From Athalassotoga saccharophila (GTDB lineage Bacteria > Thermotogota > Thermotogae > Mesoaciditogales > Mesoaciditogaceae), in contig NZ_AP019551.1 in assembly GCF_009936215.1 (NCBI RefSeq), positions 248,001 through 312,000 of the forward strand: a stretch of 64,000 nucleotides of DNA. Direction: 5' to 3'. The position numbers and the translations under genes are program-made. Shown here in pieces: positions 1 to 64,000 of this stretch (within the stretch, counting starts at the first letter, position 1; every line of letters begins with the position of its first letter). The notes under the pieces were generated by a model. It searched no databases. It was not told where the DNA came from and saw only the letters and a list, made by a program, of their open reading frames with translations.

Positions 1-391
1 AGAGTGTGTTGAATGGCTGAAACTGCGTAGGAGATCTATCGAAGATCCATCTTTTCCCGACCTTATCAAGAGCCTTTGACATGGAATTGAATTTATACGC
101 ATTTCTGTAATGCATCGGCATTCCGATCATGTATCCACTCTTGTCTAAAAGTCCGAAATCAACTCCCCATGTGTCTATTCCAACGGATCCAAGATCGCCC
201 TTTTGAAGTGCAATGTCTATTGCTTTTAGAATGTTCGAGTAAATTTCTAAAATATTCCAATAGTCGACGCCATTTAGATTGACGGAAATATTTGGAAATC
301 TGTAAATCTCTTCAATATGGATTTTATCTTTCAAAGACAGTAAAAAGGCTTTTCCTCCAGATGCACCGATGTCTATTGCCAGAAAATTCAA
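1..391 (-). CDS. rhaB: Rhamnulokinase (FGGY family), N-terminal part
   Basis: This is the first 130 codons of a sugar kinase that continues beyond the left edge of the window. The frame opens with a TTG at 389-391, three bases after the stop of the isomerase gene, and reads LNFLAIDIGASGGKAFLL, the phosphate-binding loop of FGGY kinases. Further on it has GIDTWGVDFGLLD and GMPMHYRN, which resemble the WGVD and LPYHYR stretches typical of rhamnulokinases. RhaB phosphorylates L-rhamnulose to L-rhamnulose 1-phosphate in the cytoplasm. Its place directly after rhamnose isomerase in a same-strand operon with an aldolase and a sugar transporter supports the substrate. The specificity is inferred from context and motifs; another FGGY pentulose or deoxyhexulose kinase is possible. 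Confidence 0.85.
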   Translation of the reverse strand, partial: MNFLAIDIGASGGKAFLLSLKDKIHIEEIYRFPNISVNLNGVDYWNILEIYSNILKAIDIALQKGDLGSVGIDTWGVDFGLLDKSGYMIGMPMHYRNAYKFNSMSKALDKVGKRWIFDRSPTQFQPFNTL

Positions 392-393
392 GA

Positions 394-1527
394 TTATCCT
401 CTTTTCTTTGCAACAGTACTTTCATAACCGCTCTTTCTGAAGGCATTTAGCGCGTCGGGGTCGAGACCCATCTCTTCTCTCGATTCTTTCAAAATATCTC
501 TTACATCTGTCAAAAAGGCGTCTTTTATGATCTCTTCTGCCATGACAATATCATTTTTCAATTGCGCCTCTTTCAAAGATTTCACGTCAACAAGTAAAGA
601 CTTCAAATAAGCGATCTGCAATGCCTCCACCGACTGGATCATGGCCTGAACTTTAGGCTTCATGGCCGCGCTTTGATCTATCACAAGCGCTAATTTCTTG
701 GATGAAAGATCAAAGAATTTGTTCAATTCAACGAAGATCAAGAACAACTCGTAAAGATTCACCGATCCGACGGTGAGATCGTCATCTGCGTACTTTCGGG
801 AGTTGAAATGAAATCCTCCAAGTTTTCCTCTCGACGAAAGGATCGAGACTATGTACTCTATATTCGTGCCTTGTGCGTGATGACCCAGATCGATTATGAC
901 CTTCGCTTTGTCTCCAAGATCCTTTGAAAGTGCGTAGGCAATGCCCCAGTCTGCCGTGTCAGTATGGTAGAAGGCAGGCTCGAAGAATTTGTACTCAATA
1001 AGCAAAGTCATGTTTTTTTCCAATGCAGAATATATCTTTTTTAAAGAATCGATAAGCAATTCCTGCCTTTTTGCAAAGTCTCCCTGGCCTGGATAATCGG
1101 TGCCGTCGGGAAGCCACAAAGAAAGAATCTTTGAATTGACTGACTTCATTATCTCTATGCACTCAAGTACATGATCAATTGCTTTTGATCTTTTCTTATC
1201 GTCTAAATTCGTCAGACTTCCGAACTTGTAATCTTCATCCTGAAATAAATTAGGATTGACGGCCCCGATTTTCAATTCTTTGTCTTCGGCAAATTTTTTG
1301 AGCGCCTTCCAGTCGTCAACCTTGTCCCATGGGATATGGATCGCAACGGCTGATACAGCCTTTGTGTATTTTTGAACCTGCTCGGCATCTTCAATCCTTT
1401 CGAAGATATTTCTTGCAGCACCCGGGATATGGAAGACCTTAAACCTTGTACCTGAATCTGAAAAACCCCATGAAGGAATTTCAACCTTGAAACTTTTAAC
1501 CTTTTCTTTCAACTCATCATTTATCAA
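394..1527 (-). CDS. rhaI: L-rhamnose isomerase, RhaI (Pseudomonas stutzeri) type
   Basis: The protein interconverts L-rhamnose and L-rhamnulose, the first cytoplasmic step of rhamnose catabolism. It is a xylose-isomerase-like TIM barrel of about 377 residues, the size of the P. stutzeri-type isomerase rather than the longer E. coli RhaA. Metal-binding and catalytic positions are visible in order: Glu in LLIEYKFFEP (about residue 178), Asp in IIDLGHH (about 213), His in GGFHFNSR (about 240), Asp in the following YADDD, and Asp in LVIDQS (about 284). A GTG at 1536 opens the frame, but it lies inside the Shine-Dalgarno GAGGTGAT; the TTG at 1527 has normal spacing and is preferred. The gene follows the rhamnosidase closely and precedes rhamnulokinase by two bases, so it is translated within the rhamnose operon. 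Confidence 0.88.
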   Translation of the reverse strand: MINDELKEKVKSFKVEIPSWGFSDSGTRFKVFHIPGAARNIFERIEDAEQVQKYTKAVSAVAIHIPWDKVDDWKALKKFAEDKELKIGAVNPNLFQDEDYKFGSLTNLDDKKRSKAIDHVLECIEIMKSVNSKILSLWLPDGTDYPGQGDFAKRQELLIDSLKKIYSALEKNMTLLIEYKFFEPAFYHTDTADWGIAYALSKDLGDKAKVIIDLGHHAQGTNIEYIVSILSSRGKLGGFHFNSRKYADDDLTVGSVNLYELFLIFVELNKFFDLSSKKLALVIDQSAAMKPKVQAMIQSVEALQIAYLKSLLVDVKSLKEAQLKNDIVMAEEIIKDAFLTDVRDILKESREEMGLDPDALNAFRKSGYESTVAKKRG

Positions 1528-1532
1528 CTTTA

Positions 1533-4500
1533 TCACCTCTTAATTTCCATAATGTCACCTATTCCAAAAGGAATAAAGGTGTAATCTTTGGTGAATCTTT
1601 TGAAATCTCTGAATGTCCCGGGTCCTACGAATTCGTCTTTGAGAATATTTGCAATCCAGTTTGGCCCCATAAGGTTGAAAAGCGTCGTCGATGCGATGAC
1701 TTTTATCTCGTTTTCTCCTTCTTTGATAAGTTCTGTGACATCAAACACGTATGACTTCCAGTACTTCACGCCCGAAGACTTTTCGTTCACGTACAATTCA
1801 ACATAGGCAGCGTTAACGTCTGTCAATTCCAAATAAACTTTGTCCTTTGATTTTGATTGGATTTTCAACTTTCCACTGAATTCGGTCTTACCCGCATAAA
1901 AAGGATATCCTGATTTTGTCAGATTCAATCCTATCTTTTTCGATTTTCCATCTATTGCGAATTCACCAAATCTTTCTCCTAAAACCTCAAAATCTCCAAT
2001 TATGTATGCCGTATCTACCTCTGTCGATTCGTAATCTTTGAAGTTTTCAACTCTGACATGTGTCCCCGGGCCTGTTACGTTGTTGTACTTCTTGCCTTCT
2101 ATCATGAGCGTATTCTTTCCCTTCTTTAAAAGGGTAGTTATTGGGATCTTTGTGAAGTTCACACCCTTCCAGCTTTTATCCGGATCGAATGCGCCCATCT
2201 CGCCACGCTTTTTCAAAGGCTTTACCTCTGTTTGATTGAGAATTATTCTGCCTAAATTTTCTGCAAGTTCAACCACGGCAAAGAGTTCTCCTTTTGGGAC
2301 ATTTACAACGTCAAACGAATAAATTGCCCGAAATGAAGTGCCATCCTGTGCATCGTAAAAAGGCTGCCATGCTTTTGATATGTGATCATCTTCTAAAATC
2401 CGTTTCCCGTCTATCTCAAGCGTGACTTTATCAAGCGGCATAACATTTGGCTCTAATGGCTTTACGTCCCAGTTCATCTTTACAAATTCTCTTTTAAGAT
2501 TACCTTCAAATTCTATTCCAGAGTCTAAAAATTGTGGTGCCATAGGTACATCAATGCTTTCATTTGGATAATAAATCATCATACTTGAGGCCGGATAAAA
2601 CTTCACATCTATTTCCTGGCGACCATGCTTTGTACTGTAAGGAATTTTGTAGATATTTCCCGTCATTGCGTCTAAAAGATATGGAACCTTTGTATCTGAC
2701 AAGGAGGTTTTTGCATTTATTTCTCTTGATTTGTCGGTATTGGCAAAAAAGATAGTTTTTCCGTCTTTTGAAGTTCTTTGATGACATATTATTTTTTCTG
2801 CGTTTTGGCCTGTGACCATGTCGATTACATTTATTCTATCTTTGTAATAGGTGTCTGTGATTTGCAAAGCATCATTTACGGAAGAGACGACAATGGCATC
2901 TTCTGGAATTTTAACCTCTCTTTTTATTCCGTCTATTCTTGTAAGCGTCGGAGAGATAAAAATAAGCCTTTTGGGATTTAATTTTGAAAATTCAGACAGC
3001 AATTCAAATGTCTTTGATCTCAGAGTCAAAGATGGTGGCACGATGACAGTTGAGTAAGCGTAATTGCCAATTACAAGTTTACCATTCTCAATCTTTGCAT
3101 GCTTTTCCATTATGATTTCATCACCGTAGTGAAAGTCCAACTTTGACGCTATCAAAGACTTCGAAAGTGTCTCGAGAGGTTTATCGTAAAGATTTGTCTC
3201 GACCATGAAATTGTCCTTTTCATGAAGTGGTGAGTATTCACTCCAAACACTCGAGATTGGATGGATGACCAAAATATCCACATTTCTTTTGCCCTGCGTG
3301 GCAAAGTAACTTATGCGTGCCATGTAATCTGCAAAATGTCTTTCTCTGTCCCACCACGGCTGCTGATAAAATAAATTCGCTGGATAATCTCTTTTTCTCT
3401 CTCCTCTCATAGAATAAAGTGAAAGATGCGGATTTATAAAATTTATTCCAAGTGCAACAAGCCAGTCGGCAATCCACTTTCTATGGTAAAAACTTGACTG
3501 CTGTCCGATTGTCCCGAAAGCCTCACACAACATACGCTCTTTTCCAAGTTGATCTCCAACAGATGTCAGCTGTTTGACAGTCAACGTATTACCAATAGGT
3601 TCGAGATTTCTTCCGAGTTTATCTATCCCCGGCTGATGCATGAACTCGTAGTGAGGCATGGCAGCGCCAATCCATTGTGTTTGGGAAACAAGTGTATCTT
3701 CGGCCATAAAATGACCTGTCATTTTAAGATTGTTTTTCTCGCACCAATCGAAATATTGTTTTGTCCAGCTTTCCAAAAATAGCCTTGTCGCCGTATCGTA
3801 AAAGTCAAATCTTATCTTTTGGTAATCCCCTTCGTCGAAAAACAATTCTTTCAAATGATCTTCAATTGAATATCCTTTTATTTTCTTGAAATATTCTGGA
3901 AGAAAATCAGACCACGGTACAGCCGGTACATTGTAGAGATTATCCATAAGATAACAGGGCTCATCCATGAAAATGCCTGGTATGACATTACCAAAATATT
4001 CTCCGCATGATTTTTTGTATTTTTCATGAGTTGATTCAAGAAAGGCCTTCGTTACATTCGGATTCATAAGATCAACGTAACTTGTTTTGTTGAACCAAAG
4101 ATCACCTAAAGGAGCCACATTGACACAAATGCTGTAATGGTGTCCTTCATGATCAAACTCGGATAGAACCTTATCATTTTCGGTTGACTTTGTATCTGCG
4201 ATCAAAATAAGCGCGTGATTTCTGTAAGGCTTGCCTAATTTTGGCACCTCTCCGCCGGCGAAACCAGATGGCCACTTATCCTCATCATAAAGCCATGCGT
4301 AAGTTTTCGTCTTTTGTGCCGCTTTAACAGAGGCGCGTGTTAATTTCATCCAATCAGAAGAAAGATAGCCAGTTATAAGGCCAACTCGAGTGTGAAGAAA
4401 TGAACCACCATATCCTTTATTTGCAAATTCATCTGTTTGCCTTTCAATTTCGTCTTTGTCTAATTTGTCGTTTAAACTGAAGAATGGATAGGCTCTGTAA

Positions 4501-4535
4501 ATTGCTTTAGGTAACTTGAAAGATTTTAAATTCAT
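1533..4535 (-). CDS. GH106-like alpha-L-rhamnosidase
   Basis: A 1000-residue protein without a signal peptide, so probably cytoplasmic. The N-terminal catalytic region carries WLYDEDKWPSGFAGG at residues 81-95, a hallmark of the GH106 rhamnosidase group, followed by a conserved acidic motif FMDEPCYLMD and the HYEFMHQPG segment. The C-terminal third is beta-rich and looks like galactose-binding/beta-sandwich modules. GH106 enzymes release terminal L-rhamnose from oligosaccharides and plant or polysaccharide glycans by hydrolysis. The operon position, directly upstream of rhamnose isomerase and downstream of the transporter, fits cleavage of imported rhamnosides. The ATG is preceded by a weak AGAGTGA. 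The family call is by motif recognition; an HMM search against GH106 and related unclassified relatives would settle it. Confidence 0.75.
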   Translation of the reverse strand: MNLKSFKLPKAIYRAYPFFSLNDKLDKDEIERQTDEFANKGYGGSFLHTRVGLITGYLSSDWMKLTRASVKAAQKTKTYAWLYDEDKWPSGFAGGEVPKLGKPYRNHALILIADTKSTENDKVLSEFDHEGHHYSICVNVAPLGDLWFNKTSYVDLMNPNVTKAFLESTHEKYKKSCGEYFGNVIPGIFMDEPCYLMDNLYNVPAVPWSDFLPEYFKKIKGYSIEDHLKELFFDEGDYQKIRFDFYDTATRLFLESWTKQYFDWCEKNNLKMTGHFMAEDTLVSQTQWIGAAMPHYEFMHQPGIDKLGRNLEPIGNTLTVKQLTSVGDQLGKERMLCEAFGTIGQQSSFYHRKWIADWLVALGINFINPHLSLYSMRGERKRDYPANLFYQQPWWDRERHFADYMARISYFATQGKRNVDILVIHPISSVWSEYSPLHEKDNFMVETNLYDKPLETLSKSLIASKLDFHYGDEIIMEKHAKIENGKLVIGNYAYSTVIVPPSLTLRSKTFELLSEFSKLNPKRLIFISPTLTRIDGIKREVKIPEDAIVVSSVNDALQITDTYYKDRINVIDMVTGQNAEKIICHQRTSKDGKTIFFANTDKSREINAKTSLSDTKVPYLLDAMTGNIYKIPYSTKHGRQEIDVKFYPASSMMIYYPNESIDVPMAPQFLDSGIEFEGNLKREFVKMNWDVKPLEPNVMPLDKVTLEIDGKRILEDDHISKAWQPFYDAQDGTSFRAIYSFDVVNVPKGELFAVVELAENLGRIILNQTEVKPLKKRGEMGAFDPDKSWKGVNFTKIPITTLLKKGKNTLMIEGKKYNNVTGPGTHVRVENFKDYESTEVDTAYIIGDFEVLGERFGEFAIDGKSKKIGLNLTKSGYPFYAGKTEFSGKLKIQSKSKDKVYLELTDVNAAYVELYVNEKSSGVKYWKSYVFDVTELIKEGENEIKVIASTTLFNLMGPNWIANILKDEFVGPGTFRDFKRFTKDYTFIPFGIGDIMEIKR

Positions 4536-4716
4536 TTAAATCACTCTTTTTATTTGATGGATTCTAATGAATATTTGGAATAAAAACAATCGGATGCTCG
4601 AAACGTTAGTAGTACATAAATATATGAACTTTATTTATATCTGTACCCTTTCAATGTTTTTCTAAGTTCATTAGTAACTTTATATTCTTTCGAGAATTCT
4701 CAGTATTCTCGTTTAC
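4536..4716 (-). other. Spacer with small inverted repeat
   Basis: This stretch separates the ASRT gene from the rhamnosidase gene. It has no open frame that looks coding. At 4691-4711 there is a 7-bp inverted repeat CGAGAAT / ATTCTCG around a 7-base loop, 6 bases downstream of the ASRT stop codon. It has no U-run, so it is more likely an mRNA 3-prime stabiliser or processing point than a terminator. The rest is A+T-rich with no convincing promoter. Confidence 0.35.
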
Positions 4717-5088
4717 TTATCCTGAATATCCCATCGTTGACATATAAGCTAAATTAGGCTGTCGTGTATCCATTCTTGAATGTTGCACTACTATTTTTAA
4801 ATCACTCTCTACTTTTATTGAAAAAGGGACAGATCTTTCTAATTTTATACCTAATAATGTTTCTGAATTATCTAAGCGTAAATGTAAAGTCCTTTCTGCT
4901 CCAATTATAATCTCTTCTGATTTTACAGGTTCTTTATCTTCAAAGTAAAAAGTAAATATAACATGTGCTGGTTTATTATTAAGATTAAGAATGCACGTGG
5001 ACTCATGTCCTGGGAGTTTCTCATCTCCTATTGGTGGTAAATATGCATCTGGTATAACCCAGATATAGGCTCCTATCTCTTTATTCAC
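4717..5088 (-). CDS. ASRT-family protein (Anabaena sensory rhodopsin transducer-like)
   Basis: A 123-residue soluble protein. Its middle and C-terminus match the Anabaena sensory rhodopsin transducer family closely: HESTCILN, AHVIFTFYFEDKEPV, ERTLHLRLD and IVVQHSRMDTRQ correspond to conserved blocks of that family. Family members form beta-rich tetramers; the Anabaena protein binds sensory rhodopsin and DNA. No rhodopsin gene is present here. From memory, the Thermotoga maritima homologue TM1070 lies next to rhamnose genes, so a role in sensing or handling sugars is plausible, but the function is unknown. The start is a GTG with AAGAGGCG upstream. It sits between the binding protein and the rhamnosidase, in the A+T-rich part of the operon. 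Confidence 0.8.
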   Translation of the reverse strand: MNKEIGAYIWVIPDAYLPPIGDEKLPGHESTCILNLNNKPAHVIFTFYFEDKEPVKSEEIIIGAERTLHLRLDNSETLLGIKLERSVPFSIKVESDLKIVVQHSRMDTRQPNLAYMSTMGYSG

Positions 5089-5130
5089 AATTTACGCCTC
5101 TTTTCGAGATAGCAGTTTTTACTAACACTA

Positions 5131-5164
5131 TGTCACTGGTACATGAAAAAATGTACCAGTGACA
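5131..5164 (-). terminator. Perfect 14-bp hairpin after the binding-protein gene
   Basis: The arms TGTCACTGGTACAT (5131-5144) and ATGTACCAGTGACA (5151-5164) pair perfectly around a six-base loop, 10 bases after the binding-protein stop codon. No U-run follows on the minus strand, so termination would be partial at best. Such hairpins after binding-protein genes often protect the upstream mRNA and lower expression of distal genes (general knowledge); here the distal genes are ASRT, rhamnosidase, isomerase and kinase. Confidence 0.7.
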
Positions 5165-5174
5165 TCGAAAAATT

Positions 5175-6200
5175 TCAGAAATTAAATTGATTTACATTCT
5201 GTGCTGTAAAAATGAAAGGTTTTCCCAGTAGAACTACATTGTTTGGCCCAACTTTATAGAATCCTAATTTCCCTCCTCCAATATATTCAGTACCGTTTAT
5301 ATTACTTATCATCATTCCTCTTACCAAGTCATTAGCTGCGTAAAGAGCCAAGTAACCTAGATCAACTGGGTTCCACAATACATCCTGTTTAACAACACCG
5401 GCCTGGAAATATTTTTTCATATCATTTGGAGTTGCAAGCCCTACAACATACAACTTCCCGCTAAGTCCTGCATCTAAAACGGCTTGTGCAGCCATTGGAA
5501 AAGCAACAGACGTTATTGCTACAATAGCCTTAGCTTGAGGATAATAAGCATTTATTATTGTCTGGGCATCTTGATACGAAGGGCCTGGTAAGTCTCCGCC
5601 ATATTGAATTGTAACTATGTGCATTTTAGGATATGATTGTGCCATATACTCTTTCATAGCCGCAATCCAAGCATTCTGATTAGCTGCATTTGGGTCAGCA
5701 CTTAAAATAGCAATACCTGCGTCAGGACCAACGTTTTGAGCAACTAAGTCAATTAGAGTTCTCGCAAGAACGTTAAAATCAACCTGATTTATAAACAGAT
5801 CTCTTGCTGCTGGATCTGCGACGTCTGAATCAAAACCAACGACTTTAATACCTGCTGCCATTGCTTGCTTCAAAACTGGAATCAAGGCTTGAGCATCATT
5901 TGACGAATAAAGCAGAGCATCTGGGTGCAACGCTATTATGCTTGTTATCGTCTTAATTTCATCTTCTGTGTTAGCTGTACTTGGCCCCATATAATAGAAC
6001 TTAACAGGCAATCCTAATTCATTTAATTCGGCAACTGCTTGTAAAGCTCCTTGTTCACATGCAGTAAAATATGGGGCGCCTGTGAATTTTGGAACCATAT
6101 AAATTGTTATCGGTGATGCCGAATTTGTAGTTGAACCGAAACTTGCTATACTTACTATACTTAGCATTACAAGTACCGATATAAGTATACCTTTTCTCAT
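5175..6200 (-). CDS. rhaS: ABC sugar-binding protein, RhaS/LsrB-like
   Basis: A secreted periplasmic-type binding protein of about 341 residues, class I sugar-binding (peripBP) fold. The N-terminus is a signal peptide with a basic MRKG start, a hydrophobic stretch and a cleavage region near SIASFGST. Motifs such as YMVPKFTGAPYFTACEQGA, LLYSSNDAQALIPVL and VVGFDSD are typical of the rhamnose/autoinducer-2 binding protein group. A GTG nine bases upstream (6209) overlaps the Shine-Dalgarno AAGGAGGTG; the ATG at 6198-6200 is the better start. It delivers substrate to the two permeases and the ATPase encoded upstream. Rhamnose is inferred from the operon; autoinducer-2 or a rhamnose disaccharide cannot be excluded. 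A 221-base leader precedes it and a strong hairpin follows it. Confidence 0.8.
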   Translation of the reverse strand: MRKGILISVLVMLSIVSIASFGSTTNSASPITIYMVPKFTGAPYFTACEQGALQAVAELNELGLPVKFYYMGPSTANTEDEIKTITSIIALHPDALLYSSNDAQALIPVLKQAMAAGIKVVGFDSDVADPAARDLFINQVDFNVLARTLIDLVAQNVGPDAGIAILSADPNAANQNAWIAAMKEYMAQSYPKMHIVTIQYGGDLPGPSYQDAQTIINAYYPQAKAIVAITSVAFPMAAQAVLDAGLSGKLYVVGLATPNDMKKYFQAGVVKQDVLWNPVDLGYLALYAANDLVRGMMISNINGTEYIGGGKLGFYKVGPNNVVLLGKPFIFTAQNVNQFNF

Positions 6201-6421
6201 ACAATACACCTCCTTGATTTATAGGGATCTTTCAGAATACTTTGATTTTTTCATATTTAAAAGTCAGAATTCTTAATTCACCTCCTTTCACAAGTTGTGT
6301 AGCAAGACGATTATAATAGTTGACACAAATTTTGATTTTTATTTAAATGATTTTTTGTCTTAATCAAGAATTTTCAATAATTGTATCCTGAAAGGCTCCC
6401 AATATACTCTTGTGTATTTTT
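6201..6421 (-). promoter_or_regulatory. Leader region before rhaS with orphan Shine-Dalgarno
   Basis: This 221-base stretch between the last permease gene and the binding-protein gene is unusually long for the operon. On the minus strand it contains a -10-like TATAAT (6310-6315) without a recognisable -35, and a strong Shine-Dalgarno AAAGGAGGTGA (about 6283-6293) that is not followed by a normal start codon: the only short frame behind it would begin with ATT and encode about 12 residues. A second Shine-Dalgarno, AAGGAGGTG, serves rhaS itself. The region may be an internal promoter, a leader peptide or an mRNA processing site. Confidence 0.4.
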
Positions 6422-7381
6422 CTATTTACTGATAGTCTGTATTGTTTTTACTTTACTCTTTCCAACATATTCATAAAAGATTATCGAACTAATTAATATG
6501 GTACCAACAACTATTTCCTGAACTGTTGCTTGAATATTTGCAAGTGTTAACCCAGCATCAATAAGTGCGATTATCAAGACTCCCAAAACTGTTCCAAGAA
6601 CACTACCAGAGCCTCCTTTAACATCTGTCCCACCTAAAACAGAAGCTGCAACGACATTCAATGCCCCAGAAGAAAAAGCACTTGAAGTTGCCGTAGCTGT
6701 TCTCGATGTGTATATTACACCTGCTAATCCAGCTAATAGGCCTGCTAATATGTATATTGTCATTTCTATCTTCTGAACTGGTATTCCTGAATAAAAAGTG
6801 CCCTTTTCATTATTTCCTATTGCAAAGAGATACATTCCAAAGCTTGTTTTTGAAACGATTATATAGAATATTACAGCTATAATTGCCCATATTAAGAGGG
6901 AATAAGGTATCCCTACAAAAGATCCTTCTCCTAAGTTGAGAAAACTTTGTGGAAACCCGGATACACCTTTCCCTCTATCTATACCAACTGCCAATCCAGC
7001 ATAAGCCGCCCAAGTACCTAAAGTGGCTAGAAGAGCTGGTATCCTAAGTTTGGATACTAAAAAACCATTGAATAGGCCTGCTATTCCGCTTACAATGATT
7101 GCTAGGATAACTGCAAGCCATATATTCATTCCCCAAAATTTCCATAAGTATCCCATAATTACACCAGTAAGAGCTAAAGTAGAAGTAATTGAAAGATCTA
7201 TACCTCCTGTGATCATTATCAAAGTCATAGGAATAGACATTATTCCTAGTTCAGCAGAAAGTTGCAATATTTGGAACAAAGTTGAAATATTCAAAAATGC
7301 TTTTGATAGAAAACTCATTATAACGATGACAAGCACCATTATTCCTAAGAGAATGAGTTCTATTTTTTTCATGTTTCTCAT
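6422..7381 (-). CDS. ABC sugar permease (RbsC/RhaQ-type), second subunit
   Basis: A 319-residue integral membrane protein with about eight to ten hydrophobic helices and almost no soluble domain, characteristic of the branched ribose/xylose/rhamnose permease family. The conserved EAA-like cytoplasmic region reads AIGNNEKGTFYSGIPVQKIE, and the C-terminal part has the glycine-rich VVAASVLGGTDVKGGSGSVLGT block of RbsC-type permeases. It pairs with the permease at 7378-8331 to form the heterodimeric channel for the binding protein and two-domain ATPase. Its start overlaps the stop of the upstream permease (ATGA), implying translational coupling. The symbol (rhaP or rhaQ) is not assigned because the two paralogues cannot be told apart by eye. 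Confidence 0.85.
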   Translation of the reverse strand: MRNMKKIELILLGIMVLVIVIMSFLSKAFLNISTLFQILQLSAELGIMSIPMTLIMITGGIDLSITSTLALTGVIMGYLWKFWGMNIWLAVILAIIVSGIAGLFNGFLVSKLRIPALLATLGTWAAYAGLAVGIDRGKGVSGFPQSFLNLGEGSFVGIPYSLLIWAIIAVIFYIIVSKTSFGMYLFAIGNNEKGTFYSGIPVQKIEMTIYILAGLLAGLAGVIYTSRTATATSSAFSSGALNVVAASVLGGTDVKGGSGSVLGTVLGVLIIALIDAGLTLANIQATVQEIVVGTILISSIIFYEYVGKSKVKTIQTISK

Positions 7382-8331
7382 ATTTTTAGTACACCACGCT
7401 TTCTTCTGTTTTCTCTTAAAACATCGCTAATAATAGCAAGAAGAATTATCAACCCTTCTATAGCTTCGCTCCAAGTTGCCGGTATTCCCAAAAAAATAGT
7501 AACAGATGATATTTCTGTAAGTAAAATGGCTCCAAGAATATTTCCTTCTACTTTTCCTCTTCCACCCAAAATACTTGTGCCACCAATAACTGCTGCTGCA
7601 ATGACTGGAAGTACTAAATTTGATCCTATGTTAGATGAAACAACGAAAAATCTTGAGGCACTTAAGAACCCTGAAAATCCACTAAACATTCCACTCAACA
7701 TTAACGCATAAAAAATTGTTCTATTCGGATTAATTCCAGCAAAAATGGCCGCTTCAATATTTGTTCCACACGCATAAAATTTTCTGAAAAGCGGCATATT
7801 TCTGACGAAAAATACCATTAATATACTTACACCAAAACCAATCCATATATCTAAACTTATTCCCAATACTGGATAATTCGATATTTGCCACTTGTTTGGC
7901 AAGTTATATATCCACATTCCATTTGTCCACCACAATATAAATCCTTCTAAACCAATCATTGTGCCTAATGTTGTTATTAATGAAGGTATACGAAATTTAG
8001 CAGTTATAAATCCATTGAGTGCTCCCAATGCGAGGCCAATGCCTATGCTCCAAAGAACAACTAAAAACATTGGTGCTCCCATGACAGCAAATTGTGCCGA
8101 GGTCACAGCACTTATAGTGTAAATAGAGCCAACTGAAAGATCTGCATTTCCAAATCCGTTAATAATAACGAAGGATTCTCCAATGACCACTAACACCATT
8201 ACAGCTGTATTTCCAAGTATAGAAGATATATTTCTAAAACTTGTAAAATTAGGATTTACCGCTTCAGCAATAACACCTAATCCTATTATAGTAATTACTA
8301 ATACAATTTCTCTTCCCCATTTACTAATCAT
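7378..8331 (-). CDS. ABC sugar permease (RbsC/RhaP-type), first subunit
   Basis: A 317-residue polytopic membrane protein of the RbsC/XylH/RhaP family. The EAA-like loop is seen in ACGTNIEAAIFAGINPNRT, and the C-terminal glycine-rich stretch reads PVIAAAVIGGTSILGGRGKVEG. With the downstream permease it forms the membrane part of a sugar ABC importer. It overlaps the ATPase gene by eight bases and the next permease by four, so the three are translationally coupled. The region is more A+T-rich in synonymous positions than the flanking aldolase and isomerase genes, suggesting that the transporter block has a different history. Confidence 0.85.
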   Translation of the reverse strand: MISKWGREIVLVITIIGLGVIAEAVNPNFTSFRNISSILGNTAVMVLVVIGESFVIINGFGNADLSVGSIYTISAVTSAQFAVMGAPMFLVVLWSIGIGLALGALNGFITAKFRIPSLITTLGTMIGLEGFILWWTNGMWIYNLPNKWQISNYPVLGISLDIWIGFGVSILMVFFVRNMPLFRKFYACGTNIEAAIFAGINPNRTIFYALMLSGMFSGFSGFLSASRFFVVSSNIGSNLVLPVIAAAVIGGTSILGGRGKVEGNILGAILLTEISSVTIFLGIPATWSEAIEGLIILLAIISDVLRENRRKRGVLKI

Positions 8332-9862
8332 TTCTACTTTCTCCTACAAAACTTTTTACAGCAAAACTATCATCTCTTTCCTCAAGAGTAGACAAGGCTA
8401 TTAATTCATCTATTGACAAGTTTGGTTTTTTAAGTTCTCCAGCAACTACGCCTTTTCTCAAAACAATTATTCTATCACACATATTTACAAGTTCATCAAA
8501 ATCCGAAGATATAAAAATGACACTTCTTCCTTCTTCTACAAATTTATTTATCCATGTATAAATTTGAGCCTTACTACCTACATCTATTCCTTGTGTTGGC
8601 TCATCCATAATAATTATGCTTGCATCTCTAACTAACCATTTTGATATAACAATTTTTTGTTGATTACCACCAGATAAATGCAGTACTTGAAAATCTGGAA
8701 ATGGTGGCTGTATCTCGAAGTCTTTGATGGCTTTATTTGTTAAATCAGATCCTTTTTTTGGATCCAGAAACCCGTTCTTGTTTTTTATAAGATCAACATT
8801 TGGCAGACTTATGTTAAATTTAATGCTTTGTTGCAAAATCAACCCTTCACGTTGTCTATCCTCAGGAATTAATACTATACCTTCCTTCACAGCATCTGAA
8901 GGTGCTTTTATATTTATTTTTTTATTGTTTAAAAATATACTTCCATCGGTAGCAGGTGTTATACCGAATAATGTATTCGCCAGCGTCGTTCTTCCAGAAC
9001 CAAGAATTCCCGCTATACCTAAGACTTCACCTTTTTTTAGTTCCATGGAAAAACTTCTCAAAATGCCACTATTTATGTTTTCTACTTTTAAATTTATGCT
9101 ACCAATTTTAGGATCTCGTCTTGGGTAAAAAGTTTGAAGTTCTCTTCCTATCATTGCTTTAACTATGCTACCTAAATTCAAGTTTGAAATCGAGTCTGTC
9201 ATAACAACTTCTCCATTTCTAAAAACCGTTACAGTGTCAGCCAATTCAAAAATTTCTTCAAGTAGGTGACTTATATAAATTATGCTTATTCCTTTATTTT
9301 TGAGCTTTTTGATATTTTCAAACAATATTTTTGTTTCATCAGATGTAAGAGCAGCTGTAGGTTCATCCAAAATCAATATTTTTCCTTGTTTTAGAAGAGA
9401 TCTCAATATTTGCAACAGTTTTTGCATAGGCGCACTAATATTCTTTGCCTCTTGATCAAGTGGAATGTTTATGCCAACCTCATTCATGATTTTCAACGCC
9501 TGATTTCTAAAGTTTTTCCAATTTATTAACTTAATGGAAGAAGAGGAATAATTATCAATAAACATATTCTCAAGGACTGTTAAGTCGGGGAAGATTATTA
9601 AGCTTTGATGCACAGTTGATATTCCCAAAGATATAGCATAATTAGGGTCTTTTATTTCTACCTTCTTTCCATCAAGGAAAATGTTACCACTATCAGGTTT
9701 ATAAACCCCAGCCAAAATTTTGACTAATGTTGATTTACCCGCTCCATTCTGACCAACTAAAGCATGAACTTCTCCTTTTTTAAGTTGGAAATCTACATTT
9801 TTTAAGGCCTGAACACCAGGAAAAGATTTTGATAATTTTTCTGTTCGTAAAATCTCATCCAA
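8324..9862 (-). CDS. rhaT: Two-domain sugar ABC ATPase (RbsA/RhaT-type)
   Basis: A 512-residue cytoplasmic ATPase with two fused nucleotide-binding domains, as in ribose, xylose and rhamnose importers. Domain 1 has Walker A GQNGAGKST, a degenerate signature near ISAPMQKL and Walker B ILILDEPTAAL. Domain 2 has the usual degenerate P-loop GILGSGRTT, signature LSGGNQQK and Walker B IIMDEPTQGID. The frame can extend to a TTG at 9892 overlapping the aldolase gene, but a TTG at 9860-9862, preceded by GGAAGAGG at good spacing, gives a normal N-terminus (MDEILRTEKLSKSFPG). It energises import through the two downstream permeases. Rhamnose specificity is inferred from the operon. Confidence 0.88.
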   Translation of the reverse strand: MDEILRTEKLSKSFPGVQALKNVDFQLKKGEVHALVGQNGAGKSTLVKILAGVYKPDSGNIFLDGKKVEIKDPNYAISLGISTVHQSLIIFPDLTVLENMFIDNYSSSSIKLINWKNFRNQALKIMNEVGINIPLDQEAKNISAPMQKLLQILRSLLKQGKILILDEPTAALTSDETKILFENIKKLKNKGISIIYISHLLEEIFELADTVTVFRNGEVVMTDSISNLNLGSIVKAMIGRELQTFYPRRDPKIGSINLKVENINSGILRSFSMELKKGEVLGIAGILGSGRTTLANTLFGITPATDGSIFLNNKKINIKAPSDAVKEGIVLIPEDRQREGLILQQSIKFNISLPNVDLIKNKNGFLDPKKGSDLTNKAIKDFEIQPPFPDFQVLHLSGGNQQKIVISKWLVRDASIIIMDEPTQGIDVGSKAQIYTWINKFVEEGRSVIFISSDFDELVNMCDRIIVLRKGVVAGELKKPNLSIDELIALSTLEERDDSFAVKSFVGESRND

Positions 9863-9881
9863 TTTTACCTCTTCCTTTACT

Positions 9882-10526
9882 TTAATAATCAATTACTTTA
9901 TACGATGATAATTGATTCAAAAAAGCTTTTATGTCTCTCTCTTTAATTTCATTTATATTTTCATCTGCCATTTTAAGTGTAAGTACAACCTTTGCAACAA
10001 AATCAAGTGTTTCCAGTTTTTCATAGACCGCTTTGATGCTTTTTCCTATCACTGTCACGCCGTGATTTTGAAGAATGAAAACATCCTTTCCGGCTTTCAA
10101 TTCCGGTGTAAATACATCTGCAAATTCCTGTGTGCCTGGCATTCTGTATGGAAGATACGTGATGTCTTTGAGCAAAAGTGCGGCCTCCGGAAGCGTGTTT
10201 ATGGGGATCTTTTCACCACTTACGGCAAAGGCAGTTGCGTAAGCAGGGTGGGCGTGAAAGACACAATTTATATCCGGTCTCTCTTTGTATATGAGAAAAT
10301 GCATCTTGCGCTCTGACGAAGGTTCTCCGTCACCTTCTATGACTTTATCATCCAATGTTATTTTTATGATATCTTTAGGCTTAAGAAAATGCTTTATGCT
10401 CGAGTGAGGAGTTATATATATGGTGTTGGCATCTGCTCTTACGCTCATGTTTCCGCCGGTGGATTCTGTGAGGCCTCTGTCCCATGCAAGTTTAGAATAC
10501 TCGACAAGTTCTTCAACGATATTCAT
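9882..10526 (-). CDS. Class II aldolase, FucA-like (rhamnulose/fuculose 1-phosphate)
   Basis: A 214-residue zinc aldolase/epimerase-family protein that cleaves a deoxyketohexose 1-phosphate into dihydroxyacetone phosphate and L-lactaldehyde. With the ATG at 10524-10526, which follows GGAGG at five bases, catalytic Glu73 (GEPSSERKMHF), zinc ligands His91 and His93 (FHAHPAY) and His155 (LQNHG) fall on almost the same numbers as in E. coli FucA (Glu73, His92, His94, His155). It is thus FucA-sized, not the longer E. coli RhaD type. As first gene of a rhamnose operon it most likely acts on L-rhamnulose 1-phosphate. A promoter and a palindromic operator lie directly upstream. Confidence 0.82.
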   Translation of the reverse strand: MNIVEELVEYSKLAWDRGLTESTGGNMSVRADANTIYITPHSSIKHFLKPKDIIKITLDDKVIEGDGEPSSERKMHFLIYKERPDINCVFHAHPAYATAFAVSGEKIPINTLPEAALLLKDITYLPYRMPGTQEFADVFTPELKAGKDVFILQNHGVTVIGKSIKAVYEKLETLDFVAKVVLTLKMADENINEIKERDIKAFLNQLSSYKVIDY

Positions 10527-10541
10527 AATTTCCTCCAATCT

Positions 10542-10562
10542 ATATGATTAACTTAATCATAT
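10542..10562 (-). promoter_or_regulatory. 21-bp palindromic operator of the rhamnose operon
   Basis: The minus strand reads ATATGATTAA-G-TTAATCATAT, a perfect 10-bp inverted repeat around one central base. It lies just downstream of the predicted transcription start and upstream of the aldolase Shine-Dalgarno, a position that suits a repressor. The cognate regulator is not certain; the DeoR protein encoded at 13.2 kb is the nearest candidate. Confidence 0.7.
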
Positions 10563-10566
10563 TTAT

Positions 10567-10606
10567 TTGACAAAATCATTTTAATTCTTGATGATTTTTT
10601 TGTCAA
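10567..10606 (-). promoter_or_regulatory. Promoter of the rhamnose operon inside an inverted repeat
   Basis: On the minus strand a -35 TTGACA (10601-10606) and a -10 TAAAAT (10578-10583) are separated by 17 bases, placing transcription start near 10571. The segment is also an imperfect inverted repeat: TTGACAAAATCAT at 10567-10579 is mirrored by ATGATTTTTTTGTCAA at 10591-10606, with three extra T. That symmetry may be another regulator-binding site. Confidence 0.75.
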
Positions 10607-10648
10607 GTCTATTTTTTGCGAAAATAACGCCAAAATAATGTAAATAAT

Positions 10649-10675
10649 GGCGCTAATACAAATTAGCGCCTTTTT
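10649..10675. terminator. GC-rich hairpin between two operons
   Basis: The arms GGCGCTAA (10649-10656) and TTAGCGCC (10663-10670) pair perfectly around TACAAA. A run of five T follows on the plus strand. The transporter operon that ends at 10731 is on the minus strand, where the hairpin is followed only by a weakly T-rich stretch. It probably still ends that transcript and insulates the rhamnose promoter. Confidence 0.65.
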
Positions 10676-10730
10676 ACTAACGTTATCTTTTATTTCGTAA
10701 TGATTCTTTGTTAATGTTACATTGAGTTGT

Positions 10731-11435
10731 CTATCTACTTAGGAAAAATATTCTTTTCATAAGTTCACTTTCGGCCTGTATGAATTTTGTGTCCGAGATA
10801 TCTCTTTCTTTTTGTTGAAGATCGATTTTTATATCTTGGATGATCTTTGAAGGACGTTTTGAGAGTATCAAAATCCTGTCTGATAACAGAATGGCCTCTT
10901 TTACATCGTGAGTTACCGTGATGATGGCAAATTTTCTTTGATCTCTAAGTTTATTTATGTCTTCTATTATCGCAAACTTAACCGGCATGTCGAGAGATGA
11001 GAAAGGCTCGTCGAGAATGAGAAGTTGGGGATCGGCTATGAGGGCTCTGACGAGGTTTACTCTTTGCTTCATTCCGCCACTCAATTGAGATGGAAGGTAA
11101 TCTTCAAATCCTTCGAGGCGCATTGCCTTAAGAAAAAAATCTATCTTATCTTTGTCAGGAAAAACAAAGGTAAGATTTTCCATTACGTTTATCCAAGGGA
11201 TAAGGCGCGGCTCTTGAAAAACAAAGCCTATTCTCTCAAAGTTTTTCTCTATCCTGCCATGAAAATCTTTTTCAAGATCGGCAATTATCTTCAAAAATGT
11301 CGTTTTTCCGCATCCTGAAGGGCCTATCATCGCAATACGCTCGTCCCTTTCGATCTCAAGGTTCCATCCGTCTATAACCGAAAGGTTTCCAAAATTTTTC
11401 TTTAGATTTTCTACCCTTAAGATTGCATCTGCCAT
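10731..11435 (-). CDS. NitT/TauT-type ABC transporter ATPase
   Basis: A 234-residue ABC ATPase of the nitrate/sulfonate/taurine (SsuB/TauB/ThiZ) family. Visible motifs are Walker A GPSGCGKTT, Q-loop VFQEPRLIPW, signature LSGGMKQR, Walker B LLILDEPF and the switch His in VTHDVKEA. It powers uptake by the permease and binding protein encoded immediately upstream, overlapping the permease gene by 19 bases. It is the last gene of a three-gene operon ending about 60 bases before a hairpin. The substrate is unknown: the family includes importers for sulfonates, nitrate, hydroxymethylpyrimidine and riboflavin. No thiamine or flavin riboswitch precedes the operon. Confidence 0.85.
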   Translation of the reverse strand: MADAILRVENLKKNFGNLSVIDGWNLEIERDERIAMIGPSGCGKTTFLKIIADLEKDFHGRIEKNFERIGFVFQEPRLIPWINVMENLTFVFPDKDKIDFFLKAMRLEGFEDYLPSQLSGGMKQRVNLVRALIADPQLLILDEPFSSLDMPVKFAIIEDINKLRDQRKFAIITVTHDVKEAILLSDRILILSKRPSKIIQDIKIDLQQKERDISDTKFIQAESELMKRIFFLSR

Positions 11436-12154
11436 TTTTCGAGTACTTTTTTAAATGCTATTTTCACAAGTCTTTCGGATGCTATTCCAAGTGTTACGGC
11501 TATTATTGTAAGCGCATAAATTCTCGGCACATCGACATATTGCCTCGCCCACGAAATAAGCACACCTATTCCATCAGATCCACAGAGATATTCTGAAACG
11601 ACTATGACCTTCCATACATCCCCTATTATAACTTCTACAGTTGAAAATACGAACGGGACCAATGATCCGAGGTATATCGTCCTTATGATTTTAACCTGAG
11701 GCACTTTGTAAACTCTCGCCATTTCTATTAAACTTTTATCTGTACTCCTTACGCCTGCTGCCGTTGTGAAGATCGAGATTGGAAGAAGGGACAAAAAGCT
11801 TATCACAACGGGACCTTTCCATCCTATCCCCCATACGAATATTACAAGCGCAAGCCATGATATGACCGGCACAGCCTGAACTACCGTAATGGCAGGCCTG
11901 AATATTTGGTAAACGCTTTCACTTATACCCATCAAAAATCCCACAGGAGTGCCAATTGCTATAACCATTAAGAGTACCAAAAGACTTTTCCATACCGTGC
12001 TGAATATTGCCTGATAAGTTTCCTGCTGAAGTGCAAGGTTGTAAAGTGATTTAAATGTAAGGTACGGAGATGGCAGGATCAACGGAACGTTGAGAATCGC
12101 CGCGAAGATCTGCCATGCGATCAAAAATATCAGAATCCCAAAAAGTATTTTCAA
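11417..12154 (-). CDS. NitT/TauT-type ABC transporter permease
   Basis: A 245-residue membrane protein with about six helices, of the binding-protein-dependent permease family. The EAA loop is recognisable at EMARVYKVPQVKIIRTIYLG (about residues 143-162), which contacts the ATPase. The gene starts with a TTG that overlaps the binding-protein stop codon and it overlaps the ATPase gene, so the operon is translationally coupled. Together with its neighbours it forms an importer of the SsuABC/ThiXYZ type. Nothing in the membrane sequence identifies the substrate. Confidence 0.84.
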   Translation of the reverse strand: MKILFGILIFLIAWQIFAAILNVPLILPSPYLTFKSLYNLALQQETYQAIFSTVWKSLLVLLMVIAIGTPVGFLMGISESVYQIFRPAITVVQAVPVISWLALVIFVWGIGWKGPVVISFLSLLPISIFTTAAGVRSTDKSLIEMARVYKVPQVKIIRTIYLGSLVPFVFSTVEVIIGDVWKVIVVSEYLCGSDGIGVLISWARQYVDVPRIYALTIIAVTLGIASERLVKIAFKKVLEKWQMQS

Positions 12155-13083
12155 TATCCGTAAAATCCCTCTGAAGGAACAGATGGCATCCCCTGTGGAT
12201 AGAGTTCATTCAATTTTGAAAGGAAAATCTCCACATCCGATTTGCACTTTGAGATAGGTACGTAATAAAATTCAGTTCTTTTCATCGATTCCTTCAAAAC
12301 GGGTATCGGTATCGAAAGGTACGTTTTCGAAAGTTCGAGTGCCTGATCTATATTTTGATTCATCCATTCTATCGATCTTTCAAAAGTTTGTTCAACATTT
12401 ATAACAGTTTGAGGATGCGCACTTGCAAAGTTATCCATAACAAATAACCCTGCTATAGGTATCCTATCAGGAAGATCCATTTCTTCTCCCCACACTTTTT
12501 GAAAATCAAGCGCTATTTTTCCATATCCTCCAGCGATTGTCATCGTCACAAAAGGTTCTGGAAGGGCCGCGTAATCGATCTTTCCCGATCTGAAAAGTGC
12601 GACTATTTCCTGTGGCTGAAGATAATATATCTTAACGTCTTTGTCCGGTGTCACACCATCCTGAGACATCATATACCTCATGAGCACATCAACGGTTTGA
12701 CCACGTCCTTCCGGGGTGTAAATGGACTTTCCAACAAGACTTTTCCATCCAGTAAAGGTTGCGTCCTTCGAGACGACAAGATAAAAGACCTTCCATTCGT
12801 AAACTCCGAGAAGTGATATTTTTACCCCCTTCGAATACAAAATGGCCCCAAGCGTTACTGGCAAAACCGCAAAATCAGTTTGATTTGAAGCGATCATGGC
12901 TATTGCCTCATCTGTATTCTGCCAAAGTTTTACATTTATCGTCGCACTTCCGGTCACAACACCCTTCATAATCGGAGCGATCGGGATCGTCGTTGGTCCG
13001 AGAGGATTTATTAGCGTCACGCTGCTGGCAATTGAAATAGTTACAATGACAGAGAGTAAAATCAAAAAGGCGATCTTCCTCAT
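12151..13083 (-). CDS. NitT/TauT-type ABC solute-binding protein
   Basis: About 310 residues with an N-terminal signal peptide (MRKIAFLILLSVIVTISIAS) and no obvious lipobox. The mature part has the two-lobed fold pattern of the SsuA/ThiY group: NPLGPTTIPIAPIMKG near the N-terminus, SNQTDFAVLPVTLGAIL for the first substrate contact strand, and YTPEGRGQTVDVLMRYM in the second half. The GTG at 13092 lies inside the Shine-Dalgarno GAGGTG, so the ATG at 13081-13083 is preferred. A -10 TATAAT lies upstream with a weak -35. It is the first gene of the transporter operon and is divergent from the DeoR gene. Ligand unknown. Confidence 0.82.
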   Translation of the reverse strand: MRKIAFLILLSVIVTISIASSVTLINPLGPTTIPIAPIMKGVVTGSATINVKLWQNTDEAIAMIASNQTDFAVLPVTLGAILYSKGVKISLLGVYEWKVFYLVVSKDATFTGWKSLVGKSIYTPEGRGQTVDVLMRYMMSQDGVTPDKDVKIYYLQPQEIVALFRSGKIDYAALPEPFVTMTIAGGYGKIALDFQKVWGEEMDLPDRIPIAGLFVMDNFASAHPQTVINVEQTFERSIEWMNQNIDQALELSKTYLSIPIPVLKESMKRTEFYYVPISKCKSDVEIFLSKLNELYPQGMPSVPSEGFYGY

Positions 13084-13243
13084 CTTTCCCACCTCGATTT
13101 GTGATTATTGTAACTATAAGTATTATACTATTTGTACCATAAGAATTAAAAAGTGGCGCGTATATAATGAACACGTAACGCGTGGAAGGTGCATGTTGAA
13201 ATTTGTAAATCAGTTTTGTGATAAAATTTTCTAAAGGAGCGTG

Positions 13244-14034
13244 ATGATAAAATCGATCATAAACTTTTTAAAAGAGAAAGATGGAACAGAATTTTGGAAC
13301 TCGTAAATGAAAGAGATTTTCTCTCTATAGATGAGATGAAAAAATTGCTCAATGTTTCAGAAATAACCATAAGACGGGATATGAAAGAATTGAACGATAG
13401 AGCGCTCGTCCAAAAAGTCTATGGAGGAATAAAAAAGATAGATTCGAATCCTCCCGAGGCTCAATTTGCCCAAAGGCGCATGTCACATGCAAATGAAAAG
13501 GCTCTTATTGCAAAAATTGCCGTTGAACTTGTCGAAGATGGAGATACGATTTTTATAGACGCATCATCTACAACATTCGAATTTGCACGGGTATGCAGGG
13601 AGAAAAGAAATAATTTGCATGTCGTGACAACCAGTCTTGTGACGGCCCTTGAGTTGATAAAGAATCCTACAAATACAGTTACCATAATAGGCGGAATGGT
13701 GAGATCGGACAACATGTCCGTAATAGGGACAACCGCAGAAAAAATGGCAGAAAATTTAAACGTTGAGAAGACCTTTATTTCTTGCAGAACTTTTGAGCCA
13801 AATGAAGGCACGTTTGAGACAAACCCTTCGGAAAGCGTTATAAAAAGTACTATGGCCGATAATTCAAATAAAATTTATCTGCTCGTTGACAGTTCAAAAT
13901 TATTCAAAAAATCGACATTTCTTACAGTACCGGTGGAAAAAATAGATGCCGTCGTAACTGACGGCAGAGTAGATGAACTTATCAAAGCCTTACCTGACAA
14001 GGTTAAAGTCTTTTATGACCTTCGTAAGGCTTGA
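13244..14034 (+). CDS. DeoR-family sugar regulator with out-of-frame N-terminus
   Basis: The main frame encodes a DeoR repressor: winged helix with VSEITIRRDMKELNDRALVQKVYGG, then a sugar-phosphate-sensing ISOCOT/DeoRC domain (DGDTIFIDASSTTFEF, TIIGGMVR, LLVDSSKL). Its only usual start is a TTG at 13294, which would cut off the first recognition-domain helix (RERWNRILELV), although that sequence is encoded just upstream in frame. The only ATG with a Shine-Dalgarno (AAAGGAG, ATG at 13244) is in another frame and hits a stop at 13304-13306. A -1 shift at TTTAAAA (13267-13273) would join the two. Programmed frameshifting, a natural mutation or an assembly error are all possible. The 3-prime end overlaps the convergent aldolase gene by 45 bases. 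Possible targets are the rhamnose operon and the kinase/aldolase genes. Confidence 0.72.
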
Positions 14035-14823
14035 TCCGTTGTGAATTATTGACTTCAATGCTTTAACAAGATCTTTCATTTTCGGATTTTGCCATACGTT
14101 CCTTCCGAATACTATTCCTTTCGCACCGGCCTCAATGGATTCCTTTGCAACCTTTAAAACTCCTTCGACGCTATCCATCTTCGGCCCACCTAAAACAAAT
14201 ATTGGCACTTTAAGATCATTCACAAGATCTCTGAATTCAGACTTATTTCCCGTGTATGGAATCTTTAATATGTCCGCTCCCATCTCAAGCGCCATTCTCG
14301 ATGCGTGTTCGATGAGTTTGGGATCATTTCTTTTCTCTTTGGGTATTTCCTCTCCCCATAAGACTGGCTCAACCATGAGTGGCATATTCCATCTGTCGCA
14401 TTCATTCGCAAGGTTACTGACTACCCTTACACTTTCCATCTGGACATGTTCACGCTCTCCCCATGGAAGTAATACTTTAACGATATCAAAGTTGTACCTG
14501 AGTGCGAATTCCACATCTGCGATTATCTCATGGCCTACAACCTCTCCCGATCCACCCGGCACTGTCGATAACAACGGAATATCGGCCGTTAAAATTCTTC
14601 CCGGCGCATCTTTTGACGAAAACAGACCGAGAGATATTTTGCCAATTCCCGGACTTAAAAGCGTTCCATCTATGCCTATATCTATCAACTGCTTCAAAAT
14701 CTTGAGAGGATCTTCAAGTCCTTCAACGTTGCCCATGACAATACCATGATCGATGGGGATAATAACTGATTTCCCGCTTTTTGGATTCAAAATCCTTGAC
14801 ATTCTCAATTCTTTAACGTTCAT
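13990..14823 (-). CDS. Class I (DhnA/LsrF-type) aldolase
   Basis: A 277-residue DeoC/LacD/DhnA-superfamily Schiff-base aldolase. Conserved blocks are SRILNPKSGKSVIIPIDHG (residues 9-27), GADILKIPYTG with the probable Schiff-base Lys187, and the phosphate-binding FVLGGPK and GIVFGRNVWQ. The pattern is closest to LsrF and archaeal-type fructose-bisphosphate aldolases. The ATG at 14821-14823 follows GGAGG at five bases; the longer frame would run 49 bases into the upstream kinase gene. It overlaps the PfkB kinase gene by 11 bases, so kinase then aldolase likely act in sequence on a phosphorylated sugar. The 3-prime end runs into the convergent DeoR gene. The substrate is not determined. Confidence 0.8.
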   Translation of the reverse strand: MNVKELRMSRILNPKSGKSVIIPIDHGIVMGNVEGLEDPLKILKQLIDIGIDGTLLSPGIGKISLGLFSSKDAPGRILTADIPLLSTVPGGSGEVVGHEIIADVEFALRYNFDIVKVLLPWGEREHVQMESVRVVSNLANECDRWNMPLMVEPVLWGEEIPKEKRNDPKLIEHASRMALEMGADILKIPYTGNKSEFRDLVNDLKVPIFVLGGPKMDSVEGVLKVAKESIEAGAKGIVFGRNVWQNPKMKDLVKALKSIIHNGSSLTKVIKDFNLVR

Positions 14824-15889
14824 GTCTTCCTCCAATTCTGGATGGTAATCTTTCCCATCCACGCTTTATTCTTTCTTCTATTACTCTCATGTGTTTCACG
14901 CCACTCGTCGAATCTAAGGCCTCGGTACAAAAGGCTCCGGTTGCACACATGAAATCCATCGTCTCATCTGGATCTGCACCCTGCAAAAGTTTCGCAAGAA
15001 ATCCCGCAATGGATGCATCTCCTGATCCAGTCGTGCCGACTACATCCGTTTTGAAGGCCGGCGAAATCACTTCTATCTCAGACCAATCTCTTGGCTCAAC
15101 TAAATTGGCAAGTAAATCATCCTTTTTTATCTTTCCGCTTCTCAGGTATGCCCCATCTTTGCCAATCTTTATCACGGCTATCTTTACACCGTACCCTAAC
15201 AGTTCATCCGTGAGATCGACCAAAAGTGTGTGAGTCAGATCGCCCTTTCTTCGCGTCATAAAAAGTATTTCATCTAAACTCGGCAGAAAGATGTCCGTGT
15301 ATGGAAGGACATTGGATAGAAATCTTTTCCAATCTATTCGACCGGATTCGGAATTTGGATCAGGCATCGTCATGTCAAGAGAGGTTATCATCTTTCTTTC
15401 GTGGGCGCTTTTGAAGATTTTGACGAGTTCTGCTCCATCGTCATCGTATATTCTCTTCATGACGGGGGGATACCCGAAATGGAAGATCTGACCCCTGATT
15501 TGATCAAAGGGAATATCCTTTGCGCAAAATGTATCGTTGACTCCGGGATAATGCAAAAATGCCCTGTCGGAATTCGGAGGACTTAAAACGAGTGTGTAAG
15601 ATGATCCGGCCTCGGTACTTTTTGACATATATTTTGCCAGATCATCTCCATCGCGACTTATGACATTGAGGGTTATCTTTCCTATGAGATCGTTGCCTAT
15701 TTTGCCGATAAGAACGGGATCAAGGCCGAGTCTTTTGAGATCAACACCTGTATTGGGAACAGCGCCGCCCGTCGAAAATTGCATTTGACCTGTCACGATA
15801 AGATAACCGGGCTTTATGTCTTCGAATTTTCCATTCCATTGAGGTATCAAATCAACGCAGGTGTGTCCTGCAACGATTATACCTGACAA
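14813..15889 (-). CDS. PfkB-family carbohydrate kinase
   Basis: A ribokinase-like sugar kinase of about 358 residues. It has the N-terminal GG-type motif FSTGGAVPNTGVDLKRLG and the C-terminal anion-hole and catalytic-base motif DVVGTTGSGDASIAG (Asp about 291). It phosphorylates a sugar or sugar phosphate with ATP. A TTG at 15898 touches the Shine-Dalgarno GGAG with no spacing; the TTG at 15887-15889 has nine bases and is preferred. It lies between peptidase E and an LsrF-type aldolase gene, with which it overlaps. Kinase plus DhnA-type aldolase pairs are seen in tagatose, inositol and related routes; which applies here is unknown. Confidence 0.82.
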   Translation of the reverse strand: MSGIIVAGHTCVDLIPQWNGKFEDIKPGYLIVTGQMQFSTGGAVPNTGVDLKRLGLDPVLIGKIGNDLIGKITLNVISRDGDDLAKYMSKSTEAGSSYTLVLSPPNSDRAFLHYPGVNDTFCAKDIPFDQIRGQIFHFGYPPVMKRIYDDDGAELVKIFKSAHERKMITSLDMTMPDPNSESGRIDWKRFLSNVLPYTDIFLPSLDEILFMTRRKGDLTHTLLVDLTDELLGYGVKIAVIKIGKDGAYLRSGKIKKDDLLANLVEPRDWSEIEVISPAFKTDVVGTTGSGDASIAGFLAKLLQGADPDETMDFMCATGAFCTEALDSTSGVKHMRVIEERIKRGWERLPSRIGGRHER

Positions 15890-15901
15890 TATGATCAACT
15901 C

Positions 15902-16615
15902 CTACAAGACTACTGATTTGAATTTGTAAGTTTCTCCCGCATCCAAAGGCTCGATCTTTTGATCTTTGAAAAGAAATGCATTTCCCCCTGCAGATATTAT
16001 TTTAAATTCGTCATCTTCGATTTCCATCGCGCATTTGTTTTCGAGTCCAAATCCAACGCCTGAAAAATTCATCATGAATTTCGTGAACTCAGGCTTTCTG
16101 TCCTCTTCGTTTAAATGCGGACAAAATATTCCATCGACAAGGTTAAGGCCTTCGACGACGATGTAATTCCATCGATCTGAATTTGAAAATCTTTCCGAAT
16201 CGCTAAAGCCGTATTTGAACCAGCATATCGCACCGGCACTCAAACCAGAAAGCACAAGGCCTTTTTTGTATCTTTCGGAGAGTAACCTATCGACCCCTTT
16301 CTCTTTCCAGACATTCATCATCATTTTAGTATTTCCACCGCCCACATACACAAGATCGGCTGAAATTATCTTGGCCTCGATCTCGTCGTGACTTACGGCT
16401 TTGGTTGTCAAAAAGAGTACATCTGTTTTGCATCCGAGGCGTTTTCCATAAACTTCTTCAAAAGTCTGGCAGTATTCAAGTGGTTCTCCACTCGCCGTTG
16501 GTATAAACAAAGCGTTTGGCCTAACTTTGCCAGTTATCTCGACTATTTTTTTGTCTATTTCGAGAGTTTCAAATTTAGAAATTTCTCCGCCGCCAATTGC
16601 AACAATATGTCCCAT
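15902..16615 (-). CDS. Peptidase E-like serine peptidase (family S51)
   Basis: A 237-residue alpha/beta protein of the class I glutamine amidotransferase-like superfamily. The nucleophile elbow GLSAGAICWF places the catalytic Ser at about 126, and the conserved YVGGGNT block and GIFCPHLNEE (His166) match family S51. Such enzymes are cytoplasmic dipeptidases specific for N-terminal aspartate or are cyanophycinase-like. The ATG follows GAGGTGAG. It is 12 bases upstream of the PfkB kinase and probably co-transcribed with it, although the functional link is not obvious. Only 28 bases separate it from the penicillin-binding protein gene on the same strand. Confidence 0.8.
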   Translation of the reverse strand: MGHIVAIGGGEISKFETLEIDKKIVEITGKVRPNALFIPTASGEPLEYCQTFEEVYGKRLGCKTDVLFLTTKAVSHDEIEAKIISADLVYVGGGNTKMMMNVWKEKGVDRLLSERYKKGLVLSGLSAGAICWFKYGFSDSERFSNSDRWNYIVVEGLNLVDGIFCPHLNEEDRKPEFTKFMMNFSGVGFGLENKCAMEIEDDEFKIISAGGNAFLFKDQKIEPLDAGETYKFKSVVL

Positions 16616-16643
16616 GATCTCACCTCAAAAAGAGTATAGCATA

Positions 16644-18461
16644 TCAACCAATGCCGAGTTTTATTCTTACTTTTTTTACTTTCGATAAAGGCGTGTTAGG
16701 AGGCGGCGATTGGGAGATGACAATCCCATTTCCAGAAAATGAAATGTGATTTGTAGGTATCGAAATTGCTTTCATTATCGAAAGTGCTTGATTCAAGGGT
16801 AAGCCTTCAAGATTCGGCATCTTGTATGGAAGAAAATCGTATCTTGTTTTTTCTGAACCCTTGCTTAGATCCAGAATATACTTACCTATAGAATGAATTA
16901 GGGGAGCCGAAACATCTTCCCCATAATATAAACCTTTGGATGGCTGATCTACCATTACGTATATGGAATATCTCGGATCATTTGCCGGAAAGAATCCGTA
17001 AAAAAGTGAAAACCAAGGCCCTTTGGTCGAAACCTTACCATTTTTTGGTTTTTCCGCAGTTCCAGTCTTTCCACCTACAAGTACACCTTTTATCTGTGCC
17101 GGTATCCCGGTTCCCTTTTCGACGACGCCTATCATAAAATTCTTGACTATACTTGTAATATGGGATTCAAATATCTTTCTCACGAAAGGATGGTAACGAT
17201 AAACAACATCTCCATTGGGAGAGACGATTTCATTTACCACGTGGGGTCTTATCCAGTAACCTCCATTAACGACAGCATTAAGTGCTGTTATCATTTGAAT
17301 ACCCGTGACGGCTATACTTTGACCTATCGCCATTTCTTGTCCGCCTATTCCATACCACTCAGATGGAGGCGTAAGTATCCCGTTGGTTTCATCCGGAAGA
17401 TCTATTCCCGTCTTATTACCAAATCCAAATTTCAAAAACCAATTATAATAAGCCTGAGGGCCAATTTTTTCGATCAATCTTGTGGCTATTTTCATCTCGG
17501 CAACATCGGATGAATAGATGAGGGCATCTTTCAAACTTATGGGCCACGAATGTGGCTCAGCATCTTTTATGATGAGTGGAATTCTGGGATCCGGAATGTA
17601 ATATGGACCATTAAACTTCGTATTTGTGCTTACAACCCCTTCCTGAAGAGCCTCGCAAAATATCAAAGGTTTCATCGTTGAAGCGGGCTGGAATAGGTTC
17701 ATAATCGGTGCATCGTATTGCCATGTACTTGCAATTGCTAAAACATCATTGTTTTGCGGATCTGTAACTATTACTTCTCCTCCACGCGCATCATTTTCTT
17801 TTACATCCTCCTCTATCATCTGATTGGCAAAATCTTGAATTGAAGGATTTATAGTCGTTATTATAGTATCTCCATTTACAGGTTTGATATATTTCTTTAT
17901 TCCTGATACTAAATTGTAAATCCCAAAGGAATTGTAAAAAATAGCACCGTTTCTTTTAGGAGAAGTGTACTTCGAATATTCCTGATTTATGGCATTGGCA
18001 ATGACCCGCAGAGAAGGTGAGACTTTTGTCTCAACAAAAGAACGCTGTATATTCAAAAATCTCGATATCCCCTTCGGAAGATTTTTTATCATTTGCGCTT
18101 TGACGGGACCAACCTCTATTCCACCCTTTTGACTTGATATTATTCTCGATACTTCCTGTGAATTTGGATTTAATCCAAAATATTTAACTGCTTCAATGAC
18201 ACGATCTGGATATTTCCACCCATCTATTTGGGATAAAACTTTAGCATATCCCACATCTATGTAGACATCGTAATCAAGAGAATTTTCAACTATGGGCTCT
18301 CCATTAGAGCCAAGTATTTCCCCGTAACTTGCGGGTATCATTACCTCCGAACTTGAGATCTTTATTCTCTTAAAATCCGAAGCGATCACAAAACTGCGTA
18401 AAACGTAAAAAGAAATTATAACAAGGAAGATCAAAAGTGCCATATGTATACGCTTATTCAT
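16644..18461 (-). CDS. Class B penicillin-binding protein (FtsI/PBP2x-like) with PASTA-like tail
   Basis: A 605-residue peptidoglycan transpeptidase. One N-terminal transmembrane helix (residues 7-27) anchors it; a PBP dimerisation domain follows; the transpeptidase domain carries SxxK as Ser261-Thr-Met-Lys264 and the KTG box at 465-467. The second motif, usually SxN, reads Ser-Ser-Asp at 317-319, a notable change. Residues about 545-605 form a PASTA-like domain (MPNLEGLPLNQALSIMK, VISQSPPPNT). It crosslinks peptidoglycan in septal or peripheral growth. No Shine-Dalgarno precedes the ATG. It is divergent from the glycerate kinase gene over 79 bases. Confidence 0.85.
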   Translation of the reverse strand: MNKRIHMALLIFLVIISFYVLRSFVIASDFKRIKISSSEVMIPASYGEILGSNGEPIVENSLDYDVYIDVGYAKVLSQIDGWKYPDRVIEAVKYFGLNPNSQEVSRIISSQKGGIEVGPVKAQMIKNLPKGISRFLNIQRSFVETKVSPSLRVIANAINQEYSKYTSPKRNGAIFYNSFGIYNLVSGIKKYIKPVNGDTIITTINPSIQDFANQMIEEDVKENDARGGEVIVTDPQNNDVLAIASTWQYDAPIMNLFQPASTMKPLIFCEALQEGVVSTNTKFNGPYYIPDPRIPLIIKDAEPHSWPISLKDALIYSSDVAEMKIATRLIEKIGPQAYYNWFLKFGFGNKTGIDLPDETNGILTPPSEWYGIGGQEMAIGQSIAVTGIQMITALNAVVNGGYWIRPHVVNEIVSPNGDVVYRYHPFVRKIFESHITSIVKNFMIGVVEKGTGIPAQIKGVLVGGKTGTAEKPKNGKVSTKGPWFSLFYGFFPANDPRYSIYVMVDQPSKGLYYGEDVSAPLIHSIGKYILDLSKGSEKTRYDFLPYKMPNLEGLPLNQALSIMKAISIPTNHISFSGNGIVISQSPPPNTPLSKVKKVRIKLGIG

Positions 18462-18527
18462 ATTTTTTTGACATTAAAAATATGTATAAAAGTTCAAAAG
18501 ATCGCATCAGATAAATGCATAGTGTTG

Positions 18528-18540
18528 TAAAATAGAACAA
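18528..18540 (+). promoter_or_regulatory. -10 element directly upstream of glycerate kinase
   Basis: TAAAAT at 18528-18533 ends seven bases before the ATG at 18541, and no Shine-Dalgarno is present. Transcription would start at or next to the start codon, giving a leaderless mRNA. No convincing -35 is seen. Confidence 0.5.
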
Positions 18541-19743
18541 ATGGATATTCAAATTTTGAAAGAAATCGTTTTGAAAACGATAAGATCGGTTGATCCGTAC
18601 AAAATTACAAAGGAAAAGTGTACTGTCAGACCGGGGAAAAAGAATTTTCTTGTGGCATTCGGAAAGGCCTCTTTGGGAATGGCAAAGGCCATCTCAGAGG
18701 TTTTTGAAATAAGTGCCGGCGTTGTGTCTACAAATGAAGATACCTTGCCTGAAAATGGCAAAATCGAATATTTTCAAGGTGGCCATCCTTTTCCGAATAG
18801 AGAAAGCGTCAAAGCCGCAAAAAGGGCGATAGAAATAATACGATCTGCAACTGACGAAGACCTCGTGATTTTTGCGATATCTGGAGGTGGATCAGCACTT
18901 TTTGAATATCCAAAGGTAGATCTTGAAATTCTAAACGAAATCACAAAACAACTTATGAGATCGGGTGCCGACATCTACGAATTGAATACCGTTAGGAAAG
19001 CACTTTCGTACGTTAAAGGCGGAAAAATGTCGGGATTTACGAAAGCGCGAATTGTATCCTTTGTGATTTCGGATGTCGTCGGAGACGATCTCTCAACGAT
19101 AGCCTCAGGGCCAACTTACCCGCAAAGCGTAAATACAGAAGATGCAATTGCCATTATGGAAAAGTACAAAATCAAAGTCCCTTCATTTCAAAAAGATGAT
19201 GTCGTGCCTCGAAAAGATGTAGATCATGTGATAATCGCATCGAACAAAGATGCATGCGAGAATGCGAGAAGGTTTTTAAAAGATGCGGGATACGATTCTT
19301 TTTATTTGGGATCCTCAATTCAAGGAGAAGCACGCGAGGTCGCGCGGGTACTTGGTGGCATTTACACGGAAATAGAAAGAGGAAGTTCCGATCTTAAAAA
19401 GCCTGTGGCCATCATAAGCGGTGGAGAGACCACGGTGAATGTGAAAGGGAATGGCCTTGGAGGACGTAATCAGGAGATGGCTCTTGCAATGGTCGAGATT
19501 ACAAAGGACAAAAAGATAACCTTTGCATCTTTCGGTACAGATGGCATAGACGGAAATTCACCCGCAGACGGTGCCATTGTAGATGGTAAAACATTTGAGA
19601 TGGCAAAATCCTTTAACCTTGATCCGAAAGAATTTCTTTCAAGAAATGATTCTTTTAATTTCTTTGATAAAATCAATCTTTCAATCGTGACAGGCCCAAC
19701 GGGCACAAATGTTATGGACATCCAAATCGCGATTGTGGAATAA
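18541..19743 (+). CDS. Glycerate 2-kinase (GckA/MOFRL family)
   Basis: A 400-residue kinase that makes 2-phosphoglycerate from D-glycerate and ATP, feeding glycolysis. The N-terminal DUF4147 part contains LVAFGKASLGMAKAI (residues 36-50), GGHPFPN and the glycine-rich FAISGGGSALFE; the C-terminal MOFRL domain carries IISGGETTVNVKGNGLGGRN, TFASFGTDGIDGN and TGPTGTNVMD. Length and motifs match the bacterial type-II glycerate kinases, of which Thermotoga maritima TM1585 is a studied member. It seems to be a single-gene transcript with a leaderless start. A 9-bp A+T-rich inverted repeat (GAATAAAAT / ATTTTATTC, about 19750-19769) follows the stop. Confidence 0.9.
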   Translation: MDIQILKEIVLKTIRSVDPYKITKEKCTVRPGKKNFLVAFGKASLGMAKAISEVFEISAGVVSTNEDTLPENGKIEYFQGGHPFPNRESVKAAKRAIEIIRSATDEDLVIFAISGGGSALFEYPKVDLEILNEITKQLMRSGADIYELNTVRKALSYVKGGKMSGFTKARIVSFVISDVVGDDLSTIASGPTYPQSVNTEDAIAIMEKYKIKVPSFQKDDVVPRKDVDHVIIASNKDACENARRFLKDAGYDSFYLGSSIQGEAREVARVLGGIYTEIERGSSDLKKPVAIISGGETTVNVKGNGLGGRNQEMALAMVEITKDKKITFASFGTDGIDGNSPADGAIVDGKTFEMAKSFNLDPKEFLSRNDSFNFFDKINLSIVTGPTGTNVMDIQIAIVE

Positions 19744-19899
19744 ATTATGTTGAATAAAATTTATTTTATTCGCCTATGCTTAATTATCTGAATATCTCTA
19801 AGGCTAACTACAAAATTACTGGTTAGGCATTATTTCAGTGAGAATTTCACTCATTAGAATTAACGCAATTTTACATAGAAAACGGTGTATAATAAAATT

Positions 19900-20341
19900 A
19901 TGAAGATAAAAATCTTTTACGATAAGGCATTTCATAAGAAACTCATTGATTTATCTGAAAGTTCAAGAAAAGAAGATAAAATAATGTATGCCGGATATTC
20001 TATTTTATTTACAAAGGAAACACTGGCATTTTATAGATATATGAACAAAGGTAAAGTCAAGTTATATTCATTCGATAACGAAAAAGAGCGTGTTTTAAAA
20101 AATCATCCAGAAATTAGAGATATTTATGATTCTCTCGAACTTAAATATAAGTTCATAGAAGCTCTAATTGAATACGGAATGAAAAACCATCTTACTCAAA
20201 GAGAATTAGCGAAAAAAAATCGGCCTAACTCAGCAGAAAATATCTCAAATCGAATCTGGAAGGGTTAATCCACGTATAGATTTGGTATCCAAAATTATTT
20301 CGAAACTCGGAATGGAAGTCACTGTAAATACTCGATTATAA
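19900..20341 (+). pseudogene. HigA-like antitoxin gene, frameshifted at an A8 run
   Basis: The first frame (ATG at 19900) encodes an unrecognised 70-residue N-terminal region and then the start of a HigA/Xre helix-turn-helix: FIEALIEYGMKNHLTQRELAKK. At the A8 tract (about 20212-20219) the frame is lost and soon stops at 20268. One base over, the domain continues as IGLTQQKISQIESGRVNPR and ends in LGMEVTVNTRL with TAA at 20339-20341. Removing one A restores a complete antitoxin of about 146 residues. No RelE/HigB-type toxin gene is recognisable next to it; the N-terminal part could be a divergent partner domain. The ATG lies six bases after a TATAAT, again without a Shine-Dalgarno. Phase variation, transcript slippage, decay or a homopolymer error could explain it. 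Confidence 0.7.
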
Positions 20342-20422
20342 TGCCATACTATCACATCACCCAAATTATTGATAGACTCGTTAATTCTATTTTCACTTAC
20401 ATCTTTCACCTCACCAAACATT

Positions 20423-21562
20423 TTACACCTTTTCCGAATTGTAAGCCGTATCAAAGAGAAGATTTACTTCGTTTATCAAATTCGGTATCTCTTCGATGTC
20501 TTTGTACTTTATAATGGCGCTAAAGACATTTGTCGATCCATTTTTGTTTGAAAGATAGACATCCAGTTCGGGTTTTGATTTATTCACGTATGATAAGATT
20601 TTTTCTGCCTGAACGTCTGAATTCAATGTAACATTCAACGGATAAAGATAAAAACCATCTTTGTCTTTCAATTGGAAGAATATCTGATTGCCGTAGACGT
20701 ATGAAGCGGATCTTATTCTCCAGTACACATTGTCAAAGGCAAGGTTTATCTCATCCATTTTTTTGTTCAGTTCTTCTATACCGTGAAATTTAAAAAGGAC
20801 CAAAAACACATTTGTCATTCCAGATTTCGTATTAAGGTAAATATCCACATCATTGAGAATTTTTTTCACGCCGTCTATAATCTTATCTGAAGGCACGTCT
20901 GCATAAGTTGTTATACTCAAAGGATAGGTGTAGTAAGTTTCATCGCCGATTTTATATTCTGTGAGGACACTGTTTCCCATAAGGGCAGAATTTGGTATCG
21001 ATATAAAGTTTTTATCTTTTGTGATAACCTTGGAGAAGAAAGTCTTTATGTCCACAACCTTTCCAACCGTCTGATTTCCCCATATCCATGAATTTATGCC
21101 TATCACATCACCATATTTTATCGTTCGTGAAGAGGTGGCAAAGACGCCGGACAAAAAATTCGATGCGACAGTCTGAACTGCGAAACCGAGTATAACGCCA
21201 CCTATTGTGCTGCCAGCCAGAACACCCGTTATGCTTATTTGGAAAATAGAAAGCACTATTGCTATTATGACGATGTACATCGCTATTCTTACCACCATGG
21301 TTACGACACCATAAGATTCTTTTCTGGACTCCATTTTTCGTTCTATGTATTTTATGAGCGTACTTGTAACCATGAATCCTATGACAACGACTATTATCGA
21401 TCTGACACTTTCATTTATCAATGGTTCATATACCTTGTATTTCGGGAAGAACTCCGTAAGAATTCTGTCTGTAAGAAAGCCAAAAAGTATCACAAGTACA
21501 ATTCCGGCGGCAATTTCCGCGATTATTTTGAACAATTCCGCTTTGGTGCGCTTACTTTTCAA
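20423..21562 (-). CDS. MscS-family mechanosensitive channel with duplicated C-terminal domain
   Basis: A 379-residue membrane protein. Three or four hydrophobic helices (residues 12-30, 54-72, 88-108 and the pore-lining region) lead into the MscS core AGSTIGGVILGFAVQTVASNFLSG (residues 117-139, given in part), then the beta domain with YGDVIGI and ISIPNSALMGNSV. Unlike usual MscS proteins it ends in two similar segments, residues 213-280 and 307-374, each running from YPL through DVYL or DIYL, TNVF and INL-FD. The channel opens under membrane tension and releases solutes. Its start overlaps the stop of the tricorn protease gene (ATGA), so the two are co-translated. Confidence 0.85.
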   Translation of the reverse strand: MKSKRTKAELFKIIAEIAAGIVLVILFGFLTDRILTEFFPKYKVYEPLINESVRSIIVVVIGFMVTSTLIKYIERKMESRKESYGVVTMVVRIAMYIVIIAIVLSIFQISITGVLAGSTIGGVILGFAVQTVASNFLSGVFATSSRTIKYGDVIGINSWIWGNQTVGKVVDIKTFFSKVITKDKNFISIPNSALMGNSVLTEYKIGDETYYTYPLSITTYADVPSDKIIDGVKKILNDVDIYLNTKSGMTNVFLVLFKFHGIEELNKKMDEINLAFDNVYWRIRSASYVYGNQIFFQLKDKDGFYLYPLNVTLNSDVQAEKILSYVNKSKPELDVYLSNKNGSTNVFSAIIKYKDIEEIPNLINEVNLLFDTAYNSEKV

Positions 21563-24500
21563 AATTTATCAACTCGACTTTCAAATGGTTTGATTGGAGA
21601 ATTTTGATCTATCTCCTTGATTATTTCTTCTATTGCCTTATCAAGTTGGGGATCACGTCCATTTGCTATGTCTTGCGGCAAAATATCGACCTCTATGTCA
21701 GGATCTGTCCCGTAATTTTCAACACCCCATCCGACATCCGTAAACCAAAAAGACATTTCCGGTTGGGTCGTTATCGTTCCGTCAACAAGCCAGTTTCTTG
21801 GCCATATTCCTATTACTCCACCCCATGTTCTTCTCCCGATGAGTTTTCCTATCTTCATGAGTTTGAAGGCATGGCTGAATATATCTCCGTCTGACCCCGC
21901 ATACTCATTTGTGACTGCTATTACCGGCCCGTAAGGTGAATCCGTCGGATACGGTTGAGCACCCATCCATCTTGTGGAATCATATCCTATTCTTTTTCTT
22001 GCCAGTTTTTCAAGCAGTAATTGAGAAACTTCTCCTCCACTGTTGAATCTTACATCCACGATCAATCCTTCTTTGTCGAGTTCGGCAAGGAAGTATCTGT
22101 GAAATTCGGCGTAGCCTAATGCCATCATGTCAGGAATATGAATATAGCCGACACGATTATTAGTTTTTTGATAAACGTATCTTCTGTTTTTTTCGACCCA
22201 TTCTCTGTACCTTAAAGGTGTATCATCGCCGATAACTTTTATCCAGACATTTTTTACATCTTCACCTTTAATCGTCAACTGGACTTCCTGATTTGCCATG
22301 TTAACAAGAGCCATCCCGGGAGAAAATTCTCTCGACAATTTTTGTCCATTTATGGCAATCAAAAGATCCCCTTCCTTTACATTCACTCCGGGCCTTTTGA
22401 TCGGGGGCGCGTATTCGGTCCACGGATCGCCATCTATTATCCGAGAAATTTTATAAGCATCAAATTCAGAATCGTAAATCACGTCGGCGCCAAGAAATCC
22501 CATTTTATATTCAGGTCTCGGTCTGTAATCTCCGCCAAGTTCGTAAGCGTGAGACGTGCCAAGTTCTCCCTGCATTTCCCAGATTAGATCCGAAAATTCG
22601 CTTCTCGATGATATCCTTTCAACGAGAGGATAATATTTGTCGAGAATCCTTTTCCATTCAACACCGGACATGTCTTCACGCCAGAAATAATCTCTCTGAA
22701 GTCTCCATGCTTCTTTGAGCATCTGCTGCCATTCGAGAATGGGATCAACGGAAATTTTTATTCGTGTCAGATCTATCAATCCGCCCTTCCTTCCCACCGT
22801 TTCTTCTTTTGGCACTTCCGCGGATGTTGATAAAACTCTTATTCTGTTTTTTATTCTTACGATCATTGCCGAACCATCTTGGGAAATTTTGAAGTTAGAC
22901 ACATGATCAAGGAAGGTCTTTTCTTCGAGATCCGTAAGATCAAAGTATTTCAACGTCGCATTTGCCGGCAATTCCAAACTGAAAATATCATCAATAGCAC
23001 CTTCAACAGGTAAAGAGGTATAAAAGATTCTGTCCTTCGTCGCGCCTATATTCGTGTATATGCCCTCTTCTACCGGAAATGGTACTATTCTATCCTTTAT
23101 TCCGTCAAAATCTATAAATACATCTTTTGTTTCTTCAGATTTTTTATCTTCTTTAAACCCTTTTGGTAGCGGAACAAATGGAGACTGAAGGTCTTTTCTC
23201 AAAGTTATAAGGTACGGTCTCATTCCCTTTGGAAAGCCCAGCGCGAAGTGCATTTTGTCATAGACTGGATTGAAGACACGCAAAGAAATTATGTAAAGGT
23301 ATCTTCCAAGCGGATCGAAGACCGGCATCATGTCTTTGAGGACTGGCTTTGTGATTTCATGGGTTTCGCCGGATTTGGTATCATATACCTTTATAATTGA
23401 TTGAGTTCTGTTTATGTTGCAGGCATAGGCTATCCATCTTCCGTCTGAAGACCAGTTGAAACCGTTTATCGGGGAGTAAGCGTTTCTGTCTATAACTTTG
23501 GATTTTGCACTTTCAAGATCGATCCACATAAGTTCATTTTTATGGTTGGATAAAACTATTTCATTTGATTTTGGCGAAACTTTTATTTCGACAGGTCTGC
23601 CTGTCTCCACATTTATTTTCTTTGGATCCTGGGGATCGTTCAAATCGATTATTTCTATGTGATCTTCATTTCCGTCGTCACTTGCAAAGACGATCCTTTC
23701 ATTTGAAAGATATCTACTCAGTCTGTACCGTACGCCATTTTTACCATGGTAAATTACAGGTCCTTCCCAATTCGCCAAGGAAACAGACTTTCCCCTTGAA
23801 TTTACAACCAAATACTTTCCATCTGAAGATATGTCGAAATCTTCCAAATATTTTGCCGCATCAACAAATTTCCTATTAGTCTGAATTCTCGGTCCCTCGT
23901 GATCTATAGGTATCTGTAAAATTTCATCTTTTTTTACGTCCAAGATGTAAAGGTCTCCACCGCTATGGTAAACTATATTTTTGCCATCCGTAGAAGCATT
24001 CCTTACGTAAAAATCGGCATGATTTGTATGTTTCCTAAGATCACTTCCATCCGGAAGGCAGGAATAGATATTCCCTATTCCTTCGTGATCGCAGACAAAA
24101 TAGATTCTCTCTCCTATCCACATTGGATTTGCGAAATTTCCATTTAAATTTATCAACTTATTGAAATTTTTCCCGTCTAAACTTATCAGTATCTCTCCGG
24201 CACGACCTCCTTTGTACCTTTTCCACGTTGCAGGATCGGCCGTGTTTCTTCCAATAACTACTCCCTTTCCAAAACTCACATTTCTTGCGTACCCGTAAGG
24301 AAGTTTTTCAAGGTTATTGCCATCGATGTCTACTTCCCACAATTCTGTTATTCTTTTGAAAGGCTGTGCATAATTGGTTGCAAAAATTATCCTTCCTTTG
24401 TTCCATCCGACAATCGCGCATGTACTACTTCCAAGATACGTAACCCGTTTTTCTTTTCCTCCGGACGATGGTATAACGTACACCTCTGGATTTCCCTCTT

Positions 24501-24696
24501 CACGGCCTACAAAGGCTATCCATTTCCCGTCTGTTGAAAAATAAGGTGTCGTTACCTCACCAAGATTGGATGTAAGGCGCTTCGGAGTTTTTCCATTTAC
24601 ATCTGTAAGCCATATGTCATCTTCGCAAACAAAAACGATCTTTTCTTCGTGAATATGTGGAAATCTGTAATAACCTCGCATTTTATCCCTCCTCAT
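21559..24696 (-). CDS. tri: Tricorn protease homologue (family S41)
   Basis: A 1045-residue cytoplasmic protease. The first 650 residues form two beta-propellers with repeated strands such as GKWIAFVGREEGNPEVYV and GRWIAYACN. A helical C1 region, a PDZ domain (VKEGDLLIAINGQKLS) and the S41 catalytic domain follow. The catalytic residues Ser715-His716 (GTSHAYE), Ser935 (YAGSDGD) and Glu993 (GVENYGTDPD) are all present and each lies exactly 30 positions before its counterpart in Thermoplasma tricorn (745, 746, 965, 1023). Tricorn degrades oligopeptides released by larger proteases. It is transcribed with the MscS gene, which overlaps its 3-prime end, from an extended -10 promoter. Confidence 0.92.
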   Translation of the reverse strand: MRRDKMRGYYRFPHIHEEKIVFVCEDDIWLTDVNGKTPKRLTSNLGEVTTPYFSTDGKWIAFVGREEGNPEVYVIPSSGGKEKRVTYLGSSTCAIVGWNKGRIIFATNYAQPFKRITELWEVDIDGNNLEKLPYGYARNVSFGKGVVIGRNTADPATWKRYKGGRAGEILISLDGKNFNKLINLNGNFANPMWIGERIYFVCDHEGIGNIYSCLPDGSDLRKHTNHADFYVRNASTDGKNIVYHSGGDLYILDVKKDEILQIPIDHEGPRIQTNRKFVDAAKYLEDFDISSDGKYLVVNSRGKSVSLANWEGPVIYHGKNGVRYRLSRYLSNERIVFASDDGNEDHIEIIDLNDPQDPKKINVETGRPVEIKVSPKSNEIVLSNHKNELMWIDLESAKSKVIDRNAYSPINGFNWSSDGRWIAYACNINRTQSIIKVYDTKSGETHEITKPVLKDMMPVFDPLGRYLYIISLRVFNPVYDKMHFALGFPKGMRPYLITLRKDLQSPFVPLPKGFKEDKKSEETKDVFIDFDGIKDRIVPFPVEEGIYTNIGATKDRIFYTSLPVEGAIDDIFSLELPANATLKYFDLTDLEEKTFLDHVSNFKISQDGSAMIVRIKNRIRVLSTSAEVPKEETVGRKGGLIDLTRIKISVDPILEWQQMLKEAWRLQRDYFWREDMSGVEWKRILDKYYPLVERISSRSEFSDLIWEMQGELGTSHAYELGGDYRPRPEYKMGFLGADVIYDSEFDAYKISRIIDGDPWTEYAPPIKRPGVNVKEGDLLIAINGQKLSREFSPGMALVNMANQEVQLTIKGEDVKNVWIKVIGDDTPLRYREWVEKNRRYVYQKTNNRVGYIHIPDMMALGYAEFHRYFLAELDKEGLIVDVRFNSGGEVSQLLLEKLARKRIGYDSTRWMGAQPYPTDSPYGPVIAVTNEYAGSDGDIFSHAFKLMKIGKLIGRRTWGGVIGIWPRNWLVDGTITTQPEMSFWFTDVGWGVENYGTDPDIEVDILPQDIANGRDPQLDKAIEEIIKEIDQNSPIKPFESRVDKF

Positions 24697-24702
24697 ATAA
24701 AG

Positions 24703-24730
24703 ATTTTACCATTATTTTCTCGAGTGGCAA
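24703..24730 (-). promoter_or_regulatory. Promoter of tricorn-mscS
   Basis: Minus strand: TTGCCA (24725-24730), 16-base spacer, TAAAAT (24703-24708), with TGG directly before the -10, an extended -10. The start codon lies a few bases beyond the Shine-Dalgarno GAGGAGGG. Confidence 0.6.
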
Positions 24731-24745
24731 AAAGCAAAAATATTG

Positions 24746-24754
24746 TGATATAAT
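24746..24754 (+). promoter_or_regulatory. Extended -10 promoter of the ACT-protein gene
   Basis: TGATATAAT, an extended -10, lies 32 bases before the ATG, which also has a strong Shine-Dalgarno (AAAGGAGG). No good -35 hexamer is seen, as is common for extended -10 promoters. Confidence 0.55.
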
Positions 24755-24786
24755 TCACTTGAATTCCAGAAAGGAGGTATCTCACC

Positions 24787-25050
24787 ATGAATAAAGGCAA
24801 AACTGTGATGGCTATACTCATAAAAAACAGAAAAGAAACTACAGATCAGGTGCAGAAGATTTTAACCGGCTGGGGATGCATAATAAAGACGCGTCTCGGA
24901 ATTCACGATGGAGTACTCGACAATTGTTCAGATGAAGGCCTTTTGATCCTGGAACTAGTTGGAACTGACGAGCAAAATGCAGAGTTGAACAGAAAACTTA
25001 ATCTTATAAAAGGGGTAAAATCACAATTCATGAAATTAGAATTAGATTGA
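24787..25050 (+). CDS. TM1266-like ACT-domain protein
   Basis: An 87-residue single-domain protein with the ferredoxin-like ACT pattern: VMAILIKNRKETTDQVQKIL, a central GCIIKTRLGIHD and EGLLILELVGTDEQN. It matches the small family typified by Thermotoga maritima TM1266, often annotated as a putative iron-only hydrogenase system regulator. No hydrogenase gene lies within this window, so that name should not be taken as function. It stands alone between divergent tricorn and convergent V-ATPase genes, ending in a hairpin that overlaps its stop codon and the end of the ATPase K gene. Confidence 0.75.
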   Translation: MNKGKTVMAILIKNRKETTDQVQKILTGWGCIIKTRLGIHDGVLDNCSDEGLLILELVGTDEQNAELNRKLNLIKGVKSQFMKLELD

Positions 25051-25075
25051 AAAAGGCGGCTTCTACCGCCTTTTT
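25050..25075. terminator. Bidirectional terminator
   Basis: AAAAAGGCGG (25050-25059) pairs with CCGCCTTTTT (25066-25075) around a six-base loop, with A-run and T-run on either side. It can end both the plus-strand ACT gene and the minus-strand V-ATPase operon, whose stop codon lies within its right arm. Confidence 0.88.
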
Positions 25076-25529
25076 AAATTCTACCGAGGATCATTATTGA
25101 GATTATCAAACCGTATATCGCGACTCCTTCGGCAAGACCTACGTATATCAATGTTCTTCCCAGCATTTCAGGCTTTTCGCTTATAGCACCTATTCCAGCC
25201 GCTCCGGCGATACCCACACCTATACCCGCACCGATAGACGCAAGACCGGTGGATAATCCTGCACCAAGAAGGCCAAGACCGACACCATTACTTACAGTCG
25301 TCGACGTAGCCGCTGCGGTTGTGGCAGCAAGCGCATGACCATCGGGTATCATGGAAAGCAGGGCTATAAGGCCAAAGGTTATTACAGATCCCATGTTGAC
25401 GCCGAGAATTCCCTTTCCAACCTTGACGGGAGACGGAATTTTTTTCATGACTCTCTTGCTCGTTAAGATTATTCCTAATACGATAGTCGTTGCTATAACT
25501 ACGGTCATCAATGCGACAGATATTGTCAT
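25074..25529 (-). CDS. ntpK: V-type ATPase rotor subunit K (proteolipid)
   Basis: A 151-residue membrane protein forming the rotor ring of a V/A-type ATPase. Four hydrophobic segments are seen. The second pair is the classic proteolipid hairpin: glycine-rich GAGIGVGIAGAAGIGAISEKPE and LIYVGLAEGVAIYGLIIS with the ion-carrying Glu in the last helix. The first pair (residues 4-22 and 46-62) is more divergent and lacks a matching carboxylate, with an Ala/Thr-rich linker between. The residue after the Glu is Gly, not Ser/Thr, giving no clear sign of sodium coupling. GAAAGGAGG precedes the ATG. It is the last gene of the C-I-K cluster and ends in a terminator. Confidence 0.85.
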   Translation of the reverse strand: MTISVALMTVVIATTIVLGIILTSKRVMKKIPSPVKVGKGILGVNMGSVITFGLIALLSMIPDGHALAATTAAATSTTVSNGVGLGLLGAGLSTGLASIGAGIGVGIAGAAGIGAISEKPEMLGRTLIYVGLAEGVAIYGLIISIMILGRI

Positions 25530-25553
25530 TAAAACATCCTCCTTTCAAATATA

Positions 25554-27485
25554 TCAAACTCTTTTTTCTTCAGAAAATGTGAATGGACGGAACTCTCGTC
25601 CACCAGCCTCAAAGAATTTGGTAAAGAACTCGTAATAAGTTAACCTCAGACTCTGAATGAAAACAACAAGGCCCTCAAGTCCTACGAGTATCAACTGTCC
25701 CATCAAAAAGATAAGGATGGCCCAAATGTCTCCACCTCTTGCTGGAAGGACCATAAGTGTCGTTATCCAGAAGGCTTCGAACAGGGCTTCATGTGTTAAG
25801 GCAAAGGCAGCCAACCTGACGTAAGATATCGCGTTACTCAAAAATGATATCAAGGTATCGAACATGCCGAAACCAGTCTCGACCCAGAATCCTTCTCCGA
25901 GATTTATCTTTTCTCCGGCCACGATCTGGCCTAATGGCTTTTTGAGCAACATGGCAATGAGGCTCACTATTATCAGGATTATGATCAAATTCATGTAAGG
26001 AACTTTACCTTCGAAAAGGTAAAAGGAGACGGCAATAACGGCCGGCCAGTAAAAGACAAGTCCGGCTATTCCTTCGGGAGAGAAGAGCGCCTTTTCCCAG
26101 TTTCTTTGCCTAAAACCATTTATTATGTTAAGGATCATTCCAAAACTTATCATTCCGATTCCGTAATATATGCCAACGATCATTAATTGATTTATCTGAA
26201 TTATCGGTCTTAGCCAGATGGCAGGTAACCATTCAAATCCAAAGACCGATCCGTACATGAATCCAAAGAAGATAGAGGCCGAAGCGGCACTCATCATTAC
26301 AGTTCCAAATTGTTTTGAACCTCTTTTGTACATGAGATATCCAAATAGGAAAAGAATTGCACCGTGACCGATATCTCCAAGCATGAATCCGAACATGAAG
26401 GTGAAAAAGGCCGCGACAAATGGAGTGGGATCTATCTCACCGTAAGAAGGTATTCCAAACATCTTTGTCACGAATTCAAAGCCTCTTAGCCATCCACCTC
26501 TATTTTCTATTTTTACAGGCACTTCGATTTTCTTTTGTTTAGATATTTTCTCGGCAGACTCATTCAACATTAAAACATCTTCTTCAGTTGTTTCAGAAAA
26601 TTTTTTGGCCTCTTTAGACGGCATCCAGCCGTTAAGAAGGTAAAGTGCGCCCGTAGAACTTGAAAAAGCATGAAGATCGTACACTCTTTTGTGGCCAAGA
26701 ATTATGGGATAATATTTGTCTATGAATTCTTTGTTCGAGTAAAGCACCTTTTTTATCGCAAAGTCATTTTCATTTATGGATATCTTCGTTATTTCTATCA
26801 AAGACTCGATCCTCGATTTGACCTCTTTCGGTGTGCCCTTATAATCTATTGGAAGAACGTCTTCTTCAAAATAGGCCGACTGGAGAATCTTTCTTGCCGT
26901 CTCATCAAAGTCTGGAGATGTGAAGACGAAAAGCCACGAATTGTCTCTATCTCTGTTTACTTCGAGGATGAGGATAGGATCTTTTAAAGAAGATTCTATT
27001 AAGTTTTCGTAATTTCTTATCGGGACCCTTCCAAAGATCAATTTTATTCTGTCTATCTGGGAGAGATCTCCAAGGTCTATTTTTAAATTCGCCAGTATAT
27101 TAACGTGAAAAAGTACATTTTCGTAGTCTCTTAATTGTTTTGTGAGTTCATTTTTCCTGTTGAAAAAATTTCTTATGCCTTCGTTCATTAATTTGAACTT
27201 TTTTTCGATCGAGTCTATATCTATTGGTTCGTACAGATTTATTTCTTTTTCATCGAAAGGGGGCTTGTATTCGCTCATTTTCAAAAAGTTCGTCATTTCC
27301 GTGTAAACCTGTCTGTACGGATTTTCAGATTGAACCTTCAAAAGTGAAGAAGTTATTTCATCGTCTAAAATTTCCTCCACATAATGTGGCTCAAAGGCGG
27401 CCGATTCTATTATCTTAAGATTGTTATCTTCAACTCTTTCCCTCGGAACGACGAAGGTTACGTTGTCCATCCTTGATACTGCCAT
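25554..27485 (-). CDS. ntpI: V-type ATPase membrane subunit I (a-subunit)
   Basis: A 643-residue stator subunit. The N-terminal half is soluble and alpha/beta with coiled-coil segments (residues about 80-130 and 270-330). The C-terminal half has seven to eight helices, including PFVAAFFTFMFGFMLGDIGHG and the conserved ISFLSNAISYVRLAAFALTH (given in part) with the essential Arg that faces the rotor Glu. It forms the ion half-channels. It lies between subunits C and K on the minus strand with gaps of 9 and 24 bases. The catalytic A and B genes are not in this window. Confidence 0.9.
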   Translation of the reverse strand: MAVSRMDNVTFVVPRERVEDNNLKIIESAAFEPHYVEEILDDEITSSLLKVQSENPYRQVYTEMTNFLKMSEYKPPFDEKEINLYEPIDIDSIEKKFKLMNEGIRNFFNRKNELTKQLRDYENVLFHVNILANLKIDLGDLSQIDRIKLIFGRVPIRNYENLIESSLKDPILILEVNRDRDNSWLFVFTSPDFDETARKILQSAYFEEDVLPIDYKGTPKEVKSRIESLIEITKISINENDFAIKKVLYSNKEFIDKYYPIILGHKRVYDLHAFSSSTGALYLLNGWMPSKEAKKFSETTEEDVLMLNESAEKISKQKKIEVPVKIENRGGWLRGFEFVTKMFGIPSYGEIDPTPFVAAFFTFMFGFMLGDIGHGAILFLFGYLMYKRGSKQFGTVMMSAASASIFFGFMYGSVFGFEWLPAIWLRPIIQINQLMIVGIYYGIGMISFGMILNIINGFRQRNWEKALFSPEGIAGLVFYWPAVIAVSFYLFEGKVPYMNLIIILIIVSLIAMLLKKPLGQIVAGEKINLGEGFWVETGFGMFDTLISFLSNAISYVRLAAFALTHEALFEAFWITTLMVLPARGGDIWAILIFLMGQLILVGLEGLVVFIQSLRLTYYEFFTKFFEAGGREFRPFTFSEEKRV

Positions 27486-27494
27486 ATTATCACC

Positions 27495-28568
27495 TTACAG
27501 TCTTATTACCAATCTTTCCCTTATCTCATCTGGTTTTATACCGTATCTTACACCTTCTGTAATTGTGGATATATCCATTATTTCAAATTCCTTTAGCAAG
27601 AAATAATGGAAATAGGTCGCTATCGAAAAATTGCCGAGTTTTGTTATCGATGCCTTTGCTTTTGATCTCAAATATCTTCTTCCAAGAAGTGTTATTTTGC
27701 TTAGAGCGTTCTCCTCTGTCAACTCTTTGTAAACGTTGGCATAAGGTCCTTCTTTTATCACGTCTACAAGTTCCTTCAATCCCTTTGAATCACACATAGC
27801 GTGCAAATGATCTGGTCTCAATCTGAAATGGAAAGGTAAAAGCGAGTTGTATGCCTCCTCTGGTTTTAAATCGTAAAAGGCTTTAACACGTAAGAGCCAT
27901 TCGATATCTGTTATGTCTGCCCTTTCTCCTTCAATTTCTTTTACGATTGCCTGATCTGATGATCCGAGATTTTTAGAAGCGCTTATTATCTTTGAAAGTA
28001 ACCAACTATCCAAAGCATTTTCGACTATCGCTATTAAATTTATCGGCGATGTCTGTTTATAACTTGAAAAGGCATTCCTTAAGACTTCCTGATAAGGAGT
28101 TCCCGAGAGCGCGTCCAAGATCTCATCCTGATTTTTTGCACCAAGCACCTTTAAAGGATCAAATGTTGATCTTTCTCCAAGATCAAAAAATCTTTTCTTT
28201 ATTTCTTCAATATCAGATTCCGCTTTGCTCAAAGCGCCTCTTATGGCGATCTTCAAATTCTCTATTTCATATCTGTAAAAAAGTAAGTGCATGAAATTCC
28301 TGTCGAATGTCACGAAGAATGAAAAGATCTTCTTCATGTCTTTTAGAAGATCTTCTGCAAGGAGGTTTTCAAGATCCCTTCTATGTACCTGATCAGCATT
28401 TATATTTCCAAGAGTGTCTGCATACATTCTTGTACTCTGGAGGTACCTTACTATATCTGGAACACTCTTTTGATTCAAAAGATTTTTGTAATCATCCTCG
28501 TTCAAAAGATTTCCGGATAGTGCATATAATTTTGCAGATATTCCGCCATACTTGACAAATCCAATCAT
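27495..28568 (-). CDS. ntpC: V-type ATPase subunit C (d-like)
   Basis: A 357-residue mostly helical protein linking the central stalk to the K ring. Family-typical stretches are GGISAKLYALSGNLLNEDDY at the N-terminus, LLFYRYEIENLKIAIRG near residue 100, and the C-terminal FHYFLLKEFEIMDISTITEG region (given in part). The ATG at 28566-28568 follows TGGAGG with five bases of spacing; a TTG 12 bases earlier overlaps that Shine-Dalgarno. It is the first gene of a C-I-K operon under a TTGTCA-18-TATAAT promoter. V-ATPase operons usually continue with E, F, A, B and D genes, which are missing here. Confidence 0.88.
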   Translation of the reverse strand: MIGFVKYGGISAKLYALSGNLLNEDDYKNLLNQKSVPDIVRYLQSTRMYADTLGNINADQVHRRDLENLLAEDLLKDMKKIFSFFVTFDRNFMHLLFYRYEIENLKIAIRGALSKAESDIEEIKKRFFDLGERSTFDPLKVLGAKNQDEILDALSGTPYQEVLRNAFSSYKQTSPINLIAIVENALDSWLLSKIISASKNLGSSDQAIVKEIEGERADITDIEWLLRVKAFYDLKPEEAYNSLLPFHFRLRPDHLHAMCDSKGLKELVDVIKEGPYANVYKELTEENALSKITLLGRRYLRSKAKASITKLGNFSIATYFHYFLLKEFEIMDISTITEGVRYGIKPDEIRERLVIRL

Positions 28569-28599
28569 TATGGCCTCCAAAAAATGAAGTACAAAAGCA

Positions 28600-28649
28600 A
28601 TTATATCACTTATCTTCTTTACTTGACAACTTAGATTTTATGCATAAAA
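28600..28649 (-). promoter_or_regulatory. Promoter of the V-ATPase C-I-K operon with upstream palindrome
   Basis: Minus strand: TTGTCA (28624-28629), 18-base spacer, TATAAT (28600-28605) preceded by TGA, an extended -10. A 14-bp perfect palindrome TTTTATGCATAAAA (28636-28649) lies seven bases upstream of the -35 and could bind a regulator. Confidence 0.65.
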
Positions 28650-28684
28650 AATGTATCTTGAGAATAATTTCGTCAAAGATTAAA

Positions 28685-29770
28685 TCACCCTTCTCTTATT
28701 TTTTCCATAAAAATGGCAGGGTTTTCTGTTGCAAATCTGTAGATTGGGCCATTTCCTCCACCTTTTATGCCCAAAATCTTTGCCGTATCCATCACCTTAG
28801 ATCTGTCATAGTTTGGAAGAGAAAATGAGACGTTATTTGTTCCCGATATTTTAACAGCGTATGGTATATCTTGCCTTATTCTTGTAAGAAATGAAGCAAC
28901 AGACTCGTCTAATTCCAAAATTTCAAATGGATGTATCTCTTTCGATATGTAATTAGCGAGTTTTTCTGCCATTTTTTTGAGAGTTGCATTTTTTTCTTTT
29001 AGATCATCGAGAGATTTTTGTATCCTTGCCTTCAGATCCATCCATGACGCATCAAAGATTTTGGCGCTTTCGTAAAGCACTTGAGATTTCATTTGATAAT
29101 CTTTCAAAGCCCTCTTGCCTGCCACAAACCATATCCTTGTCAATCCGCCCTTTACCCTTTCGGAATGGGTTATCTTTATTATCCCGATCTCAGATGTCGA
29201 TCCCACGTGAAATCCTCCACACGCGTTAAGATCGAAATCTTCTATCTTTATAAGCCTAACATTTCCACTTTTGATTGCCTTTTCAGAAAGGTCTTTTCTC
29301 AATTCGTATTTCGATGCTTCCTCGGGAGTTAAGATTATCTCTTCGACCTTCAAATTTGAAAGCACAATATCATTGGAGAAATTTTCCGTCTCTTCGATGT
29401 TGAAAGTTCCATCCAAGTCAATAGTTGTATCTTCTTCTCCCATGTGAAATCCTACCGTCTTTGCTCCGTAATGCTTTTCTATTACGGCCGAAATTATGTG
29501 CTGTGCCGTATGTTGCCGCGCTATTTCTTTTCGCCTTTCAGAGTCTATCTTTATCTCAACAGTTGACCCAGCATTTAAAGGCCCGTCGACTTCGATGAGA
29601 TCTGAAACGTACAAAACTCTTGCACTATCTATGAATCCACGATCGCCTATCTGGCCTCCGGCGCCGTCCTCGTAAAAAGGATTTTCTTCGAGTTCAACAA
29701 AATGCCGACCGTCCTTTTGGAAATAGCGCTTTATTTTCGTCGATTTTATTTCCGATCTTGTAAAATACAT
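28685..29770 (-). CDS. AlaX-like alanyl-tRNA editing protein with C-terminal DHHA1-like domain
   Basis: A 361-residue free-standing homologue of the editing part of alanyl-tRNA synthetase. The zinc site is intact: HTAQH (residues about 87-91) and CGGFH (about 185-189). The middle has a coiled coil (KARIQKSLDDLKEKNATLKK), and the end, GIKGGGNGPIYRF, resembles the DHHA1/C-Ala domain. Such proteins hydrolyse Ser-tRNA(Ala) or Gly-tRNA(Ala) in trans. It is the longer AlaX form. AGGAGG precedes the ATG. It is the last gene of a six-gene minus-strand operon, following yraN by nine bases. Confidence 0.85.
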   Translation of the reverse strand: MYFTRSEIKSTKIKRYFQKDGRHFVELEENPFYEDGAGGQIGDRGFIDSARVLYVSDLIEVDGPLNAGSTVEIKIDSERRKEIARQHTAQHIISAVIEKHYGAKTVGFHMGEEDTTIDLDGTFNIEETENFSNDIVLSNLKVEEIILTPEEASKYELRKDLSEKAIKSGNVRLIKIEDFDLNACGGFHVGSTSEIGIIKITHSERVKGGLTRIWFVAGKRALKDYQMKSQVLYESAKIFDASWMDLKARIQKSLDDLKEKNATLKKMAEKLANYISKEIHPFEILELDESVASFLTRIRQDIPYAVKISGTNNVSFSLPNYDRSKVMDTAKILGIKGGGNGPIYRFATENPAIFMEKIREG

Positions 29771-29779
29771 AAAGCCTCC

Positions 29780-30115
29780 TTAAGCAAAATCCATCGATAC
29801 ATCCTTGAAATGGTTGACCTTTCCATCTTCCGAAATCGAGATCACATCTATCCTGTATTTAGATCTTCCAAAATCTCCGAAGTATTTTAAAAATGCATCG
29901 GCCGCATGAGAGATATTCTCCATCTTTTTCTTATTCACCCTCAAATACGCCTCTTTTCCGTATTTAACTTCGACGAAAACCAAAGAATCTTTGTCTATGG
30001 CTATTATATCTATCTCCCCAAGCGGGGTTCTGAAATTTCTCTGTACAATTTTGTATTTAATCGACTTTAAATATTCGGCTGCCAAATCTTCTCCCATCTT
30101 GCCTTTATTTTGCAT
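29780..30115 (-). CDS. yraN: YraN-family (UPF0102) nuclease-like protein
   Basis: A 111-residue protein with the restriction-endonuclease-like core of UPF0102: GEDLAAEYLK at the N-terminus, NFRTPLGEIDIIAIDKDS and VFVEVKYGKEA, which supply the acidic and Lys residues of the PD-(D/E)xK fold. YraN proteins are widespread and linked to DNA processing, but the exact activity is unsettled. The gene overlaps the end of gatC by 11 bases and has no Shine-Dalgarno of its own, so it is translationally coupled. Confidence 0.85.
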   Translation of the reverse strand: MQNKGKMGEDLAAEYLKSIKYKIVQRNFRTPLGEIDIIAIDKDSLVFVEVKYGKEAYLRVNKKKMENISHAADAFLKYFGDFGRSKYRIDVISISEDGKVNHFKDVSMDFA

Positions 30116-30392
30116 ATATGGAAGGAACGGAGATAAAGTCTCCTTTCAGCCTCGGAACAAGTTCGAGGATTTTTGAAGGGTCCTCCGTTACAGGTTCATC
30201 TTTTCTCAATCGCATTGGATCCTCTATCGGAGTAAAGAGAGGGCTGTATCCTTCTACGTCAACCTCATCGAGCAATTTCATGTACTCGAGTATCTCTTTC
30301 ATATCCTTTTTCATTTTTTCTATCTCTTCTTCCCTCAATTTTAACTTTGAAAGTCTTTCAAGATGTTCGACAAGTTCATCCGTTATTTCCAT
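30105..30392 (-). CDS. gatC: Aspartyl/glutamyl-tRNA amidotransferase subunit C
   Basis: A 95-residue helical subunit that holds GatA and GatB together; the complex converts Glu-tRNA(Gln) and Asp-tRNA(Asn) to the amidated forms. Family blocks are LERLSKLKLREEEIEKMKKD (given in part), ILEYMKLLDEVDVEG and the C-terminal LRKDEPV and LVPRLKGDFISVP. The ATG at 30390-30392 follows GGGAGG; a TTG 18 bases earlier is in frame but lies before that site. gatA and gatB are not in this window. It sits between a diguanylate cyclase gene and yraN in one operon. Confidence 0.9.
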   Translation of the reverse strand: MEITDELVEHLERLSKLKLREEEIEKMKKDMKEILEYMKLLDEVDVEGYSPLFTPIEDPMRLRKDEPVTEDPSKILELVPRLKGDFISVPSIYAK

Positions 30393-30406
30393 TTTAAGCC
30401 TCCCTT

Positions 30407-32398
30407 TCAAAGGTCCTTTTTTACCATTCTCTTTTGTTCGTACATTCTTTTATCCGCGATATTTATGAGTTCGTAAAGTTCTTTCGATTCTACCGGATAA
30501 ATTGCCCATCCAATGCTGAAGTAAATGATCATCTTATCATCTATCGAAGACAATTTCTCCCTTATTCTCGCCGTTATTGAATCTAATTCTTTGGGATCAT
30601 CGAAGATGACATGAAATATAAATTCATCTCCTCCAAGCCTTGCAGCGACATCTCCACCTCTTAAGATCATGCTAAGAGAAAATCCTATCTTTTTGAGAAG
30701 ATCGTCTCCCGCTATATGACCAAAGGTATCGTTGTATTCTTTAAAATTGTCTATATCCATAAGGCCTATTCCGAGATGCTTTTTTTCTCGATCTGCCCTT
30801 TTGGTCGCGTTTTGGAATGATTGCTCGAAGAAACTTCTGTTTGGAAGGCCGGTAAGAGGATCGTGAAGGCCCATCCACTCTATCTTCTCTTTCGATCTGT
30901 ACTGATCTATCGCCATTTCTATGCTCGATACGGTCTGATCCACAAGAGTTATAAGGTCTTCCGAGAAGTAATCCGGATCGCGACTTCCTATCGTCAAAAT
31001 CGCCACAGGAGTCTTGATCCCTTTTTCGAATATCGGCCAACTGCCGACCGATCTTACAGTCAACTCTGGATGAATCTCCCAGAACTTCGCAAATTGCGGC
31101 TCATTTTGCGGATTCATTATTACAACCCTGCCCTCCCTAAAACATTTTGAAGTCGAAAATTGGCCTTGTGGAAATCTTTTCGGATCTGTAGAAATGAGGC
31201 GTGAATTAAGAAATATATTCGCTCCCTCTCCAGCCGCGGCAACTGTTTTCATCCATTCCGAATTCGGATCCGGTACGGTTATATGGACTGTGTGGGAATT
31301 TTCTGTGTAGGCATTTATTATTCTCACAACAGAATTGTAAATCATCTCGGGAGGAGGATTTTTTATCAACAATCTTTGGATTTTTACGAGAGCCCTTTCG
31401 TAATTCCTGAGTTTTTTTAACTCCTCTTCCTTTTTGCTATGTTCTATGAGAAATCTTATCTCGATGGAAAGATCTGTCAGGAGATCTTCTATCTTTTCCG
31501 GAAATTTCTTTCCCTTTTCGTTGTACATAGAGATGTTCCATATAGTTCCATCACGCGTTTTGAATGAAACATTTGCACTCCCGCCAAGGTTGTACGCATC
31601 TGCCCTTTCTTTCCATGGTTTGAAGATAGGATCGTTAAAATCATTCAAAACGTAAGGTTTCCCCGTCATAAGGGCAATTCCCGCTGGCCCTCTGCCCTCT
31701 GGAATTGAAGGATCAAGTGAGATCTTTATGTCTTTTAAATATCCCGTCGCCTTTCCCGCGGAGGATATGATATTCATCCATTTGTCCTGAGGCTTCGCAT
31801 TCCCTATCCATACAAGATCGAGATCAATGTCTAAAACAACGATTGTCGCTATCTCGCGAAGCATATTCTCCAAAGAGATATTGTCCTCATATTCGTTTAT
31901 TATTTTGCTTATGTCAGTTATGGCTTTGTAAAACTTCTCACGATCCTCAAGAATTCTCTTTTGAAATTCCTGAAAGGAATTTATGTGCTTAAACATTTCT
32001 TTCTCCAAGCGCTTTCTTATGGCACATTTAAGCATCATCTTTTCGAATGGATCTATTTCGAGTGCTTCTATTCCAATGCCGATGTCATCGAAGTACATAT
32101 CGTAGACCTCTATCAGATCTTCTGAAGAGAGTCCTATCGCGTAATGTACTTCACTTAAATGTGAAAGGTTCTCTTCCCATCCTTTTGAAGGTGCGATTAT
32201 GCTTTTGTAACCTATAGATATTCCCTTTCTCATCTTATCGTGAGGATACTTTTCGAGGATGTGAGAAAATCTTTCATTTGTTTTTAGCCATTCGATAAAT
32301 TTATCGGAAAAGGCATCTGCCCTTTTTTCAAGAACAGATGAATATTTTCTGATAATTTCATTTTCTTCTTCGGACAATTCGATGAATTTCGGGATCAA
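30407..32398 (-). CDS. Globin-coupled diguanylate cyclase with two GAF-like domains
   Basis: A 663-residue cytoplasmic signalling protein. Residues 1-150 look like a globin-coupled sensor: SHLSEVHYAIGLSSEDLI has the His85 and IGL context of the haem-binding proximal helix. Two GAF-like domains follow (about 165-320 and 335-490). The C-terminal GGDEF domain has DIDNFKEYNDTFGH and an intact active site GGDEF at 589-593, with an RxxD inhibitory site (Arg580-Asp583). It should make cyclic di-GMP in response to oxygen, redox or another ligand. The start is TTG after GAGGTG. It is in one operon with SMP-30, gatC, yraN and alaX-like genes; the HD-GYP protein at 50 kb could degrade its product. Confidence 0.85.
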   Translation of the reverse strand: MIPKFIELSEEENEIIRKYSSVLEKRADAFSDKFIEWLKTNERFSHILEKYPHDKMRKGISIGYKSIIAPSKGWEENLSHLSEVHYAIGLSSEDLIEVYDMYFDDIGIGIEALEIDPFEKMMLKCAIRKRLEKEMFKHINSFQEFQKRILEDREKFYKAITDISKIINEYEDNISLENMLREIATIVVLDIDLDLVWIGNAKPQDKWMNIISSAGKATGYLKDIKISLDPSIPEGRGPAGIALMTGKPYVLNDFNDPIFKPWKERADAYNLGGSANVSFKTRDGTIWNISMYNEKGKKFPEKIEDLLTDLSIEIRFLIEHSKKEEELKKLRNYERALVKIQRLLIKNPPPEMIYNSVVRIINAYTENSHTVHITVPDPNSEWMKTVAAAGEGANIFLNSRLISTDPKRFPQGQFSTSKCFREGRVVIMNPQNEPQFAKFWEIHPELTVRSVGSWPIFEKGIKTPVAILTIGSRDPDYFSEDLITLVDQTVSSIEMAIDQYRSKEKIEWMGLHDPLTGLPNRSFFEQSFQNATKRADREKKHLGIGLMDIDNFKEYNDTFGHIAGDDLLKKIGFSLSMILRGGDVAARLGGDEFIFHVIFDDPKELDSITARIREKLSSIDDKMIIYFSIGWAIYPVESKELYELINIADKRMYEQKRMVKKDL

Positions 32399-32445
32399 AG
32401 CAACACCTCTTTTACATATTTTACTCCTATCCCGAATCCGTTAGA

Positions 32446-33330
32446 TCATCTGCCATATTTATAGGTTGGAATACCTTTAACGTTGGGATTTACGATAAAG
32501 ATCCCACCAGCATCGGGCTGGCCTTTAACATTTCCCTTTCTTGCGGTCGTTATGTACAACTCGTCCAGAGCCGCACCTCCGAATACACAGGATGAGACTT
32601 TTTCTACGGGAAGTTTAACCGATCCGATTTGCTTTCTTTTATACGGATCCCACCTTGAGACCTGCCATCCACCCCAGTGGGCTATCCATAGCATTCCCTC
32701 AGAATCGGAGGTCATTCCATCTGGAACACCGTCTTCAACGACAATTATAGTTCTTCTGTTAGAAATAGTTCCATCTTCTGGATCGTAATCAAATGCGTCA
32801 ACGCATTTGTTCGGTGAATCTATGTAATACATTGTTCTGTTGTCCGGACTCCATGTTATACCATTTGAGATCGTTACATTTTCCAACACTTTTCGGATCT
32901 TTCTGTCCGTTTCAAGGCAGTACAGAGCGCCAGTTGGATCAGTTTCATTTAAAGACATAGTGCCTGCAAAGAACCTTCCTGCACAGTCGCACTTTCCATC
33001 GTTAAATCTATTGAAAGGCTTATTTTGTTCTGGATTGGAGATGAATGTCAGATGGCCGTTTTCAAGATTTAAGAAATAAAAGCCATTCTTCATGGCAAGT
33101 AAAAGTTCTCCAGATTTTGTGGGCACGGCTGCGCCAACGTATTGATCAACTGCGATCTCTTTGTCTACCTTCTTTTGAGGATTAAAGATATGAACTTTTT
33201 TGCCTTCTATGTCTACCCAGTAAAGTACCTCTTTGTCCTCATCCCATGAAGGACCTTCGGTCAGAATGGAATCAACTTTTAGGGCTAATTCTGCTTTGTA
33301 ATTCACGATATTTCTATTGTCCCAGTTCAC
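32446..33330 (-). CDS. SMP-30/gluconolactonase-family sugar lactonase
   Basis: A 294-residue six-bladed beta-propeller hydrolase. The metal and substrate ligands of the family are in place: Glu25 (TEGPSWD), Asn110 (RFNDGKCD), Asn156 (ISNGITW) and Asp204 (VPDGMTSDSEG). Such enzymes open aldonolactones, as in gluconate, arabinonate or rhamnonate pathways, using one divalent metal ion. The GTG start overlaps the 3-prime end of the thioesterase gene by 17 bases. No other enzyme of an oxidative sugar route lies beside it, so the substrate is open. Confidence 0.88.
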   Translation of the reverse strand: MNWDNRNIVNYKAELALKVDSILTEGPSWDEDKEVLYWVDIEGKKVHIFNPQKKVDKEIAVDQYVGAAVPTKSGELLLAMKNGFYFLNLENGHLTFISNPEQNKPFNRFNDGKCDCAGRFFAGTMSLNETDPTGALYCLETDRKIRKVLENVTISNGITWSPDNRTMYYIDSPNKCVDAFDYDPEDGTISNRRTIIVVEDGVPDGMTSDSEGMLWIAHWGGWQVSRWDPYKRKQIGSVKLPVEKVSSCVFGGAALDELYITTARKGNVKGQPDAGGIFIVNPNVKGIPTYKYGR

Positions 33331-33745
33331 TTTTTCTCAACTCGAGCGCTTTCTGATAGATTACTTTCTCTTCTTCTGTTTGTGGAACGAATTTTATGTT
33401 GTGCGGCTGCTTTTTTCCTTCCTCATCTACAGAGATAAAGGTAACAAATCCTTCGGCCATGACATCCTCAGGCTTTAAAGCGTTGTATATCTTCCCGTAA
33501 ACCATTATACTTGTTTGACCCGTATAGGCCAATGATGTTTCGATGTTGACTATACTCCCACTTTTTATCGGCTTGACGAATTTGAGACCGTGTATCTTCA
33601 GACAGACAAGATTTTCTGGATGTTTGTAGGCGAGGTTTGCTTCTATGTATGTAGCCTCAACAAACCACTCGGCAACCTTTCCAGCAAACAACGTTCCATG
33701 ATGGTTCAAATCTTCACTTTTGACAAGATGTGAAATGTTATTCAT
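33314..33745 (-). CDS. Hotdog-fold acyl-CoA thioesterase (YciA/BFIT-like)
   Basis: A 143-residue single hotdog domain. The characteristic HHGTLFAGKVAEWFVEATYIEA (given in part) places an acidic residue on the central helix, followed by VCLKIHGLKFVKPIKSGSIV. Family members hydrolyse acyl-CoA to free acid and CoA in the cytoplasm. The ATG at 33743-33745 follows GAGGAGG; the frame extends 13 codons further upstream but without a ribosome-binding site. It is the first gene of the six-gene operon ending with alaX. Its promoter must lie in the 47 bases after the terminator of the upstream gene or be read through. Confidence 0.82.
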   Translation of the reverse strand: MNNISHLVKSEDLNHHGTLFAGKVAEWFVEATYIEANLAYKHPENLVCLKIHGLKFVKPIKSGSIVNIETSLAYTGQTSIMVYGKIYNALKPEDVMAEGFVTFISVDEEGKKQPHNIKFVPQTEEEKVIYQKALELRKSELGQ

Positions 33746-33795
33746 AATGCCTCCTCTTTTGAAATTATACCAGATTAAACCCAAGAAATGATAAA

Positions 33796-33818
33796 AAGGG
33801 TGGCATTAAGCCACCCCT
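33796..33818 (-). terminator. Rho-independent terminator of the family-5 binding-protein gene
   Basis: Arms GGGTGGC (33798-33804) and GCCACCC (33810-33816) with loop ATTAA; on the minus strand the stem is followed by TTTTTAT. It lies just after the stop codon of the solute-binding protein gene. Confidence 0.88.
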
Positions 33819-33832
33819 TAGTATTCGAATTA

Positions 33833-35716
33833 TTACTTTGAAAGCACGTAGAAATACGGTCCCATCTCGGCAATCTCTGCGTTGTAATACCATCCTTTGA
33901 CCCAAGATCTTGCAACCCAGTAGCCCTCTGGCTGATCTGTCCATATGTAGATCGCGTTATCATAATCAAGTTGGGTCAATTGATGTGCGATCTTTGCCCT
34001 CTGTGAAGGCTCGATCGTGTTTATAAGTTGGTTGACGAGTGGATCCATATTTTTCTGGGCAAAATTTATGTAATTTTGGCCAAAATTTGCACTGTAAGCA
34101 CCAGTTGAAGCGTAAAACGCATCGGCAAAATCGTAAGGATCTGGATAATCCGCAAACCATATCGCTATGAACATTGGAAGTTTTTGAGAGATCTCATCTG
34201 CAAGATAATTTGACCACAACTCTCCAACGATATTTATCTGGAATTTAGGATTTAACCTCCTTGCGGCATCACTTAGAGCCTGAAGGGCGAGTTGATGGGT
34301 TGTATCTCCGGTATCATAGACAGCCGTAAATTTAAAGCCCTTTTGCCACAACTCACCATTGTAAGCCTTCTTGAAATACTCTGCGGCCTTCTCAAGATTT
34401 TGATCGTACGTTGGAAGAGATGGATCATATCCCAACAATCCCTTTATTATGGCACTGTTAGGCTGAAGGGCCATACCGTTTAAAGCCTGCTGAATGAACA
34501 GTTTGTATGGGAAGAGATATTCAAATGCCTTTCTGACATCCAAATTGGAGAAGAAATCAGGCGGAATTCCGTTACCGTCCAATTTGCCAGACCCTATATA
34601 TGGATTGCCCTGGCTGGCTATATTCCACTGGAAGGCTATGCCGTAGACTCCGAGCGTTGGAAGACCAGTAACGACATTGACTCCATTTACGCCCTGAACT
34701 TCGGAAAGGTTTTGCAAAGGAACACTTATCGCATCTGCCTGTCCTGCTTGAAGATCGAGAAGACTTGTGGTGAATTCATTTATGTACTTCACAACTGCGT
34801 ATTTGATCTTTGCAGGCCCCTGCCAGTATTCGTCAAACCTTGTCAGTGCAACCTCACGCCCGGGTGTTATGTATTGAACCATGTATGGTCCCGTTCCATT
34901 TTCTATGTTCCCAAGAGGATCGTTGCTTTGCTCCGGATTGTGATAATACCACCAATCATCGGCCGCACCGTCCCACGCGTTGTGATCGGCTGCCCATTTC
35001 TTGTCGAGAATGGCAGACCAGTTCGACACGGGTCCCGCGAGTATGTAAAGGAATGGAGCGTATGGCTGTGGAAGGTGAATTATGACATCATTTCCCTTGA
35101 TCTCAAAGTCTTTCGCAAGCAAATTAAACGCGTTGATGAGTGCCTGCTTGTACTTGTCATTCAACGGATTCTTCGTCCCGGTTGCAAATATCCCTAACGA
35201 TGACAGACTCGTGTAATTGAGCGGATTGCTAAGTCCAAGTTCATTTGCGACTACCTGAACTATTGTCGAAACATACTGACCATCTATCATCGGGAACAAT
35301 GGACCTGCAAGCATCCACGATGGTCCGCCTGCCCTGTCGAATATAACTGTCCTCTCAAGCGAGTAGACGACATCCTCAGGAGTCAGAATGTCTCCGTTGT
35401 GGAAGTAGACACCCTGTCTTATGTGGAAGACGTATGTTGTGCCGTTATCGAGAATAGTACCGTCGGCAACTGATGGAACGTTGGTGGATAACATCGGCAA
35501 CAGATTGACAGTCGATGTGCCATCGTACTGGATCAAATTCTCATAAACCTGCATAAGAATCTCGTCCGAGACGGTATCATAACACCATGCTGGATCGAGT
35601 GAAACAAAGGGACCTGGTTCTTCGTAAACAAAGGTGTTGGGATTTACAACTGCCTGTCCAAATGTGACAGTTAACCCTATCAGCGTGATTGCCACAAATA
35701 TCAAACTTTTTCTCAT
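33833..35716 (-). CDS. ABC solute-binding protein, family 5 (oligopeptide/oligosaccharide)
   Basis: A 627-residue secreted binding protein. The signal peptide is MRKSLIFVAITLIGLTVTFG followed by QA. The mature sequence has family-5 hallmarks: SLDPAWCYDTVSDEILMQVYENL, VYFHNGDILTPEDVVYSLER and GTGPYMVQYITPGREVALT (parts given). Family members bind peptides, nickel complexes or, in Thermotogota, often beta-linked oligosaccharides. The ATG at 35714-35716 follows AAGGAGG; the longer upstream frame has no such site. It is a single gene with its own terminator; no matching permease or ATPase genes are nearby. It is divergent from the lacI gene, so its expression may share the operator region. Confidence 0.85.
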   Translation of the reverse strand: MRKSLIFVAITLIGLTVTFGQAVVNPNTFVYEEPGPFVSLDPAWCYDTVSDEILMQVYENLIQYDGTSTVNLLPMLSTNVPSVADGTILDNGTTYVFHIRQGVYFHNGDILTPEDVVYSLERTVIFDRAGGPSWMLAGPLFPMIDGQYVSTIVQVVANELGLSNPLNYTSLSSLGIFATGTKNPLNDKYKQALINAFNLLAKDFEIKGNDVIIHLPQPYAPFLYILAGPVSNWSAILDKKWAADHNAWDGAADDWWYYHNPEQSNDPLGNIENGTGPYMVQYITPGREVALTRFDEYWQGPAKIKYAVVKYINEFTTSLLDLQAGQADAISVPLQNLSEVQGVNGVNVVTGLPTLGVYGIAFQWNIASQGNPYIGSGKLDGNGIPPDFFSNLDVRKAFEYLFPYKLFIQQALNGMALQPNSAIIKGLLGYDPSLPTYDQNLEKAAEYFKKAYNGELWQKGFKFTAVYDTGDTTHQLALQALSDAARRLNPKFQINIVGELWSNYLADEISQKLPMFIAIWFADYPDPYDFADAFYASTGAYSANFGQNYINFAQKNMDPLVNQLINTIEPSQRAKIAHQLTQLDYDNAIYIWTDQPEGYWVARSWVKGWYYNAEIAEMGPYFYVLSK

Positions 35717-35866
35717 CTTTCGACCTCCTTGCAAAGATTTTTCCCGCTTTGGGTATTTTGCGAAGATTATATATAACAAAGGTAAATATAAAACTTTGTT
35801 ATCATTAAACTTTGATGTTTAAGTCATTAATCTGTTATTACACCTTAATGTTTTGAATTTTTCTTT

Positions 35867-35912
35867 TTGATCCCGTCCCCTCGATGTGATATAATAGAGC
35901 AAACGTTTGCTC
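35867..35912 (+). promoter_or_regulatory. Promoter and perfect LacI-type operator
   Basis: TTGATC (35867-35872), 17-base spacer and TATAAT (35890-35895, preceded by TGA) form a strong promoter. GAGCAAACGTTTGCTC (35897-35912) is a perfect 16-bp palindrome with the central CG typical of LacI-family sites. It covers the transcription start, so the LacI protein should repress itself and the aldo-keto reductase genes behind it. Confidence 0.88.
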
Positions 35913-35925
35913 ACAGAGGGATAAA

Positions 35926-36933
35926 ATGGCTACAATGCGAGATATTGCCAAACTCTCAAAGGTTTCTGTTTCCACCGTTTCGAGAGTTTTGAGCGGGAAA
36001 GGAAGAGTAAGTGCCGAAAAAAGAAATGAAATAATCAACCTTGCCAACCAATTCCACTACGTCCCAAATTATCACGCCAAATGTATGACAAAAAAAGGCG
36101 TTATCACTGTAGGCCTTGTAGTCCCTGATATATCGAATCCTTTCTTTTCAAAACTCACCATGGGAATAGAATCAGAACTCAAAGATAGCGCGCTTTTGAT
36201 ACTGATGAATTCTTTTCGTGACATCGAAAGAGAAAAGAAACTCTCCCTTCTTCTTAGAGACAACGGTGCAAAGGGAATAATAATGGGAAATTCACATGTC
36301 GAAGATGATTTCGTATTTGAAATTTCGAAGTACATTCCCGTCGTGGTCTTCGATAAAGAGTACAATCTACCAAATATAAGCACGATAAAGTTGGACAACA
36401 TCTACGGCGCTTATCTTGCAACGAACCATCTTATTGAAATCGGTTGCTCAAATATAATTCATTTTGGTGGATTTGACGATCTTGATGTATCAATTCAGAG
36501 AAAAGAGGGTTATAAAAAAGCCATCAGAAAGGGAATGCAACCTTACGTAGTTCCGACTGGATATGACGAAAGATCGGGATACGAAAAGGCAAAAAAGGTT
36601 TTGTCATCAAAAAAATTCGACGGGGCCTTTTGCATGAATGATCTCGTCGCGATAGGAGTTTTAAAGGCGGCAAAAGAAATGGGAATCCGGGTTTCACAGG
36701 ATCTTAAAATAATAGGCTTTGACGATACAGAACTTTGCGAGGTTGTGACTCCTACGCTTTCATCCATTCACCAGCCGATTGAAGAAATGGGAAGGGCAGC
36801 AGCACGAGCACTTTTGAAGATGATCGAGGGAGAGGAAAGTTCGAGATCGTATCTTTTTTCTCCATCATTAATCGTTAGGGGTTCAACTTTACCTAAAAGA
36901 GGTGATAAAGATGCAAAAGAGGAAGTTGGGTAA
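35926..36933 (+). CDS. LacI-family transcriptional repressor
   Basis: A 335-residue DNA-binding protein. The N-terminal helix-turn-helix reads MRDIAKLSKVSVSTVSRVLSG, followed by the hinge helix region VPNYHAKCM; the rest is a periplasmic-binding-protein-like effector domain (VGLVVPDISNPFFSKL, GFDDTELCE, PTLSSIHQP). The effector is probably a sugar or sugar phosphate. The operator over its own promoter fits autoregulation. Its 3-prime end overlaps the first aldo-keto reductase gene by 23 bases, so repressor and enzymes form one operon. Confidence 0.9.
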   Translation: MATMRDIAKLSKVSVSTVSRVLSGKGRVSAEKRNEIINLANQFHYVPNYHAKCMTKKGVITVGLVVPDISNPFFSKLTMGIESELKDSALLILMNSFRDIEREKKLSLLLRDNGAKGIIMGNSHVEDDFVFEISKYIPVVVFDKEYNLPNISTIKLDNIYGAYLATNHLIEIGCSNIIHFGGFDDLDVSIQRKEGYKKAIRKGMQPYVVPTGYDERSGYEKAKKVLSSKKFDGAFCMNDLVAIGVLKAAKEMGIRVSQDLKIIGFDDTELCEVVTPTLSSIHQPIEEMGRAAARALLKMIEGEESSRSYLFSPSLIVRGSTLPKRGDKDAKEEVG

Positions 36934-38023
36934 AACCGGAATCGAAGTGTCGATTTTGGGTCTTGGTGGATTTCATATGCTTGAAATCTCAAAAGAACTC
37001 GTATCTAAATTGATGGATATTTATCTTGAAGCGGGCGGAAATTACGTCGAGACTGCTGCTGAATATGGAGACGGAGAATCTGAAAAAAAGATGGCATACG
37101 CACTCAAAGGAAGAAGATCAAAAGTTGTACTGGCAAGCAAATGTCACGCGAGAGATTACGAAGGTGCCAGAACTTTCATCGATAGAACTCTATCAAATCT
37201 TCAAACTGACCATCTCGATCTTCTGTTTTTGCACCACGTCACAAGCCAAAAGGATGTAGATGCTTTGTTATCGAGGCCATCGGCGCTCGATTACGTGCTT
37301 GAGGCAAAGAAAAAAGGACTTGTAAGGGCCATCGGAATTTCTTTTCACGGCCTGCCGGATTATGCCCTGAAAGTTTTGAAGTCTCAGGATCTTGACGTTG
37401 TCATGACACAGTTTAACTATTACGACAAATTCAACTTCCCTTCCACATTTGATACACTCCTTCCTTACGCGAGATCTCGTGGAATGGGAGTTGTTGGCAT
37501 GAAGGCCTTCGCAGATGGCTATCTGTATCGTTCGGTCGAGGATGCACTGAGGTATTCTCTCTCTCAGGACATAGACACAATGGTCGTTGGATCCAATTCA
37601 GAAGAAATGCTTTTAAAGGATATATCCATAGTTCAATCTTTTAAGCCCATGACACAAAAGTCCATGGACAACCTGTATTATAGAGCTCCAGAACTCGGTA
37701 ATTACGTCTGCAGATTATGCAACAAATGCCTGCCATGTCCGGAGGGCATAGATATCCCGACAATCTTCAAGTATGAAGGTTGGTACGACAGGCAAATGAG
37801 AGATTACAAACCACACGAAGCGCCTGATTACGCGCTCAGAGAAAGACTTGCCTTCTGGTATGGAAATCAAAATGAGGCAAAAGAGGCTTATAAAAAACTC
37901 AATAAAACCTATAAAGATTGTACCAATTGCGGAATATGCGAAGAAAGATGTCCTTACGATTTACCGGTAGTCGAGAAGTTGAAACTTGTCGATTTCAAAC
38001 TTGGAAATGGAGAAATTTTTTGA
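36911..38023 (+). CDS. Aldo-keto reductase with C-terminal ferredoxin-like domain (1)
   Basis: A 370-residue fusion. Residues 1-260 form an AKR TIM barrel (KLGKTGIEVSILGLGG at the start, catalytic Tyr in AAEYGDG, Lys in LASKCH, His in LFLHHV). The usual catalytic Asp of DTA is Glu here (VETAAEYG). The C-terminal part has two four-cysteine clusters, CRLCNKCLPC and CTNCGICEERC, each able to hold a [4Fe-4S] centre. The ATG at 36911 follows GAGGTGAT; the GTG at 36902 lies within that site. It probably reduces or oxidises a carbohydrate carbonyl with NAD(P)H, with iron-sulfur centres for electron transfer. Substrate unknown; a similar fusion lies at 41.0 kb. Confidence 0.85.
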   Translation: MQKRKLGKTGIEVSILGLGGFHMLEISKELVSKLMDIYLEAGGNYVETAAEYGDGESEKKMAYALKGRRSKVVLASKCHARDYEGARTFIDRTLSNLQTDHLDLLFLHHVTSQKDVDALLSRPSALDYVLEAKKKGLVRAIGISFHGLPDYALKVLKSQDLDVVMTQFNYYDKFNFPSTFDTLLPYARSRGMGVVGMKAFADGYLYRSVEDALRYSLSQDIDTMVVGSNSEEMLLKDISIVQSFKPMTQKSMDNLYYRAPELGNYVCRLCNKCLPCPEGIDIPTIFKYEGWYDRQMRDYKPHEAPDYALRERLAFWYGNQNEAKEAYKKLNKTYKDCTNCGICEERCPYDLPVVEKLKLVDFKLGNGEIF

Positions 38024-38034
38024 GGAGGTACTTT

Positions 38035-39027
38035 ATGAATTACAAAAATCTTGGTAAGACCGGATTAAAAGTTTCGGAATTGTGCCTTGGAACGATGAAT
38101 TTTGGAAATCCAACAGATGAAAAGACTTCCATAAAAATAATAGATAAGTTCATAGAAGCGGGAGGAAATTTCATAGATACGGCTAACGTTTACAACCATG
38201 GAATATCGGAAGAGATCGTCGGAAAGGCTCTCAAGAATAGAAGGGACTCCGTGGTACTTGCGACAAAGGTTCATGGGAAAATGGGCCCGGGTCCAAATGA
38301 CGGAGGAAATGGGAAAAAGCATATTCTTCACGAAGTGGAGAATAGCCTTAGAAGACTCCAAACCGATTACATAGACCTTTACTGGATCCATAGGCCCGAT
38401 CCATCAACTCCCATCGAGGAAACTCTCGAGGCACTCGATTATCTTGTAAAGAAAGGATATGTGAGATTTATAGGTACATCTACATTTCCGGCATGGCAGA
38501 TAGTCGAATCTCTTTGGATAAGCGATAAAAGAAATCTGGTCAAATTCGTTGCCGAACAACCACCTTACAGCATAATAGAAAGGCAGATCGAAAACCGTGT
38601 ACTTCCAATGTGCGAACATTTTGGCCTTGGTGTTGTCTCATGGAGTCCTTTGGCCGGGGGGTGGCTTGCCGGCAGGTACAAAAGGGGAAATCCCGCTCCA
38701 GAAGACAGCAGAGCAGCACAGCATCCGGAATGGAGAGACATGGCAGTTGAAGCCAAAAGTGCAGAACAACGTTTTAGAATCATAGAAGAGATAGAAAAAT
38801 ACGCAAAGAAATTAAACACTTCGATGGCCGCGCTTTCTCTTGCGTGGGTTATGTCAAATCCTGTTATAACGGCACCAATAATAGGGCCAAAACATGAGGA
38901 ACATTTAGACGATTATCTTAAGGCAACTGAAATAAAGGTCCCCGAAGAGTTTAAAAAGAGAATAGATGATCTGATACCTCCAGGAACTTCATTATGGCAA
39001 AGTGAAAATGCCTCTTTCGTGATATGA
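38035..39027 (+). CDS. Aldo-keto reductase (2)
   Basis: A 330-residue NAD(P)H-dependent oxidoreductase with a complete AKR catalytic set: Asp and Tyr in FIDTANVYNHG, Lys in LATKVHG, His in YWIHRPDP. The C-terminal region has the cofactor-binding pattern ITAPIIGPKHEEHLDD. It resembles the YajO/Kv-beta-like subgroup that acts on sugar-derived aldehydes. The ATG at 38035 follows AGGAGG; a longer frame runs back into the upstream gene but has no ribosome-binding site. It is the second of four AKR genes in the LacI operon. Confidence 0.88.
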   Translation: MNYKNLGKTGLKVSELCLGTMNFGNPTDEKTSIKIIDKFIEAGGNFIDTANVYNHGISEEIVGKALKNRRDSVVLATKVHGKMGPGPNDGGNGKKHILHEVENSLRRLQTDYIDLYWIHRPDPSTPIEETLEALDYLVKKGYVRFIGTSTFPAWQIVESLWISDKRNLVKFVAEQPPYSIIERQIENRVLPMCEHFGLGVVSWSPLAGGWLAGRYKRGNPAPEDSRAAQHPEWRDMAVEAKSAEQRFRIIEEIEKYAKKLNTSMAALSLAWVMSNPVITAPIIGPKHEEHLDDYLKATEIKVPEEFKKRIDDLIPPGTSLWQSENASFVI

Positions 39028-39041
39028 AAGGAGTGATTTAG

Positions 39042-40007
39042 ATGGAATACAGGAAAGTAGGAAAATGGGGATTGAAGATAAGCGAATTGGGATTTGGTAC
39101 ATGGCTGACATTCGGGCCCCAGTTAGACGTTGACACATCGAAGAAGATAATAAGAGAAGCGTTTAAAAACGGGATAAACTTTTTTGACACGGCCGAGGCG
39201 TATCAGGGAGGGATGGCCGAATACATATTGAGTCAATCTCTCAAAGAGTTTAGAAGGGAAGACCTTGTGGTATCGACGAAGATATTCTGGGGAGGGCCCG
39301 GACCAAATGACACGGGGTTATCGAGGAAGCATCTTGTGGAAGGTTTGAGGAATTCACTAAAGAGGCTTGAGATGGAATATGTGGACATAGTGTACTGTCA
39401 CAGGCCGGACCCGACGGTGCCGATGGAAGAGGTAGTAATGGGGATGGATTATCTGATAAGAAGCGGTATGGCTCTGTACTGGGGGACATCTGAATGGAGC
39501 GCGGCCGAGATAGAGGAGGCGCACAAGGTATGCAGGGAATGGAAATGCATCGAGCCTATAGTTGAACAGCCGCAGTACAACATGCTCAAAAGAGACAGAG
39601 TCGAGAAGGAATACCTTCCTATATACGAAAAGTATGGAATGGGACTGACCATATGGAGTCCTTTAAATGCCGGCATACTAACAGGAAAATACAATGAAGG
39701 TATCCCAAAGGGAAGCAGGCTTGACGTATTCAAAGAGAATGGCGGCCTTAAGGGAAATATAAATGAGGCCGGAGGTTTTAACGAAAAAACGATAAAAAAG
39801 GTAAAAAAACTTACAAAGATAGCGGAAGGCCTTGGAGTTAAGATGTCTCAACTTGCCATTGCGTGGGTTTTGAAAAATGACCATGTGAGCAGTGCCATTT
39901 TGGGAGTAAGTAAAATCGATCAACTTTACGAGAATTTAGAATCCGTAAAGGTCAAGGAAAAACTTACGCCAGACGTTATGAAAGAAATAGAAGATATTTT
40001 AAGGTGA
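39042..40007 (+). CDS. Aldo-keto reductase (3), Kv-beta-like
   Basis: A 321-residue AKR with Asp/Tyr in FFDTAEAYQGG, Lys in VSTKIFWGG and His in VYCHRPDP; the WSPLNAGILTGKYNEG segment and the C-terminal SAILGVSKIDQL are typical of the potassium-channel beta-subunit-like subgroup, which includes L-glyceraldehyde 3-phosphate reductases. It is similar in length and motifs to the preceding AKR, suggesting an old duplication. The first 600 bases use more G/C-ending and GGG codons than its neighbours, while the rest looks like the local background. AAAGGAG precedes the ATG. Confidence 0.88.
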   Translation: MEYRKVGKWGLKISELGFGTWLTFGPQLDVDTSKKIIREAFKNGINFFDTAEAYQGGMAEYILSQSLKEFRREDLVVSTKIFWGGPGPNDTGLSRKHLVEGLRNSLKRLEMEYVDIVYCHRPDPTVPMEEVVMGMDYLIRSGMALYWGTSEWSAAEIEEAHKVCREWKCIEPIVEQPQYNMLKRDRVEKEYLPIYEKYGMGLTIWSPLNAGILTGKYNEGIPKGSRLDVFKENGGLKGNINEAGGFNEKTIKKVKKLTKIAEGLGVKMSQLAIAWVLKNDHVSSAILGVSKIDQLYENLESVKVKEKLTPDVMKEIEDILR

Positions 40008-40011
40008 TATG

Positions 40012-41028
40012 ATGTTTGGATCGCTAAAAAAACGTCTTATCGCACTGTTCATAATTTTGGGCACCTTTAACGCTATAGTTTGGTTTTTGATGGTAAAAAT
40101 GAGCATCCTTAATTCCACTTTGATCGGGATAGGTGCCCTTGCCTATTTCTTCGGTTTGCGCCATGCCTTTGATGCAGATCATATAGCCGCAATAGACAAT
40201 GTCACGAGAAAATTAAGGCAGGAAGAAAAGAAACCCGTCGGGGTGGGTTTCTTTTTCTCACTTGGTCATTCTACGGTTGTAATACTACTTTCTCTCGCAC
40301 TGGTCTTCGCGATAAGAGATGTAAAGGGCCAGATGGGATTCTTGCAACAATGGGGAGGCCTTGTTGGGACCATTGTATCGGCAAGTTTCCTGACGGCCAT
40401 AGGTCTTATGAATTTCGTGATCTTCAAGCGCCTCAGACATATTTTTATCGAAAGTAAAAATGGTTCGAAATCTGAAGATGTAAATAAAGGAATAGAAGAG
40501 TTGTTGAATAAGCGTGGATTTTTCTCAAACATTTTCAGATTTTTGTTCAAAAACATAGACAAAAGTTGGAAAATGTATCCAATAGGTTTTCTATTCGGTC
40601 TTGGATTTGACACGGCAACGGAAGTCGCGATCCTCGGGATCTCTGCCACGATGGCGCAAAATGGGAAGATGCCTGTATGGGAAATAATGATCTTTCCATT
40701 CCTATTTACGGCAGGAATGAGTTTGATGGATTCTCTCGACGGCGTCGCAATGTTAAAGGCTTACGACTGGGCGATGGTCGATGGAATGAGAAAACTTTTT
40801 TTCAACATGACGATCACGGGTATGTCAGTTCTCGTGGCACTTATAATAGGATTCATAGAGTGGATTCAGGTCATTGGCCTTCAGTTGAATCTCGGAGGTC
40901 CATTTTGGAATGGAATTGAAAATCTTGATTTTGGGGTACTTGGTGTAATCGTGGTGGCATTGATGATCTCGACATGGATCATAGCCTACCTTTATTACAA
41001 AAAAGCCTTAAGTTGGAGGGAAAGATGA
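40012..41028 (+). CDS. NiCoT-family nickel/cobalt permease
   Basis: A 338-residue membrane protein with about eight helices, of the HoxN/NixA/NicT family. The signature in the second helix, RHAFDADHIAAIDN, contains the HX4DH pattern essential for nickel or cobalt transport; GFLFGLGFDTATEVAILG and AGMSLMDSLDGVAM (parts given) are the other conserved blocks. Of two adjacent ATG codons, the second (40012) is better spaced from AAGG. It lies inside a run of aldo-keto reductase genes and overlaps the next one by four bases, an unusual setting that suggests a metal-dependent step in the same process. Confidence 0.9.
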   Translation: MFGSLKKRLIALFIILGTFNAIVWFLMVKMSILNSTLIGIGALAYFFGLRHAFDADHIAAIDNVTRKLRQEEKKPVGVGFFFSLGHSTVVILLSLALVFAIRDVKGQMGFLQQWGGLVGTIVSASFLTAIGLMNFVIFKRLRHIFIESKNGSKSEDVNKGIEELLNKRGFFSNIFRFLFKNIDKSWKMYPIGFLFGLGFDTATEVAILGISATMAQNGKMPVWEIMIFPFLFTAGMSLMDSLDGVAMLKAYDWAMVDGMRKLFFNMTITGMSVLVALIIGFIEWIQVIGLQLNLGGPFWNGIENLDFGVLGVIVVALMISTWIIAYLYYKKALSWRER

Positions 41029-42158
41029 TATACAGAAAATTCGGTAAGATTGGTATCGAGGTTTCAGAACTTGGATTTGGATGCATGAGACTACCGGTAA
41101 TCGACGGAGATTACGGAAAGATAGACGAAAAAAAGGCAACTGAGATGTTAAGGTACGCAATAGACAACGGCGTCAATTACGTCGACACAGCCTATCCTTA
41201 TCACAAAGGAATGAGCGAGATCTTCGTGGGAAAAGCGCTAAAAGATGGGTACAGGGAAAAGGTTTATCTCGCCACGAAATCGCCTGTGTGGCTTGTGAAT
41301 GAAAGGATCGATTTTGATAAGTATCTTGACGAGCAACTCAAAAAACTTCAAACGGATCACGTAGACATGTACTTACTCCATGCCCTTGGAAAGGACAGAT
41401 GGTCAAAGATAAAATCACTTAATGTCTTCGATTTCGTCGAAAAGGCTAAAAAAGATGGAAGGATAAGGAATATAGGTTTTTCATTCCATGATGAGTTTAA
41501 GGTCTTTAAAGAGATAGTCGATTCTTACGATTGGGACTTTTGCCAGATCCAACTCAACTATTTAGATGAACATTTTCAGGCAGGAATAGGTGGTCTAAAA
41601 TACGCCTCCAAAAAAGGTATGGCAGTTATAATAATGGAGCCCATAAAGGGAGGAAAACTGGCCGGAAAATTGCCTTCAGAGGCGATAGAGATATTCAAAG
41701 ACACGAATTTTAAAAGAACGCCTGCCGAATGGGCATTAAGATGGGTCTGGGATCATCCGGAAGTGTCTCTTTTGCTTAGCGGAATGAGTGATATGAATCA
41801 GGTTATAGAAAATGTGAAATCTGCAAATGTAGAACCGAATTCATTGACTACCGAGGAAAGAGAAGCAATAAATAAAGTAAAGGACATCTTTAAAAGGCGT
41901 CTCAAGGTAGATTGCACATCATGTAATTACTGCATGCCTTGTCCAAATGGAGTACACATTCCAGACATTTTTAGGCTTTACAACGATGCCTCTCTTTTCG
42001 ATGAATTCGAAAATTCCAAAAGAGAGTATAAGAATTTCATCGAAGGTCATTTTGACGCCTCTAAATGTATAGAATGCGGAGACTGTGAGAAGGTCTGTCC
42101 ACAACATTTGCCGATAAGAAGGCTTTTGAAAGAGGCAGATGCCGCCTTAAGGATGTAA
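41025..42158 (+). CDS. Aldo-keto reductase with C-terminal ferredoxin-like domain (4)
   Basis: A 377-residue fusion: AKR barrel (KFGKIGIEVSELGFGCMRLP; YVDTAYPYHKG; LATKSPVW; YLLHALG) and a C-terminal iron-sulfur part with CTSCNYCMPC and CIECGDCEKVC, suited to two [4Fe-4S] centres. This is the widespread predicted-oxidoreductase AKR class found in anaerobes. The ATG at 41025 overlaps the NiCoT stop codon (ATGA) and follows TGGAGGG. It retains the catalytic Asp that is replaced in the first fusion protein. It is the last gene of the LacI operon; a new leaderless-type promoter begins a few bases after its stop. Confidence 0.88.
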   Translation: MIYRKFGKIGIEVSELGFGCMRLPVIDGDYGKIDEKKATEMLRYAIDNGVNYVDTAYPYHKGMSEIFVGKALKDGYREKVYLATKSPVWLVNERIDFDKYLDEQLKKLQTDHVDMYLLHALGKDRWSKIKSLNVFDFVEKAKKDGRIRNIGFSFHDEFKVFKEIVDSYDWDFCQIQLNYLDEHFQAGIGGLKYASKKGMAVIIMEPIKGGKLAGKLPSEAIEIFKDTNFKRTPAEWALRWVWDHPEVSLLLSGMSDMNQVIENVKSANVEPNSLTTEEREAINKVKDIFKRRLKVDCTSCNYCMPCPNGVHIPDIFRLYNDASLFDEFENSKREYKNFIEGHFDASKCIECGDCEKVCPQHLPIRRLLKEADAALRM

Positions 42159-42162
42159 AATT

Positions 42163-42179
42163 TGGTATAATTTCACTTG
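42163..42179 (+). promoter_or_regulatory. Extended -10 promoter abutting the radical SAM start
   Basis: TGGTATAAT (42163-42171) is an extended -10 ending eight bases before the ATG at 42180. No Shine-Dalgarno is present, so the mRNA is probably leaderless. Confidence 0.6.
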
Positions 42180-43805
42180 ATGAAAATCTTACTTCTCGAT
42201 GGTTACGTTGATGAGCCGGCACACTTCGGTGTGCCTCCTTATATTTCAACCTATTCGCGTTACATCGCCGGCATAGCGAGAATGGCCGGTGCTGATCTTT
42301 TTTACGAAACCATAGATGAATTCAGAACTCGCGGCCTTTCCGATGCGGATATCTTGATCGTCGTTGGAGGAGTAACGGTCCCTGGCAATTACGTCGGCGG
42401 AATTCCCATGACCGTAGAGGAAGCGACAGAAATAGCAAATAAATTCAAAGGGAAAAAGATAATAATAGGATCGATGGCCTATTACTCGGTCGACAGATCT
42501 GGCGGAGTAGTTGCAAAGTTAAGGTCATTTGAAGGGTATGATTTTTCACTCTGGCTTGATTACGAAAGAAAACTTTATGAGATATTGACCGGAAAAATAT
42601 GGAATGAAAGCAGGTACGCGCTTGTAAAGATCGCATCCGTTGAAGGCGCAGAAATAATAAGATCGCATCCCAATTTCCCCGCGTTGATGTGTGAAATCGA
42701 ACTTGGGCTGGGATGCGAAAAAGCGGTAAAATGTTCTTTTTGCACAGAACCATTGTGGGGTCCTTCCATCTCAAGGCCAATTGAGGATGTGATAGATGAG
42801 GCAGGATCACTTTCAAAAAATGGATGCAAATACTTCAGGCTCGGCAGGATTTCGAATATATTCGCTTACATGGCAAAGAAAGGACCCGATCCAAAAGCGA
42901 TCGAAGAACTTTACACAGGGATAAGATCGAATGCGCCTAATTTAAAAGTTCTTCATACGGATAACGCAAATCCAGGGTATATTTATTCGAATATGAAAAG
43001 TTGCGAGGAAATAGCAGGCATAATATCTTCTCACAACACGCCGGGCGATGTACTCTCGATGGGCGTCGAATCTTTTGATCCACGCGTTATAAATATGAAC
43101 AATTTGAAGATAGGCGCCGAACAATTCATCGAAGTTGTAAGGATGATAAATTCCGTTGGTGGCAAGAGAGTCGATGGTGTGCCAAAATTATTGCCGGGAA
43201 TAAATTTGCTTTATGGCCTTATTGGCGAAACAAAGATGACGTACGATATCAACTTCGATGCCCTCATGAAGATCCTCAACGAAGGATTGCTCGTAAGACG
43301 TGTTAATATAAGAAAGGTGATGGCCTTTCCCGGCACACCGCTTTTCGAAACACTCAACGGAAAGGCGCCCAAGGTCAATGATTCGATGTACAAACACCAT
43401 AAATTCATGGTAAGAAAATTTTTCGATCATGAGATGATAAAAAGGGTATTCCCAGCGGGCACGATTTTAAGGGATGTCATAATAGAATACACTGAAGGTA
43501 AGATCTCTTACGGCAGACAGATCGGCACATATGCGCTGTTGGTGGGCATTCCAAAGATTTTAAAGAAAGGCACACTTTTAGATTGCGTCATAACGGATCA
43601 CGGTCAAAGATCTATAACGGCCTTACCTATTCCTATACGTATCAATCAAGAAGATTACGATCTTCTAAAATGGATTCCTTCGGTCGGGCTTAAATCTTCC
43701 GAATTGATACTCAAAAGGCCCTTCAATTCTTTCGATGAAATGATAATAAAGACGGGAATAAAATTTCCTGAATGGATGAGAGAGATGGTGAGTTTTGAAA
43801 GATAA
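42180..43805 (+). CDS. Radical SAM protein with B12-binding-like N-terminus
   Basis: A 541-residue protein. The N-terminal 150 residues resemble a Rossmann B12-binding-like domain (ILLLDGYVDEPAHFGVPPYI) without a clear DxHxxG motif. The radical SAM cluster motif is CEKAVKCSFC, with five residues between the first two cysteines instead of the usual three. LGIESFD-like VESFDPRVI and GLIGETKMTYDIN follow the usual order of the barrel. The C-terminus (LLKWIPSVGLKSSELIL) looks like a helix-hairpin-helix. It resembles the MJ0865-type group of B12/radical SAM proteins, whose reaction is unknown. It overlaps dxr by 11 bases. Confidence 0.75.
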   Translation: MKILLLDGYVDEPAHFGVPPYISTYSRYIAGIARMAGADLFYETIDEFRTRGLSDADILIVVGGVTVPGNYVGGIPMTVEEATEIANKFKGKKIIIGSMAYYSVDRSGGVVAKLRSFEGYDFSLWLDYERKLYEILTGKIWNESRYALVKIASVEGAEIIRSHPNFPALMCEIELGLGCEKAVKCSFCTEPLWGPSISRPIEDVIDEAGSLSKNGCKYFRLGRISNIFAYMAKKGPDPKAIEELYTGIRSNAPNLKVLHTDNANPGYIYSNMKSCEEIAGIISSHNTPGDVLSMGVESFDPRVINMNNLKIGAEQFIEVVRMINSVGGKRVDGVPKLLPGINLLYGLIGETKMTYDINFDALMKILNEGLLVRRVNIRKVMAFPGTPLFETLNGKAPKVNDSMYKHHKFMVRKFFDHEMIKRVFPAGTILRDVIIEYTEGKISYGRQIGTYALLVGIPKILKKGTLLDCVITDHGQRSITALPIPIRINQEDYDLLKWIPSVGLKSSELILKRPFNSFDEMIIKTGIKFPEWMREMVSFER

Positions 43806-44910
43806 AAAAAGAGTTGTAATCCTTGGATCGACTGGAACGATAGGAAAGATGGCAGCAGACGTGCTTTCTAAAAATGATGAATTTGAGGTTGTAGGTCTTT
43901 TGGCAAGAAAAAGCCTTAAGACTTTACTGGAGATGAAGTCCACATTTCCTCACGCGATGACGGCCTTGACTGAAGAACTCTCTGATGATGTCGATTTCAC
44001 AGGTTCAGAAAGCGTTGAAGCGCTTCTCGAATCGACAAAACCAGATATCGTTGTCGTCGGTGTTTCGGGATTTATCGGGTTGAAATATTCGCTTTTGTCC
44101 GCACAGCATTCAAAAAGGCTTTGCCTTGCCAATAAAGAATCGATCGTGACGGGAGGAAGATTTTTCCTAAATGCCGTCAAATCTTACGGATGCGAAATAA
44201 TACCCGTCGATAGCGAGCACAACGCGATCTTTCAACTTATAGATTCGGAAAGATCTAAAATTGAGTCTATATATTTGACTGCCTCGGGTGGGGCAATAAG
44301 GGATATTCCAGTCGAGGCTCTTGAAAAGGTTACACCCGAGAAGGTTTTAAAACATCCGGTATGGAATATGGGATCTCGGATAACGGTCGACTCGTCGACG
44401 ATGTTCAACAAGGGTCTTGAAGTCATGGAGGCGCATTTTTTATTTGGTTTTCCTCCAGAAAAAATCAACGTGCTCGTTCATCCTGAGGGAAAGATTCATG
44501 GTATTATAGAACTCGAGGATGGAACATTTAAAGCCTTTATATCGAAGGCAGATATGCGTATACCTATAGAATACGCGCTTCTTTACCCGAAGAGATCGTA
44601 CAAGAATGAAAAATTCGACTTATCTGGAAATTTGCAACTTTTAAGGCCCGATCCTTTGAAATATCCGGCATTAGAACTCGCATATGAATGCCTCAAAGCA
44701 GGAGATGGATCGAGAATAGCGTATAACGCCGCCGACGAGGTGGCAGTTGAATATTTTTTAAGGGGGAAGATAGGATTTTTACAGATATACGATATCGTTA
44801 AAAAAGTTGTGGAAAAAGGGTGGGAAAAAGATTTGAACGATTATGAATCCATTGAAAGCATTGACAGAGAAAGTAGGATCCTCGCAACGGAGTTGTTGAG
44901 CAAATGGTAA
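43795..44910 (+). CDS. dxr: 1-deoxy-D-xylulose 5-phosphate reductoisomerase
   Basis: A 371-residue enzyme of the MEP isoprenoid pathway that converts DXP to 2-C-methylerythritol 4-phosphate with NADPH and a divalent metal. It has the NADPH loop ILGSTGTIGK, ANKESIVTGG, the metal/active-site block PVDSEHNAIFQ, TASGGAIRD and KGLEVMEAHFLF. The start is a TTG after GGTGAG, overlapping the end of the radical SAM gene; the 3-prime end overlaps rseP by seven bases. dxr followed by rseP is a common bacterial arrangement. Confidence 0.95.
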   Translation: MKDKKRVVILGSTGTIGKMAADVLSKNDEFEVVGLLARKSLKTLLEMKSTFPHAMTALTEELSDDVDFTGSESVEALLESTKPDIVVVGVSGFIGLKYSLLSAQHSKRLCLANKESIVTGGRFFLNAVKSYGCEIIPVDSEHNAIFQLIDSERSKIESIYLTASGGAIRDIPVEALEKVTPEKVLKHPVWNMGSRITVDSSTMFNKGLEVMEAHFLFGFPPEKINVLVHPEGKIHGIIELEDGTFKAFISKADMRIPIEYALLYPKRSYKNEKFDLSGNLQLLRPDPLKYPALELAYECLKAGDGSRIAYNAADEVAVEYFLRGKIGFLQIYDIVKKVVEKGWEKDLNDYESIESIDRESRILATELLSKW

Positions 44911-46403
44911 TGAGCATAATATATTTCATACTTATCCTCATCGGAATAGTCCTCGTCCATGAATTCGGTCATTTCATATTTGCAAAACTTTTTAAAGTTT
45001 ACGTCCTTGAATTCGCGTTTGGATTTGGTCCAAAGATCTTCTCCATCAAAGGAAAGGAGACAGAATATAGATTCAATGCGGTCCCTCTCGGCGGATACGT
45101 CAAGATGGCCGGAGAGGATCCAAATGTCGAAAAAATTGAGGGCGTTCCGAAGGAAAGGATGCTTTATTTTAAATCGCCTTGGAAAAGGCTCATAATAGTT
45201 GCCGCGGGGCCTGCTTTCAGTATCCTTGCAGCCTACGTTTTGATGATCTTCGTATCAGTCATCTGGGGATTTCCACAGGCCCTCGTTGACTGGGTCGTTC
45301 CCAATTCGCCGGCAGCCGTCTCTGGACTTCAGCCTGGAGACAGAATAATATCCGTAAACGGTAACGTCATACTTAATCCAGACGAAACTGTTACATTCAT
45401 AAGCGGCCAAAAAGAAGTCAGGATGACATACATCAGAAATGGTCAAAGGTATAAGACTAAAATAGTCCCGCAGGAGATCGGGCCCCAGTATTTCATGGTA
45501 CTTAACGGAAATGTTTCAACTGGAACTACCCTTGAAAAAGTCGGAACCATTCCATTTAACGAACAAAATCAGATCCTGAATGGATCGCTTCTTACCTTCT
45601 CGAATGGTTCAACGGCACTTGTGATAAATTATCAGTACATTCAAAAAAGCAAATTGATAGGTATCTACATGCAATCTATGTCCAACAAAATAGCATCTGT
45701 AAATCCAGCGTACGGTCTTAAAACAGGAGATAAAATTCTATCTATAGACGGTGTGATCGCAAATGGATCTTTGGGCCTTCAAAATGCGATAGAAATTGGC
45801 GAATACGCTACGGGAACTGGAACTTTTGCGATTATAAATGGAAATAAGGTCATCACGGCTTTTAAATACGAAGCCCCTTCAGATGGAGTCAAAATAGTTT
45901 ACGAAAGAGATGGAAATGTCGGATCGATTATTCTGACACACGATCAATTCAACTCATTCATAAACTCTCTCGAGTTATTCCCAGCCTACAGCAACTGGTA
46001 CCCGGGACCTTTTGACGCGATAGGGTACGGCATTGTTTACACGAACAGGATCTTCACAAGCATGATAACATTCCTTGGAAATCTCTTCACAGTTAAAAAT
46101 CCTTTGAACCAATTTACAGGTCCCGTTGGCCTTGTTAAGATAGTGGGACAGGCCTCGGCGCAGGGACTTCAGACCTTGCTTACCTTAATAGCGCTTATAA
46201 CCTTAAACCTTGGAATAATAAATCTCATACCATTCCCATCTCTTGACGGAAGTCATATAGTTTTCGCGCTTATAGAGATAATAACTAAAAAAAGGATTAA
46301 CCCAAATGTCATAGGATACGTAAGCACGATAGGATTTTTCATACTTATGGCATTCTTTTTCTACATAACATATCTCGATCTTTCAAGGTTCTGGTTTAAA
46401 TGA
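44904..46403 (+). CDS. rseP: Site-2 metalloprotease RseP (M50)
   Basis: A 499-residue intramembrane zinc protease. The first helix has HEFGH at residues 19-23; the third metal ligand is in the C-terminal NLIPFPSLDGSH. Two PDZ-like domains are seen around NSPAAVSGLQPGDRIISVNG and NPAYGLKTGDKILSIDG. RseP cuts membrane-bound anti-sigma factors and signal-peptide remnants. The ATG overlaps the end of dxr. The stop codon forms part of the extended -10 of the following operon. Confidence 0.92.
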   Translation: MVMSIIYFILILIGIVLVHEFGHFIFAKLFKVYVLEFAFGFGPKIFSIKGKETEYRFNAVPLGGYVKMAGEDPNVEKIEGVPKERMLYFKSPWKRLIIVAAGPAFSILAAYVLMIFVSVIWGFPQALVDWVVPNSPAAVSGLQPGDRIISVNGNVILNPDETVTFISGQKEVRMTYIRNGQRYKTKIVPQEIGPQYFMVLNGNVSTGTTLEKVGTIPFNEQNQILNGSLLTFSNGSTALVINYQYIQKSKLIGIYMQSMSNKIASVNPAYGLKTGDKILSIDGVIANGSLGLQNAIEIGEYATGTGTFAIINGNKVITAFKYEAPSDGVKIVYERDGNVGSIILTHDQFNSFINSLELFPAYSNWYPGPFDAIGYGIVYTNRIFTSMITFLGNLFTVKNPLNQFTGPVGLVKIVGQASAQGLQTLLTLIALITLNLGIINLIPFPSLDGSHIVFALIEIITKKRINPNVIGYVSTIGFFILMAFFFYITYLDLSRFWFK

Positions 46404-46409
46404 TATAAT
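46401..46409 (+). promoter_or_regulatory. Extended -10 promoter of the molybdenum hydroxylase operon
   Basis: TGATATAAT overlaps the rseP stop codon and lies 31 bases before the TTG start, which has its own GGGAGG. No clear -35 is seen. Confidence 0.5.
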
Positions 46410-46440
46410 TTTTTAAATTCATCAGAGGGGAGGAAGAATT

Positions 46441-47250
46441 TTGATCAACATTAAAGAATATGTTAAGCCAGACACGGTCCAGTCCGCGTACGAGATTGGC
46501 CAGATGCCAAATTCTCTTTACGTCAGCGGTGGTCTGATGGTCTCACAGATAAAGAGCGAAAGATTAGAAAGGCTGATAGACCTAAAAAGTTTAGATCTTG
46601 ACTACATAAGAGAAGAAGAAAATTACTTTAAAATAGGTGCCAACACAAAACTTTCTTCTTTGATCTCCCATCCTGCCTTTTCAAATTTAGGGAAAGGTTT
46701 CATCAAAGAATCTATCAAAGAAATTGGAAGTGTGCAAATAAGGAATATGGCAACCGTTGGTGGATCCATTGCCTTTAGACTCGGATGGTCAGACGTTATA
46801 ACGATCTTCATGACTGCCGGATCTCAAGTTGAGATCTACAAAGGAAACTTTCAAAGGATAAATTTAGAAGATTTTATATCTCAAAAAGTAAAAGGTGCCA
46901 TAGTCACAGAGATAACCGTACCGAAGATCGATGGTAAATGCGTGTTCGAAAAATTCGCAAAGTCCAATTTCGATATCGCGACTTTGAACCTTGGCCTTAG
47001 AGTCTCTCTCGATGGCAAATTCGTAAAGGAAGCAAGACTCGTTGTCGGCTCAAGGCCTATGCTCTCTCAAAGAATAAGAGAAGTGGAAGAATTCATGATC
47101 GGCAAAGAAATAGACAAAGTTTCAAACGAGGCTTCTGAATTGATCCAGAAGGTGATCCAAACTGGAACGGATATAAGGGCAAGTGCCGAATACAGAAAAG
47201 CCTTAAGCGGCTCCTTACTTTTAAAGGCGTTGAGGAGGGTTGCGCAATGA
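46441..47250 (+). CDS. Molybdenum hydroxylase FAD-binding subunit (CoxM/XdhB-like)
   Basis: A 269-residue PCMH-type FAD protein. The FAD-contacting block IRNMATVGGSIAF and the substrate-side GANTKLSSLI are present, with the CO-dehydrogenase-type C-terminal domain (AKSNFDIATLNLGLRVSLDG in part). It takes electrons from the iron-sulfur subunit to NAD or another acceptor. It is slightly shorter than the usual 280-290 residues. The start is TTG after GGGAGG. The three subunit genes overlap by four bases each, in the order FAD, iron-sulfur, molybdenum. Confidence 0.88.
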   Translation: MINIKEYVKPDTVQSAYEIGQMPNSLYVSGGLMVSQIKSERLERLIDLKSLDLDYIREEENYFKIGANTKLSSLISHPAFSNLGKGFIKESIKEIGSVQIRNMATVGGSIAFRLGWSDVITIFMTAGSQVEIYKGNFQRINLEDFISQKVKGAIVTEITVPKIDGKCVFEKFAKSNFDIATLNLGLRVSLDGKFVKEARLVVGSRPMLSQRIREVEEFMIGKEIDKVSNEASELIQKVIQTGTDIRASAEYRKALSGSLLLKALRRVAQ

Positions 47251-47711
47251 GGGTGAATATCAAGATCAACGATAAAAACCATTCGATCGAAATAGAGCCC
47301 GGAGAGATGCTTTTGGAAACTCTCAGAAGACTTGGATACAAAGGGGTAAAGCATGCGTGCTCAACGGCAAGTTGCGGGGCATGCACAGTTCAAATAGACG
47401 GGAAGCCCGTCCTTTCCTGTTCAACATTCACGGCGGCAGTCGATGGACATGAAGTTAAAACGATAGAAGGATTTTCAAATGAAGGAGTACTTTCCGAAAT
47501 TCAAAAAGCCATCCTTGAAGAAGGTGCTTCGCAGTGCGGATTTTGCATTCCCGGTCTTGTCGTTACCGCAGAGGCACTTTTAAAAGAAAATCCAGATCCA
47601 GATCAGAAAGAGATCATCGAATACCTAAAAGGAAATCTTTGCAGGTGCACGGGATACGAAAGTCAGACAAGGGCCATCATGAAGGCTGCAAAAGCGAGGC
47701 GAGAAAGATGA
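47247..47711 (+). CDS. Molybdenum hydroxylase 2Fe-2S subunit (CoxS/XdhC-like)
   Basis: A 154-residue iron-sulfur protein with two [2Fe-2S] domains. The plant-ferredoxin-like motif is CSTASCGACTVQIDG with a later Cys in PVLSC; the C-terminal helical domain has QCGFCIPG and NLCRCTGY. It passes electrons from the molybdenum site to FAD. Length and cysteine pattern are normal for the family. The ATG follows GAGG and overlaps the FAD-subunit stop. Confidence 0.93.
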   Translation: MRVNIKINDKNHSIEIEPGEMLLETLRRLGYKGVKHACSTASCGACTVQIDGKPVLSCSTFTAAVDGHEVKTIEGFSNEGVLSEIQKAILEEGASQCGFCIPGLVVTAEALLKENPDPDQKEIIEYLKGNLCRCTGYESQTRAIMKAAKARRER

Positions 47712-50029
47712 GTAAAGTCCTCACGGAAGAAAAGTTAAACGTTGTCAACACCCCCGTTGAAAAGGTTGACGGCAAAGCCCTCGTAAGAGGAAAGCCGGTA
47801 TTTACCGATGACTTCGATCTTCCCAACGCTTTAACTGTGAAAATATTGAGAAGTCCCCACGCGCACGCGATAATAAAGTCTATAGACACCTCTGAGGCCA
47901 TGATAGAAGGCGTTGCGTGCATTTTAACGTACAAAGATGTTCCGCATGTCATATACACGCGCGCGGGGCAGGGATATCCCGAACCTTCTCCTTACGACAC
48001 TTTCATACTCGATAAAAAAGTAAGATATGTCGGTGATGCGGTGGCGATAATCGCAGCGGAAAATGAAAATATCGCCGAAAGGGCAATGAAATTGATAAAG
48101 GTGGATTACGAGATCCTTCCGGCCATCTTGGACTACGAGCACGCTCAAGATCCAGATGCACCGGTAATTCACGATGAGCCTGAAATATCCGGATCGTACG
48201 ATCCTAAACACAACATCGCCTCGCATTACGAAATGGAAATAGGAAATGTCGAGGAAGAGTTAAAAAAATGCGATTACACAATCGATGAGGTCTACTACAC
48301 GCCAAATCAATCACACGCCATGATGGAGCCACACACGGCCATCTCTTATTTCGACCCAAATGGAAGATTGACAGTCATAACATCTACACAGGTACCATTT
48401 CACGCAAGAAGGATTTTGAACCGCCTCTTTGGCGTTAATTGCAGGGTCATAAAGCCACGCATAGGCGGAGGGTTTGGAGGAAAACAGGCAATACATGTCG
48501 AGCCTTACGTTGTAGCCGTAACGTTGAAGACGGGAAGACCTGCAAAATGCGTCTACACCCGCGAAGAAACGATGACTGCTACCAACACGCGCCATGCCAT
48601 GAGATTTAGAGTAAGGGCCGGCGCCATGAAAGATGGGACCTTGAGAGCGATAGAATTGTGGGGATTGTCCAACACAGGAGCCTATGGAGAACATGCGCTC
48701 ACCGTTTTCATGGTAGCGGGATCGAAGACATTGCCGCTTTACAACAAAGTAAAGGCCGTTAAATTCGGAGGGGATGTCGTATATTCGAATACGGAACCGG
48801 CCGGAGCCTTTAGAGGCTATGGTGCGCCGCAGGGAATGTTCGCGTTAGATTCGGCCTTGGATGAACTTGCAAGGAAGATTGGTATAGATCCGATTGAATT
48901 CAAGTTGAAAAATTCGATCCGTGAAGGAGAAACCTCTCCTATTTTCAGGATAATGGGAGAGGGAAGAGAAGGTGTAGATCAGATAATAAGAAGTTGCAAG
49001 ATAGAAGAATGTGCCATTGAAGGATCAAAGATATTCAACTGGTACGAAAAAATAAAAAGGCCGAGAATAGACATGAAAAAGAAGGTCGCCCATGGTTACG
49101 GTGTAGCCTTCGCAATGCAGGGATCATCGATTCCTGCCATAGACATGGGCGGGGCAACGCTAAAGATGAACGATGATGGCACATTCAACCTGCTGGTTGG
49201 AGCAACGGATCTCGGTACGGGCAGCGATACGATACTCGCTCAAATAGCGGCCGAAGTGCTTCACACGACTGTCGATAAGATAACAGTTTACTCGTCGGAC
49301 ACAGACATGACGCCATTCGATAAGGGTGCGTACGCCTCTTCCACAACCTACGTCTCGGGAAATGCCGTAAAAAAGGCGGCAGAAAAAATGAAGAAAGAAA
49401 TATTAAAAGCGGCCTCGGAATTGTTTGAGAAGCCAGTCGAATTTCTCGATCTTGAAGAAGACAAAGTAGTTTGTGATGATGGCAGATCGATATCCTTTGC
49501 CGAGTTGCAGACAAAATTATTCTACACATTCAATCAAAGACAACTCGAGGTAACGGAATCTTTCGTGAGCGAGGTTGCGCCTCCTCCGTACCTTGTCTCA
49601 TTTGCAGAAGTCGAGATAGACATGGAGACTGGAAAGGTAAAGGTCGTTGACTTTTTGAATTACATAGATTGTGGCGTTCCGATAAATCCGATACTCGCGA
49701 GAGGCCAGGTAGAAGGGGCATCGGCCCAAGGAATTGGAATTGCCCTTTTCGAAGATCACATAATGGACAAGAACGGAAGGCTTATAACCGATGATTTCTT
49801 CACGTACAAGATACCTGCAAGGGGAGACATAGGAAAGATAGAGGTAAGATTTGCAAAAAGTTATGAACCCACAGGACCCTTCGGAGCAAAGAGCGTCTCG
49901 GAAATAGGTCTGGATACGCCTGGGCCTGCAATAGCAAACGCAATTTACGATGCCCTCGGAATAAGAATGAGAAGATTGCCCATAAGATCGGAAGAGTTAT
50001 TTTTTGAGATAAGAAAAAAGTATGGATAA
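47708..50029 (+). CDS. Molybdenum hydroxylase molybdopterin-binding subunit (XdhA-like)
   Basis: A 773-residue catalytic subunit. Family motifs include IGGGFGGKQAIHVEP, NTEPAGAFRGYGAPQ, GATDLGTGSDT and the C-terminal catalytic Glu in GAKSVSEIGLDTPG. The AFRGYGAPQ form resembles xanthine dehydrogenases more than CO dehydrogenase, which has a CSFR loop. It would hydroxylate a purine, aldehyde or N-heterocycle with water as oxygen source. The ATG at 47708 overlaps the iron-sulfur subunit stop. No molybdopterin-biosynthesis or XdhC-type maturation gene lies next to it. The substrate is undetermined. Confidence 0.88.
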   Translation: MSKVLTEEKLNVVNTPVEKVDGKALVRGKPVFTDDFDLPNALTVKILRSPHAHAIIKSIDTSEAMIEGVACILTYKDVPHVIYTRAGQGYPEPSPYDTFILDKKVRYVGDAVAIIAAENENIAERAMKLIKVDYEILPAILDYEHAQDPDAPVIHDEPEISGSYDPKHNIASHYEMEIGNVEEELKKCDYTIDEVYYTPNQSHAMMEPHTAISYFDPNGRLTVITSTQVPFHARRILNRLFGVNCRVIKPRIGGGFGGKQAIHVEPYVVAVTLKTGRPAKCVYTREETMTATNTRHAMRFRVRAGAMKDGTLRAIELWGLSNTGAYGEHALTVFMVAGSKTLPLYNKVKAVKFGGDVVYSNTEPAGAFRGYGAPQGMFALDSALDELARKIGIDPIEFKLKNSIREGETSPIFRIMGEGREGVDQIIRSCKIEECAIEGSKIFNWYEKIKRPRIDMKKKVAHGYGVAFAMQGSSIPAIDMGGATLKMNDDGTFNLLVGATDLGTGSDTILAQIAAEVLHTTVDKITVYSSDTDMTPFDKGAYASSTTYVSGNAVKKAAEKMKKEILKAASELFEKPVEFLDLEEDKVVCDDGRSISFAELQTKLFYTFNQRQLEVTESFVSEVAPPPYLVSFAEVEIDMETGKVKVVDFLNYIDCGVPINPILARGQVEGASAQGIGIALFEDHIMDKNGRLITDDFFTYKIPARGDIGKIEVRFAKSYEPTGPFGAKSVSEIGLDTPGPAIANAIYDALGIRMRRLPIRSEELFFEIRKKYG

Positions 50030-51296
50030 GTTGATATTTCTCTACATTGTCGTAGCGCTTTTGGTAATCGTTTTGATCTTGTACTTGAGAAACGTACAAA
50101 GTTCTCTCAAAAAAATCTCGCAATTGCGGGACGAAAGGGAAAGACTCACAAAAGAAAATTCAGACCTCAAAAAGAAATTGTCCGAAATTTCGTCCATTTC
50201 ACACAATTGCGAGAATTCGATTGAGAATTTCAAAAATGTCATATCGAATCTTGAGATAGTTTCACAGAAGAATTATTCAGAGTTTTTTGAAGGAATCCTC
50301 GATCTTGCCATTTCCTGTATTCCGGAGGCAAAGGCCGGAAGTATATCCATAATAGACGGAAGAAAATGGAAATACATGGCAATACGTGGAAGTGGCAAAA
50401 ACTTGGAAAAATTGAAATCTCTCGATTTAAAAAGCGAATGGATGATACTCACTCCAAAGGTTTCGGTCATAGAGGATATCGCAAAGGCTAATGAAAAAAA
50501 TGTTCCGCGGGAATACTCAAAAATAATAGAAGAGGTTGTTGGCGGCCATATATACAGATCTTTAGTCTTGCCATTGAAAAACGGAGGAGATCTCGTTGGG
50601 AATTGTTTCTTGGATGCACTTGAGGATATACAATTCTCAAGAAATTCGCATTCTATGGCCGAAATTCTTTCAAATCTCTTTTCAACCATGATAACTCTGA
50701 AATCGCTCGCCACTCTTCCAGAGGTTTCGATCAACAATTCCCTGAGAACTATCGTTAACTTTTACGAGATGAAAAATTCAGGAACAAGAGGCCATTCGGA
50801 GAATGTGGCGCATCTTGCCGTAAGGATCGGTGAAAGGATGAACCTTTCTCCACAGCAAATAGGAGATCTTTACTGGGCTGGCATCTTTCACGACATAGGA
50901 CTTATCGCTGTACCGGATGAAATTCTCGAAAAACCCGGAAAATTGACGGATCAGGAATTTGAAGTTATGAAATCTCACACACTTATAGGAGAGAAAATGC
51001 TACAAATCTACGATCATCTCAAAGAGATGGGTCTTGTGGCGAGGACACATCATGAGAATTTCGATGGATCTGGATATCCAGAAAATCTCAAAGGAGGAAG
51101 TATCCCATTGCTTTCGAGAATAATATCATTGGCAGACGCTTTCGATACCATGAGAAGACCAAAAAATTACGGCGAAGGTTTGTCTACCGAAGAGGCCATA
51201 AAGCAGATCGAGGCAGACACTCCATCGAAATACGATCCCGAAATTTCGCGAATAGCGGTAGAAGTCTTTAAAAGTATATCGACAAGTACCAGATGA
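50022..51296 (+). CDS. Membrane-anchored HD-GYP phosphodiesterase
   Basis: A 424-residue protein: N-terminal transmembrane helix (residues 4-22), coiled coil (about 25-80), a GAF-like sensor (about 90-230) and an HD-GYP domain. The HD-GYP part has HSENVAHLAVRIGE, FHDIGLIAVPDEIL, HHENFDGSGYP and the metal Asp in SLADAFD. Such enzymes hydrolyse cyclic di-GMP. It overlaps the molybdenum subunit gene by eight bases and comEC by four, so it is co-expressed with both. It may balance the GGDEF protein at 30-32 kb. Confidence 0.88.
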   Translation: MDKLIFLYIVVALLVIVLILYLRNVQSSLKKISQLRDERERLTKENSDLKKKLSEISSISHNCENSIENFKNVISNLEIVSQKNYSEFFEGILDLAISCIPEAKAGSISIIDGRKWKYMAIRGSGKNLEKLKSLDLKSEWMILTPKVSVIEDIAKANEKNVPREYSKIIEEVVGGHIYRSLVLPLKNGGDLVGNCFLDALEDIQFSRNSHSMAEILSNLFSTMITLKSLATLPEVSINNSLRTIVNFYEMKNSGTRGHSENVAHLAVRIGERMNLSPQQIGDLYWAGIFHDIGLIAVPDEILEKPGKLTDQEFEVMKSHTLIGEKMLQIYDHLKEMGLVARTHHENFDGSGYPENLKGGSIPLLSRIISLADAFDTMRRPKNYGEGLSTEEAIKQIEADTPSKYDPEISRIAVEVFKSISTSTR

Positions 51297-52663
51297 AAGC
51301 GCCATTCTTCATATTTTTCGTCTTTTCGATATCCGGCGCTTTACTTTCAGCATTTACAACGTGGAAAATCGGAATGGCCATTTTGGTTCTGGCCATCTTT
51401 TTTGTCATCGTCAAAAGAAATCTTATAATCGCATTTTCTTTGCTTTTCATGGGACTTTCGGCAGTACTTTTTCCTCCATTTATACCAAACGGGACATTTT
51501 TCATAACCGGAAGAATAAATCAGGTAAGCGGAAATGCCGTAAGTATTGGGAATGTTAAATTACACACACCCAGTGGATGGAAAAGGGCATCTGCAACTTA
51601 TGTTATCGTTAAATCCAGCTCTTACCAAGATCCAAAAATTGCCGATCTTTTTATGGCGAGAATTGAAAAATCAGATGGGAAGGTCGTCGCACTGGAGGCA
51701 TTTTGGACATATCTACCAGAGTCATTTATGGACGATGTGATGAGATGGGGTTCGAATATATCCGATTTTATTTACATGCATTTCAAAGAATACGTACCCG
51801 CCGGTGCAGACACCCTCGCTTCTGTTTTTCTCGGAAGAAGAGATGTTCCATACCAATTAAAACAAATGTACAACGAAAGTGGTTATGCACAGATCTTTGC
51901 AGTCTCTGGATCAAACGTGTGGATAATAGCAACCTTGTCTTTGATCTTTCTTTCCGAACTTGTGCCGATGAATTACGTTAAATACCCGATCGTTATAATG
52001 ATAATAATCTTCTACGGAATCATAACGGGCCTTTCAATTCCAACCTTTCGTGCCATTTTAACCTTTGGAATTTACACGATCTTCAAAATCACGGGAAGAA
52101 ATCAAAGCATGATGAATATTCTTGGTCTTGTCGGTCTTACTGAGGTCTTAATCGATGGATCTGTGATCTTCGATCCATCCTTTCAACTTTCTTATTCGGC
52201 AGTCATAGGAATGATAACGATCACGCCAATGTTGCCACGTTACAAGCCATACTACATATCAGATGCCATCAACGTGGCAATAGGCGCGAATATTGGCTTT
52301 ACTCCATTTCTCATATTGAATTTTGGAAAAATATACCTCGCTTCTTTTCCATTCAACGCACTTGTGATTCCAATACTCATGACCATAGTAATGGAGGGAG
52401 CCATCTTTTTGAGCCTTTTCGCCATACTCGGCATAAAAATCGGAGAGATAATAGTGGGATCTGGTATCTCTCCGTTTGTGAAAATGCTCGATATTCTTGC
52501 TTACCTTACGACAAAAATGCCACTTTCAACGGTTAACGTGCCATCGAAAATGACATTTTTTGTCATCACTTTTTTGATACTTTCAATTTTTGTTTCACTT
52601 TATCTTCTTCGTTCGCAAGGCATTCAGGACAAATCCCGTAAATTTTCAATTGATGATCTTTGA
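51293..52663 (+). CDS. comEC: ComEC/Rec2-like DNA-uptake channel, without nuclease domain
   Basis: A 456-residue membrane protein. It has N-terminal helices, a small OB-like segment (about residues 60-140) and the competence-domain helices with QIFAVSGSNVWIIA, GLSIPTFRAIL and DPSFQLSYSAVIGM, which match the ILAISGLH, PxxRA and SFQLSF blocks of ComEC. The C-terminal metallo-beta-lactamase domain found in many ComEC proteins is missing. ComEC carries single-stranded DNA through the inner membrane during transformation. Its last 98 bases overlap the convergent fur-like gene. Confidence 0.85.
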   Translation: MKAPFFIFFVFSISGALLSAFTTWKIGMAILVLAIFFVIVKRNLIIAFSLLFMGLSAVLFPPFIPNGTFFITGRINQVSGNAVSIGNVKLHTPSGWKRASATYVIVKSSSYQDPKIADLFMARIEKSDGKVVALEAFWTYLPESFMDDVMRWGSNISDFIYMHFKEYVPAGADTLASVFLGRRDVPYQLKQMYNESGYAQIFAVSGSNVWIIATLSLIFLSELVPMNYVKYPIVIMIIIFYGIITGLSIPTFRAILTFGIYTIFKITGRNQSMMNILGLVGLTEVLIDGSVIFDPSFQLSYSAVIGMITITPMLPRYKPYYISDAINVAIGANIGFTPFLILNFGKIYLASFPFNALVIPILMTIVMEGAIFLSLFAILGIKIGEIIVGSGISPFVKMLDILAYLTTKMPLSTVNVPSKMTFFVITFLILSIFVSLYLLRSQGIQDKSRKFSIDDL

Positions 52664-53045
52664 CTTTAAAGCCGGTTCTTTCTTCTATTATCTTTTCAAG
52701 ATCATCAAGAAGATCCTCATCCAACTCGTAAACCTTCCCGCAAACAGTGCATATAAGGTGGTGATGCTGGTGGCCGGATTCTTCTTTTAACTCGTACCTT
52801 TCGAAGCCATCATCGAGATCTATCTTCGAAATAAGTCCCATCTTAACGAGCATCTCCAAAGTCCTGTAAATCGTCGCCTTACTTATATGGGATCGGGAAT
52901 TCTTTCTCGAAAGGGCCCTGTACAGTTCATCAGGTGTAAAATGTTCTCCCTTGTGCTCAACTAAAAATGAAAAAATATTTTCTCTTTGAGAGGTTATTCT
53001 TAGATTTTGCTTTTTTAACTCTCCTCTCAACCTTTCGTTGGACAA
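52566..53045 (-). CDS. Fur-family metal/peroxide-responsive regulator
   Basis: A 159-residue regulator: winged helix with LRITSQRENIFSFLVEH and KATIYRTLEMLVKMGLI, then the dimerisation domain with the metal-binding HQHHHLICTVCGKVYE, and a second Cys pair partner at YGICPEC, giving a structural CxxC...CxxC zinc site. Fur, PerR and Zur cannot be separated by eye. The TTG start follows GAGGTG. It is the last gene of an operon with an aminotransferase and an LptA-like gene. Its 3-prime end overlaps comEC on the other strand. Confidence 0.85.
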   Translation of the reverse strand: MSNERLRGELKKQNLRITSQRENIFSFLVEHKGEHFTPDELYRALSRKNSRSHISKATIYRTLEMLVKMGLISKIDLDDGFERYELKEESGHQHHHLICTVCGKVYELDEDLLDDLEKIIEERTGFKVKDHQLKIYGICPECLANEEDKVKQKLKVSKK

Positions 53046-53051
53046 TCCATC

Positions 53052-54266
53052 TCACCTCTTGGAAAAGACTTTTTCTTTGGAATATTCCTCAATTCCCCTC
53101 GCAAGTATTCTACACGCATCTTTGAGATCTTCCGAATTCAAAACGTAAGCGATTCTTATTTCATTCTTGCCCATATTCGGCGTTACGTAAAATCCTCCCA
53201 GTGGCGCTACCATCGTTGTTTTTCCCTCGTAAGAAAAATTCTGGAGCATCCATTTGACGAATTCCTCAGAATCGTCTACAGGCAATTTGGCGGCAAGATA
53301 AAATGCTCCCTCTGGTTTATTCATGATTATTCCCGGTATATTTTTCAATTCGTTGTAAACCACATCTCTTCTCTTCTGGTATTCAGAGACCATCTCTTTG
53401 AAATAATTTTTGTCAAGATCGAACAATCCTATGGCACCGTACTGAGAAATATGATTAGCGGCTAAACGGGCCATGGCCATTTTCATGACACTTTCCATGA
53501 TCCTTTTGTTCTTTGAAGCGATGGCCCCGATGCGCGCGCCGCAGATGTTGAATCTCTTCGACAGACTGTCTGCGATTATAACCCTTTCATGATTTCCAAA
53601 GTCCATCATCGAGTGTGCCTTAAGGCCATCAAAGGTTATCTCCCTGTATACCTCATCCGAGATAATGTACAGATCATTTCTGACCGCGAAGTCCATAATC
53701 ATCTCGAGTTCGTCTTTCGTATATACAACGCCATTTGGGTTTCCCGGATTCGGAAAGAGAATCGCCCGTGTTTTCGGAGTCAGGGATCTTTCAAACTTTT
53801 CTACAGAGGGCATTCTGTATCCATCTTCGGCTTTAGACGTTACCGGAACAACGTTAACACCCAAAAATTTTGCAAACGCGGAATAATTAGCGTAAAATGG
53901 TTCAATCACCATTACATCGTCTCCGGGATCTGCAACAGCAGCTATAGCGAAACTCACAGCCTCGCTTCCGCCTTCCGTTATTATTATCTCACTCGCTTCA
54001 AACGGAATAGACCATTTTTTGTAATATTCGGAGAACTTTTCCCTTAATTCCATAAGTCCCGCCGAATTAGTGTAATCGTCTATACCGGAAAATGATCTTA
54101 TTCTGTCGAAGTACACTTGCGGCGTCTTAAGGTCCGGTTGACCTATGTTGAGATGGTAGACCTTTATACCCCTTTTCTTCGCCTCATCGGCGTAAGGAAC
54201 AAGTTTTCTTATTGGAGAGGCTGGTAACTCTTTTGCCCTCTTCGAGAGACCATCATATCTTTCCAT
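53052..54266 (-). CDS. PLP-dependent aminotransferase, class I (AspC-like)
   Basis: A 404-residue fold-type I aminotransferase. It has the substrate-Arg-side N-terminus PASPIRKLVPYADEAKKRG, the cofactor block FPNPGNPNGVVYT (residues 171-183), SDEVYREI (203-210) and the Schiff-base Lys237 in DSLSKRFNICGARIG. Members transfer the amino group of aspartate, alanine or aromatic amino acids to 2-oxoglutarate; the substrate here is not clear. It sits between the LptA-like gene (19-base gap) and fur. Confidence 0.88.
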   Translation of the reverse strand: MERYDGLSKRAKELPASPIRKLVPYADEAKKRGIKVYHLNIGQPDLKTPQVYFDRIRSFSGIDDYTNSAGLMELREKFSEYYKKWSIPFEASEIIITEGGSEAVSFAIAAVADPGDDVMVIEPFYANYSAFAKFLGVNVVPVTSKAEDGYRMPSVEKFERSLTPKTRAILFPNPGNPNGVVYTKDELEMIMDFAVRNDLYIISDEVYREITFDGLKAHSMMDFGNHERVIIADSLSKRFNICGARIGAIASKNKRIMESVMKMAMARLAANHISQYGAIGLFDLDKNYFKEMVSEYQKRRDVVYNELKNIPGIIMNKPEGAFYLAAKLPVDDSEEFVKWMLQNFSYEGKTTMVAPLGGFYVTPNMGKNEIRIAYVLNSEDLKDACRILARGIEEYSKEKVFSKR

Positions 54267-54285
54267 CTGAGCGTCACCTCCAAAA

Positions 54286-54924
54286 TTATTTGCCCGAAAT
54301 CGTTATTTCCATCGTTACCTTCTTTAAAACTATTTTATTTGTAAATGTATCCATGATAAGTTCATCGGCGTAAGCCTTTTCCTTCGTTGAGGAGTTGTAA
54401 AGGTAGACATTTCCGGTTATATCAAGATAATTCTTTGACGCATCGTAGGAAAAGTTCTTTCCCTCGATGTAAATATCTTTCTTCGTTATAATGATAGGAC
54501 TGCCTTGGCCCGTGTAAAAATTCGTTTTCGTGTTGAACTGAAGAGTCGAAGATCGAATGAATATCTGACCTCCGCTGGCATTTATCGTCATCGAGGCCAT
54601 ACCGGATAGAGTTCCAACATTTGTATTAAGATTGTAGACCATCGAATTTGCCGTGGCTGTCGCGTCGGAGGTGTAAATAAAAACATTACCTGTCGCTTGA
54701 GCGGTCGTCCAGTTAACGTTACCAATCGCGTCTTTTTGGCCAATTATGATTATTGAAGTGGCTACTATCGTGGTATTTCCTATCATTATCTTGCCATTCG
54801 TTATCGTAGTTCTTGTACTTCCGATTCCGTAATTGACCTCGCCGGCTATAACGTGAAGCGTGTCAGAGATCGATACAACCGAGAAAACAGCAATCAAAAG
54901 CAAAAAAGGTAGAAATTTTTTCAT
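54286..54924 (-). CDS. LptA/OstA-like secreted beta protein
   Basis: A 212-residue exported protein. A signal peptide (MKKFLPFLLLIAVFSVVSIS) is followed by repeated beta-strand pairs of the OstA/LptA type: GKIMIGNTTIVATSIIII, NVFIYTSDATATANSMVYN, KKDIYIEGKNFSYD and NYLDITGNVYLYN (parts). LptA bridges lipopolysaccharide across the periplasm in diderms; in Thermotogota related proteins may serve the outer toga. The ATG follows GAGGAGG. First gene of an operon with an aminotransferase and fur. Confidence 0.7.
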   Translation of the reverse strand: MKKFLPFLLLIAVFSVVSISDTLHVIAGEVNYGIGSTRTTITNGKIMIGNTTIVATSIIIIGQKDAIGNVNWTTAQATGNVFIYTSDATATANSMVYNLNTNVGTLSGMASMTINASGGQIFIRSSTLQFNTKTNFYTGQGSPIIITKKDIYIEGKNFSYDASKNYLDITGNVYLYNSSTKEKAYADELIMDTFTNKIVLKKVTMEITISGK

Positions 54925-54942
54925 CTTTGCCTCCTCAGCAAT

Positions 54943-54951
54943 ATTTTACCA
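54943..54951 (-). promoter_or_regulatory. Extended -10 promoter of the LptA-like operon
   Basis: TGGTAAAAT on the minus strand, 18 bases before the ATG, with no good -35. The identical nonamer serves the tRNA and tricorn promoters. Confidence 0.55.
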
Positions 54952-54981
54952 TACAAAGATTACACAAGTACCCGATCGTGA

Positions 54982-55010
54982 TAAAAAACAAAAGTGAGCC
55001 TTTCGCTCAC
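54982..55010 (-). terminator. Terminator of the tRNA-Gly gene
   Basis: GTGAGC (54994-54999) and GCTCAC (55005-55010) pair around CTTTC; on the minus strand TTTTGTTTTTT follows. It lies two bases after the tRNA 3-prime end. Confidence 0.88.
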
Positions 55011-55012
55011 TC

Positions 55013-55088
55013 TGGAGCGGGCAACGGGACTTGAACCCGCGACACTCGGCTTGGAAGGCCGATGCTCTACCAACTGAGCTATGCCCGC
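55013..55088 (-). tRNA. tRNA-Gly (anticodon TCC)
   Basis: The minus strand folds into a full cloverleaf of 76 bases. The acceptor stem is GCGGGCA / TGCCCGC, the D-loop reads AGCTCAGTTGGTAGAGC, the anticodon arm is CGGCC-TTCCAAG-CCG with anticodon TCC, and the T-arm contains GGGTTCAAGTCCC. The discriminator is T, as expected for glycine, and CCA is encoded. The TCC anticodon reads GGA and GGG codons. It is a single tRNA transcript with its own promoter and terminator. Confidence 0.97.
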
Positions 55089-55097
55089 ACGCACATA

Positions 55098-55126
55098 ATT
55101 TTACCATAAAGAAATTTCAAGATCAA
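55098..55126 (-). promoter_or_regulatory. Promoter of tRNA-Gly
   Basis: Minus strand: TTGATC (55121-55126), 17-base spacer, TAAAAT (55098-55103) preceded by TGG, an extended -10. Transcription would start near 55091, just upstream of the mature tRNA. Confidence 0.8.
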
Positions 55127-55136
55127 GCCCGTAAAT

Positions 55137-56021
55137 CTAAATCACAACCAACGATTCATCAGGACATGGTCTTCCTTCTATTTGAATCGTCAGATGATCT
55201 ATCCTGTACTTTTCCTTTATCAATTCATTTACCTTTGATCTTATGATATCCGCATTTTTCATCTCTGATGGGTTGAGACGGACATGACATTCCATCATCG
55301 TATCTTCACCATCAAGACTCCAAAGATGGACATGGTGAAATGAAAGCACACCTTCAATTGATTCAATGTCTTTTTTCATCTGTGAAAAGTCGATCTTGAC
55401 AGGTACGCCTTCCATAAGCACATTTATGGACTTTCCTATTATCTCGAATGATTCATAAGATATGTAAGCGATTATTCCAAAAGTTACAAGTGGATCAAGG
55501 ATGTACCAGTGATAAAGGCCTATAAGAATCCCAACGATTATGACGGCCGCAGAATTCATCGAATCGGAAAGCATATGAATGAATGCCGCCTTTATATTCA
55601 AATCGTGGTGAGAGTGGCCGTGAAGCAAAAGTGCTCCGAGTGTATTTCCCGCAAGGGCTAAAATCCCGACCCACATGATCATCTCTCCATTTACATTCTC
55701 GGGATGAATTAGCCTTACGGATGCTTCATATCCTAAAAAGGTAAAGGTCATCAAAAGTATGATCGAATTGATCAGGGCCACTATTACACCAGATCTTTTG
55801 TATCCGTATGTTTTTCTTTCGTTTCCTGGCTTTCTTGAAGCGATATTGGCAAACAAACTCAAAATCATTCCACCGGCATCTTCAAGGTTATGAAGAGAAT
55901 CGGTTATAAGTGCGAAACTTCCGGATATAATTCCAAATGAAAGTTCGAAAAAAACTATTCCAAAATTGACGAAGACATTTGCCCATAGAGCCTTTGACGC
56001 ATGATCATGAATCTCATTCAT
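55137..56021 (-). CDS. Cation diffusion facilitator (zinc-type efflux)
   Basis: A 294-residue CDF transporter with six helices. The transport site residues are in ITDSLHNLED (helix 2) and HMLSDSMNS (helix 5, HxxxD), the CzcD/ZitB-like form that favours zinc. A histidine-rich loop GHSHHD lies between helices 4 and 5. The C-terminal ferredoxin-like domain has FHHVHLWSLDGE and ECHVRLN metal contacts. It exports Zn2+ (or Co2+, Cd2+) for protons. The ATG at 56019-56021 follows AAGGAGG; an earlier GTG is in frame at 56045. It overlaps the arsR-type regulator by eight bases. Confidence 0.88.
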   Translation of the reverse strand: MNEIHDHASKALWANVFVNFGIVFFELSFGIISGSFALITDSLHNLEDAGGMILSLFANIASRKPGNERKTYGYKRSGVIVALINSIILLMTFTFLGYEASVRLIHPENVNGEMIMWVGILALAGNTLGALLLHGHSHHDLNIKAAFIHMLSDSMNSAAVIIVGILIGLYHWYILDPLVTFGIIAYISYESFEIIGKSINVLMEGVPVKIDFSQMKKDIESIEGVLSFHHVHLWSLDGEDTMMECHVRLNPSEMKNADIIRSKVNELIKEKYRIDHLTIQIEGRPCPDESLVVI

Positions 56022-56310
56022 AAAAACCCTCCTTAACGTGTTCACTTAGCGCGATCAAAAGATTTGAAATGTGAGAATCGGCAAGCGAGTAAAATATCTT
56101 GTTTTTCTCTTTTCGCGTTTTGACAGCACCGCCAAGTTTTAGAATCTTCAATTGATTTGAAACGGTGGACTGCTTTAATCCGAGATCTTCAACGATTTTC
56201 CCAACGCACGCCTCTCCTTTATCAAGGAGATAGATAAGAATTTCCATTCTTAACTCATTCGCGAAAAGAGAACCCATCTTGGCCATAAGGCCGACATTAC
56301 GTTTATCCAT
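56014..56310 (-). CDS. ArsR/SmtB-family zinc-sensing repressor
   Basis: A 98-residue winged-helix repressor: LFANELRMEILIYLL, LGLKQSTVSNQLKILKLGG and the wing KTRKEKNKIFYSL. The last helix, DSHISNLLIALSEHVKE, has Asp, His, His and Glu at spacings 0, 2, 13 and 16, exactly the alpha-5 zinc site of SmtB/CzrA (Asp104, His106, His117, Glu120). It should release DNA when zinc binds and so induce the CDF exporter with which it is overlapped. The ATG lies eight bases after a TATAAT, without a Shine-Dalgarno, so its mRNA is probably leaderless. Confidence 0.9.
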   Translation of the reverse strand: MDKRNVGLMAKMGSLFANELRMEILIYLLDKGEACVGKIVEDLGLKQSTVSNQLKILKLGGAVKTRKEKNKIFYSLADSHISNLLIALSEHVKEGFYE

Positions 56311-56347
56311 ATATCATGATTATATGATATTATATTTCAAATGTCAA
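56311..56347 (-). promoter_or_regulatory. Consensus promoter and operator of the zinc-efflux operon
   Basis: Minus strand: TTGACA (56342-56347), 17-base spacer, TATAAT (56319-56324), both full consensus. An inverted repeat ATATCAT / ATGATAT (56311-56317 and 56324-56330, six-base spacer) covers the -10 and the start point, a fitting place for the ArsR protein to repress. Confidence 0.85.
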
Positions 56348-56360
56348 CAGATCAAGAGTT

Positions 56361-56456
56361 ATGATCTTTAAATCCATCATTGCCGTTGCAATTGGAGTAA
56401 TGATAGCCGGCATGATCGTAACTTTGTCCATTTTGCTCGGTACGAATAATTTATAG
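56361..56456 (+). CDS. Possible 31-residue single-helix membrane peptide
   Basis: The frame encodes MIFKSIIAVAIGVMIAGMI followed by VTLSILLGTNNL and TAG. It is one uninterrupted hydrophobic helix with a basic residue near the start and a polar end, the usual look of small bacterial membrane proteins. A weak AAGAG lies just upstream. It is divergent from the zinc-sensor operon and upstream of the ACR3-like carrier. Short hydrophobic frames can arise by chance, so this needs conservation evidence. Confidence 0.4.
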   Translation: MIFKSIIAVAIGVMIAGMIVTLSILLGTNNL

Positions 56457-56582
56457 CACATGTGAAAAAGTGAACTCTTATCGTAAAATTAACTGTAATT
56501 GTCACTTCATTTAATCATTTGGCAATCCTTATGTTATAGAATTTATTTTGAGCATTTGACCTTAACAGAAGAGGTGAAGCGA

Positions 56583-57647
56583 ATGGATAAAAAAGAGATT
56601 GGAAAAATGGAGAGGTTAAAAGAACATTTAGATAAGTATCTTTTGATCTACGTTGGTATAGCGATGGTTTTGGGGCTTGCCGTAGGCTTTCCTTTTTTCA
56701 AGCAGATAGAAACGGTAAAGCCTTTCCTTCAAGTTTTGAATCTGATCATTATTGTGTTCATGATATACCCTATGATGGTCGGCCTTAACTTTGGTGAATT
56801 GAAAAACATATCTAAGATGTGGAAGCAATTCTTGTTCGGATTGGTGATAGGTTTGGTTTATGCTCCGCTATTGATGGCTTTGCTTATAAAGATAATTCCC
56901 ATGAACTCGTATTTATCTTTTGGATTGATCCTTGTTTTTGCCGTTCCATGTTCATCGATGGCCATCGCCGCAACGGGGTTATCAAAGGGCAATACAGAAC
57001 TCGCGACGATTCTTGTTACAGTCCAGTTTATCCTCGCTCTCGTGGTCGTTCCCTTATGGCTTTCAGTTTTTGGATCGAGTTTTCATGTTCCATTTCCAAT
57101 GTTTGAAATCATACAAACTCTAATAATCATTGTTGCGATACCGATGTTGTTAGGCTTTGCGACCAAAAGCACGATAGAAATAAAAGGTGGTAAAAAAGCA
57201 TTATCAAAGGCAAGGGCTTCTTTGCCGGCGATGTCACTTCTCGCTTTGTTCACAATGATCTTCTTGATATTCATGGAACAGGCCCATCTCATAACAGTTC
57301 AATGGCAATCTGTACTTGTAACTCTTGCTCCATTAACACTTTATTACGTCATAACGATCTTGCTTTTGACGGTTGTGGATCTAATATTCATGGTAAAGTA
57401 CAAAGACCATATGGCAGTAGTCTTTACATCTGTTGGAAAAAATGAAGGTACCGCGATGGCAATAGCACTTGCAGGCGGAATAGGCCTTGCGGCAGTACCC
57501 GCTGCGATAGCGCCTCTCATTCAGGTTCCTTTACTCGCAACTTACCTAAAGTTTCACTGGCAGATAGCGGGATTATTCGCAAAAAGATCTCCGCGCCTTG
57601 TGAACGAATACGAACTGCGCGAGATTAAAGATCTGCAAGAACCTTAG
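56583..57647 (+). CDS. ACR3-like arsenite/bile-acid family carrier
   Basis: A 354-residue membrane protein with about ten helices, of the bile acid/arsenite/riboflavin (BART) superfamily. VFAVPCSSMAIAATGLSKGN corresponds to the PC-containing helix of ACR3 arsenite exporters, and VFTSVGKNEGTAMAIALAGG (part) to the second broken helix. ACR3 pumps arsenite out using the proton gradient; related proteins move other organic anions, so arsenite is a tentative substrate. No arsC or arsenic-type arsR lies beside it; the nearby ArsR protein has a zinc site. The ATG at 56583 follows GAGGTGAA; the longer upstream frame has no ribosome-binding site. Confidence 0.75.
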   Translation: MDKKEIGKMERLKEHLDKYLLIYVGIAMVLGLAVGFPFFKQIETVKPFLQVLNLIIIVFMIYPMMVGLNFGELKNISKMWKQFLFGLVIGLVYAPLLMALLIKIIPMNSYLSFGLILVFAVPCSSMAIAATGLSKGNTELATILVTVQFILALVVVPLWLSVFGSSFHVPFPMFEIIQTLIIIVAIPMLLGFATKSTIEIKGGKKALSKARASLPAMSLLALFTMIFLIFMEQAHLITVQWQSVLVTLAPLTLYYVITILLLTVVDLIFMVKYKDHMAVVFTSVGKNEGTAMAIALAGGIGLAAVPAAIAPLIQVPLLATYLKFHWQIAGLFAKRSPRLVNEYELREIKDLQEP

Positions 57648-57660
57648 AAAGAAATTTGTC

Positions 57661-57981
57661 CTATTCTTTCGAAAGTTTAACGGCCGTTCCGTACGCAAGG
57701 ATTTCGGCCGTTCCTTTCATGATCTCGCTTGTAGTAAGTCTTACCATTATAACTGCGTCGGCGCCAAGTTTTTCAGCCTCGGATACCATTCTCTCAATCG
57801 CCATTTCTCTCGATTTTATAAGAAGTTCTTGATACCCCTTTATCTCCCCGCCAACGAGCGTCTTTAAAGATGCGGCTATGTCTACTCCTATGTTTCTCGA
57901 CATTACCGTATTGCCCCTGACAAGACCAAGGATGCTTTCTACCTTCCTGTTCGGAATATTTTCTGTGGTTGTAAGAATCAT
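57661..57981 (-). CDS. YbjQ/UPF0145-family protein
   Basis: A 106-residue protein matching UPF0145: ILTTTENIPNRKVESILGLVRGNTV, GGEIKGYQELLIKSREMAIERM (parts) and LGADAVIMVRLTTSEIM. The family forms compact pentamers of unknown role, sometimes described as heavy-metal-binding-domain proteins. AGGAGG precedes the ATG. It is the last gene of the GntR-ABC operon, with its end 13 bases from the convergent ACR3-like gene. Confidence 0.85.
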   Translation of the reverse strand: MILTTTENIPNRKVESILGLVRGNTVMSRNIGVDIAASLKTLVGGEIKGYQELLIKSREMAIERMVSEAEKLGADAVIMVRLTTSEIMKGTAEILAYGTAVKLSKE

Positions 57982-57991
57982 CTTACTCCTC

Positions 57992-58756
57992 CTATATATC
58001 CATATTTTTGAATTTGAAATACGTAAATCCCAACAACAAAAAACTCAAAAGCGATAAAATCACAATTTGAATTGCACCAACTCCCGATCCATTTAGCACA
58101 TCTATCGAGCCCATATAATCGAAAAGGCCAAGAAAGCGCGTTTGTGCGAACACGCCAAGTACGTAAATTCCCACAAATACGGCCAAATCTGCCAAAATTG
58201 CCCTTACCTGATCTTTCAAGATCAAAGAGAAAAAGACGCCAATCGAGTACAAAAATATCGTGCCAAAAACAGTTCTGACAGTCCAGATTAAGGCCTGTGA
58301 AACCGGCAGATTATATTTCAACATACCGGCAACTGCCAAATAAACAAGACCACCGGCAAGAACGGATATTACACAGGCAATGATTCCCCAAAAGATCTTG
58401 GCTAAAAATATTTCAAATCTTGTCGATCTTCCGTGAAGTATGTAGATGGTTCTATCCTCTATCTCTTTTGAAAATGTGGAGAATGAAAAGATTGCAGCCA
58501 AAACCGCGGCAATTTCTATAAACGTTTTGTCAAACCATTGAGAATACGAATAATAAGAAAAATCTGAAATCTTTTGTAATTGAGATTGAAGATCTTTTGG
58601 TATATTCTTGAGTTGATCCTGAACTGCCGGCATGTTGATAATATTTACGATGATATCCTTAATAGAGACAGTCAAAATCGCAAGGCCTATCATTATAATT
58701 ATCATGACGATCCAGCGCGTCTTTATAAATGTCAACTCTTTTTTGTAAAGGCTCAT
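57992..58756 (-). CDS. ABC-2 type transporter permease
   Basis: A 254-residue membrane protein with six hydrophobic segments and a long extracytoplasmic loop between the first two (about residues 35-70, with DQLKNIPKDLQSQLQKISDF in part). The segment FSTFSKEIEDRTIYILHGRSTR is typical of ABC-2 permeases paired with a YtrB/BcrA-type ATPase. It likely exports a lipid, peptide or antibiotic, or serves in envelope-stress response. It overlaps the ATPase gene by four bases and is followed by a YbjQ gene after 10 bases. Confidence 0.82.
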   Translation of the reverse strand: MSLYKKELTFIKTRWIVMIIIMIGLAILTVSIKDIIVNIINMPAVQDQLKNIPKDLQSQLQKISDFSYYSYSQWFDKTFIEIAAVLAAIFSFSTFSKEIEDRTIYILHGRSTRFEIFLAKIFWGIIACVISVLAGGLVYLAVAGMLKYNLPVSQALIWTVRTVFGTIFLYSIGVFFSLILKDQVRAILADLAVFVGIYVLGVFAQTRFLGLFDYMGSIDVLNGSGVGAIQIVILSLLSFLLLGFTYFKFKNMDI

Positions 58757-59466
58757 TTTTTCTCACCATCTTTCATCAAATTCAGAAATGCATCTGAAAG
58801 GTCGTTTCCCGTTTTGTCCTTAAGATCATCGACCGTTCCGGCATAGACAATTCTTCCGGATTTAAGAATTACCATCCCATCGCAAACCTCTTCAACCTCC
58901 GAAAGGATGTGAGAAGAATATATGACGGTCTTTCCATCTATCGCCATTTCTCTTATCGTGTCCAAAACATGCTTTCTCATTACCGGATCAAGCCCCCACG
59001 TCGGCTCATCAAGCACATAAAGGGAGACATCCTGAGAAAATGCCAAAGATATGTAAAGTTTCGTTCTGTTGCCTTGAGACAATTCTCCGATCTTTCTGTC
59101 CATAGTAAGTTCAAATTTATCGGCAAATTTTTTGAATCTGTCAATCGAAAAATTAGGCGCGAAAGATGAAAAGATATCCACCATCTTTGAAACGGTTATC
59201 CACTGGTACATTTCCTTTTCTTCCGGTACAAATGAGGCGTCTTTGACTCCATCCGGAAAAGGCTCAACGCCAAGCGTCGTAATCTTTCCGGAGGTAGGCT
59301 TTATAAGGCCAAGGATGGATTTAAGCGTCGTCGTCTTTCCGGCTCCGTTGGGACCGAGAATTGCAAAGATACTTCCGGAAGGAATGACAAACGAAATTCC
59401 ATCAAGCGCTTTGACTTTTCCATCGTATATCTTTGTCAGTTCATAAATCTCAACTGCTTTTTCCAT
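58753..59466 (-). CDS. ABC transporter ATPase (YtrB/BcrA-like)
   Basis: A 237-residue ABC ATPase: Walker A GPNGAGKTT, signature LSQGNRTK (instead of LSGGQ), Walker B LYVLDEPTWGLD, switch His in YSSHILSE. The ATG at 59464-59466 follows GAGGAGG; a longer frame would overlap the regulator further. It pairs with the ABC-2 permease downstream and overlaps the GntR gene by 17 bases. YtrA-type regulator plus ATPase plus permease is the layout of cell-envelope-stress exporters in Bacillus and other bacteria; the substrate here is unknown. Confidence 0.88.
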   Translation of the reverse strand: MEKAVEIYELTKIYDGKVKALDGISFVIPSGSIFAILGPNGAGKTTTLKSILGLIKPTSGKITTLGVEPFPDGVKDASFVPEEKEMYQWITVSKMVDIFSSFAPNFSIDRFKKFADKFELTMDRKIGELSQGNRTKLYISLAFSQDVSLYVLDEPTWGLDPVMRKHVLDTIREMAIDGKTVIYSSHILSEVEEVCDGMVILKSGRIVYAGTVDDLKDKTGNDLSDAFLNLMKDGEKK

Positions 59467-59833
59467 CGTACGCCTCCTCGATGAGTTCATCTATCTTTTT
59501 TACGATCTCTTCCTTCGACAGGTTAAAACCCTTCATCTTCAAAACAAGTGATCTCATCTCGTCCATCAACTCATTCAGCCTCTTATCAACGGATGAAGGC
59601 GGTGGCTTGACAACGTAATTTCCAACCCCTGCTTTCGAGTCTATAAATCCATTTGACTGTAAAACGAAAAAGGCTTTGGCCACCGTGTTGGGATTGACAT
59701 TCAACTCAAGCGCCAGCGTCCTTACAGAGGGCAGAAAATCACCGGGCTTGAGCGTGCCCGAGATTATCATGTCTTCAAATTCATGAACTATCTGCTTGTA
59801 AACCGGAATATTTGAATGATAATCTATTTTTAT
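59450..59833 (-). CDS. YtrA-type GntR regulator, apparently starting at AUA
   Basis: A 128-residue regulator: winged helix SNIPVYKQIVHEFEDMIISG, PSVRTLALELNVNPNTVAKAF (parts) and the short helical YtrA tail. Homologues begin M-(I)KIDYHS..P. Here that position is an ATA (59831-59833) seven bases after a strong GGAGG, and no ATG, GTG or TTG lies in frame between the promoter and the helix-turn-helix. Starting further upstream would require translation from before the predicted transcription start. So either AUA is used, or a five-codon ATG mini-frame (59830-59847) that ends across the ATA plays a part, or the sequence has a G-to-A change. It probably represses its own operon with the ABC genes. 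Confidence 0.8.
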   Translation of the reverse strand: MKIDYHSNIPVYKQIVHEFEDMIISGTLKPGDFLPSVRTLALELNVNPNTVAKAFFVLQSNGFIDSKAGVGNYVVKPPPSSVDKRLNELMDEMRSLVLKMKGFNLSKEEIVKKIDELIEEAYDGKSS

Positions 59834-59858
59834 GCTTCCACCTCCATACTGTATTAGT

Positions 59859-59887
59859 ATTATAGTACACTTTGTTTTGAATATCAA
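59859..59887 (-). promoter_or_regulatory. Promoter of the GntR-ABC operon
   Basis: Minus strand: TTGATA (59882-59887), 17-base spacer, TATAAT (59859-59864). An imperfect 10-bp inverted repeat (TACTATAATA / TAATACAGTA) overlaps the -10 and may be the GntR operator. Confidence 0.78.
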
Positions 59888-59988
59888 CACCTCTAACATC
59901 ATCGTTCTGATCAGATTTCTTTATTTTGATTTTATGGTTTAGAATATTATTTAGAATCGGAATTAGGTTGATTTAAGGAGTGTTGATT

Positions 59989-61518
59989 ATGGCAAACAAG
60001 AATAACTTAGAATCATTCGAAGAGAAACTATGGAAAGCCGCAGATAAATTGAGAAAAAATATTGATGCCGCAGAATATAAACATGTTGTACTTGGACTCA
60101 TATTTTTAAGGTATATTTCAGAAGCATTTGAAGATTTATACGAAAAACTTAAAGCAGGTGTGGGAGATTACGCTGGAGCAGATCCAGAAGATAGGGACGA
60201 GTACAAGGCAGAGAATGTTTTTTATGTCCCACCAGAAGCAAGATGGAACTATTTAAAATCGAAATCTAAAGACCCGGAAATTGGAAAAATAATAGATAGA
60301 GCAATGGAACTGATAGAAAATGAAAATCCATCTTTAAAAGGAGTTTTGCCTAAGGTATATGCAAGAGGAAATCTTGACCCAATAAATCTTGGAGGGTTGA
60401 TAGACCTTTTTAGTAATATTGCTTTTGATGAGGCAAAAGAGAAAAGTTCAGATATATTAGGACATGTTTTTGAGTATTTCTTAGGAGAGTTTGCGTTAGG
60501 CGAGGGCAAAAAAGGTGGCCAGTTCTACACTCCAAGAAGTGTTGTAGAACTTTTAGTTGAAATGCTTGAGCCTTATAAGGGTAGAGTATTTGATCCATGC
60601 TGTGGCTCCGGTGGCATGTTTGTTCAATCTGAAAAATTTGTTTTGGCTCATCAAGGAAGGATAAATGATATTTCCATATATGGTCAAGAGAGCAACCAGA
60701 CAACTTGGCGACTCTGCAAAATGAATCTTGCAATTAGAGAAATTGACTCATCTCAAGTTAAATGGAATCCGGAAGGTTCTTTTTTAAACGATGCCCACAA
60801 AGATTTAAAATCTGATTTCGTCATAGCAAATCCACCATTTAACGATAGTGACTGGAGCGGTGAACTTTTAAGAAGTGATGTAAGGTGGAAATATGGAATA
60901 CCACCTGTTGGTAATGCAAATTATGCGTGGATACAGCATTTTATCTTTCATCTTGCACCACATGGAAAAGCCGGTTTTGTACTGGCAAAAGGGGCATTAA
61001 CTACGAAACAAAAAGATGAGTACGAAATAAGAAAAAATATGATTGAAGAAGACATCATAGACTGTATTGTAAATCTTCCAGCAAAACTCTTTTTAAATAC
61101 ACAGATACCAGCTTCTTTATGGTTTATCAGAAAAAACAAAACATCAAGAAAAGGGCAAATCCTTTTTATTGATGCAAGGGATATGGGAGAACTTATCAAT
61201 AGAAGGACAAGGATTTTAACCGAAGAAGATATAAAAAAGATTGCCGGCACCTACCATAAATGGCAACAAGAAGATGAAAATTATGAGGATATAAAAGGCT
61301 TTTGCAAATCTGCTACAATTGAAGAAATAAGAGATCTTGACTATGTGCTTACACCTGGTCGATATGTAGGACTTTTGGATGAAGAGGATGATTTCGACTT
61401 TGAAGAAAGATTTAATAAATTAAAGGCTGAATTTATTGAGCAGTTACAAGAGGAGGAGAGACTGAATAAATTAATTCTTGAGAATTTAGAAAAATTAGAG
61501 ATGAAAGATGAAGAATAA
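59989..61518 (+). CDS. hsdM: Type I restriction-modification N6-adenine methyltransferase
   Basis: A 509-residue modification subunit. The N-terminal helical domain (LWKAADKLRKNIDAAEYKHV) is that of HsdM; the catalytic domain has the AdoMet motif FDPCCGSGGMF and the N6-adenine motif IANPPFNDSDW. With HsdS it methylates an adenine in a bipartite recognition site and protects the host genome. The ATG at 59989 follows AAGGAG; GTG and TTG codons lie just before it in frame. The whole locus to the window end is more A+T-rich than the flanking genes, in keeping with horizontal transfer. Confidence 0.93.
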   Translation: MANKNNLESFEEKLWKAADKLRKNIDAAEYKHVVLGLIFLRYISEAFEDLYEKLKAGVGDYAGADPEDRDEYKAENVFYVPPEARWNYLKSKSKDPEIGKIIDRAMELIENENPSLKGVLPKVYARGNLDPINLGGLIDLFSNIAFDEAKEKSSDILGHVFEYFLGEFALGEGKKGGQFYTPRSVVELLVEMLEPYKGRVFDPCCGSGGMFVQSEKFVLAHQGRINDISIYGQESNQTTWRLCKMNLAIREIDSSQVKWNPEGSFLNDAHKDLKSDFVIANPPFNDSDWSGELLRSDVRWKYGIPPVGNANYAWIQHFIFHLAPHGKAGFVLAKGALTTKQKDEYEIRKNMIEEDIIDCIVNLPAKLFLNTQIPASLWFIRKNKTSRKGQILFIDARDMGELINRRTRILTEEDIKKIAGTYHKWQQEDENYEDIKGFCKSATIEEIRDLDYVLTPGRYVGLLDEEDDFDFEERFNKLKAEFIEQLQEEERLNKLILENLEKLEMKDEE

Positions 61519-61651
61519 AAATCAATTAGTTATTTACCAAGATGTTTATAAAAAATTGAAGTCCAACTCAGAAAAGCAACTCTTTGGCTTGACGCTCACC
61601 AATTGCATCACTAAATGTTATGCTTTAAATGAAAATAAGGAGATTTGTTAA
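61508..61651 (+). CDS. Small 47-residue ORF between hsdM and the ORF6N gene
   Basis: The frame starts at an ATG that overlaps the hsdM stop and encodes MKNKNQLVIYQDVYKKLK, continuing to NENKEIC and TAA. The opening resembles the start of RhuM-type proteins, which are common companions of type I systems, so it may be a remnant of such a gene; this likeness is weak and from memory. It could also be noncoding. Its last bases contain the Shine-Dalgarno of the next gene. Confidence 0.35.
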   Translation: MKNKNQLVIYQDVYKKLKSNSEKQLFGLTLTNCITKCYALNENKEIC

Positions 61652-61653
61652 AA

Positions 61654-62529
61654 ATGGATAAAGACATAGTAAGTATTGAAGACATTAAAACCAAAATTTA
61701 TACACTAAGGAGCGTTCAGGTAATGTTAGATAGCGATTTAGCAAAGCTTTACGATGTTGAAGTCAGAGTTTTAAATCAGGCAGTAAAAAGAAATAAAGAA
61801 AGATTTCCTGAAGATTTTATGTTTCAACTAACTGAGGAAGAATATGAAAATTTGAGATCACAATTTGTGACCTCAAGTTGGGGAGGAAGAAGATATCTTC
61901 CTTATGCTTTTACCGAACATGGAGTAGCAATGCTCTCTACAGTATTAAGAAGTAAAACTGCTATAGATGTTAGTATTAAAATTATGAAAGCATTTGTCGC
62001 CATGAGGAAATTTATTATCAAAAACGCTGAAATATTTGCCCGTTTGGAAAAGGTTGAATACAGGTTAACTGAGCACGATAAAAAATTTGAGACTTTATTT
62101 AATGCTCTTGAAAACAAAGAAGAAATTCCCACGCAAGGAATATTCTTTGACGGGCAAATTTTTGATGCCTATAAATTTGTTTGCGATTTAATCCGCTCAG
62201 CGAAAAAATCAATAATTTTAATAGATAATTACATAGACGAAAGCGTATTTACTTTATTAACTAAGAGAAAACCAGAGGTAAAAGTGATCATATTTGTTGG
62301 AAAGATAACAAAACAACTTGAACTGGATTTAAAAAAATACAATGCGCAGTATCCTTTTATTGAAATGATCGAATTAAAAAATATTCACGATAGATTTTTG
62401 ATAATAGATGATAAGGATGTTTATCATATCGGAGCTTCTTTAAAAGACTTAGGCAAAAAAGTATTTGCTTTTTCAAAAATGGATAAAGCGGGTTTGAAAA
62501 TTTTGGAAAAGGTAAAGGGTAAAGTATGA
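61654..62529 (+). CDS. ORF6N-domain protein with PLD-like C-terminus
   Basis: A 291-residue protein. The N-terminal ORF6N (KilA-N-type) DNA-binding domain reads VQVMLDSDLAKLYDVEVRVLNQ, KRFPEDFMFQLTEEE and YAFTEHGVAMLS (parts; the second is from NKERFPEDF). A coiled coil links it to a C-terminal region with HDRFLIID...GASLKDLG, an HxR version of the phospholipase-D HxK motif. Such proteins often lie between hsdM and hsdS but their role is not known; a regulator or accessory nuclease are possibilities. Of the TTG at 61645 and the ATG at 61654, the ATG is the more likely start. Confidence 0.8.
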   Translation: MDKDIVSIEDIKTKIYTLRSVQVMLDSDLAKLYDVEVRVLNQAVKRNKERFPEDFMFQLTEEEYENLRSQFVTSSWGGRRYLPYAFTEHGVAMLSTVLRSKTAIDVSIKIMKAFVAMRKFIIKNAEIFARLEKVEYRLTEHDKKFETLFNALENKEEIPTQGIFFDGQIFDAYKFVCDLIRSAKKSIILIDNYIDESVFTLLTKRKPEVKVIIFVGKITKQLELDLKKYNAQYPFIEMIELKNIHDRFLIIDDKDVYHIGASLKDLGKKVFAFSKMDKAGLKILEKVKGKV

Positions 62530-62543
62530 ATGGAGGCGCTGGT

Positions 62544-63755
62544 ATGAATGAAAAAGTGCCGAAGGGGTGGAAGAAAGTTAAGTTGAGGGAAATAGCAATA
62601 ATAAATCCTTCTGAGTCATTAAAAAAAGGCCAAATTGCTAAAAAAGTTTCAATGGAAATGATTAGGCCATTTACTAAAAAAATCGATTTTTTCTTATTAG
62701 AAAGATATAATGGAGGAGTAAAATTTAAAAATGGAGATACAATAGTTGCAAGGATAACTCCAAGTTTAGAAAATGGGAAAACTGCTTTTATAGATTTTCT
62801 AGAAAATAACGAAATAGGTTTTGGTTCAACAGAATTTATAGTTTTAAGGGCTATTGATGAAAAATCAGATAAACATTTTCTGTATTATTTTGCAATCTCT
62901 CCAGAATTTAGAGATATTGCTATTAAATCTATGACAGGTAGTTCTGGGAGACAACGAGTTCAAACAGATGTAGTTAAAGAATATGAATTTTATCTTCCTC
63001 CACTTCCAGAACAACAAGCCATTGCCGATGTGCTTTCATCTCTTGATGACAAAATAGACCTTCTTCACCGTCAAAACAAAACCCTTGAACAAATGGCAGA
63101 AACTCTTTTTAGAAAGTGGTTTATTGAAGACGCAAAAGAGGACTGGGAAGAGGTGAAGTTAGGAGAAGTTTTAAACAAAATTGAATCAGGCTCCAGACCT
63201 AAAGGAGGAATAGATCCTAATTTAAAAACAGGAATTCCAAGTATTGGAGCTGAAAATATTAATGGATTAGGTAATTTTGATTTCTCTAAAGTAAGATATA
63301 TTACCAATGAATTCTTTAAAAAGATAAAACAAGGCATCGTTCAAGATTATGATGTATTAATTTATAAAGATGGCGCTTATATTGGAAGAAAAAGCATGTT
63401 TGGAAAAGGTTTTCCATTTAAAAAATTTTGTGTTAATGAGCATGTCTTTATATTAAGAGTAAATGATAGACTATCGCAATTTTTCCTTTATTTTTTATTG
63501 AATGAAGAAGAATTAAGAAATTTTAATACTAACTCTGCGCAACCCGGATTAAATAAGGGTACTATGAAGAATTTATCAATAATTTTACCTCCAAAAAACA
63601 CGACTGTAAAATTTGATAATTTTGTTAAACCTTTGGTTGACAAAATATTTCTTAATGGCATACAAATCCGCACCCTCGAAAATTTACGAGATGCACTTCT
63701 GCCAAAACTAATGAGCGGAGAATTAAGGGTAAAATTAGGAGATAACTATGTCTAA
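62544..63755 (+). CDS. hsdS: Type I restriction-modification specificity subunit
   Basis: A 403-residue DNA-recognition subunit with two target-recognition domains. The first spans about residues 1-150; the central conserved region LPPLPEQQAIADVLSSLDDK and the spacer helix LEQMAETLFRKWF follow; the second domain spans about 210-360; and a helix with IRTLENLRDALLPKLMSGEL ends the protein. The two domains differ, so the target is a bipartite asymmetric site. The ATG at 62544 follows GGAGG; an earlier ATG at 62526 overlaps the ORF6N stop. It overlaps hsdR by eight bases. Confidence 0.93.
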   Translation: MNEKVPKGWKKVKLREIAIINPSESLKKGQIAKKVSMEMIRPFTKKIDFFLLERYNGGVKFKNGDTIVARITPSLENGKTAFIDFLENNEIGFGSTEFIVLRAIDEKSDKHFLYYFAISPEFRDIAIKSMTGSSGRQRVQTDVVKEYEFYLPPLPEQQAIADVLSSLDDKIDLLHRQNKTLEQMAETLFRKWFIEDAKEDWEEVKLGEVLNKIESGSRPKGGIDPNLKTGIPSIGAENINGLGNFDFSKVRYITNEFFKKIKQGIVQDYDVLIYKDGAYIGRKSMFGKGFPFKKFCVNEHVFILRVNDRLSQFFLYFLLNEEELRNFNTNSAQPGLNKGTMKNLSIILPPKNTTVKFDNFVKPLVDKIFLNGIQIRTLENLRDALLPKLMSGELRVKLGDNYV

Positions 63756-64000
63756 CTTAACCGAATCACAAATTGAAAACTTTGCAATAGAACTGTTTAA
63801 AAATCAAGGTTATAATTATCTTTTTGGCCAGGATGGCGAAAATACCGTTAGGGAATCCTTTGAAGATGTCATCTTATTTGACAGATTAATAACTGCTTTA
63901 AAAAATATAAATCCAGATTTACCCCAAGATGCAGTTGAAGATGCCATAAAACAGTTAACCCGCATCCATACGACCGATTTAATAGCAAATAACGAAATCT
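63748..64000 (+). CDS. hsdR: Type I restriction endonuclease subunit R, N-terminal part
   Basis: The first 84 codons of a gene that continues past the right edge. The product starts MSNLTESQIENFAIELFKNQ, followed by GYNYLFGQDGENTVRESFEDV and LPQDAVEDAIKQL (parts), the usual N-terminus of HsdR nuclease-translocase subunits, ahead of the PD-(D/E)xK nuclease domain. The ATG follows TAGGAG and overlaps the hsdS stop. Integrity of the nuclease and helicase domains cannot be judged here. Confidence 0.9.
   Translation, partial: MSNLTESQIENFAIELFKNQGYNYLFGQDGENTVRESFEDVILFDRLITALKNINPDLPQDAVEDAIKQLTRIHTTDLIANNEI

Follow-up and report, generated by a model that had tools for sequence, protein, structure and literature searches.

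The question raised by this locus is how a DeoR-family repressor is translated when its reading frame holds no canonical start codon ahead of the DNA-binding domain. The window, a 64,000-nt stretch of the genome of the heat-loving Athalassotoga saccharophila (Thermotogota, Mesoaciditogales), carries a gene whose product matches HTH_DeoR (PF08220, 2.3e-14) and DeoRC (PF00455, 3.3e-44), which assigns it to the DeoR family (Table 1). Read from the sequence, the open DeoR frame begins at 13225, directly after a TAA at 13222-13224, and extends to the stop at 14032-14034. The first ATG, GTG, or TTG in this frame is TTG13294, and none lies upstream of the DNA-binding domain. As an earlier preliminary description had stated, an ATG at 13244 follows a Shine-Dalgarno sequence, is one frame off the DeoR frame, and reaches a stop after 20 codons; the short ORFs of four other genomes with the same layout end after 17-20 codons. 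The description had also placed the first helix of the domain upstream of TTG13294 in a frame without a start codon. This holds for ATG, GTG, and TTG, but the near-cognate ATC at 13252-13254 had been overlooked.

Table 1. Features of the deoR locus and its presumed target operon, in window positions.
Feature	Coordinates	Strand	Remarks
Presumed target operon: RhaS-like binding protein, two permeases, sugar ABC ATPase, class II aldolase	5175..10538	-	From profile matches
Second putative operator TATGATTAAGTTAATCATA, read towards aldolase	10543..10561		Core match 10545-10559; before class II aldolase gene
Putative extended -10 element TGATAAAAT	13219..13227	+	Predicted, from reading the alignment only
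Shine-Dalgarno AAAGGAG	13233..13239	+	4 nt before ATG13244, 12 nt before ATC13252
0-frame short ORF from ATG13244	13244..13306	+	20 codons and TAA, MIKSIINFLKEKDGTEFWNS
Putative DeoR operator ATGAT-AAAATCG-ATCAT	13244..13260		Overlaps deoR start region
Near-cognate ATC in DeoR frame, rival start (ATT in G001)	13252..13254	+	Inside putative operator
Candidate slippery heptamer T_TTA_AAA	13267..13273	+	Phased for -1 shift, ATG frame to DeoR frame
DeoR-family repressor body	13273..14034	+	HTH_DeoR from about 13279, DeoRC sensor domain

Orthologues were found in 7 of the 10 genomes examined for the order. The closest, from three genomes of the same genus (G003, G002, and G001) and one of another genus of the same family (G008), share 88, 85, 79, and 76% identity with the window protein. 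These four and the window genome (G000) have a common layout, in which GGAG, GTG, ATG, ATA, and AAA are followed by TTTTTAAAA and the DeoR frame lacks a canonical start. No outgroup has this layout. Four of the five genomes are separately assembled drafts; L032-L034 duplicate the contigs of G003, G002, and G001 and were left out of the genome count. Across the five, 165 residues are invariant and only 37 of them keep an invariant codon, indicating that the protein is under selection. These observations bear on the idea that the layout is a sequencing error, a private mutation, or a pseudogene, which the preliminary description had allowed for. In its favor, T5A4 consists of two short homopolymers, and the genome data are partly from nanopore reads (PMC7163026). 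However, the genome of strain NAS-01 (a chromosome and two plasmids) was assembled from MiSeq plus nanopore data (PMC7163026), four other assemblies share the layout, and the frame is intact and encodes a clearly constrained protein, so that the explanation is extremely unlikely and was rejected. One further locus, L013, was tabulated automatically as start-less, but an ordinary ATG lies deeper in its frame, and no relatives were found among viral contigs.

The outgroups suggest how the frame was lost. Their aligned start codons, TTG in G006, ATG in G004, and GTG in the class-level relative G013, are all in frame with DeoR. In the interval from this start to the LFKRER segment, the five genomes show a net deletion of 4 bases relative to G006 or 10 bases relative to G004 and G013. 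The alignment thus indicates that an in-frame start at the position of ATG13244 is ancestral and that the net 4- or 10-base deletion put it out of frame. The preliminary description had named an in-frame start in close relatives as evidence against frameshifting; the four closest orthologues have none, and it occurs only in these three more distant ones.

TTG13294 is the first canonical in-frame start, and initiation there, or reinitiation after the 20-codon ORF, would yield a repressor lacking helix 1. However, the HTH_DeoR profile match begins earlier, at R13279, so a start at TTG13294 would cut helix 1, and the upstream RERWN segment is invariant in the five genomes (RERL in 2 of the 3 outgroups and KERL in G006). 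TTG13294 is no general alternative, as 3 of the 5 genomes have TTA at this position of the alignment. We regard this reading as very unlikely, and TTG13294 was rejected as the start for want of conservation. The repressor is mis-annotated wherever its gene is begun at TTG13294, whether the slip or the AUC start discussed below is true.

We rate at close to an even chance that the repressor is made by -1 ribosomal frameshifting at T_TTA_AAA, which is the best single explanation, though not by much. Ribosomes would start at ATG13244 behind AAAGGAG, and the majority would terminate after 20 codons. A minor share would slip by -1 on T_TTA_AAA and thereby enter the DeoR frame; in the P site, tRNA-Leu would exchange UUA for UUU, and in the A site, tRNA-Lys would pair with AAA both before and after the slip. 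A shift at this site joins the two frames into a 263-aa protein, MIKSIINFLK-RERWNRILELV..., and the slipped ribosomes would produce the repressor in this form. Since the slip would fall immediately ahead of the first HTH helix, it would set the amount of repressor and give no second product, and a low slip efficiency would suit a repressor. The repressor would in turn bind ATGAT-N7-ATCAT over its own start region, an autoregulation, and over the aldolase/ABC promoter.

The X_XXY_YYZ phase of the heptamer, proposed in the preliminary description, agrees with the sequence. In-phase heptamers of the A/T type X_XXY_YYZ occur by chance in about 6% of 10-codon stretches of the window genome, and the exact T_TTA_AAA in about 0.6%. 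It is kept in all five genomes, whereas the three in-frame outgroups have TTC for TTT, which breaks it. The heptamer is thus present only where it would be needed to restore the frame; with about three or four independent lineages, this comparison is suggestive. Synonymous positions point in the same direction. Among the invariant codons F, K, R, E, and R outside the operator, 4 of 5 are identical in all five genomes (TTT, AAA, GAA, and AGA, at or after the heptamer; P about 0.004, post hoc, one gene), and the joint chance that xxT, TTT, and AAA all stay unchanged in five genomes is about 0.002 (post hoc, one gene). The P value was computed against 5'-end codons of nine other genes, of which 17% are identical; the corresponding share is 15% among the remaining codons and 13-17% for conserved codons in general. 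Such conservation above background at and after the slip site favors a role at the nucleotide level; it extends past the heptamer.

Other properties of the site speak against strong slippage. Codon and heptamer statistics were based on 464 kb of the window genome (the window plus L127-L146), in which T_TTA_AAA has 61 in-phase occurrences among 86,387 codons, compared with 16 in codon shuffles; it is over-represented rather than avoided, and strong slipping by the heptamer itself is therefore unlikely. T_TTA_AAA and T_TTA_AAN are both found in phase at about three to four times the codon-shuffle expectation. A stimulator is not strictly required, yet it is usual at efficient -1 frameshift sites. 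The downstream hairpin that the preliminary description had suggested looking for is not supported over the 100 nt downstream of the heptamer (z -0.99), the five-sequence alignment has no covarying pairs with changes on both sides, no known RNA family is supported in the region, and no internal Shine-Dalgarno sequence lies at the usual 10-14 nt upstream of the heptamer. In E. coli, Y_YYA_AAR heptamers are reported to shift more readily than composition predicts, since AAR codons shift well, but only 61% of 64 heptamers reached twice the background without a stimulator (PMC4066793). The proposal of regulated repressor synthesis by a -1 shift has therefore held up in part: it is favored by a phased, conserved heptamer and by synonymous constraint, and is weakened by the lack of a hairpin, by a heptamer that coding sequence does not avoid, and by the AUC/AUU alternative. 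The slippery tract also lies within a palindrome, CTTTTTAAAAG, at 13264-13274 in the window genome, which is only partly kept in G001 and G008.

The frame could alternatively be restored in the transcript, if RNA polymerase slipped on T5A4 so that a share of the transcripts carried one extra base. The tract is conserved in the five genomes (T6A4 in G008), and the frame arithmetic works as well as for the ribosomal slip. However, the runs of T5A4 are short, and in bacteria transcripts seldom slip efficiently on fewer than about eight identical A or T. The exact ribosomal phase of the heptamer would then also be a coincidence, and we consider this route quite unlikely.

The start region also carries a palindrome, which changes how its conservation is to be read. 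The core TGAT-N7-ATCA at the deoR start (13245-13259) occurs 3 times in the window against 2.8 expected, one of the occurrences being the core match before the aldolase gene. The palindrome ahead of the aldolase gene is also present in G002, G001, G008, G006, G013, and G004, with the consensus TATGATnAAnTTnATCATA, and it overlaps the deoR start in 8 of 8 genomes, in degenerate form in G001. ATGAT-N7-ATCAT is thus probably the repressor's own operator, at deoR and at the aldolase gene, as judged from these alignments, and an operator for the repressor is now predicted whether the slip or the AUC start is true. No other 48-nt stretch of the gene is as conserved as the block at 13236-13288, with 41 of 48 columns conserved compared with a mean of 28.6 and a maximum of 36 in other coding windows, and this is partly due to the overlapping palindrome. 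Since the operator would fix ATGAT and ATCAT, the conserved ATG and the AUC/AUU in N7 are no independent evidence for a start, and the conservation of ATG13244, taken as proof of initiation there, was withdrawn once the operator emerged. The heptamer can be placed outside the operator because the flanks of the aldolase sites are unlike TAAACTTTTTAAAAG. A perfect palindrome of the operator type, TTGATCAAATTGATCAA, lies elsewhere in the genome (G000:C1:1175254-1175270).

The main alternative to frameshifting, a real possibility although we hold it the less probable of the two, is that translation starts in the DeoR frame at the near-cognate AUC13252 (AUU in G001), giving a 260-aa protein that begins MDHKLFKRERWNRIL..., with ATG13244 being a part of the operator or a decoy. 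An in-frame AUC or AUU is found in 5 of 5 genomes, and in the window AUC13252 is the sole AUN or NTG codon in the DeoR frame between the Shine-Dalgarno sequence and the HTH. The outgroups have an in-frame TTG in the middle of the operator, nearly at the AUC position, so that the start codon would have moved by a single base. In the five genomes this overlapping TTG, which would be out of frame, has been lost in two ways (TCG and TTA), which would remove a competitor of the AUC. The frame above the heptamer varies conservatively (K/R and L/I/F), and the low output of a poor AUC start would suit an autoregulated repressor. AUU start codons are known from infC and pcnB, but AUC initiates very poorly. 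ATG13244 moreover sits 8 nt upstream of AUC13252 on the same Shine-Dalgarno sequence, the conservation of AUC/AUU can stem from the operator, and an AUC start leaves the conserved heptamer unpredicted. If it is true, the gene would be a case of a conserved non-canonical start beyond the usual infC and pcnB examples. The infC starts were considered as a guide to whether this lineage initiates at AUN codons but proved uninformative, as each also has an in-frame GTG or ATG; in the infC genes of the family (L147-L155) a GTG and/or ATG is closely followed by AUA, AUC, or AUU codons.

Spacing is awkward for both readings. Among 114 first ATGs with a GGAG in the window genome, the bulk are spaced by 5-9 nt, 3 of the 114 by 4 nt, as for ATG13244, and 0 of the 114 by 12 nt, which counts against AUC13252. 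Neither codon is well spaced from the Shine-Dalgarno sequence. Further upstream, the putative -10 element reads TGNTAAAAT or TAGAAT across the five genomes and keeps a nearly constant distance to the ATG; it is absent from the output of the consensus promoter scanner.

The proposed slip resembles the +1 frameshift of prfB (RF2) in that a shift near the start codon controls the amount of full-length protein and does not serve two useful products. It differs in being a -1 shift on a slippery heptamer, with no stop codon in the A site and no known sensing loop. With the -1 frameshifting of dnaX and of the IS1-IS3 type it shares a phased X_XXY_YYZ heptamer that allows both tRNAs to re-pair after a -1 shift, but here no upstream Shine-Dalgarno stimulator or downstream hairpin was found, the site lies at codons 9-10, and the heptamer is T_TTA_AAA, not A_AAA_AAG. 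The AUC reading would resemble infC and pcnB, in which a poor AUN start keeps an autoregulated protein low; there the AUN is an established start, whereas here an AUG shares the Shine-Dalgarno sequence. In the open-access papers searched, no DeoR regulator is described as being made by frameshifting; four unnamed transcriptional regulators are among the E. coli frameshift candidates (PMC4066793). Somewhat more tentatively than the slip itself, we suggest a chromosomal sugar repressor that would depend obligatorily on a -1 slip at codons 9-10, with its operator across the start codon, and in which the frame-disrupting deletion may have become fixed in a lineage and been kept to hold the repressor low. 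If the slip is true, this would be a rare ordinary metabolic repressor made only through recoding, and the ancestral in-frame and derived out-of-frame states within one family would open the origin of obligatory frameshifting to study.

The gene neighborhood suggests what is being repressed. The presumed target operon matches TIGR02637 (RhaS, 6.2e-83), Aldolase_II (1.4e-47), and sugar ABC models; its aldolase is of class II, fuculose/rhamnulose-phosphate type, and a rhamnosidase-like enzyme is encoded at 1533-4535. A copy of the putative deoR operator lies before the aldolase gene of this operon, which carries the RhaS-like protein. In Thermotoga, rhamnose genes are controlled by the DeoR-family RhaR (PMC3750489). 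That regulator, from the same phylum, likewise adjoins rhamnose transport and catabolic genes, and autoregulation is expected in both cases (PMC3750489, PMC3870299). DeoR-type RhaR sites have been described as direct repeats, imperfect and of 10-11 bp period (PMC3870299), whereas the putative operator described here is a 17-bp palindrome, ATGAT-N7-ATCAT, that overlaps the start codon. Thus, the gene probably encodes an autoregulated, RhaR-like repressor of the L-rhamnose locus, whose effector we infer. In the window, an NMT1/SsuABC-like ABC transporter (10731-13092) lies between deoR and the aldolase operon. The binding-protein and permease genes of such a transporter are also found upstream of deoR in G003, and in the other orthologous loci the aldolase gene is directly divergent from deoR. 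The transporter looks like an insertion in one sublineage.

Follow-up and report, generated by a model that had tools for sequence, protein, structure and literature searches.

What might a LacI-type repressor control in an operon that joins four aldo-keto reductases (AKRs), two of them fused to ferredoxin domains, to a nickel/cobalt permease? The question is raised by positions 35867-42158 of the window, the 64,000-nucleotide stretch of the Athalassotoga saccharophila genome analyzed here. A sequence-only reading had described this locus as a LacI operator followed by lacI, two plain AKRs, two AKR-2[4Fe-4S] fusions and a NiCoT permease, and its gene content was borne out by six plus-strand open reading frames matching Pfam and NCBIfam profiles (LacI, four Aldo_ket_red, two Fer4 diclusters, NicO and TIGR00802). 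The features follow one another in the order promoter, operator, lacI, AKR-2[4Fe-4S] fusion (AKRFd1), AKR2, AKR3, NiCoT and a second fusion (AKRFd4). The intergenic spacings are -23, 11, 14, 4 and -4 nt, with a 23-nt overlap between lacI and AKRFd1 and an ATGA overlap between NiCoT and AKRFd4, and a single transcript therefore fits all six genes. No known RNA or riboswitch was found above threshold near the operon. At 22 nt past it lies a gene for a radical SAM protein without a specific family (42177-43805, plus strand), which adjoins the operon throughout the genus; since this gene has its own -10-like sequence and is missing from the operon of the sister genus, the operon plausibly ends at position 42158.

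Table 1. Positions in the window of the features of the LacI-controlled operon and of the L-rhamnose operon.
Feature	Position	Strand	Remarks
Sigma-70-type promoter TTGATC-17-TATAAT, TG before -10	35867..35895	+	Best-scoring plus-strand promoter-like site
LacI-type operator GAGCAAACGTTTGCTC	35897..35912	.	Unique in genome; relatives' versions before lacI
LacI-family repressor, autoregulated by position	35926..36933	+	PF00356 + PF13377
AKR-2[4Fe-4S] fusion 1 (AKRFd1)	36911..38023	+	PF00248 + Fer4
Plain AKR 2 (AKR2)	38035..39027	+	PF00248; closest solved relatives DON 3-epimerase chain D / DepB
Plain AKR 3 (AKR3)	39042..40007	+	TIGR01293 353 bits, just below cut-off 365
NiCoT nickel/cobalt permease	40012..41028	+	PF03824 6e-94; TIGR00802 349.4 bits, cut-off 333
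AKR-2[4Fe-4S] fusion 4 (AKRFd4)	41025..42158	+	Intact tetrad, 8 cluster cysteines
L-rhamnose isomerase	394..1536	-	TIGR02635 above cut-off; solved homologue 2hcv
GH106-like protein, RhaS-like binding protein, two permeases, ATPase, class II aldolase (rhamnose operon remainder)	1533..10538	-	

The scan found 16 promoter-like sites, with 16 expected by chance; the promoter call is backed by where the site lies and by a sister species (L092) in which TATAAT and operator are arranged in the same way. The operator GAGCAAACGTTTGCTC is a palindrome immediately 3' of the -10 box, a placement from which LacI would repress its own operon. A perfect 16-bp palindrome is expected by arithmetic about once per 64 kb and is weak evidence alone; a scan of the host genome found no second copy of GAGCAAACGTTTGCTC at up to 2 mismatches, and versions with 1 to 4 mismatches lie just 5' of lacI in five other genomes (GAACAAACGTTTGCTC in G008, GAGCAAACGATTGCTC in G009, GAGCAATCGTTTGCTC in G010 and GGTAAAGCGTTTGCTC in two genomes of the sister genus). 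The operator is thus kept at the regulated promoter across genomes, as befits a LacI regulon. Orthologues of the repressor were detected in 22 other Thermotogota genomes (51-91% identity). Five of them, in other families (L144, L145, L146, L147 and L148; 52-57% identity), are located within or at the head of sugar ABC transporter clusters that also contain PIG-L-like and Gfo/Idh-like genes, and the regulator has thus come to serve different operons. Near the host lacI, a gene for a family 5 solute-binding protein (33836-35779, minus strand) is divergently oriented and a gluconolactonase-like (SGL) gene (32446-33330, minus strand) lies close by; no operator copy was found at either.

The proposal that these genes form a single LacI-controlled unit was supported, and the unit recurs in several of the 103 genomes of the phylum Thermotogota used for comparison. 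The gene order is common to 4/4 genomes of the genus, which rules out an insertion of NiCoT in one strain: G009 carries the full order LacI-AKRFd1-AKR2-AKR3-NiCoT-AKRFd4, and G008 and G010 carry the same genes divided over contig ends. Two genomes of the sister genus present the order LacI-ORF-ORF-ORF-NiCoT-AKRFd4-AKRFd1-DUF362Fd, followed in one of them by AKR3, where DUF362Fd stands for a DUF362-2[4Fe-4S] protein, and a third retains ORF-ORF-ORF-NiCoT-AKRFd4. A profile scan of one of these genomes (L089) identified the three ORFs as LarE (302 bits, cut-off 150), LarB (289, cut-off 175) and LarC (221 and 154, cut-offs 90 and 50). In the host genus, larE-larB-larC-DUF362Fd constitutes a separate operon in 4/4 genomes.

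This joining of larEBC to the operon bears on the destination of the imported metal. The permease combines the NicO domain and the TIGR00802 match with the HxxxxDH motif (HAFDADH) of the NiCoT (HoxN/NixA) family. NiCoT was found in 7/103 Thermotogota genomes, and larB and larC in 15/103 each; 7/7 NiCoT genomes carry both, an overlap with a hypergeometric probability of 3e-7 that ignores kinship, the seven genomes representing one family. Other nickel sinks were rejected, since [NiFe]-hydrogenase has no match in the host, with short weak matches alone in its relatives, and a Prismane-family protein, which also occurs in relatives without NiCoT, does not track the permease. Given larB and larC in all NiCoT genomes, the sister-genus operon, and the larEBC and larA genes of the host, NiCoT most likely supplies nickel for the nickel-pincer nucleotide (NPN), which is among the most recently described nickel cofactors, and the larB/larC co-occurrence makes nickel rather than cobalt the best reading of its cargo. 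The sequence-only reading had invoked nickel or cobalt for one step of the operon's own route; the need for metal is supported, but the step is most likely the assembly of NPN by LarB, LarC and LarE, outside the operon.

A candidate user of NPN is encoded close to the window. The host's only Lar_N protein, LarA (contig 1: 245631-246920), maps about 1.1-2.4 kb to the left of the window in an L-rhamnose operon that spans window positions 1-10538 (minus strand), continues on contig 1 to the left (L189) and lies outside the LacI operon. Its genes encode, in order, class II aldolase, rhamnose-type ABC transporter, GH106-like protein, L-rhamnose isomerase, rhamnulokinase, LarA, an AldA-type aldehyde dehydrogenase read as lactaldehyde dehydrogenase, EtfB, EtfA and an oxidase. 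LarA has the Lar_N and LarA_C domains and the His/Lys/His and Gln/Lys residues of NPN enzymes, and it matches solved racemases; it falls below the curated lactate racemase cut-off (NF033504, 380.7 bits against 460), and lactate is its probable substrate by virtue of the operon. The oxidase is of the GlcD type, with the LctD subunit of NAD/ferredoxin lactate dehydrogenase as its top solved homologue. The genes of this operon fit the pathway from rhamnose through L-lactaldehyde, L-lactate and D-lactate to pyruvate, and it is possible that the lactate step is electron-confurcating within deoxysugar catabolism. LarA homologues with the H-K-H residues also occur in four near-complete genomes without larB and larC (L198 in G011, L200 in G048, L151 in G018 and L153 in G020).

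The reading that we prefer, to which we assign a probability of roughly one half, is that the LacI operon serves a small branch of anaerobic sugar catabolism concerned with 2-hydroxy carbonyls and 2-hydroxy acids. NiCoT would import nickel, LarC would use it to build NPN, and NPN would serve the LarA-type racemase encoded with the rhamnose genes, on a route from L-rhamnose to L-lactaldehyde, L-lactate, D-lactate and, through an LctBCD/EtfAB-type dehydrogenase, pyruvate. The AKRs and AKR-2[4Fe-4S] fusions would have C3 carbonyls from this branch, such as lactaldehyde or methylglyoxal, as their substrates, with a presumed inducer relieving repression by LacI, and the fusions would exchange electrons with ferredoxin, thereby coupling it to carbonyl/alcohol chemistry; a flavin-free AKR would then have to split hydride into single electrons. 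Several observations count against this reading, among them the LarA score below the lactate racemase cut-off and, as described below, AKRFd pairs in f7 genomes and the lack of AKRFd neighbors at LarC loci of Synergistota. In addition, the larEBC and larA genes of the host are unlinked to the LacI operon, G009 (96% complete) possesses larBC and the LacI operon yet has no LarA match, and LarA homologues retaining all NPN residues occur in genomes without larBC. No copy of the operator was found within 4 mismatches at the larEBC or rhamnose/larA loci of the host.

As read from an alignment, the catalytic tetrad (Asp/Tyr/Lys/His) is intact in AKR2 and AKR3, the latter having AKR6D1 / Kv-beta as its closest solved relatives. 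AKRFd1, with orthologues at 71-88% in families f1 and f7, carries Glu in place of the catalytic Asp (VETAAEY). In AKRFd4, both the tetrad (D54, Y59, K85 and H119) and the cysteines (C297, C300, C303, C306, C348, C351, C354 and C358) are invariant among 34 diverse homologues, and the predicted model (mean pLDDT 94.9) finds its best fold matches among AKRs. The fusions belong to a family common in anaerobes, which we take to be COG1453; a search for a solved structure of this family returned none, and neither a function for it nor any COG1453 paper was found in the openly licensed literature searched.

To place AKRFd4 in a wider context, we examined 483 ORFs within 4 kb of its homologues at 80 loci, picked by AKRFd4 similarity alone. 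LarB and LarC were the commonest neighbor families, at 8 loci each of the 80, many of which come from one archaeal family, and an ABC-ATPase cluster tied with them at 8. The two families flank AKRFd4 in differing gene orders in Thermotogota, in Methanosarcinaceae and in another Methanomicrobia archaeon; in Synergistaceae and Desulfococcus the neighbor is LarC without LarB. On a tree the larB/larC neighbor label requires 8 changes, at least 7 of them forced by supported branches. The converse, LarC-centered view was dropped, because LarC, although present in 35/50 AKRFd4 genomes, is mostly non-adjacent to AKRFd4, and 0/30 LarC loci sampled in the phylum Synergistota had an AKRFd neighbor; LarC occurs in 132/151 genomes there, so that its genome-level co-occurrence is uninformative. 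This comparison across genomes suggests that the fused reductases work near the NPN pathway. The openly licensed literature searched yielded no link between AKR-ferredoxin fusions and NPN, nor any paper treating aldo-keto reductases and the nickel-pincer nucleotide together, and the recurrent AKR-ferredoxin-larBC neighborhood seems to be previously unreported.

These neighborhoods also weigh on an account, which we consider doubtful, in which NiCoT feeds NPN while all four AKRs serve in the broad detoxification of methylglyoxal and other carbonyls derived from sugars, being co-expressed under a sugar repressor without taking a direct part in NPN chemistry. AKR2, AKR3 and AKRFd4 do match methylglyoxal/glyceraldehyde-phosphate reductase families, below cut-off, and AKRFd4 and AKRFd1 are adjacent in f7-family genomes that have neither NiCoT nor larBC, from which it follows that the fusions are not obligate NPN partners; yet LarB and LarC are top AKRFd4 neighbors in several phyla, and the fusion pair accompanies NiCoT in two genera. 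It is considerably less probable that the operon performs an oxidation-reduction epimerization of a sugar or polyol hydroxyl, with the fusions as ferredoxin-linked partner and nickel incidental, in line with the interconversion of sugar or polyol carbonyls that the sequence-only reading put forward. The relationship of AKR2 to the DON 3-epimerase reductase and DepB would agree with such a role, as would LacI control and the company that LacI orthologues keep elsewhere with sugar ABC transporters and Gfo/Idh-like dehydrogenases, but the operon is devoid of any sugar transporter, kinase or hydrolase, and in the sister genus larEBC takes the place of sugar genes.

The remaining alternative assigns the ferredoxin-bearing proteins to NPN itself: AKRFd and DUF362Fd would service or use the cofactor, through its re-reduction or repair, or with DUF362Fd carrying NPN on a conserved lysine as a non-LarA enzyme. 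DUF362Fd (L188:7860-8948, minus strand) shares an operon with larEBC in 4/4 genomes of the genus and 2/3 of the sister genus, and it retains H-x9-K-x15-H at LarA spacing. Moreover, DUF362 and DUF2088 belong to one Pfam clan, that of LarA (PMC11770544), and their profile models cross-match; about 15% of surveyed genomes make NPN through larBCE but lack a LarA that would use it (PMC11796402). Against this, the motif-bearing DUF362 subfamily is also present in genomes without larBC (G011, G005 and G037-G043), another DUF362 subfamily likewise keeps H-x9-K, DUF362 and larC co-occur poorly, and no match emerged when shallow alignments of DUF362Fd and LarA were compared by hhalign. We accordingly no longer count DUF362Fd as an assured NPN enzyme; the occurrence of the motif without larBC makes NPN binding by this protein a low-probability reading. 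The alternative as a whole is improbable. It is equally speculative that the AKR-2[4Fe-4S] fusions and DUF362Fd form an as yet undescribed NPN branch, in which NPN, held by the DUF362 lysine, or the product of an NPN enzyme would pass electrons to ferredoxin-type clusters; if true, such a redox branch would explain some of the genomes in which NPN is made although LarA is missing.

Under the preferred reading, in which the operon serves a C3 branch of sugar catabolism, the presence of a nickel importer in a sugar-type operon could be explained by deoxysugar catabolism via lactate, which may need a nickel racemase. The repeated presence of a large uncharacterized AKR-ferredoxin family beside larB/larC also provides a concrete, testable partner for the NPN pathway. 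The earlier notion of an undescribed system applies to the way in which these genes are combined and to the association of AKR-ferredoxin fusions with NPN genes, but not to the components, whose families are all known: the LacI/NiCoT/AKR-ferredoxin/larEBC assembly, not found in the openly licensed literature searched, is a new combination of known parts.

Compared with known systems, the locus is closest to the LarA/LarBCE system for NPN, with which it shares larE, larB and larC above NCBI cut-offs in the sister genus, a nickel importer, and a host LarA homologue in which the catalytic residues and those that tether NPN are kept. It differs in that larEBC, larA and NiCoT of the host occupy three loci, with NiCoT sharing its operon with AKRs and AKR-ferredoxin fusions, and larEBC sharing another with a DUF362-ferredoxin gene. 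As in the LctBCD complex of Acetobacterium woodii, a GlcD-type, LctD-like oxidase adjoins EtfA, EtfB and LarA; in contrast, the host version resides in an L-rhamnose operon behind AldA, and its lactate is therefore probably made internally. The fusions resemble the AKR-2[4Fe-4S] family in their AKR barrel, in the intact tetrad of AKRFd4 and in two 4-Cys motifs. AKR3 and AKR2 are similar in sequence to Kv-beta/AKR6 and DepB-like AKRs, respectively, but have an operon context that resembles neither.
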